Part shown: one piece after another, positions 1 through 19,260 of the stretch
How the letters are laid out: each line of letters opens with the position of its first letter
How positions within the stretch are numbered: the first letter of the stretch is position 1
Source: Eimeria necatrix
Taxonomy: Eukaryota > Apicomplexa > Conoidasida > Eucoccidiorida > Eimeriidae
Direction: 5' to 3'
Assembly (NCBI RefSeq): GCF_000499385.1
Contig: NW_013654565.1
Coordinates: forward strand, 1 to 19,260
Length of the DNA stretch: 19,260 bases
Program-made: the position numbers and the translations under genes
Notes under the pieces: generated by a model
Databases searched by the model: none
What the model was told of the DNA's origin: nothing
What the model saw: the letters and a program-made list of their open reading frames with translations, nothing else

Positions 1-1390
1 TGCCGAAGCTGCCCAATGTTTATGTGTACAGACGCTGCCGCACTGGAATGTGAACAGCGTGTGCGCTGAGAATGGTTTGCGATCGTCGCCCAAGAGACTG
101 CGCGTCACTAAGCTGCACGTTGAAACGTTTCACGCAAGCAACGCGCACGCTGATGCCAATAAGAACAGCAATTGCTTTTTGGCGCAACAGAAGCCCTAGA
201 AGTTTGTCGTTACAGGCGCACATTCGACTTAAATGCCACTAACGCACCTTTGCCTGCATCTGTATGCTTCCTACACAAACCAGTACATGAGCACCGATAC
301 GCCAAGACAGAATGAACTCACCACTCAGCGTAGGTAAGTAACCATCGTTCGGCTTTGCTTGTTCAATGCAAACAGCAGCGAAGCGCGTGTGCCACCGTTT
401 TCCTTTTCAGCGCTTGCCGCTTAGGTTTTGGTGTTGTCACGTATGTCAGGTTGACAGAATTAGCGAGCTAGAATTCTTGTTGCATATCAGGAAACATATA
501 TTCGCGCATAAGCATCTGTGTGCTGGTTGAACACGCGTAACGCAAGGTGTCACGCACATGCTATATTCCTCGTGTAGTCGGCTGATTTCGATGCAGCCTC
601 TGTTTCGTGTGTTTTTTGACTTATCGCAAATTCGAACAAGCATTCAATAAGAATAACGCGTGATAAGCGTAGCCAATATAAATTCAACGGAATTCAAAGT
701 GCTCGTATTAAAACGTTAAGCAGGGATCATGTGGCTTTGAGGAGCCACAAAAACGCCGTCATGCATTTCAATGCAAAAAAATATAGTCCGACTACCAGAT
801 AGAAGCAATTGTATTCGGTTTCTAGCTTGTGCGGACATGTACGGAGACGGGCAAGGATTCTTCCGGGACAACCTGTTGTCCCTAATCTCTCGTGTCAACG
901 CAGAGGTGCAACGTAACTACGGTTTTCAGATGTGAATATGATTCTTTCCACCACGTGGACGTACAAACTTGACATATAGACGGCAACTGGCATCTAGACA
1001 TTTCATGCAAAAATGCGTCTTTTTCGTGGCGCTGCACAATTGTAGCAGATGACTGAGCTCCGCCCGACGTCCTTAATTCTTCGCATAACACGTAGCATAC
1101 CCGCAGCTTCTGACTACGGAGCTAAAGTCATAATCATGAAATGTCGATGATAGGTTGAATGCTATTTTGTCGAGACACAGAGGCAGCACAAGCACTGAAG
1201 GAGCGATTTAAAGGTTGCGCATATCTGTTTGTTGAAACACACGTAATGACGAGAACTCGTACGAAGCATCACAAGCAAGCGCTGGTGCCTAACTTTAGGG
1301 TTCACTAAACAGCAGGCTAACGCCAAGCAGCAAACATTTGACGGCGAATCACCATATTTTGTCTACTCAAACGTTGCGCTCATCATGGCA
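1..1390. other. 3' flank, probably intron, no confident exon
   Basis: I see only the weak CAT site at 558, a poorer GTT site inside the gggacaac/gttgtccc hairpin (868-885), and a GAC triplet near 1070 that follows AAG and precedes GTCGGG. None forms a Gly-X-Y continuation. No coding potential otherwise. Confidence 0.5.
558..560 (-). CDS. Candidate exon CAT, His, 3' side
   Basis: The sequence is gaggaataTAG, CAT, GTGCGT. It meets the strict site pattern but the pyrimidine tract is poor. It lies 833 nt beyond the last Gly, so its slot cannot be fixed. It may be one of the few expected chance hits. Confidence 0.25.
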
Positions 1391-1393
1391 TAC

Positions 1394-1396
1394 TCC
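1394..1396 (-). CDS. One-codon exon GGA, Gly
   Basis: The acceptor is cacttgaccctgCAG and the donor GTATGC. It is the most 3' confident exon in the window. Confidence 0.82.
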
Positions 1397-4300
1397 CTGC
1401 AGGGTCAAGTGTATGCTAGAGGCTGCTCTTTATTTCTCTTGCAAAGTCTACTACTCACTGAGCAGTCCAAAATAAATCCGACATATAGTCGCTCACGAGG
1501 GACGGAAAATGTTCTGGCACGACGATGCCTATGAAATATTTTTAGAGTCCAAGAGCTCAAGCGCCTTTATAGGATACAGATATGTTCATCATTTTTCGAT
1601 GTGTATACGCTTCAAAGTGTCAGCATGTCGGTGGAGGTACTAAATTTGTTTGTTGTGTTCGTGAATATACGTCCACCAAGGACCCAGACCCGCTGCACTG
1701 CCTGATCAAGTAACTGTAACCATGCATTTGAAGTTTCATCATTGGCGACTGTCAAATGAGCTACTTTGTACTCCAAACCGATATTACGAGAATTCAAACT
1801 TCATGTTATTCTTGCGCCCCTATTGAACCCATCACAAAGCGGCGAGTGGCCAACACTGCAAAACACCATCTTCACCAGACATAATCATTTTAAACGCGAT
1901 GTTATAAACAGTATTAAATAGTACAGCATAATGATGTAAAATCCAACTGGCAACAGCATGGCGAGCTCCAGCGCAACAAGAGTCCCAACTGTTTTTGAAA
2001 TGATGCATATCAAAAACCAAATAAGAGAATGGCAAGATTGAAAGTTTCCTCATTGAATGTTTATTGCGTTGTACAAATAAGATAAAGTTCAAACACGCAC
2101 TGGAGAGCGTGTTTTCACGAGCGTCACAAGTGCAGTATGTCACACTCTGCGCGAAGTAACATGGGGGCCGATGCTTCGTCACAAAGCAATCATTCATTTG
2201 GCTAGCATCAGATGATAGCAACACGAAAAAATAAAAACCCAAAATGCAGCAGATCTCCAAAATATCCTCGAGCCTGTTTTTGATACTCAGTCATGAAAGT
2301 CCAACGAAGCCCGGTTTGACGCACTGGCTGCGTCACATGAAAATGTGGAACGGGCCGTCCCCCAGCGTTCACAGCCATGAACATTTAAGCAGGTAGAATC
2401 GTATGAAATGTAGAACTGTTCGTTTTCAAAAACGTTTCCCGTCCTATACTCCTCTTTTTGGAGTAAAATCCAGAAAAATCACTTGGCAGTTCCATATATA
2501 AGAAAATTCACAAGCGCATTCACTTCCGTACTTCGCATTTATAGTCAGCGTTTCACAAAACCGCACGTATTTACTTGATCCATTTACAGCAATCCCAATC
2601 CAGCAGCCTGCACACAGCGATCTGCAACAAAGTCAAGTGTGCAAAGACATTGTCAGTGACTATTTTCTAGTCTCACACTGACAAAACATACCAGCTGGAG
2701 ACAAGCGAGAGAAATATTCTCCTACGATGTTCGCCTTGACCCAAAAGATTGTGGCTCACAGAACACAATCCAGTTTGTTTGTCAACGCATTATCTTTGCC
2801 TCTTCAATCATAATATTTATTAACACGCAGGATTCAACACGTATTAAAAAGCTGTTCTAACACATTGAATCGGGCGACTGTTCTGGCACATCGAATCGGA
2901 CAACCCCGTGAGAGTAGAAAGTGTATTGTCAATTAGACAGTTGCGTTGGCGGTGCGAATCAGCCCCTTTTAAGCACTCCAAGAAAAGCTCTACAAATTCT
3001 TCCTGCAGACGAATGCAAGGCTCCATTATGCGGACAATTGTAGCTTGTGATGTCTAAAAACCAGTCGAACACTTACTCCCTGAAAGATTGTTGCAAATAT
3101 TGTCTCATGCAATGGTATCACCATCGTACAGGAAGCCAAACATCGCGGAGTTCCCCGGTTTCGGATCAGTGTCATTCCACTGACAGCCCTCATTGTGTAT
3201 CGATACCAGCACGCGAGACTTCGACCTTATACCGCGTAGACTCACGGGTATTCATTCGCAGCAGAGAACAAACTCTTTAGCATTGCAAAGACAGAAATAT
3301 TCTCGATGCAAAACGCAGACGCTGCAATCTGCTTAATCAATTCATGGGTACCATGATCACTGTCAATTTGTCAAGAGCTTCATTAGAATACAAATTGTTA
3401 CTGCGAAGCTGTCCATAGGTACTTCCTGCTGCAGGGTTTGCACTCGCCTTCCGCAATAAATTGACAGACAATAACGTAACCACTGTACTACTAACGGACC
3501 TATGAATTTAGGCAGGCTCGATACATCTACAAAACATGTGGGATGGATGCACCTGGTTATGATATTCCGGAGGCTACTTCATAGACTGCTTTGTAATGCG
3601 CGCAGTATGCTTTTACTTCACATAGACTCATGGATATTCGTGACACCATAAAGCACGATTAGCCAAACATAAGCAGCTCGTCATCCTCCTCACCATCTGT
3701 GCCCCAGTTTGTATATTATATTTACCCTGTGTTCAAACACGGCCTGCACAGCACACATGCAACTCCACATACCCCTTTCTAGCAGACGTGTGTTCGCCAC
3801 CATGCACCTGCATGCGTATCAGCGACAAAAAAACCCAAGTAGGTCAAACGGAACGCTGAACACAATGTTTCATCATACGTCGGCGGTAATTCATATCAAA
3901 ACCCACGTCTCATGTACCCAATTTCGTATCTGTGTAGTCCAAGCCAGCTGTCAAATCTCATACCGGCAGTCCCTGCACTTCTACGTACACAACTGATTCG
4001 TGCCTAATATTCACCCACGCCACCAAATCAGCAATGCTATTCTCGTTGTATGTTCCATTAGAGGTGTGTACTGGGCACGGCGCATGCAAACTTGCCAGGC
4101 CATGGTTGCCACGGTTTCAAAGATTCTTTGTATGGCAGTTCGTAGATCCATTTAAAGCCCCTTGGAAACTTACAGGCTGCGATAACCTAATTTAGAACAT
4201 TTTTGAGTCGTTTTGTCACAGAACACGGCGGATCAGCGGATGCTGTCAACTGTAGCAACGCATCTAGAATTCAGTCGATTGACAGCTTAGCAGCTAATTT

Positions 4301-7300
4301 AGCCGTCATTTTTTAAAATTCGGGATGTTTTCCAGTCCTTGCAAAAGCTAACATTTTCCCTGCCTGAACCCAAATTTTCTTACGATACTCAACAATATTC
4401 AATACTGAAGACTATGAAAGAACACCGAAAAGCAGAAAACGTTTTGCACTCCAGCCGTTTGCGCAGGGAACGAATCGAAGCAGAAACACTCTTTGCGAGA
4501 AGACATAGATTCCCGTGCATCCGACAGAAGACAGGCACGCGTAACCTTCTTTCACTCCTCAAAACGAGCTGAGCAGCGTGTGCAACGTAACAACACACCG
4601 ACGCTTACTCCCTAGAAGCAAGCATTATAATGAGACACCCCTGCTTTATATTTTCATTCCAATATCGGCTGCTTCCGCCTAACGGTGCGCACAAATCCAA
4701 TGGATCGCTGCAAACTGAGGCCACTCTGAGACAACATGCTTATCTCGGCATTTCTTCGAAATGCCGAGATACGCATGTTGTCTCTGTGGTTAAAAGGGCT
4801 CCTAGCAGCAGTGAAAGAAGCTACCAGCATCTCCTTAATTCCGGCAACACTATGATGTAGAATGTTCTGTTGCCGCATATGCATCACGCGACCGTATCAT
4901 ATGCTGCATGATTCGAGCAACTGATCCACACTCTTGGAAAGAGCAACATAGAATCAGGAAGACTTCATATATGTGCGCCTAAATACAATTTAGTAAGAGT
5001 ACCTCAAACCGCAGCTTGCTCAAACGCTTCGTGCACCCGGAGATCAGTCTGATGAGTCATAATTTGTTATGACTCATCAGGCTGGTCTCCGGGTGCACAT
5101 GCCCGATTATGAGTATCACGTCATTGCTTGAACAATTTACTCCGCAGCTTAAGCGGACGCGTACCGACTGCATGCCAAACGAAATTGTATGCATGCTGCA
5201 CCAGCACATGCAAATTGTCCTTCAAATATATGCACAAATATCGGCAACCGGACTACTGAATATAGATACATGCGGCACCGAGCAGTCGCTGGAAGTAACA
5301 TCAAAGCAACCTGTCAAAATCGCCATACGCCCCGTCTCAAACTCATGATTTTTAATGTGGACAAGATAATACTCATGTCCAAGGTAAAACAGGAGAATTC
5401 TTACGTGCACAGCCCAGTCCCGCCTAATCTGCGCTCAAGTCACTAATTGAACAGCCATGCTCTTGCACGATATGCAAACACATTTCCTTAATTAGGCAAC
5501 AAGCAAGAAATGTTCACGTTTACGAAGCCCGCAGATCTTCTTCCACATCTTTCCCATAGCTGGCAAAAGAAGCACTTGAAATGCTTACACCCTAAAGGAA
5601 GGCAGATCTGCTAATTTACACTGCCAGTTGCACCACAGACGGCAGTAAGATAACGTGAACACAATGACTCAACTGAAACCTCCTCACAGACCTCGTACTG
5701 ACGTTTTCCCTCAAAAAGGAGTTACTTCAATACTCAGTGGTAAGAATTGTTTTCGAAACTCCAACATGGAGGCTTCATATCTGTCGGTATGATGACAAGA
5801 ACCCTCCATGGAATATAGAAGCCTTTTTGCTCCAACCGTCTTCGCCGAAATTTATGTCACCTTTAAAGCCAACGAAGGCAAGCGCTTGTCGTGTAGTACA
5901 TGATGAACAGACTGCTCGATTTGATTATTCACCAGAACATTTGTCCCGGCAAATCTGTCTACCTGAAACACGCGTTTGCGAAGTGATTATATTATTGCGA
6001 GTGACCGATATTTCTGAAATCTGGAACGCCGGCGTTTGCCTCAAACGGCTAAATGCAGTGTCGGCAGAGTGCCAGAACGTGCAACGCCTTCAAGTGCTGA
6101 AGCAATTTCGCCTTGCTGTCAGGGAAGCATCCTATTAAATACGGCGCGAAAGTGCTTCAGCACTCTATGATGTTGCACTTTGTGGCACTCTATCGACTCT
6201 GCATTTAGTCGATTGACGCAAATGCGGACGTTCTGGATTCCAGCAATATCGAACCCTCGTCAGTCCTCAAATCATAAAAAGTATGCTTCTCAATGACAGC
6301 ACACAGAAAGCAGCACGGCAGCAAATGAATTGCTTAGTAATCGACGACAAAAGCACCACATCAACGGGTTGGTGCAATAATAAGCGCTTCAGATGTGCTG
6401 GCGAGCACGCGACATTGACAAAAATTAACTAAATTGTTTTCCAAAGCTGTATACCATACTTGAACGCACTATATACTCGCAGACGCTGTCACTGCTATTC
6501 AAAACAAAAGATTTGCCACAAATAATATATGGAGTCCTATGCTTTCATGACTTCTTGCATACCCGATTAAGATCGTTGCTACGCACCGGCTGCACCCCAG
6601 GTGGAGAAATCAGCATCTCTCACCAGCCCTTAGATGCTGGCAAGAATTCCTCTTTATATGATGAAAAAAAGGCAACTAAATAGGACAAGCAAGGAAACGT
6701 TGAGGTGACTGCCACGCATGCTTTCAAGAAAAACCACAAAGCTGTTTCGAAAACAATAGCTTCTGTCATGATAGAAACTATGCTGCGCGAAAATGTGTTA
6801 GCTATTTGTAAATCAATATGGTATAATATTTGGCGCAGGCATTTTGGAAAATCCGAGTAATGCAAACTTACTGTCTGTACAAGAATCTCTTGCAATCATC
6901 GCAGTTTTTCCCTCCCACAGAGCGGCACGGTACCTTGTACTGACGAAGCGAGCACAATTCGTGTCCACAACTGATGAGCAGATTCGCAGCAAGCTTACTG
7001 GCCGTCTCTCTTCACGATGCCGCCGGAGCCTTAGAGTCGCAAATAATCAAATCGTCGCAGGAAATCTATCGGATCTACGGAATACCAATTTTAAAAAAAT
7101 ATGTCAATCAGTAATACAGCAAACGTATAGTCCTGCAGCGGTTTGTGCAGCTCATCGATCACACTATTTTGTAAAAACGCACAGACCTCGGCCCGCATGC
7201 GAACAAACGCCTCAGTCCCTTTGATAGCCAAAAATTGAGAGCCTTCACGGCTCGACGAGAGCGCTAGCGGAAATCGCTTATGAAAGTGGACACACTCCCT

Positions 7301-10300
7301 AGCAATTCATGGATTTCCAGCTACGCAGTCGGATCTCCTGCCGTTTTCTTTTCCGACAATCTTGCTCAAACTCAAATCAAAAGCTGGCATTGCGTCAGCA
7401 GATCATGTTGGGGCATGATTTTGCTGTGACAGACTCCGTTGCACGCTCTGCATGCAGGTGTGCATTCAAAAGGTGCATGCGTGCCAAGGAAGACCGGGGC
7501 TTTGTGAAAGGGGTTACAAGCATCTTCATCACTTCCCAAGACTGTACTCCAGAACTTTCCACCGCCTCACTGGTCTTCAATTGCACCTCTCCAAGAGCAA
7601 TCACAGAACCCAAATAACGTATCCAAATCATAATCTGCTAACGTTTAATTCAGGAAGCATGCGCGTGCTAGGAGATTAGCCAGACGCATAACCGACGAGG
7701 CTGCCTGAGAATAGATTGGCTTCAAAGAAACAACGTACGTAAGCGTTTCAGTTTTCTCGCATACATTTTACAAGCAATAATCACCATCCTGGTTGTAAAC
7801 AGCATTTCGGCTTCTCACAACTGTGGACACGCCTTCAATGGTGGGTGAATGCTGTTTCCACATACTGGCTGCACTCCGCACAAAGATGTTGAAGCATCTG
7901 CACAGGTCACGAGACCTAGCTACCACTGCTCTGCACGTATGCTTGCAAGGAAGGAGCTCAAGTGTGCCAAACGCTTCAAAAAGCAGACGATAATAAGCGA
8001 AACTGACAAAAACAACGCAGTTGTGAGTAACAGGTCTTCGCAACTGTGAGCGCTGACACTGTGATGGGCCAACCGCTACTTGAGCGTCTGAATCGGCCTT
8101 TTTATATCCGTTAACAACTCTCCAGTATGGCTGGGTATTAGGAGTGACGCGCGAAAGATGCAGCAAAAGGGCCATTCATTGCTTGCAAAACTCTAAGGGC
8201 CTTTTTCGTAACACAAGTAGTGCTAATAACCAGAGCACTCCCAAAGCCTACAAGCTGTAGCCGGAAAGTATGGGTTGTGCACAAAGCCTTTACCGAAATG
8301 AGGCAAGCCGTTTAAGTATGATGATTCGAAATGCATCTCTTTATAAGAATTAGCCGGCAGTATGGCTACTGAGCGTGTCTCTTTAACTTAGTGCTGCGGC
8401 CTTTATAGTATCCAACAAGCGCTTGTATGTGAGCGCAGCAAGAGCATGAAGCAGTCAGCATTTGTTCTAAAATCCCGAAAGACGAGTGAGTTCCCAACAG
8501 TAAACATTTTACCAGCATCTGCTTTTTGGAGTCCAGTTACCTTACCGGAGCTCAGCTCTTCCAATATTTCAAAATATTCTTCTCACATGTCATTTATGCC
8601 CAAGATATTTAAGCAGTCAAGGATCGCAAGATATCGTAGTTTGCCAGAATATGCACAGAGAGCGGAAGGTGATAAAAAGAAGGTGACCTCTTGCCGGCGC
8701 TTACACCCTGAACGTTCATTACTACAGGATTCATTATTGTGAGGATAGGCGAGAGCTCTTTTTGCCAGAGAGAAATCGCCAAGAGACACTGTAAAGCCAC
8801 CAAGCATTCAGAGAAACAACAGCTCATCAATAGGCAACAAGTCAATTCTCCTATTCTGCTACCAAACCATATACATTAGACCGAGCCCCTGTCCACATAC
8901 AATCTACACTCCGCATAGATATGTCGAAATGCCACTATAGTATTCAAATGAGTAACACTATGTCTCAGCTCGCATGCCGATAATATGTTCACCTGTTTGA
9001 ACTGAACAGGCACTAAAGAGATTCTGCATTGCGTAGTCACACAAATTGCAACGGATGTGCTGGCCCAGTTTTTAATTCATGACGTCTTATCGGGACAAAA
9101 AATCGACAGTTGTGGAGCCAGAAGAAAGCGCTCAGAAATGCCGGGCGCACGACGAGTTATACTGAATCAACAGGCAGTTTCTTGCTTGCTTGCCAATACA
9201 GCTGCGCACTAGGCACAATGCAAGAAACTGCGCTGTAGCAGAGGCAGCCTTTGCTTGCAAGTTACTCCAATCTTATTTCGCATCTAAAGCGCGAATCCTA
9301 TTCCCTTCTTTTTAAAGACGTACATCCTGAAATGAAATTATACGACAATGGTGTGATTATTCTCAATAATGCAGCAGAGTAGTTGATGCTGGGATTTGAG
9401 AGCTATGATTAGGTGCCGAGACAACCGCTTCCCAAAATGACTTCACAATATCGCGTAAGGCTTTAAGAAATGATAACGATGTTTCATTCGCTAGAATCAA
9501 AGCTTCAGCACACGTAGTATACTCAGTCAAAAACGATCGAACCCAACATAGCGTAAATGTGGAGGCGAATATCTTCTGGGTCAACCGTTCGTGCCCGCTA
9601 TCGGTCATGTATGATTGTCAACTGCTGGCTAGCATTTTATTTTGTGCCTTACTCATATTGATGGCCTTTATAGCTCGGCATAAATTGAAGAATATGAGCA
9701 AATCAGCCACACACAGAGCCGCGTACTCCCTGAATAGTTACTCCTCTGAAGTGGTGTAACTGGGAGTCTGGCTTCGACCTAAAGCTCTTAGCGCCTCTAG
9801 AAATTGTCTGAAGAGGAACAGAGCATTGCATCACATCCCGTTCTTTGTCTAACAGGGCGCTTATGATAGCGGTCTTATCATCTACTTACTATACGTACGC
9901 TCAATCCAGAATATTATGTGCGGAGGCGTGACACTGGCTTGCAGCGGACCTGTTGCATATAGCATTAGGCTGGTGAAAAACAAATTCATACAAATTAGAG
10001 TTCTTGGCCATTGCTCATGCAATGTGCAAATGCAAGGGTCACCAGAGTTCTGTGAAGGGCTTAAACAGCCTCTACATTGTTCTTGTAAGACTATGATGTG
10101 GCGTTTTCCTCTGTAGCAGTGTAGCGATAAAATGTCAACGAGCATGTGACATTTAACTCCGTTGGTTGATCTACAAAAACAGCAGCAGACGCATACTTGA
10201 ACTTTTGCAAGCCTAGCTCGAATGCTAATTTGAAAACGGCACCATGCAAAAGGTCCAGGCAAAACAGACATTCGCGATAATATGCAAGACATAGTATAAT

Positions 10301-13300
10301 CTAAAGGCGGCATGCTAGCTTCTCAACTCTTGAAATGATCCTTTCACATCATGTTGAGCCTGTGTTACACATACGTTCTGCACACCGTTCAAAAATTGTG
10401 GCACGTCTTACCAGCACATGCGTGTGTTAGCATCTTGCCAATTATTAGCAAGAGAAACACGGCATTAGAGCCCCGAAGCACAGAACGGAACATGGGGCGC
10501 GTCGACAGACGATTTGTGCCAGATACGGTCCAGCTGCGAAGCCATATCTCATCGAGAAAAGAGAAGTGTCTGATGCCTTAAAGCTAGAAACGCGGCAAAT
10601 CTGCATAGGAAGTTCATTCCCGTCCACTCTGCGTTTGGGATGTCAATTTACTTGACAAATATATCAATGCTCGAACTATTACTAGAAGGACGTGGTTAAT
10701 GAGCCCCAGAAAATGCGTTGCAAAAAGATAGTTCATGAGTACTCTCTATTTCTGTTTCATACACCTGCATTGCGATTCGATGTACTCGAAGAACACACAG
10801 GCTAAAAGAAATTGTTGCTGTTTTTTTGTGGCCGTTTTTTGACACCTCTTGACAACGCTGCGCTACCATCACTTCAATATGACGTTCCACAAGCAGCACG
10901 GTTACTCATTATCTGTCCGAATATCGGTTACGGGTATCTTGAGCGCTATCAGTCTACCCGCGAACGCAGGAATTTCGACAAAGCGCAATTTGTTGCCTAG
11001 CGCCAATTGGAATGGAAAAGATATGGATGCAACAGGAAATATTCTGTTGCACAGTTGTTTGTGTACAGCTATTTATGTACAGCTGTTTATGCAACATGAC
11101 ATTGGCTGTACTAGGGCACATCTCCTTCACGGATAGACACAGCCCGCCGCATTGGTCTTTTAAAACTGGATACGTTTCCTCAAGAAGGGATCACAAGTTT
11201 CCGTAGCGCGGTGTAAAAGCAACAGTATGATCCAGCTAACCACCTTAAGAGGCGTACTCCCTAGGAATTCACAAATTTTGCAGCGAGCGCCCTCTGTGTT
11301 TTCAGCGTGCAACCAGCAAACATCGCTGTCAATGCATCACGAAAAATCCGATGTATGGCATGAAATCGCATCATTTGTTCAGCAGGATGTAAATCCTGCG
11401 CTTTGCACCTGCTGGTGAGTTCTGTAATGCTGGAACTCCTGTGACTGTTCACGTGCCATCCTGGCCTGCAGCAAGTAGCATCCCTCATTATTATGCACGC
11501 AAAAAACACTTGAATCTGAGAATGACAGTCCCCGCTTGAACAACGATCGAGCAATAAGATCGTCAGCTTTTCGCCATCGGCTTCTCCAGCCTTTTATTAC
11601 TTCTGCAGCACTGTGCGGTGGTGCTTCTTGTTGCATCTTATGCGTCGCATACAAGCGAAAAACAATGCGGCAGAAATCAAGGCACAAACGTCAAAGCAAA
11701 AGCTTATCCGCGTTTTTGCATGAGCGCATGATGCACGCATGCGTACAGAAGATTGCCACAATGCATTCGTGCGCAGTTTACTTGGATTTGCCTCCACCAC
11801 CGCTCACATTCTTCATCGAACGTTACAAACACAATTTTGATATCACTGCCCCTCAAAGCAGCGGAAGGATCAGGTGCTTTCACCCGAATGATAGACAAAC
11901 GAAACCAGAGACAGGGTAGTGCAAAATAGTGGATGCTTAAAAGATCCTGGGGCTCACATTGCAAATATTACTCGCAATCGATGTAATTGCTTACAGGCTA
12001 CCAGAGCGTAACTTCAGATAATGCATTATTCTCTTCCAGCATTACATAGCAGTAGCTGATGTGGTCAAAACGAAAGACACATTGCAAACACAACAATTTG
12101 ACGGTTCATCAAAACACACTGACATTTCTTCAAGGTACAAACTGTGCTTCAGACGTGCAACTGGCATTCCAATAGTAAGCCCGAAGTAAATGAAAATATT
12201 CAAAGTTTCGCCGCACACAGGGTTAAAGAGATAGCGGATCAGAAAGCATCCGGCACGCACAAAGATACAGGCATTGCGGGAGAGCTCGAATTTTATCAGG
12301 CATGCTGCTTACCGGCAAAACCATCCGTACAGGCAAAATTCATCAACGCCCACGTTTTGTCGACAAGTGCTACAATATGAGCACGCTAACAATGCATGGA
12401 ACTCACCCCCTAAAACGCCGCCGTCTTCGTCAGAGCAAGCACGTTCAATGAAATTCTGCACGAATTCAGCTAGCTCCGTTGTAACAACAATATGCTGAGA
12501 AGTAAGAGCTGCGAGGTGTCGGGTTTGTTGGCTATAATTGTTTCAGCAATGGCTCTACAAAAACGCCTAGGTCAAATATTATCGCGCACAAGTCAGCTCT
12601 TCGCTCTCAGCATTTGATAAATGCTTGAATGCCCCGAGACAAAGTGCTTTAGAGCAAACTGTTCCACGGCCATAACGATGATATAATCGCACTAGAAGGC
12701 ACATACAGTGAAACATACCTCATATGAGATATTTGGCCTGCTCGTACGAACCTTTCAAGAAAATACCCTTGCGCGCGATAATGGCAGGTCTGGCGTAGAA
12801 CTAGCATCGAAACAGATGCCACGCTTGTGATTCTTCCATGCGAGCGGACCTCCATGCTTATCAAGAAAACGTGCTCCACTAAAAAGCGTGCGATTGAGTT
12901 TCGACGCTTTGCGCCGGATCTAGAAAGAGTTTGAATTTGTAGTCTCATACATCCTGTACGCAACACAGGCATATTAGCTTTCTACAGAGCTCACGTGTGC
13001 TTGCGGTATTTACTTTGCACGCATGTGAGATATAAACGCACTCCCACTGGACGCAACCTTTGCCGAGCAATCTCTGGAACTGGCAGGCTTGATAAAGTGA
13101 CTAGCAGCAGCGGACAGCGTACAGATTTGACGGCCTGAAGCCCAAGAGTGCAGCGCTAGCACGACATGTGATTGCGATGAGGCGGCAAAATGAAGACAAA
13201 CGCCTTTTCCGCTTCTTAGGAGGAACTTCAGAAACTTGGGTTTGCAACAATGACAGTCGATGATTTCAAAGTCACTAAATTCTTCTTTTATCTGGAGCTT

Positions 13301-16300
13301 TCTGGAGCTCGTTGCGGTCAAACACTTACAGGCTGCATGAAACGATTTCTCCTGTTCGTAGCTCCTTTTTTCCACAGCGCAACAAAGCGGCTAAAGCAGA
13401 TAAGGCAAAAGATTTGCCTATTGATGAAGAGCATCACGGCTGCTTTAGCCTTTCTCTTGAGGTGCTGTTGGACTATTCATAAAAATACATCCCCATATGC
13501 TTCAAAAAGATTTTCAACATCTCCCAACAGTTCACTCAACACTGATTAATTTAGGAAGGACCTCACGCAGCGGCACGAAACATCTAGGCCTCTTTGCATC
13601 CGCGTAAAACATATAAATCACAAGGCTACGGCGCTTGCGGGTACCTGTAAAATATGCTGTATATTCTAAGGTGCTCTAATGTTTTTCCTGGCAGTTCAAA
13701 CATCCTTGATTTCGTGAACGCAAAAAAATTTGCGCAGATCGACAGCCTGTTAATGCATACCCCCTGATTTTCGTATTCAAGAGTTGCATTTTCTGTACCA
13801 GACCGGGAAATGCCTGTGTACAACAGTTGAGGAAATTAGCACACAGCCACGGATTGCTTTTTCCGGCCTAACAGGCCACCTTTGAGAACTAGTAGTAAAG
13901 GTTAGCGTGCAAGCTTGTATCCATATTTAAGCACATATCGGATCTTGCCCTACAGCAGGCACACCGGAAGGACAAGCAGTGATATGGCGCATACTGCACC
14001 TGGTGAGGCCTGGGTAACTAAACACACGGGTACTAAAATCCACGTACATGGCACACACCCACAGACATCTGTTGTCCAATTCACAACAAACATTTGACCA
14101 TGGACAACAAAACAGCCCCTTTATGCTTCGTAGTGCACATTGGGTATTAGGCAAATTAGGTATGCGCATACTGGCTCCACGCCAAATAGAAATGTCAACG
14201 CATCTTCGCGGCATATGCGCGATCACTTCTCTGCATCGACACTGATGTGTGCCAAAGGCATCAACGAGGAGCATTTTAAGGAGACAATCGAAAAAGGAAA
14301 AACAAACATAACATTTCCAAATCGAAGCCCTTATCATCTCACCTAGAAGCGACATTACAGGCCTCACGCCCGGTGGAAAGGCACAACAATTGTGAATTAA
14401 ATGCCAATTCGATGTAGCTGCACTGTCACGCAGTTGCGTTAAGGGAAAATGGCAAACTAATAAGGCTTCGTAGCGCGGGAAAGCTCAGAAAATGACGCAA
14501 AAATTTCGTTGAGACCTGCAAAGTTCATTTGGTTTTTGCCATTTCAGGCGAGTTTGCCATTACAAGGTTTCAAAACACACCGGCTGATAAAAAGCAATTC
14601 ATGTTCTTCTTCAGTGTTGCCTGGCAGATGAGACCAGAGGGACGGACGGATGCCTACAACGCGAATCATCAATAAATTCACAAAACGTCCTTTGAGTGCT
14701 ACTGGAGCTTTCTCAAGCACTGTATTTGCCACCGTCGGAAGAAGTAAGGGTGGTGCAATCGTCTAATACGAGGTTCACGCCTGTGCGCGCATCAAAACGC
14801 CACATGGACGATTTCCTTGGCCAGCTGGCGGCGCAAGCCAACAGCCTCACTGCAACAAGATATTGGCGCTTATTTCCAAGTTTGCCGGTGTAGATAATCT
14901 TGCCCAGTTTAATGTGGGAGCTAACACTTGTACGTTTCCATGGCGCTGGCTCAAAATAGGCTCCCTGAATATCCATTGTTTTCAGAGCAAAAGCACTTTG
15001 CTATTCTTATTCACTTATTGCTATTTAATTTATTTTATTTTCATTTTATTAATTATCTCTTTTTGCTATTTGTTCCTCCTTGTAATGTTTTCCCATTTGA
15101 TTATTTCTTTTCAATTCTTCACGAAAATTGCGAATGTCACTGTGAGTTTTTTTGAGAAAAAGCCCAAGGAATTTGATGCATCACAGTTGTGTTCGAGGAT
15201 TCGCGGGAGCTGAAGCTCTCAATTTTTCCTGTGATACATACGTGCCGATCTGTTCAATCTGATTCTGTTCCAAACTTAACACCCACGGGGCTTACTCCCT
15301 GAGTTTATATTGTATTCAAAGCAAAAGCATTTTACTTGTTCATAGCACAAAGTTTGCGAATGGCACCATGAAATATTTGAAAAAGAGCCCAAGGAATTTG
15401 ACGTATCGTGGCCATGTTCAAAAATTTGCCGAAGCCGAAGCTCTTAATTTTTCTTGGGATGCCGACGCGTCAATCTGTTGAGTGTGACGCAGCTCAAATA
15501 AAAGCATCGCCTCGGAAAAAGAATAATGTTTTGGAGCAACATGTAAACCCGCAATATAAGCTGCCCCAGCCGTCTTCTTAAACAGCATGTCAGCAGCAAG
15601 GCAACGAACAATCCGTAAAGAACATTAGCAGCCCGCCTATCACACCTGCAAAGCAATACCCTATACCCTAATACGCCTGCAGCAGATGGCTAAATGTAAA
15701 AATGGCCTAGCAAGAACCCTCATCTGACAGTTATTGTCAGTTTGCGCGAACAAGAGGACCACAAAAGCCTATACACGATATTGGTAAGGCTGCATCAAGT
15801 GCAATCATTGCTAGTACCCATGGCGCTACAGGCTGTTAGGCATTCCAGAATGAAGCCTTGACCACAAACAGCATGCCATCGCCTTTAGCCGTTGTCCCGC
15901 TCCGTGACTTCTCTGTGCTCATGTGATTAGATTTGGATTGACCCACTCGCTTCAATGCACATAAATATTTCAGCATAGAGCACCGACATATGTGTTTCCA
16001 CAGTCATATTCCCGCAAGCACATGAACAGCGTGCACCTTGAAGTAAGCCTAGCACAGCAATAAGCAGAATGCTTAGTCGACAGTCTAGTAAACTATGGCG
16101 AATGCCACATGCCTTATCCCTAGTCTACATGTCTCACAAGAGCAAGAGATGACGTGTTTCATTCCTCAAGCAAAAGCACCCGACGATTCTGAATGCAAAA
16201 CTCATCCCACTAATTCACTTGCTGCCAGCCACTTCAGCGTGCATAACTTCTGTCAATTTGTTAATACACTTTCATGCTGGATTTCTGCAAGGAATCGTTG

Positions 16301-17686
16301 CGTGTTTCTTTTGCACTCGCAAAGATTTCTCGATTAAGGGCTATACCAGGGCCTACAGGCTGTAGAAAATCATTGCTGCACTTGCTGACTCTTCTTTGTC
16401 ATTAGCTCATCAAAGACATCGGTGAACAACACATGAGCAACGCGATTGGAGCACGACAGGTCACAGACACACTTACTGACCATCTTCCCTTGAGTTACAT
16501 TCTAAAAACCAAAATCCCATGGTTCCACTAAGTCTTACGAGAACGGCGAGCCAAGAGCATGTGCCATGCATCGAATGGATCAGGGGAAAACGCAACAAAG
16601 CACGAAATATTTATCATTCGAATGATCTCGTGAACTACTGAAGTTGCAAAAAAGCTTGCACATAGCTACGAAGTTGTCGTTTAGGTAGTCCAGCATCTGA
16701 AGCATTTGGCTAGTTGGAAATTGAGATGTTCTGTCTTTTGGGACGAATTATCTTGTGTAAGTTTACCATACAACTACACTTACTCCCTAAGCAGTTACTC
16801 TTTCAAAGTAATCGCTTGCAACTTGCTGATGATGCGTATCCGAAAAAACCCACTGTAAAAGCATTGTTAAATAATCCAAGAACCGCACGAAGCCCTCTTT
16901 GTTGCATAGCAACCTCGTCCTGGCAATTGTTCTCGAGCGAGAAACGCGATATTTCATGCAAATATCACACTTAAAAGACAGCGCCTCAAGTTGAAACACA
17001 CTACAAATGCCATGCAGATGAATAAAGCTTGGAAGTGCGCGTTCTAGAACTTCCATGACTAAGGTCTGGATACCCGAAGCACTGAGAATCGTAATGTTTT
17101 TCACTAGGATCACCAGAGTCTCCATGTTGCTGTACTGTGGTGAACACGTGACGCGAGCCGATACTGACAGGACGACGTCTTTTGAAGGTTATCGAGGCAT
17201 CGCAGCAAACACAGACACGCAATGCACCCACAGTTTCTCCTGATGCTATCCAAAGCAAATGCTCGATAATGAGCAGAGCACTTTTACTGCAGCCTGCATA
17301 TTATACCGTGTTTGTTTTCACATACTGGCTGCGCTACACACAAACACGTCTTAACACAGCACTCGTGCTCGCGATGAACTCGCTGCCCGCTGCTCACGTG
17401 AAAGCTAAAGTAACACGCAAGTAGACCGCGAGCAACATCGAAGAGAATCCCAAGCAAGCAAAGTTCTTTACCTGATTTAGCGAAATTTAACATGTTCGGA
17501 GCGTGATGACGGCATAAGATATCGATGCAGGACACACCAAATCTAAATTTGAGCAGCGAAATAACACGACTACCATCGTTGGATTTTCCGGCACAACATT
17601 GCATTATCTTCTACACAGAAAGGGGCGCCCGAAAATGCAATCGCTGTTTGCAATGTGACGTTTCCAGTTCCGACACGACACACAGC
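1394..17686 (-). CDS. Collagen-like Gly-X-Y gene made of one-codon exons (partial)
   Basis: About 33 minus-strand sites each have a 3' splice site (YAG), exactly three bases, then a 5' splice site (GTNNGY, mostly GTAAGY, GTATGY, GTACGC or GTGNGT). Read as codons in transcript order, glycine falls in every third slot: 12 Gly codons, with exactly two codons in 8 of the 11 intervals and one in the other 3. The X and Y slots are rich in Pro, with Ala, Asp, Asn, Leu, Ile, Thr, Ser and Met. This is the Gly-X-Y signature of the collagen triple helix, a secreted or extracellular structural domain. All introns are phase 0 and about 190 to 1000 nt long. No signal peptide, propeptide or C-terminal domain lies in the window, so this is an internal helical segment. 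The splice sites and codons are seen; the splicing and the collagen function are inferred. The main alternative, a chance array, is contradicted by the periodicity and by the near-empty plus-strand control. Confidence 0.85.
2325..2327 (-). CDS. One-codon exon CCA, Pro (Y slot)
   Basis: The acceptor is catgtgacgCAG and the donor GTGCGT. It gives Leu-Pro-Gly with its neighbours. The next intron is 928 nt. Confidence 0.78.
2692..2694 (-). CDS. One-codon exon CTG, Leu (X slot)
   Basis: The acceptor is cgcttgtctcCAG and the donor GTATGTTTTG. Both sites are strong. The next intron is 364 nt. Confidence 0.83.
2852..2903. repeat. 26-bp tandem duplication, two copies
   Basis: Units 2852-2877 and 2878-2903 differ at five positions, all transitions. 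They share ctgttct and gaatcgg. Confidence 0.85.
3077..3079 (-). CDS. One-codon exon GGA, Gly
   Basis: The acceptor is caacaatctttCAG and the donor GTAAGTGT. The next intron is 382 nt and contains the 26-bp tandem duplication at 2852-2903. Confidence 0.88.
3694..3696 (-). CDS. One-codon exon ATG, Met (Y slot)
   Basis: The acceptor is aactggggcaCAG and the donor GTGAGG (G at +5, G at +6). It was located by looking in the 1.1-kb gap where the register lacked a codon. Pro-Met-Gly is a typical collagen triplet. The next intron is 614 nt. Confidence 0.7.
4174..4176 (-). CDS. One-codon exon CCT, Pro (X slot)
   Basis: The acceptor is ttaggttatcgCAG and the donor GTAAGTTT, a full consensus. The next intron is 477 nt. 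Confidence 0.85.
4609..4611 (-). CDS. One-codon exon GGA, Gly
   Basis: The acceptor is atgcttgcttcTAG and the donor GTAAGC. Both sites are strong. The next intron is 432 nt. Confidence 0.88.
4728..4784. repeat. 57-nt foldback, near-perfect hairpin
   Basis: Arms of 12 and 14 bp pair with a single mismatch (t4740 with c4772) around a 3-nt loop. The outer arm is gagacaacatgc, the inner arm tatctcggcatttc. It lies in the intron between Ser 5165 and Gly 4609. It could be a small foldback transposon or a small-RNA precursor. Confidence 0.9.
5031..5098. repeat. 68-nt foldback, 31-bp arms
   Basis: The arms at 5031-5061 and 5068-5098 are complementary except at two positions that form G-U pairs in RNA, around a 6-nt loop. 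It is in the same intron as the foldback at 4728. G-U instead of mismatch hints that the structure may matter as RNA (inference). Confidence 0.9.
5165..5167 (-). CDS. One-codon exon TCG, Ser
   Basis: The acceptor is tcgtttggcatgCAG and the donor GTACGC. Only this codon was found between the Gly at 5589 and the Gly at 4609, so either a neighbour is missed or this is a Gly-Ser-Gly interruption. The next intron is 553 nt and holds both strong foldbacks. Confidence 0.72.
5589..5591 (-). CDS. One-codon exon GGT, Gly
   Basis: The acceptor ctgccttcctTTAG has a strong pyrimidine tract. The donor is GTAAGC. The next intron is 421 nt. Confidence 0.87.
6006..6251. repeat. Long imperfect inverted repeat, arms about 107 nt
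   Basis: The left arm 6006-6112 aligns with the reverse complement of 6143-6251 over its whole length, for example agagtgcc, gtgcaac, agtgctgaagca and taaatgcag. By eye the identity is roughly three quarters. The loop is about 30 nt. It lies in the 995-nt intron between Pro 6587 and Gly 5589. Confidence 0.85.
6587..6589 (-). CDS. One-codon exon CCG, Pro (Y slot)
   Basis: The acceptor is ctccacctggggtgCAG and the donor GTGCGT. The next intron is 995 nt, the longest, partly because it holds the long inverted repeat near 6006-6251. Confidence 0.8.
6872..6874 (-). CDS. One-codon exon ACA, Thr (X slot)
   Basis: The acceptor is gagattcttgtaCAG and the donor GTAAGTTT. It gives Thr-Pro-Gly. The next intron is 282 nt. 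Confidence 0.8.
7296..7298 (-). CDS. One-codon exon GGA, Gly
   Basis: The acceptor is catgaattgcTAG and the donor GTGTGT, the only GGA exon without a GTA donor. The next intron is 421 nt. Confidence 0.83.
7866..7868 (-). CDS. One-codon exon CCA, Pro (Y slot)
   Basis: The acceptor is tgtgcggagtgCAG and the donor GTATGTGGA. See 8901 and 17327 for shared flanks. The next intron is 567 nt. Confidence 0.82.
8252..8254 (-). CDS. One-codon exon CTT, Leu (X slot)
   Basis: The acceptor is ctttccggctaCAG and the donor GTAGGC. It gives Leu-Pro-Gly. The next intron is 383 nt. Confidence 0.78.
8705..8707 (-). CDS. One-codon exon GGT, Gly
   Basis: The acceptor is aatgaacgttCAG and the donor GTAAGC. It shares the word TTYAGGGTGTAAGC, allowing C or T, with the GGT exon at 5589. 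The next intron is 450 nt. Confidence 0.85.
8901..8903 (-). CDS. One-codon exon ATT, Ile (Y slot)
   Basis: The acceptor is atgcggagtgTAG and the donor GTATGTGGA. The flanks nearly match those of the CCA exon at 7866 although the codon differs. The next intron is the shortest of the set, 193 nt. Confidence 0.72.
9171..9236. repeat. 66-nt hairpin, about 22-bp arms
   Basis: The core gcagtttcttgc (9174-9185) pairs with gcaagaaactgc (9220-9231), extended by cag/ctg and a mismatched ttgcc/ggcacaa segment. The loop is about 17 nt. It resembles a small-RNA precursor in size and sits in the intron between Asp 9324 and Ile 8901. Confidence 0.75.
9324..9326 (-). CDS. One-codon exon GAT, Asp (X slot)
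   Basis: The acceptor ataatttcatttCAG is excellent. The donor is GTACGT. The next intron is 420 nt and contains the hairpin at 9171-9236. Confidence 0.82.
9727..9729 (-). CDS. One-codon exon GGA, Gly
   Basis: The acceptor agtaactattCAG includes a branch-like gtaac. The donor is GTACGC. The next intron is 400 nt. Confidence 0.85.
10375..10377 (-). CDS. One-codon exon AAC, Asn (Y slot)
   Basis: The acceptor is tgaacggtgtgCAG and the donor GTATGTG. It gives Pro-Asn-Gly. The next intron is 645 nt. Confidence 0.8.
10799..10801 (-). CDS. One-codon exon CCT, Pro (X slot)
   Basis: The acceptor caatttctttTAG has a very good pyrimidine tract. The donor is GTGTGT. It was found only after the register predicted a codon between the Gly at 11258 and the Asn at 10375. 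The next intron is 421 nt. Confidence 0.85.
11028..11090. repeat. Small hairpin next to a 14-bp tandem repeat
   Basis: tgcaacag...ctgttgca (11028-11051) folds into a roughly 10-bp stem. Then gtacagctatttat and gtacagctgtttat (11063-11076 and 11077-11090) repeat with one change. Both are within the intron between Gly 11258 and Pro 10799. Confidence 0.7.
11258..11260 (-). CDS. One-codon exon GGA, Gly
   Basis: The acceptor is gtgaattccTAG and the donor GTACGC. Its flank resembles the GGA exon at 7296 (gaattcc or gaattgc before TAG). The next intron is 456 nt and holds the 14-bp tandem repeat at 11063-11090. Confidence 0.83.
11409..11411 (-). CDS. Candidate exon CAG, Gln, for the missing Y slot
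   Basis: The sequence is agaactcacCAG, CAG, GTGCAA. The acceptor is good; the donor lacks G at +5. Pro-Gln-Gly is a common collagen triplet. It leaves introns of 583 and 148 nt. Confidence 0.25.
11808..11810 (-). CDS. Candidate exon AAT, Asn, for the missing Y slot
   Basis: The sequence is cgttcgatgAAG, AAT, GTGAGC. The donor is strong but the acceptor is AAG with a poor pyrimidine tract. It competes with CAG at 11409. Confidence 0.25.
11995..11997 (-). CDS. One-codon exon CCT, Pro (X slot)
   Basis: The acceptor is gttacgctctggTAG and the donor GTAAGC. The next confident exon is 734 nt away, so the Y codon of this triplet is unassigned (see 11808 and 11409). Confidence 0.82.
12407..12409 (-). 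CDS. One-codon exon GGG, Gly
   Basis: The acceptor is ggcggcgtttTAG and the donor GTGAGTTCC, a full consensus. The next intron is 409 nt. Confidence 0.85.
12951..12953 (-). CDS. One-codon exon GAT, Asp (Y slot)
   Basis: The acceptor is gttgcgtaCAG and the donor GTATGA (G at +5, A at +6). It completes Pro-Asp-Gly. The next intron is 541 nt. Confidence 0.75.
13330..13332 (-). CDS. One-codon exon CCT, Pro (X slot)
   Basis: The acceptor is tcgtttcatgCAG and the donor GTAAGTGT, a full consensus. The next intron is 376 nt. Confidence 0.85.
13389..13450. repeat. Three-stem (cruciform-like) structure
   Basis: An outer 11-bp perfect stem (13389-13399 with 13440-13450) encloses two smaller hairpins: aggcaaa/tttgcct (13403-13419) and tgatg/catca (13422-13436). 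It is intronic. Confidence 0.65.
13761..13763 (-). CDS. One-codon exon GGG, Gly
   Basis: The acceptor is atacgaaaatCAG and the donor GTATGC. It is a Gly codon different from GGA, so the signal is not merely copies of one word. The next intron is 428 nt and contains the three-stem structure at 13389-13450. Confidence 0.85.
14581..14583 (-). CDS. One-codon exon CCG, Pro (Y slot)
   Basis: The acceptor ttgctttttatCAG has an excellent pyrimidine tract. The donor is GTGTGTTTTG. The next intron is 817 nt, one of the long ones, and contains an 11-bp inverted repeat (14448-14458 with 14551-14561). Confidence 0.85.
14843..14845 (-). CDS. Candidate exon GCT, Ala, for the missing X slot
   Basis: The sequence is ttgttgcagtGAG, GCT, GTTGGC. 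The pyrimidine tract is fair and the donor has G at +5, but the acceptor is GAG rather than YAG. Ala would give a normal Ala-Pro-Gly triplet with 14581 and 13761. Weak candidate. Confidence 0.25.
14962..14964 (-). pseudogene. Duplicated GGA exon without GT donor
   Basis: The acceptor and codon, gatattCAG then GGA, copy those at 15296, but the following bases are GCCTAT instead of GTAAGC. It looks like a duplicated acceptor plus exon whose donor lay outside the duplication. It sits at the expected distance for the missing X codon (331 and 378 nt to its neighbours), so use with a GC donor cannot be excluded. A Gly in X would be unusual. Confidence 0.4.
15296..15298 (-). CDS. One-codon exon GGA, Gly
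   Basis: The acceptor is tataaactCAG and the donor GTAAGC. The intron upstream of it on the minus strand is the copy-B side of a local duplication (15291-15484), whose other copy carries a donorless GGA at 14962. The next confident exon is 712 nt away, enough room for one unassigned X codon. Confidence 0.85.
15830..15832 (-). CDS. One-codon exon CCT, Pro (Y slot)
   Basis: The acceptor aatgcctaaCAG includes a branch-like cctaac. The donor GTAGCG lacks G at +5 and is the weakest among the in-register exons. The codon and slot fit Pro-Pro-Gly. The next intron is 531 nt. Confidence 0.65.
16357..16359 (-). CDS. One-codon exon CCT, Pro (X slot)
   Basis: The acceptor gattttctaCAG has a clear pyrimidine tract. 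The donor GTAGGC keeps G at +5. The next intron is 524 nt. Confidence 0.8.
16601..16631. repeat. Palindrome with flanking pairs
   Basis: atcattcgaatgat (16613-16626) is a perfect 14-bp palindrome, flanked by cacga (16601-16605) and tcgtg (16627-16631). Confidence 0.6.
16784..16786 (-). CDS. One-codon exon GGA, Gly
   Basis: The acceptor is gtaactgctTAG, with a possible branch-point word gtaac just upstream. The donor is the consensus GTAAGT. It is one of eight exons with the word YAGGGAGT. The next intron is 424 nt and contains the rejected TAA decoy at 16473. Confidence 0.88.
17327..17329 (-). CDS. One-codon exon CCA, Pro (Y slot)
   Basis: The acceptor is tgtgtagcgCAG and the donor GTATGT, continuing GTATGTGAAAAC. 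The flanks resemble those of the CCA exon at 7866, with the 14 bases GCAGCCAGTATGTG identical. Pro in a Y slot is a potential hydroxyproline site. The next intron is 540 nt. Confidence 0.8.
17684..17686 (-). CDS. One-codon exon GCT, Ala (X slot)
   Basis: The acceptor is gaatcattgCAG and the donor GTGTGT. It is the most 5' exon with good sites at both ends. Ala is common in collagen X positions. The next intron is 354 nt. Confidence 0.7.
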
Positions 17687-17689
17687 CTG

Positions 17690-19260
17690 CAATGATTCAA
17701 TTTCGCACCTTTGGACTATCTGCGCATTGCAGCAATGAAGAAGATGGAGATAGTTTGAATATCTACCACTACGCATAATGCATTAACAACCGCACTTGGT
17801 ACAGTTCCCGCGGGAGCATTGAGCTGCTTCAAATGGGGAAAAGTGCAAAAGCATAGTACACTTAGGGGAATTGCCGTAGTGCGCGTAGTCTGGCGGCCGT
17901 ATGTTATTATCAGGAAGGGCATTGGCATGGCCACATACGCCTTATACATACACACTTTGCACTGAGTAGAGGCAGCACGAGTTCAAGTCTAGGAATGCAC
18001 GAGATGGCTACCCCGTGATCTAGCTATAGGGGACACAAGAAAATTGGCAACTCTTTTAATGTTAGTGGAAACTAATCACTCATCCGCAGCGGAGCTTCAT
18101 TAGCCTTGGACACTTCGTTTTGAGAAAATTTAGGGCATCAACAGGATTGCCCAGAAACATTTGCCTTAACGATCAGATTCTGAGTGCAGACGTGTAATTA
18201 ACAAGTACTTGATGTGAATAGCGTGTTTCCGCGCACACACGCAGCGATTACCACTAGGATTTTGTGATGAAACGGCCTGAAACTTTGGCCTTTGCTCGCA
18301 TCTAATATGTAACACCCTGTATAGCACTAGGGCGCCTTCTGGAGCTAGCGCGGATTGCGTGCAGCATCGATCGTTTGTTCGTTGACACATGATACATGTG
18401 GATCGCACAGTTGCACTACGCTGTTTGAGAAGGAGGATGTGAAAACGTAAGTAGTAAGCACGGCTCGTCACAGTACAAGTATAACAGGAAGAAACGTATA
18501 GTGGAACTGCAGCCGTCCGTGTTCGCCTGAGCAATCTGCATCTCTGCGCGTACACCACACCTTAATAGCAATGCATGTTTCCACCATGAAATTATTTCCG
18601 CCCGCCTGTAGCTGCGGCTCGCACTTAATCACACACACTGCTCTTGCACGGGGCCTTCTGAAGACGTTAGCACATAATGTGAAAAGCTTCCGAAAGAATT
18701 GCACCTGACAGAAAAACCGGATTGACCGCGTTAACAAGCTGCGCAACACAGATTTCGCATTTTTTCTTTTGAAGAGCTATACATAGTATCTGCAACCACA
18801 AAATATACCGCAAATCCCGGAGGTCAGCAGAAAAATAAAACAATAAAGGCTGCACTGTGAACCAAGAGATTTGTCGGCTCGTCAAGACCAAAATCACAAG
18901 TCGTTGCCTCTACCTATTCGAGGCTTCGCAGTGAGGTTGACAACACACCAGTCGTCATTGGACGCATTGCCCCCAAAGGCGTTTCGACAAAACACGCAAA
19001 TCGCGTAACAACGTGCACAGAAACACACATTATGGCAACACGTCAATCGTTCACATGGCAGGTCCACGAGTTGCACGAGCGAAGACCTGCTAGCTTGTGC
19101 GACAGGCCGCACCAGGCCCATAAGTGACCGAGTAACTTTGTTTCAAGCAACAGCAGGAAGGAAGGCTTCGACCCGACCGACAACTCCGGAAGAGACGCTT
19201 CGCTTTCGACGCGGCACCTACGCTTGCCAAGCCGGCCATGTGCTAGAAAAACCAACAGCT
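17690..19260. other. 5' flank, probably intron, no confident exon
   Basis: Besides the candidate Gly at 18314, the only sites with the right spacing have poor donors: CTT near 18740 (GTTAAC), GCC near 18262 (GTTTCA) and CAG near 19088 (GTCTTC). Open frames here are short and look random. The region may be longer introns, or the end of the one-codon-exon part. Confidence 0.45.
18314..18316 (-). CDS. Candidate Gly exon (GGT), weak donor
   Basis: The acceptor is tgctataCAG, the codon GGT and the donor GTTACA. The codon is what the register requires before Ala 17684, and the spacing (627 nt) is acceptable. The donor lacks G at +5, so this is only a candidate for the glycine that opens the Gly-Ala-Pro triplet. 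Confidence 0.4.

Follow-up and report, generated by a model that had tools for sequence, protein, structure and literature searches.

Arrays of predicted single-codon exons, some of them collagen-like, in an Eimeria genome

Can a gene be divided so finely that every codon forms an exon of its own? This question is raised by a contig of 19,260 nt (C924, analysed here over its whole length and referred to as the window) from a genome of 44.0 Mb in 1,148 contigs, on the minus strand of which a preliminary description had counted about 33 places where a YAG acceptor, exactly three bases and a 5′ splice site follow one another. We scanned all 19,260 nt for the pattern [CT]AG-N3-GT[AG]NG (YAG-NNN-GTRNG), hereafter a strict site, and found 35 on the minus strand and 3 on the plus strand. 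When the three-base spacer was exchanged for any other length from 0 to 200, the minus strand gave a mean of only 4.74 matches and a maximum of 13, and 500 second-order Markov sequences gave a mean of 4.9 strict sites and a maximum of 12. The sites are therefore real in the sense originally intended.

The codons enclosed by these sites are ordered. GGN makes up 12 of the 35, as compared to a GG at 4.3% of positions, and it occupies only 1 of the 69 minus-strand AG-N3-GT sites that lie outside the strict set. Of the 11 gaps between successive GGN sites, 8 hold two other sites and 3 hold one, and shuffling of the codon order reached at least eight two-site intervals in just 8 of 200,000 trials. 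Together, the spacer, Markov and order controls rule out pure chance as the source of the sites. Distances from glycine to the next exon (X) are 385-459 nt, plus one of 715, those from X to Y are 285-480 nt, and those from Y to glycine are 196-998 nt, mostly 411-651, in agreement with the spacing first described. For each skew the minus strand is rich in G+T in 18 of 19 one-kilobase bins, which is what a single transcription unit might produce. An Rfam search of the window gave no match, and no phage records were found with it.

Two further contigs, C873 (20,922 nt) and C920 (20,278 nt), are kin of the window across nearly their full length, with long blocks that are 74-81% and 63-74% identical to it, respectively. 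Their strict sites number 33 and 39, with maxima of 10 and 13 for the remaining spacers from 0 to 30, and when the three contigs are aligned together their predicted exons stand in register. The codons of the window, taken in order with the help of this alignment (Table 1), read A-P-G, P-R-G, P-P-G, P-D-G, P-(?)-G, P-N-G, D-I-G, L-P-G, T-P-G, S-(S?)-G, P-M-G and L-P-G. Glycine thus ends 12 successive Gly-X-Y triplets, two of whose Y codons are uncertain. The Gly-X-Y repeats proposed earlier are in this way borne out by the glycine period, with a correction in triplet 2, which had been given as PPG and is PRG by way of the CGA at 15947-15949; the CCT at 15830-15832, a candidate for the same Y position, is without aligned splice sites in both other copies.

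Table 1. Predicted single-codon exons of the window, in minus-strand order from high to low coordinates
Feature	Codon	Position	Strand	Remarks
Array of predicted single-codon exons, collagen-like		558..17686	-	leaves contig at low end
X1 Ala	GCT	17684..17686	-	strict site; GTC in C873, CCT in C920
Y1 Pro	CCA	17326..17328	-	strict site; Pro in 3/3 copies
Gly1	GGA	16784..16786	-	strict site; Gly in 3/3 copies
X2 Pro	CCT	16357..16359	-	strict site; Pro in 3/3 copies
Y2 Arg	CGA	15947..15949	-	AAG acceptor; CGA/AGA/CGA in the three paralogues
Gly2	GGA	15296..15298	-	strict site
X3 Pro	CCG	14581..14583	-	strict site
Y3 Pro	CCA	14172..14174	-	GAG acceptor here; CAG in both paralogues
Gly3	GGG	13761..13763	-	strict site; GGA, GGC in paralogues
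X4 Pro	CCT	13330..13332	-	strict site
Y4 Asp	GAT	12951..12953	-	strict site; Asp in 3/3 copies
Gly4	GGG	12407..12409	-	strict site; GGG, GGA in paralogues
X5 Pro	CCT	11995..11997	-	strict site
Y5, weak candidate	AAT	11808..11810	-	tentative; sole local candidate; paralogue Y5 (C873 AAA, C920 AGA) aligns to a gap here
Gly5	GGA	11258..11260	-	strict site
X6 Pro	CCT	10799..10801	-	strict site
Y6 Asn	AAC	10375..10377	-	strict site; GAT in both paralogues
Gly6	GGA	9727..9729	-	strict site
X7 Asp	GAT	9324..9326	-	strict site; TAT, CGT in paralogues
Y7 Ile	ATT	8901..8903	-	strict site; CCT in both paralogues
Gly7	GGT	8705..8707	-	strict site; GGA in both paralogues
X8 Leu	CTT	8252..8254	-	strict site; CCT in both paralogues
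Y8 Pro	CCA	7866..7868	-	strict site
Gly8	GGA	7296..7298	-	strict site
X9 Thr	ACA	6872..6874	-	strict site; CCC, CCT in paralogues
Y9 Pro	CCG	6587..6589	-	strict site
Gly9	GGT	5589..5591	-	strict site
X10 Ser	TCG	5165..5167	-	strict site; GTG in both paralogues
Y10 Ser	AGT	4930..4932	-	tentative; weak donor, AAG acceptor; AGT, GGT in paralogues
Gly10	GGA	4609..4611	-	strict site
X11 Pro	CCT	4174..4176	-	strict site
Y11 Met	ATG	3694..3696	-	strict site; AGG in both paralogues
Gly11	GGA	3077..3079	-	strict site
X12 Leu	CTG	2692..2694	-	strict site; GTA, GTG in paralogues
Y12 Pro	CCA	2325..2327	-	strict site
Gly12	GGA	1394..1396	-	strict site
X13	TTT	965..967	-	tentative; CCT in C920, splice sites lost in C873
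Y13	CAT	558..560	-	tentative; strict site; CCA in C920, not retained in C873

The Gly-X-Y chain from 17686 to 1394 takes in 32 of the 35 strict sites. The other three are the CAT at 558-560, which may extend the chain, and the TGT at 18635-18637 and TAA at 16473-16475, both of which we take to be chance occurrences; the donor of the latter is missing in C873, though present in C920. Two more candidates, a GCC at 3741-3743 and an AAC at 6230-6232, were dropped from the chain; both are absent in C920. The preliminary description proposed looking for a continuation on both sides. Toward coordinate 1 the array perhaps continues as F-H through the tentative codons at 965-967 and 558-560 and then leaves the contig, while before 17686 the three-copy alignment has no conserved glycine at the expected place.

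The intervening DNA has features of its own. A palindrome with 114-nt arms that are 79% complementary lies at 5998-6259, and since a genome search with it returned only the window copy and C873 (86%) it is a local intron hairpin rather than a dispersed element. The AAC at 6230-6232, which has an acceptor and a weak donor in the window and in C873, is located inside this palindrome; it may be an additional exon or one in decay, and its inclusion would disturb the Gly-X-Y register. Smaller hairpins occupy the introns around triplet 10, at 5031-5098 (32-nt arms, 94%) and 4728-4784 (27-nt arms, 96% complementary). Near the Gly2 exon, one intron includes two tandem 123-nt copies that are 72% alike (15151-15498), and an AT-rich stretch of 121 nt at 15001-15121 is 93% identical to contig C318. 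Because the C873 match starts only after this AT-rich stretch, it is probably an insertion in the window copy.

We counted identities at 33 slots (12 Gly, 12 X and 9 Y), which were placed on the window copy with the alignment already in view. Six other candidate columns, several of them lost in one or both paralogues, lie outside this count, the left-out candidates including minus-strand positions 13029, 15518, 18294 and 18701; the Y codons of triplets 5 and 10 are tentative, and the arginine slot of triplet 2, kept in all three copies, was recognised after the count was made. Over the 33 slots and three copies, the AG and the GT are each identical in 198 of 198 pairwise comparisons and the G at donor position +5 in 97 of 99, as against 72.7% (28,564/39,311) for deep intron sequence. 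Glycine codons agree in 36/36, 36/36 and 29/36 comparisons at their first, second and third bases, such that GG is found in all three copies at 12 of 12 columns while the third base is free to change (for example GGG/GGA/GGC and GGT/GGA/GGA). Retention of AG, GT and GG alongside a drifting third base reflects selection on a protein. The X codons (25/36, 26/36 and 27/36) are not above the intron level, and the Y codons score 23/27, 23/27 and 19/27; read from the DNA, their predicted substitutions are those that collagen tolerates at X and Y, with glycine fixed.

These counts bear on whether the arrays might be relics of once-spliced genes, now decaying and unexpressed. The window copy does have one missing Y exon (Y5), one doubtful one (Y10) and a ragged 5′ end to its array, as one might expect of a relic, but at the 33 slots counted its acceptors, donors and glycine codons are intact, as they are in the two other copies, although introns diverge by about 27% among the three. 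Closer paralogues likewise keep their sites: in the pairs of loci C224/C337 and C213/C272, which are 92-93% identical, all strict sites of the first member are kept in the second, and the codon changes are of the kind Asp/Glu, Leu/Pro and CCC/CCT. We accordingly consider decay unlikely, and a maintained gene the better reading.

Is the predicted product a collagen? The Pfam collagen triple-helix repeat (PF01391) has glycine at every third residue, and this is seen in the 12 triplets of the window as well as in 29 of 41 glycine intervals pooled over C924, C873, C920 and C213, a figure counted on strict sites alone and matched by 0 of 20,000 shuffles; the pooled set also includes a single interval of 3 and a single one of 4. 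Proline-rich X and Y positions are present too, with 48 proline and 45 glycine codons among the 129 strict sites of the four collagen contigs. Stop codons at these 129 sites amount to two TAA, the one in the window being common to C920. However, a 35-residue peptide in which triplet 2 was uncorrected scored 21.1 bits against a cut-off of 27.2, and we therefore use the term collagen-like rather than assign the peptide to the family. By DNA sequence the predicted exons are well within the size of microexons (up to about 30 nt between consensus splice sites), and the borders are those of U2-type introns, with GT-AG, +5 G and a YAG acceptor recurring across three paralogues. The donors conform to GTRNGY, in which GT, the R at +3 and the +5 G are fixed by the search pattern itself, and the YAG acceptors have a slight excess of pyrimidines (0.54, as compared to 0.50 at spacer-4/5 controls). 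The aggregate supports a coding sequence of collagen type in which every predicted exon is a single codon, and we hold with high confidence that the minus strand of the window carries a collagen-like gene of predicted 3-nt exons that are likely joined one by one by the ordinary spliceosome.

The preliminary description dealt with this one collagen-like gene. That proposal passes the spacer, glycine and paralogue tests and is nonetheless too narrow in one respect, as the same architecture is found in stretches that are not collagen-like. A genome search with YAGGGAGTAAGY gave 60 matches, versus 7 for the reversed pattern; we examined loci of 3 kb around 30 of the 60, and 23 of these 30 carry at least 3 more strict sites in the same orientation, against an average of 0.83 for other spacers. 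Three stretches whose sites plainly read as protein other than collagen are C200:233001-258453 (25 kb), with 107 strict sites versus about 8 for other spacers, the minus strand of C561:12001-22000 (10 kb), with 51 versus 2.4, and C102:9001-19000 (10 kb), with 43. Smaller numbers were recorded in C637:16001-26000 (22 versus 2.9), C157:1-6000 (11 versus 0.7) and C96:33001-38395, which is mostly N (4 versus 0.3). Predicted exons in the non-collagen stretches lie some 140-160 nt apart.

Taken together, eight array stretches (130,048 nt) contain 352 matches with the three-base spacer, whereas other spacers from 0 to 60 give a mean of 35.9 and a maximum of 51. Spacers of 6, 9 and 12 are not raised (34, 36 and 26), and the antisense strand has 19 matches with spacer 3. 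Across the genome the form CAG-N3-GTAAGC occurs 563 times, as compared to 282 for a four-base and 319 for a six-base spacer; since this form accounts for 32 of the 352 strict sites of the array stretches, its excess of about 260 translates into a crude figure of about 2,900 strict sites genome-wide. At C66:30184-30246, CAGCTAGTAAGC recurs every 17 nt, and this tandem repeat inflates both the spacer-3 and the spacer-6 counts. The predicted non-collagen peptides found no Pfam family, no homologue in a protein search and, among solved structures, a best E value of 0.74; since they are incomplete and have some uncertain residues, these negatives are weak evidence. Searches for paralogues of the C200 and C561 stretches gave only self-matches, and no gene start or end was seen in the array stretches examined.

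Stop codons are absent from all 223 strict codons of the four non-collagen stretches in C200, C102, C561 and C637, as compared to 6 of 178 antisense AG-N3-GT sites there. This count weighs on another explanation, by which the transcript would be non-coding, its sites would serve regulation or recursive splicing, and their reading as codons would be a product of chance. Paired acceptors and donors do look like ratchet points, but the glycine period, the drift at the third base of glycine codons and the missing stops refute a non-coding role unless the glycine period is itself an unknown RNA signal, and we give it next to no credence in comparison with a protein-coding array.

To what organism do the arrays belong? 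Actin gave 21 matches in six frames, the best of them a gene on C80 in which a single GT-AG intron separates two long exons; the nearest entries are PDB 8trm followed by several named Actin-1, which we take to be those of Toxoplasma and Plasmodium. On C650, an actin-related open reading frame is 95% identical (558/588) to ARP4a of Eimeria tenella, a parasite of chickens, as compared to 47-49% for four other named Eimeria and 51% for Cyclospora, with three further hits unnamed. The array-bearing genome is thus likely that of a close sister of E. tenella, and probably of Eimeria necatrix, its sister species. Ordinary loci do not share the signal: C318:70001-80000 and several others have no excess of spacer 3.

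Nonetheless, the array contigs have a GC content of 45% and many are short (11-22 kb), while Eimeria-type loci of the same assembly range from 51 to 64%, and one could suppose that they come from another organism in the assembly, in which case the architecture would be real and its owner not Eimeria. Three observations speak for the parasite itself. The 258-kb contig C200 unites an array at its end with Eimeria-typical CAG-repeat sites near 150-154 kb, the 121-nt stretch in the window that resembles C318 (93%) ties it to a contig whose frames are full of the homopolymer runs of Eimeria, and in Eimeria falciformis introns have 47.1% GC and exons 55.9% (PMC4287421). The CAG repeats of C200 and the C318 match support the array contigs as part of the Eimeria genome, and we think foreign ownership rather improbable. 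For E. tenella the genome report (PMC8515493) gives exons averaging 350 nt and a mean of 6.34 of them in each gene, and the parts consulted of papers on E. falciformis, E. tenella and E. necatrix speak of ordinary exon numbers.

How might such exons be joined? The AG acceptor and GT donor around each codon predict a 3-nt exon that would be spliced in RNA. Alternatively, the spacers might be excised from DNA in a programmed manner at some stage, the GT-AG borders being coincidental. An exact 3-nt residue between the borders is indeed unusual for spliceosomal exons; the borders, however, follow the splice pattern (YAG, GTRNGY, +5 G in 97 of 99), actin in this genome is interrupted by a normal GT-AG intron, and we know of no DNA excision of this kind in Apicomplexa. 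Excision from DNA therefore seems very improbable, and we return to splicing. On a 3-nt exon, U2AF at the acceptor and U1 at the donor could hardly bind together, and exon definition is for that reason unlikely. More plausibly, the upstream intron would be removed first, adding one codon and bringing the GTRNGY donor that follows it to the 3′ end of the growing message, so that the whole would be assembled by a codon-by-codon ratchet from the 5′ end, akin to recursive splicing but leaving one codon behind at each step. A U12-type spliceosome is not expected here, as it appears to be absent from Apicomplexa (PMC6381282).

The layout of the window also hints at how the arrays grew. Flanks of the glycine, X and Y exons resemble those of their own class, a likeness reached in 1 of 2,000 label shuffles upstream and 0 of 2,000 downstream, and intron lengths go by exon class as well (Gly-X, X-Y, Y-Gly). 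Both features fit duplication of a three-exon Gly-X-Y block, and the collagen-like gene probably grew by duplicating such a block of about 1.4 kb. In C200, growth may have proceeded by tandem copies of a single exon-intron unit, as near 246.3-246.9 kb and 250.6-250.9 kb neighbouring units look, by eye, as if one or two of them had been copied in tandem. Within C200:243001-253000, local positions 7540-8000 hold a nearly exact tandem repeat of some 247 nt that includes the predicted exons GAA and AGA; either a unit was duplicated recently or the assembly is at fault. C924, C873 and C920 end at nearly homologous places, and a block of about 375-410 nt is repeated twice at the 5′ end of C873, so a tandem repeat there may be where the assembly breaks off.

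With every exon a complete codon, exon gain, loss or skipping would never break the frame. On balance, we consider it quite probable that this Eimeria genome contains a class of genes, collagen-like ones and others, with up to about 100 or more consecutive one-codon exons and perhaps thousands in all, which would be spliced codon by codon in a ratchet, allow evolution and alternative splicing to add, drop or swap single residues in frame, and escape both standard annotation and the alignment of reads. A spliced aligner requires an anchor of more than 3 nt, and about 33 such exons would fall within one 100-nt read. If the codons are joined, the spliceosome would build messages from dozens to more than 100 consecutive 3-nt exons, which bears on the minimum size of an exon and on the need for exon definition. 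A gene class would then be missing from the annotation of well-studied livestock parasites, unseen by gene-finding, and these arrays would offer a natural system for studying how introns arise when exon-intron units are duplicated, as well as protein evolution by single residues.

Among the titles listed by literature searches on arrays of 3-nt exons, on microexons in Eimeria and on collagen in Apicomplexa, none describes such genes, and the library searched had no work joining Eimeria with microexons, or Apicomplexa with collagen-like and Gly-X-Y. The nearest known systems each share part of the architecture. Animal collagen genes have in common with the window a proline-rich Gly-X-Y repeat and exon borders that fall between codons, but in vertebrate fibrillar collagens the exons are multiples of 9 nt, often 54, while here an apicomplexan has one codon per predicted exon. 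In schistosome micro-exon genes (MEGs; see PMC4671649) the exons vary in length; 6-36 nt is the usual range. Like the Eimeria arrays, these genes string together short whole-codon exons that can be skipped in frame, but they vary in exon length, whereas in Eimeria only length 3 is raised and 6, 9 and 12 are not; moreover, they belong to a different phylum, with no sequence relation shown to the Eimeria arrays. Recursive-splicing ratchet points resemble our sites in having adjacent acceptors and donors, likely used in turn (see PMC8605326 and PMC6224609), but at classical ratchet points YAG abuts GT and nothing is left in the mRNA, whereas here one codon lies between them, and spacer 0 occurs only 17 times in the eight array stretches against a mean of 36. 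Finally, isolated 3-nt microexons, which the preliminary description had named as rare isolated cases, are reported in Drosophila homothorax (PMC7392893) and RPS24 (PMC12686416), and like the exons predicted here have exactly 3 nt between ordinary splice sites. Those, however, are singles among long exons, whereas in the window 34 are assigned consecutively in one gene in which no longer exon was recognised, and another array, in C200, has 107 strict sites in 25 kb. Single 3-nt exons are known, and genes of consecutive single-codon exons, as predicted here, have no counterpart among the titles listed.
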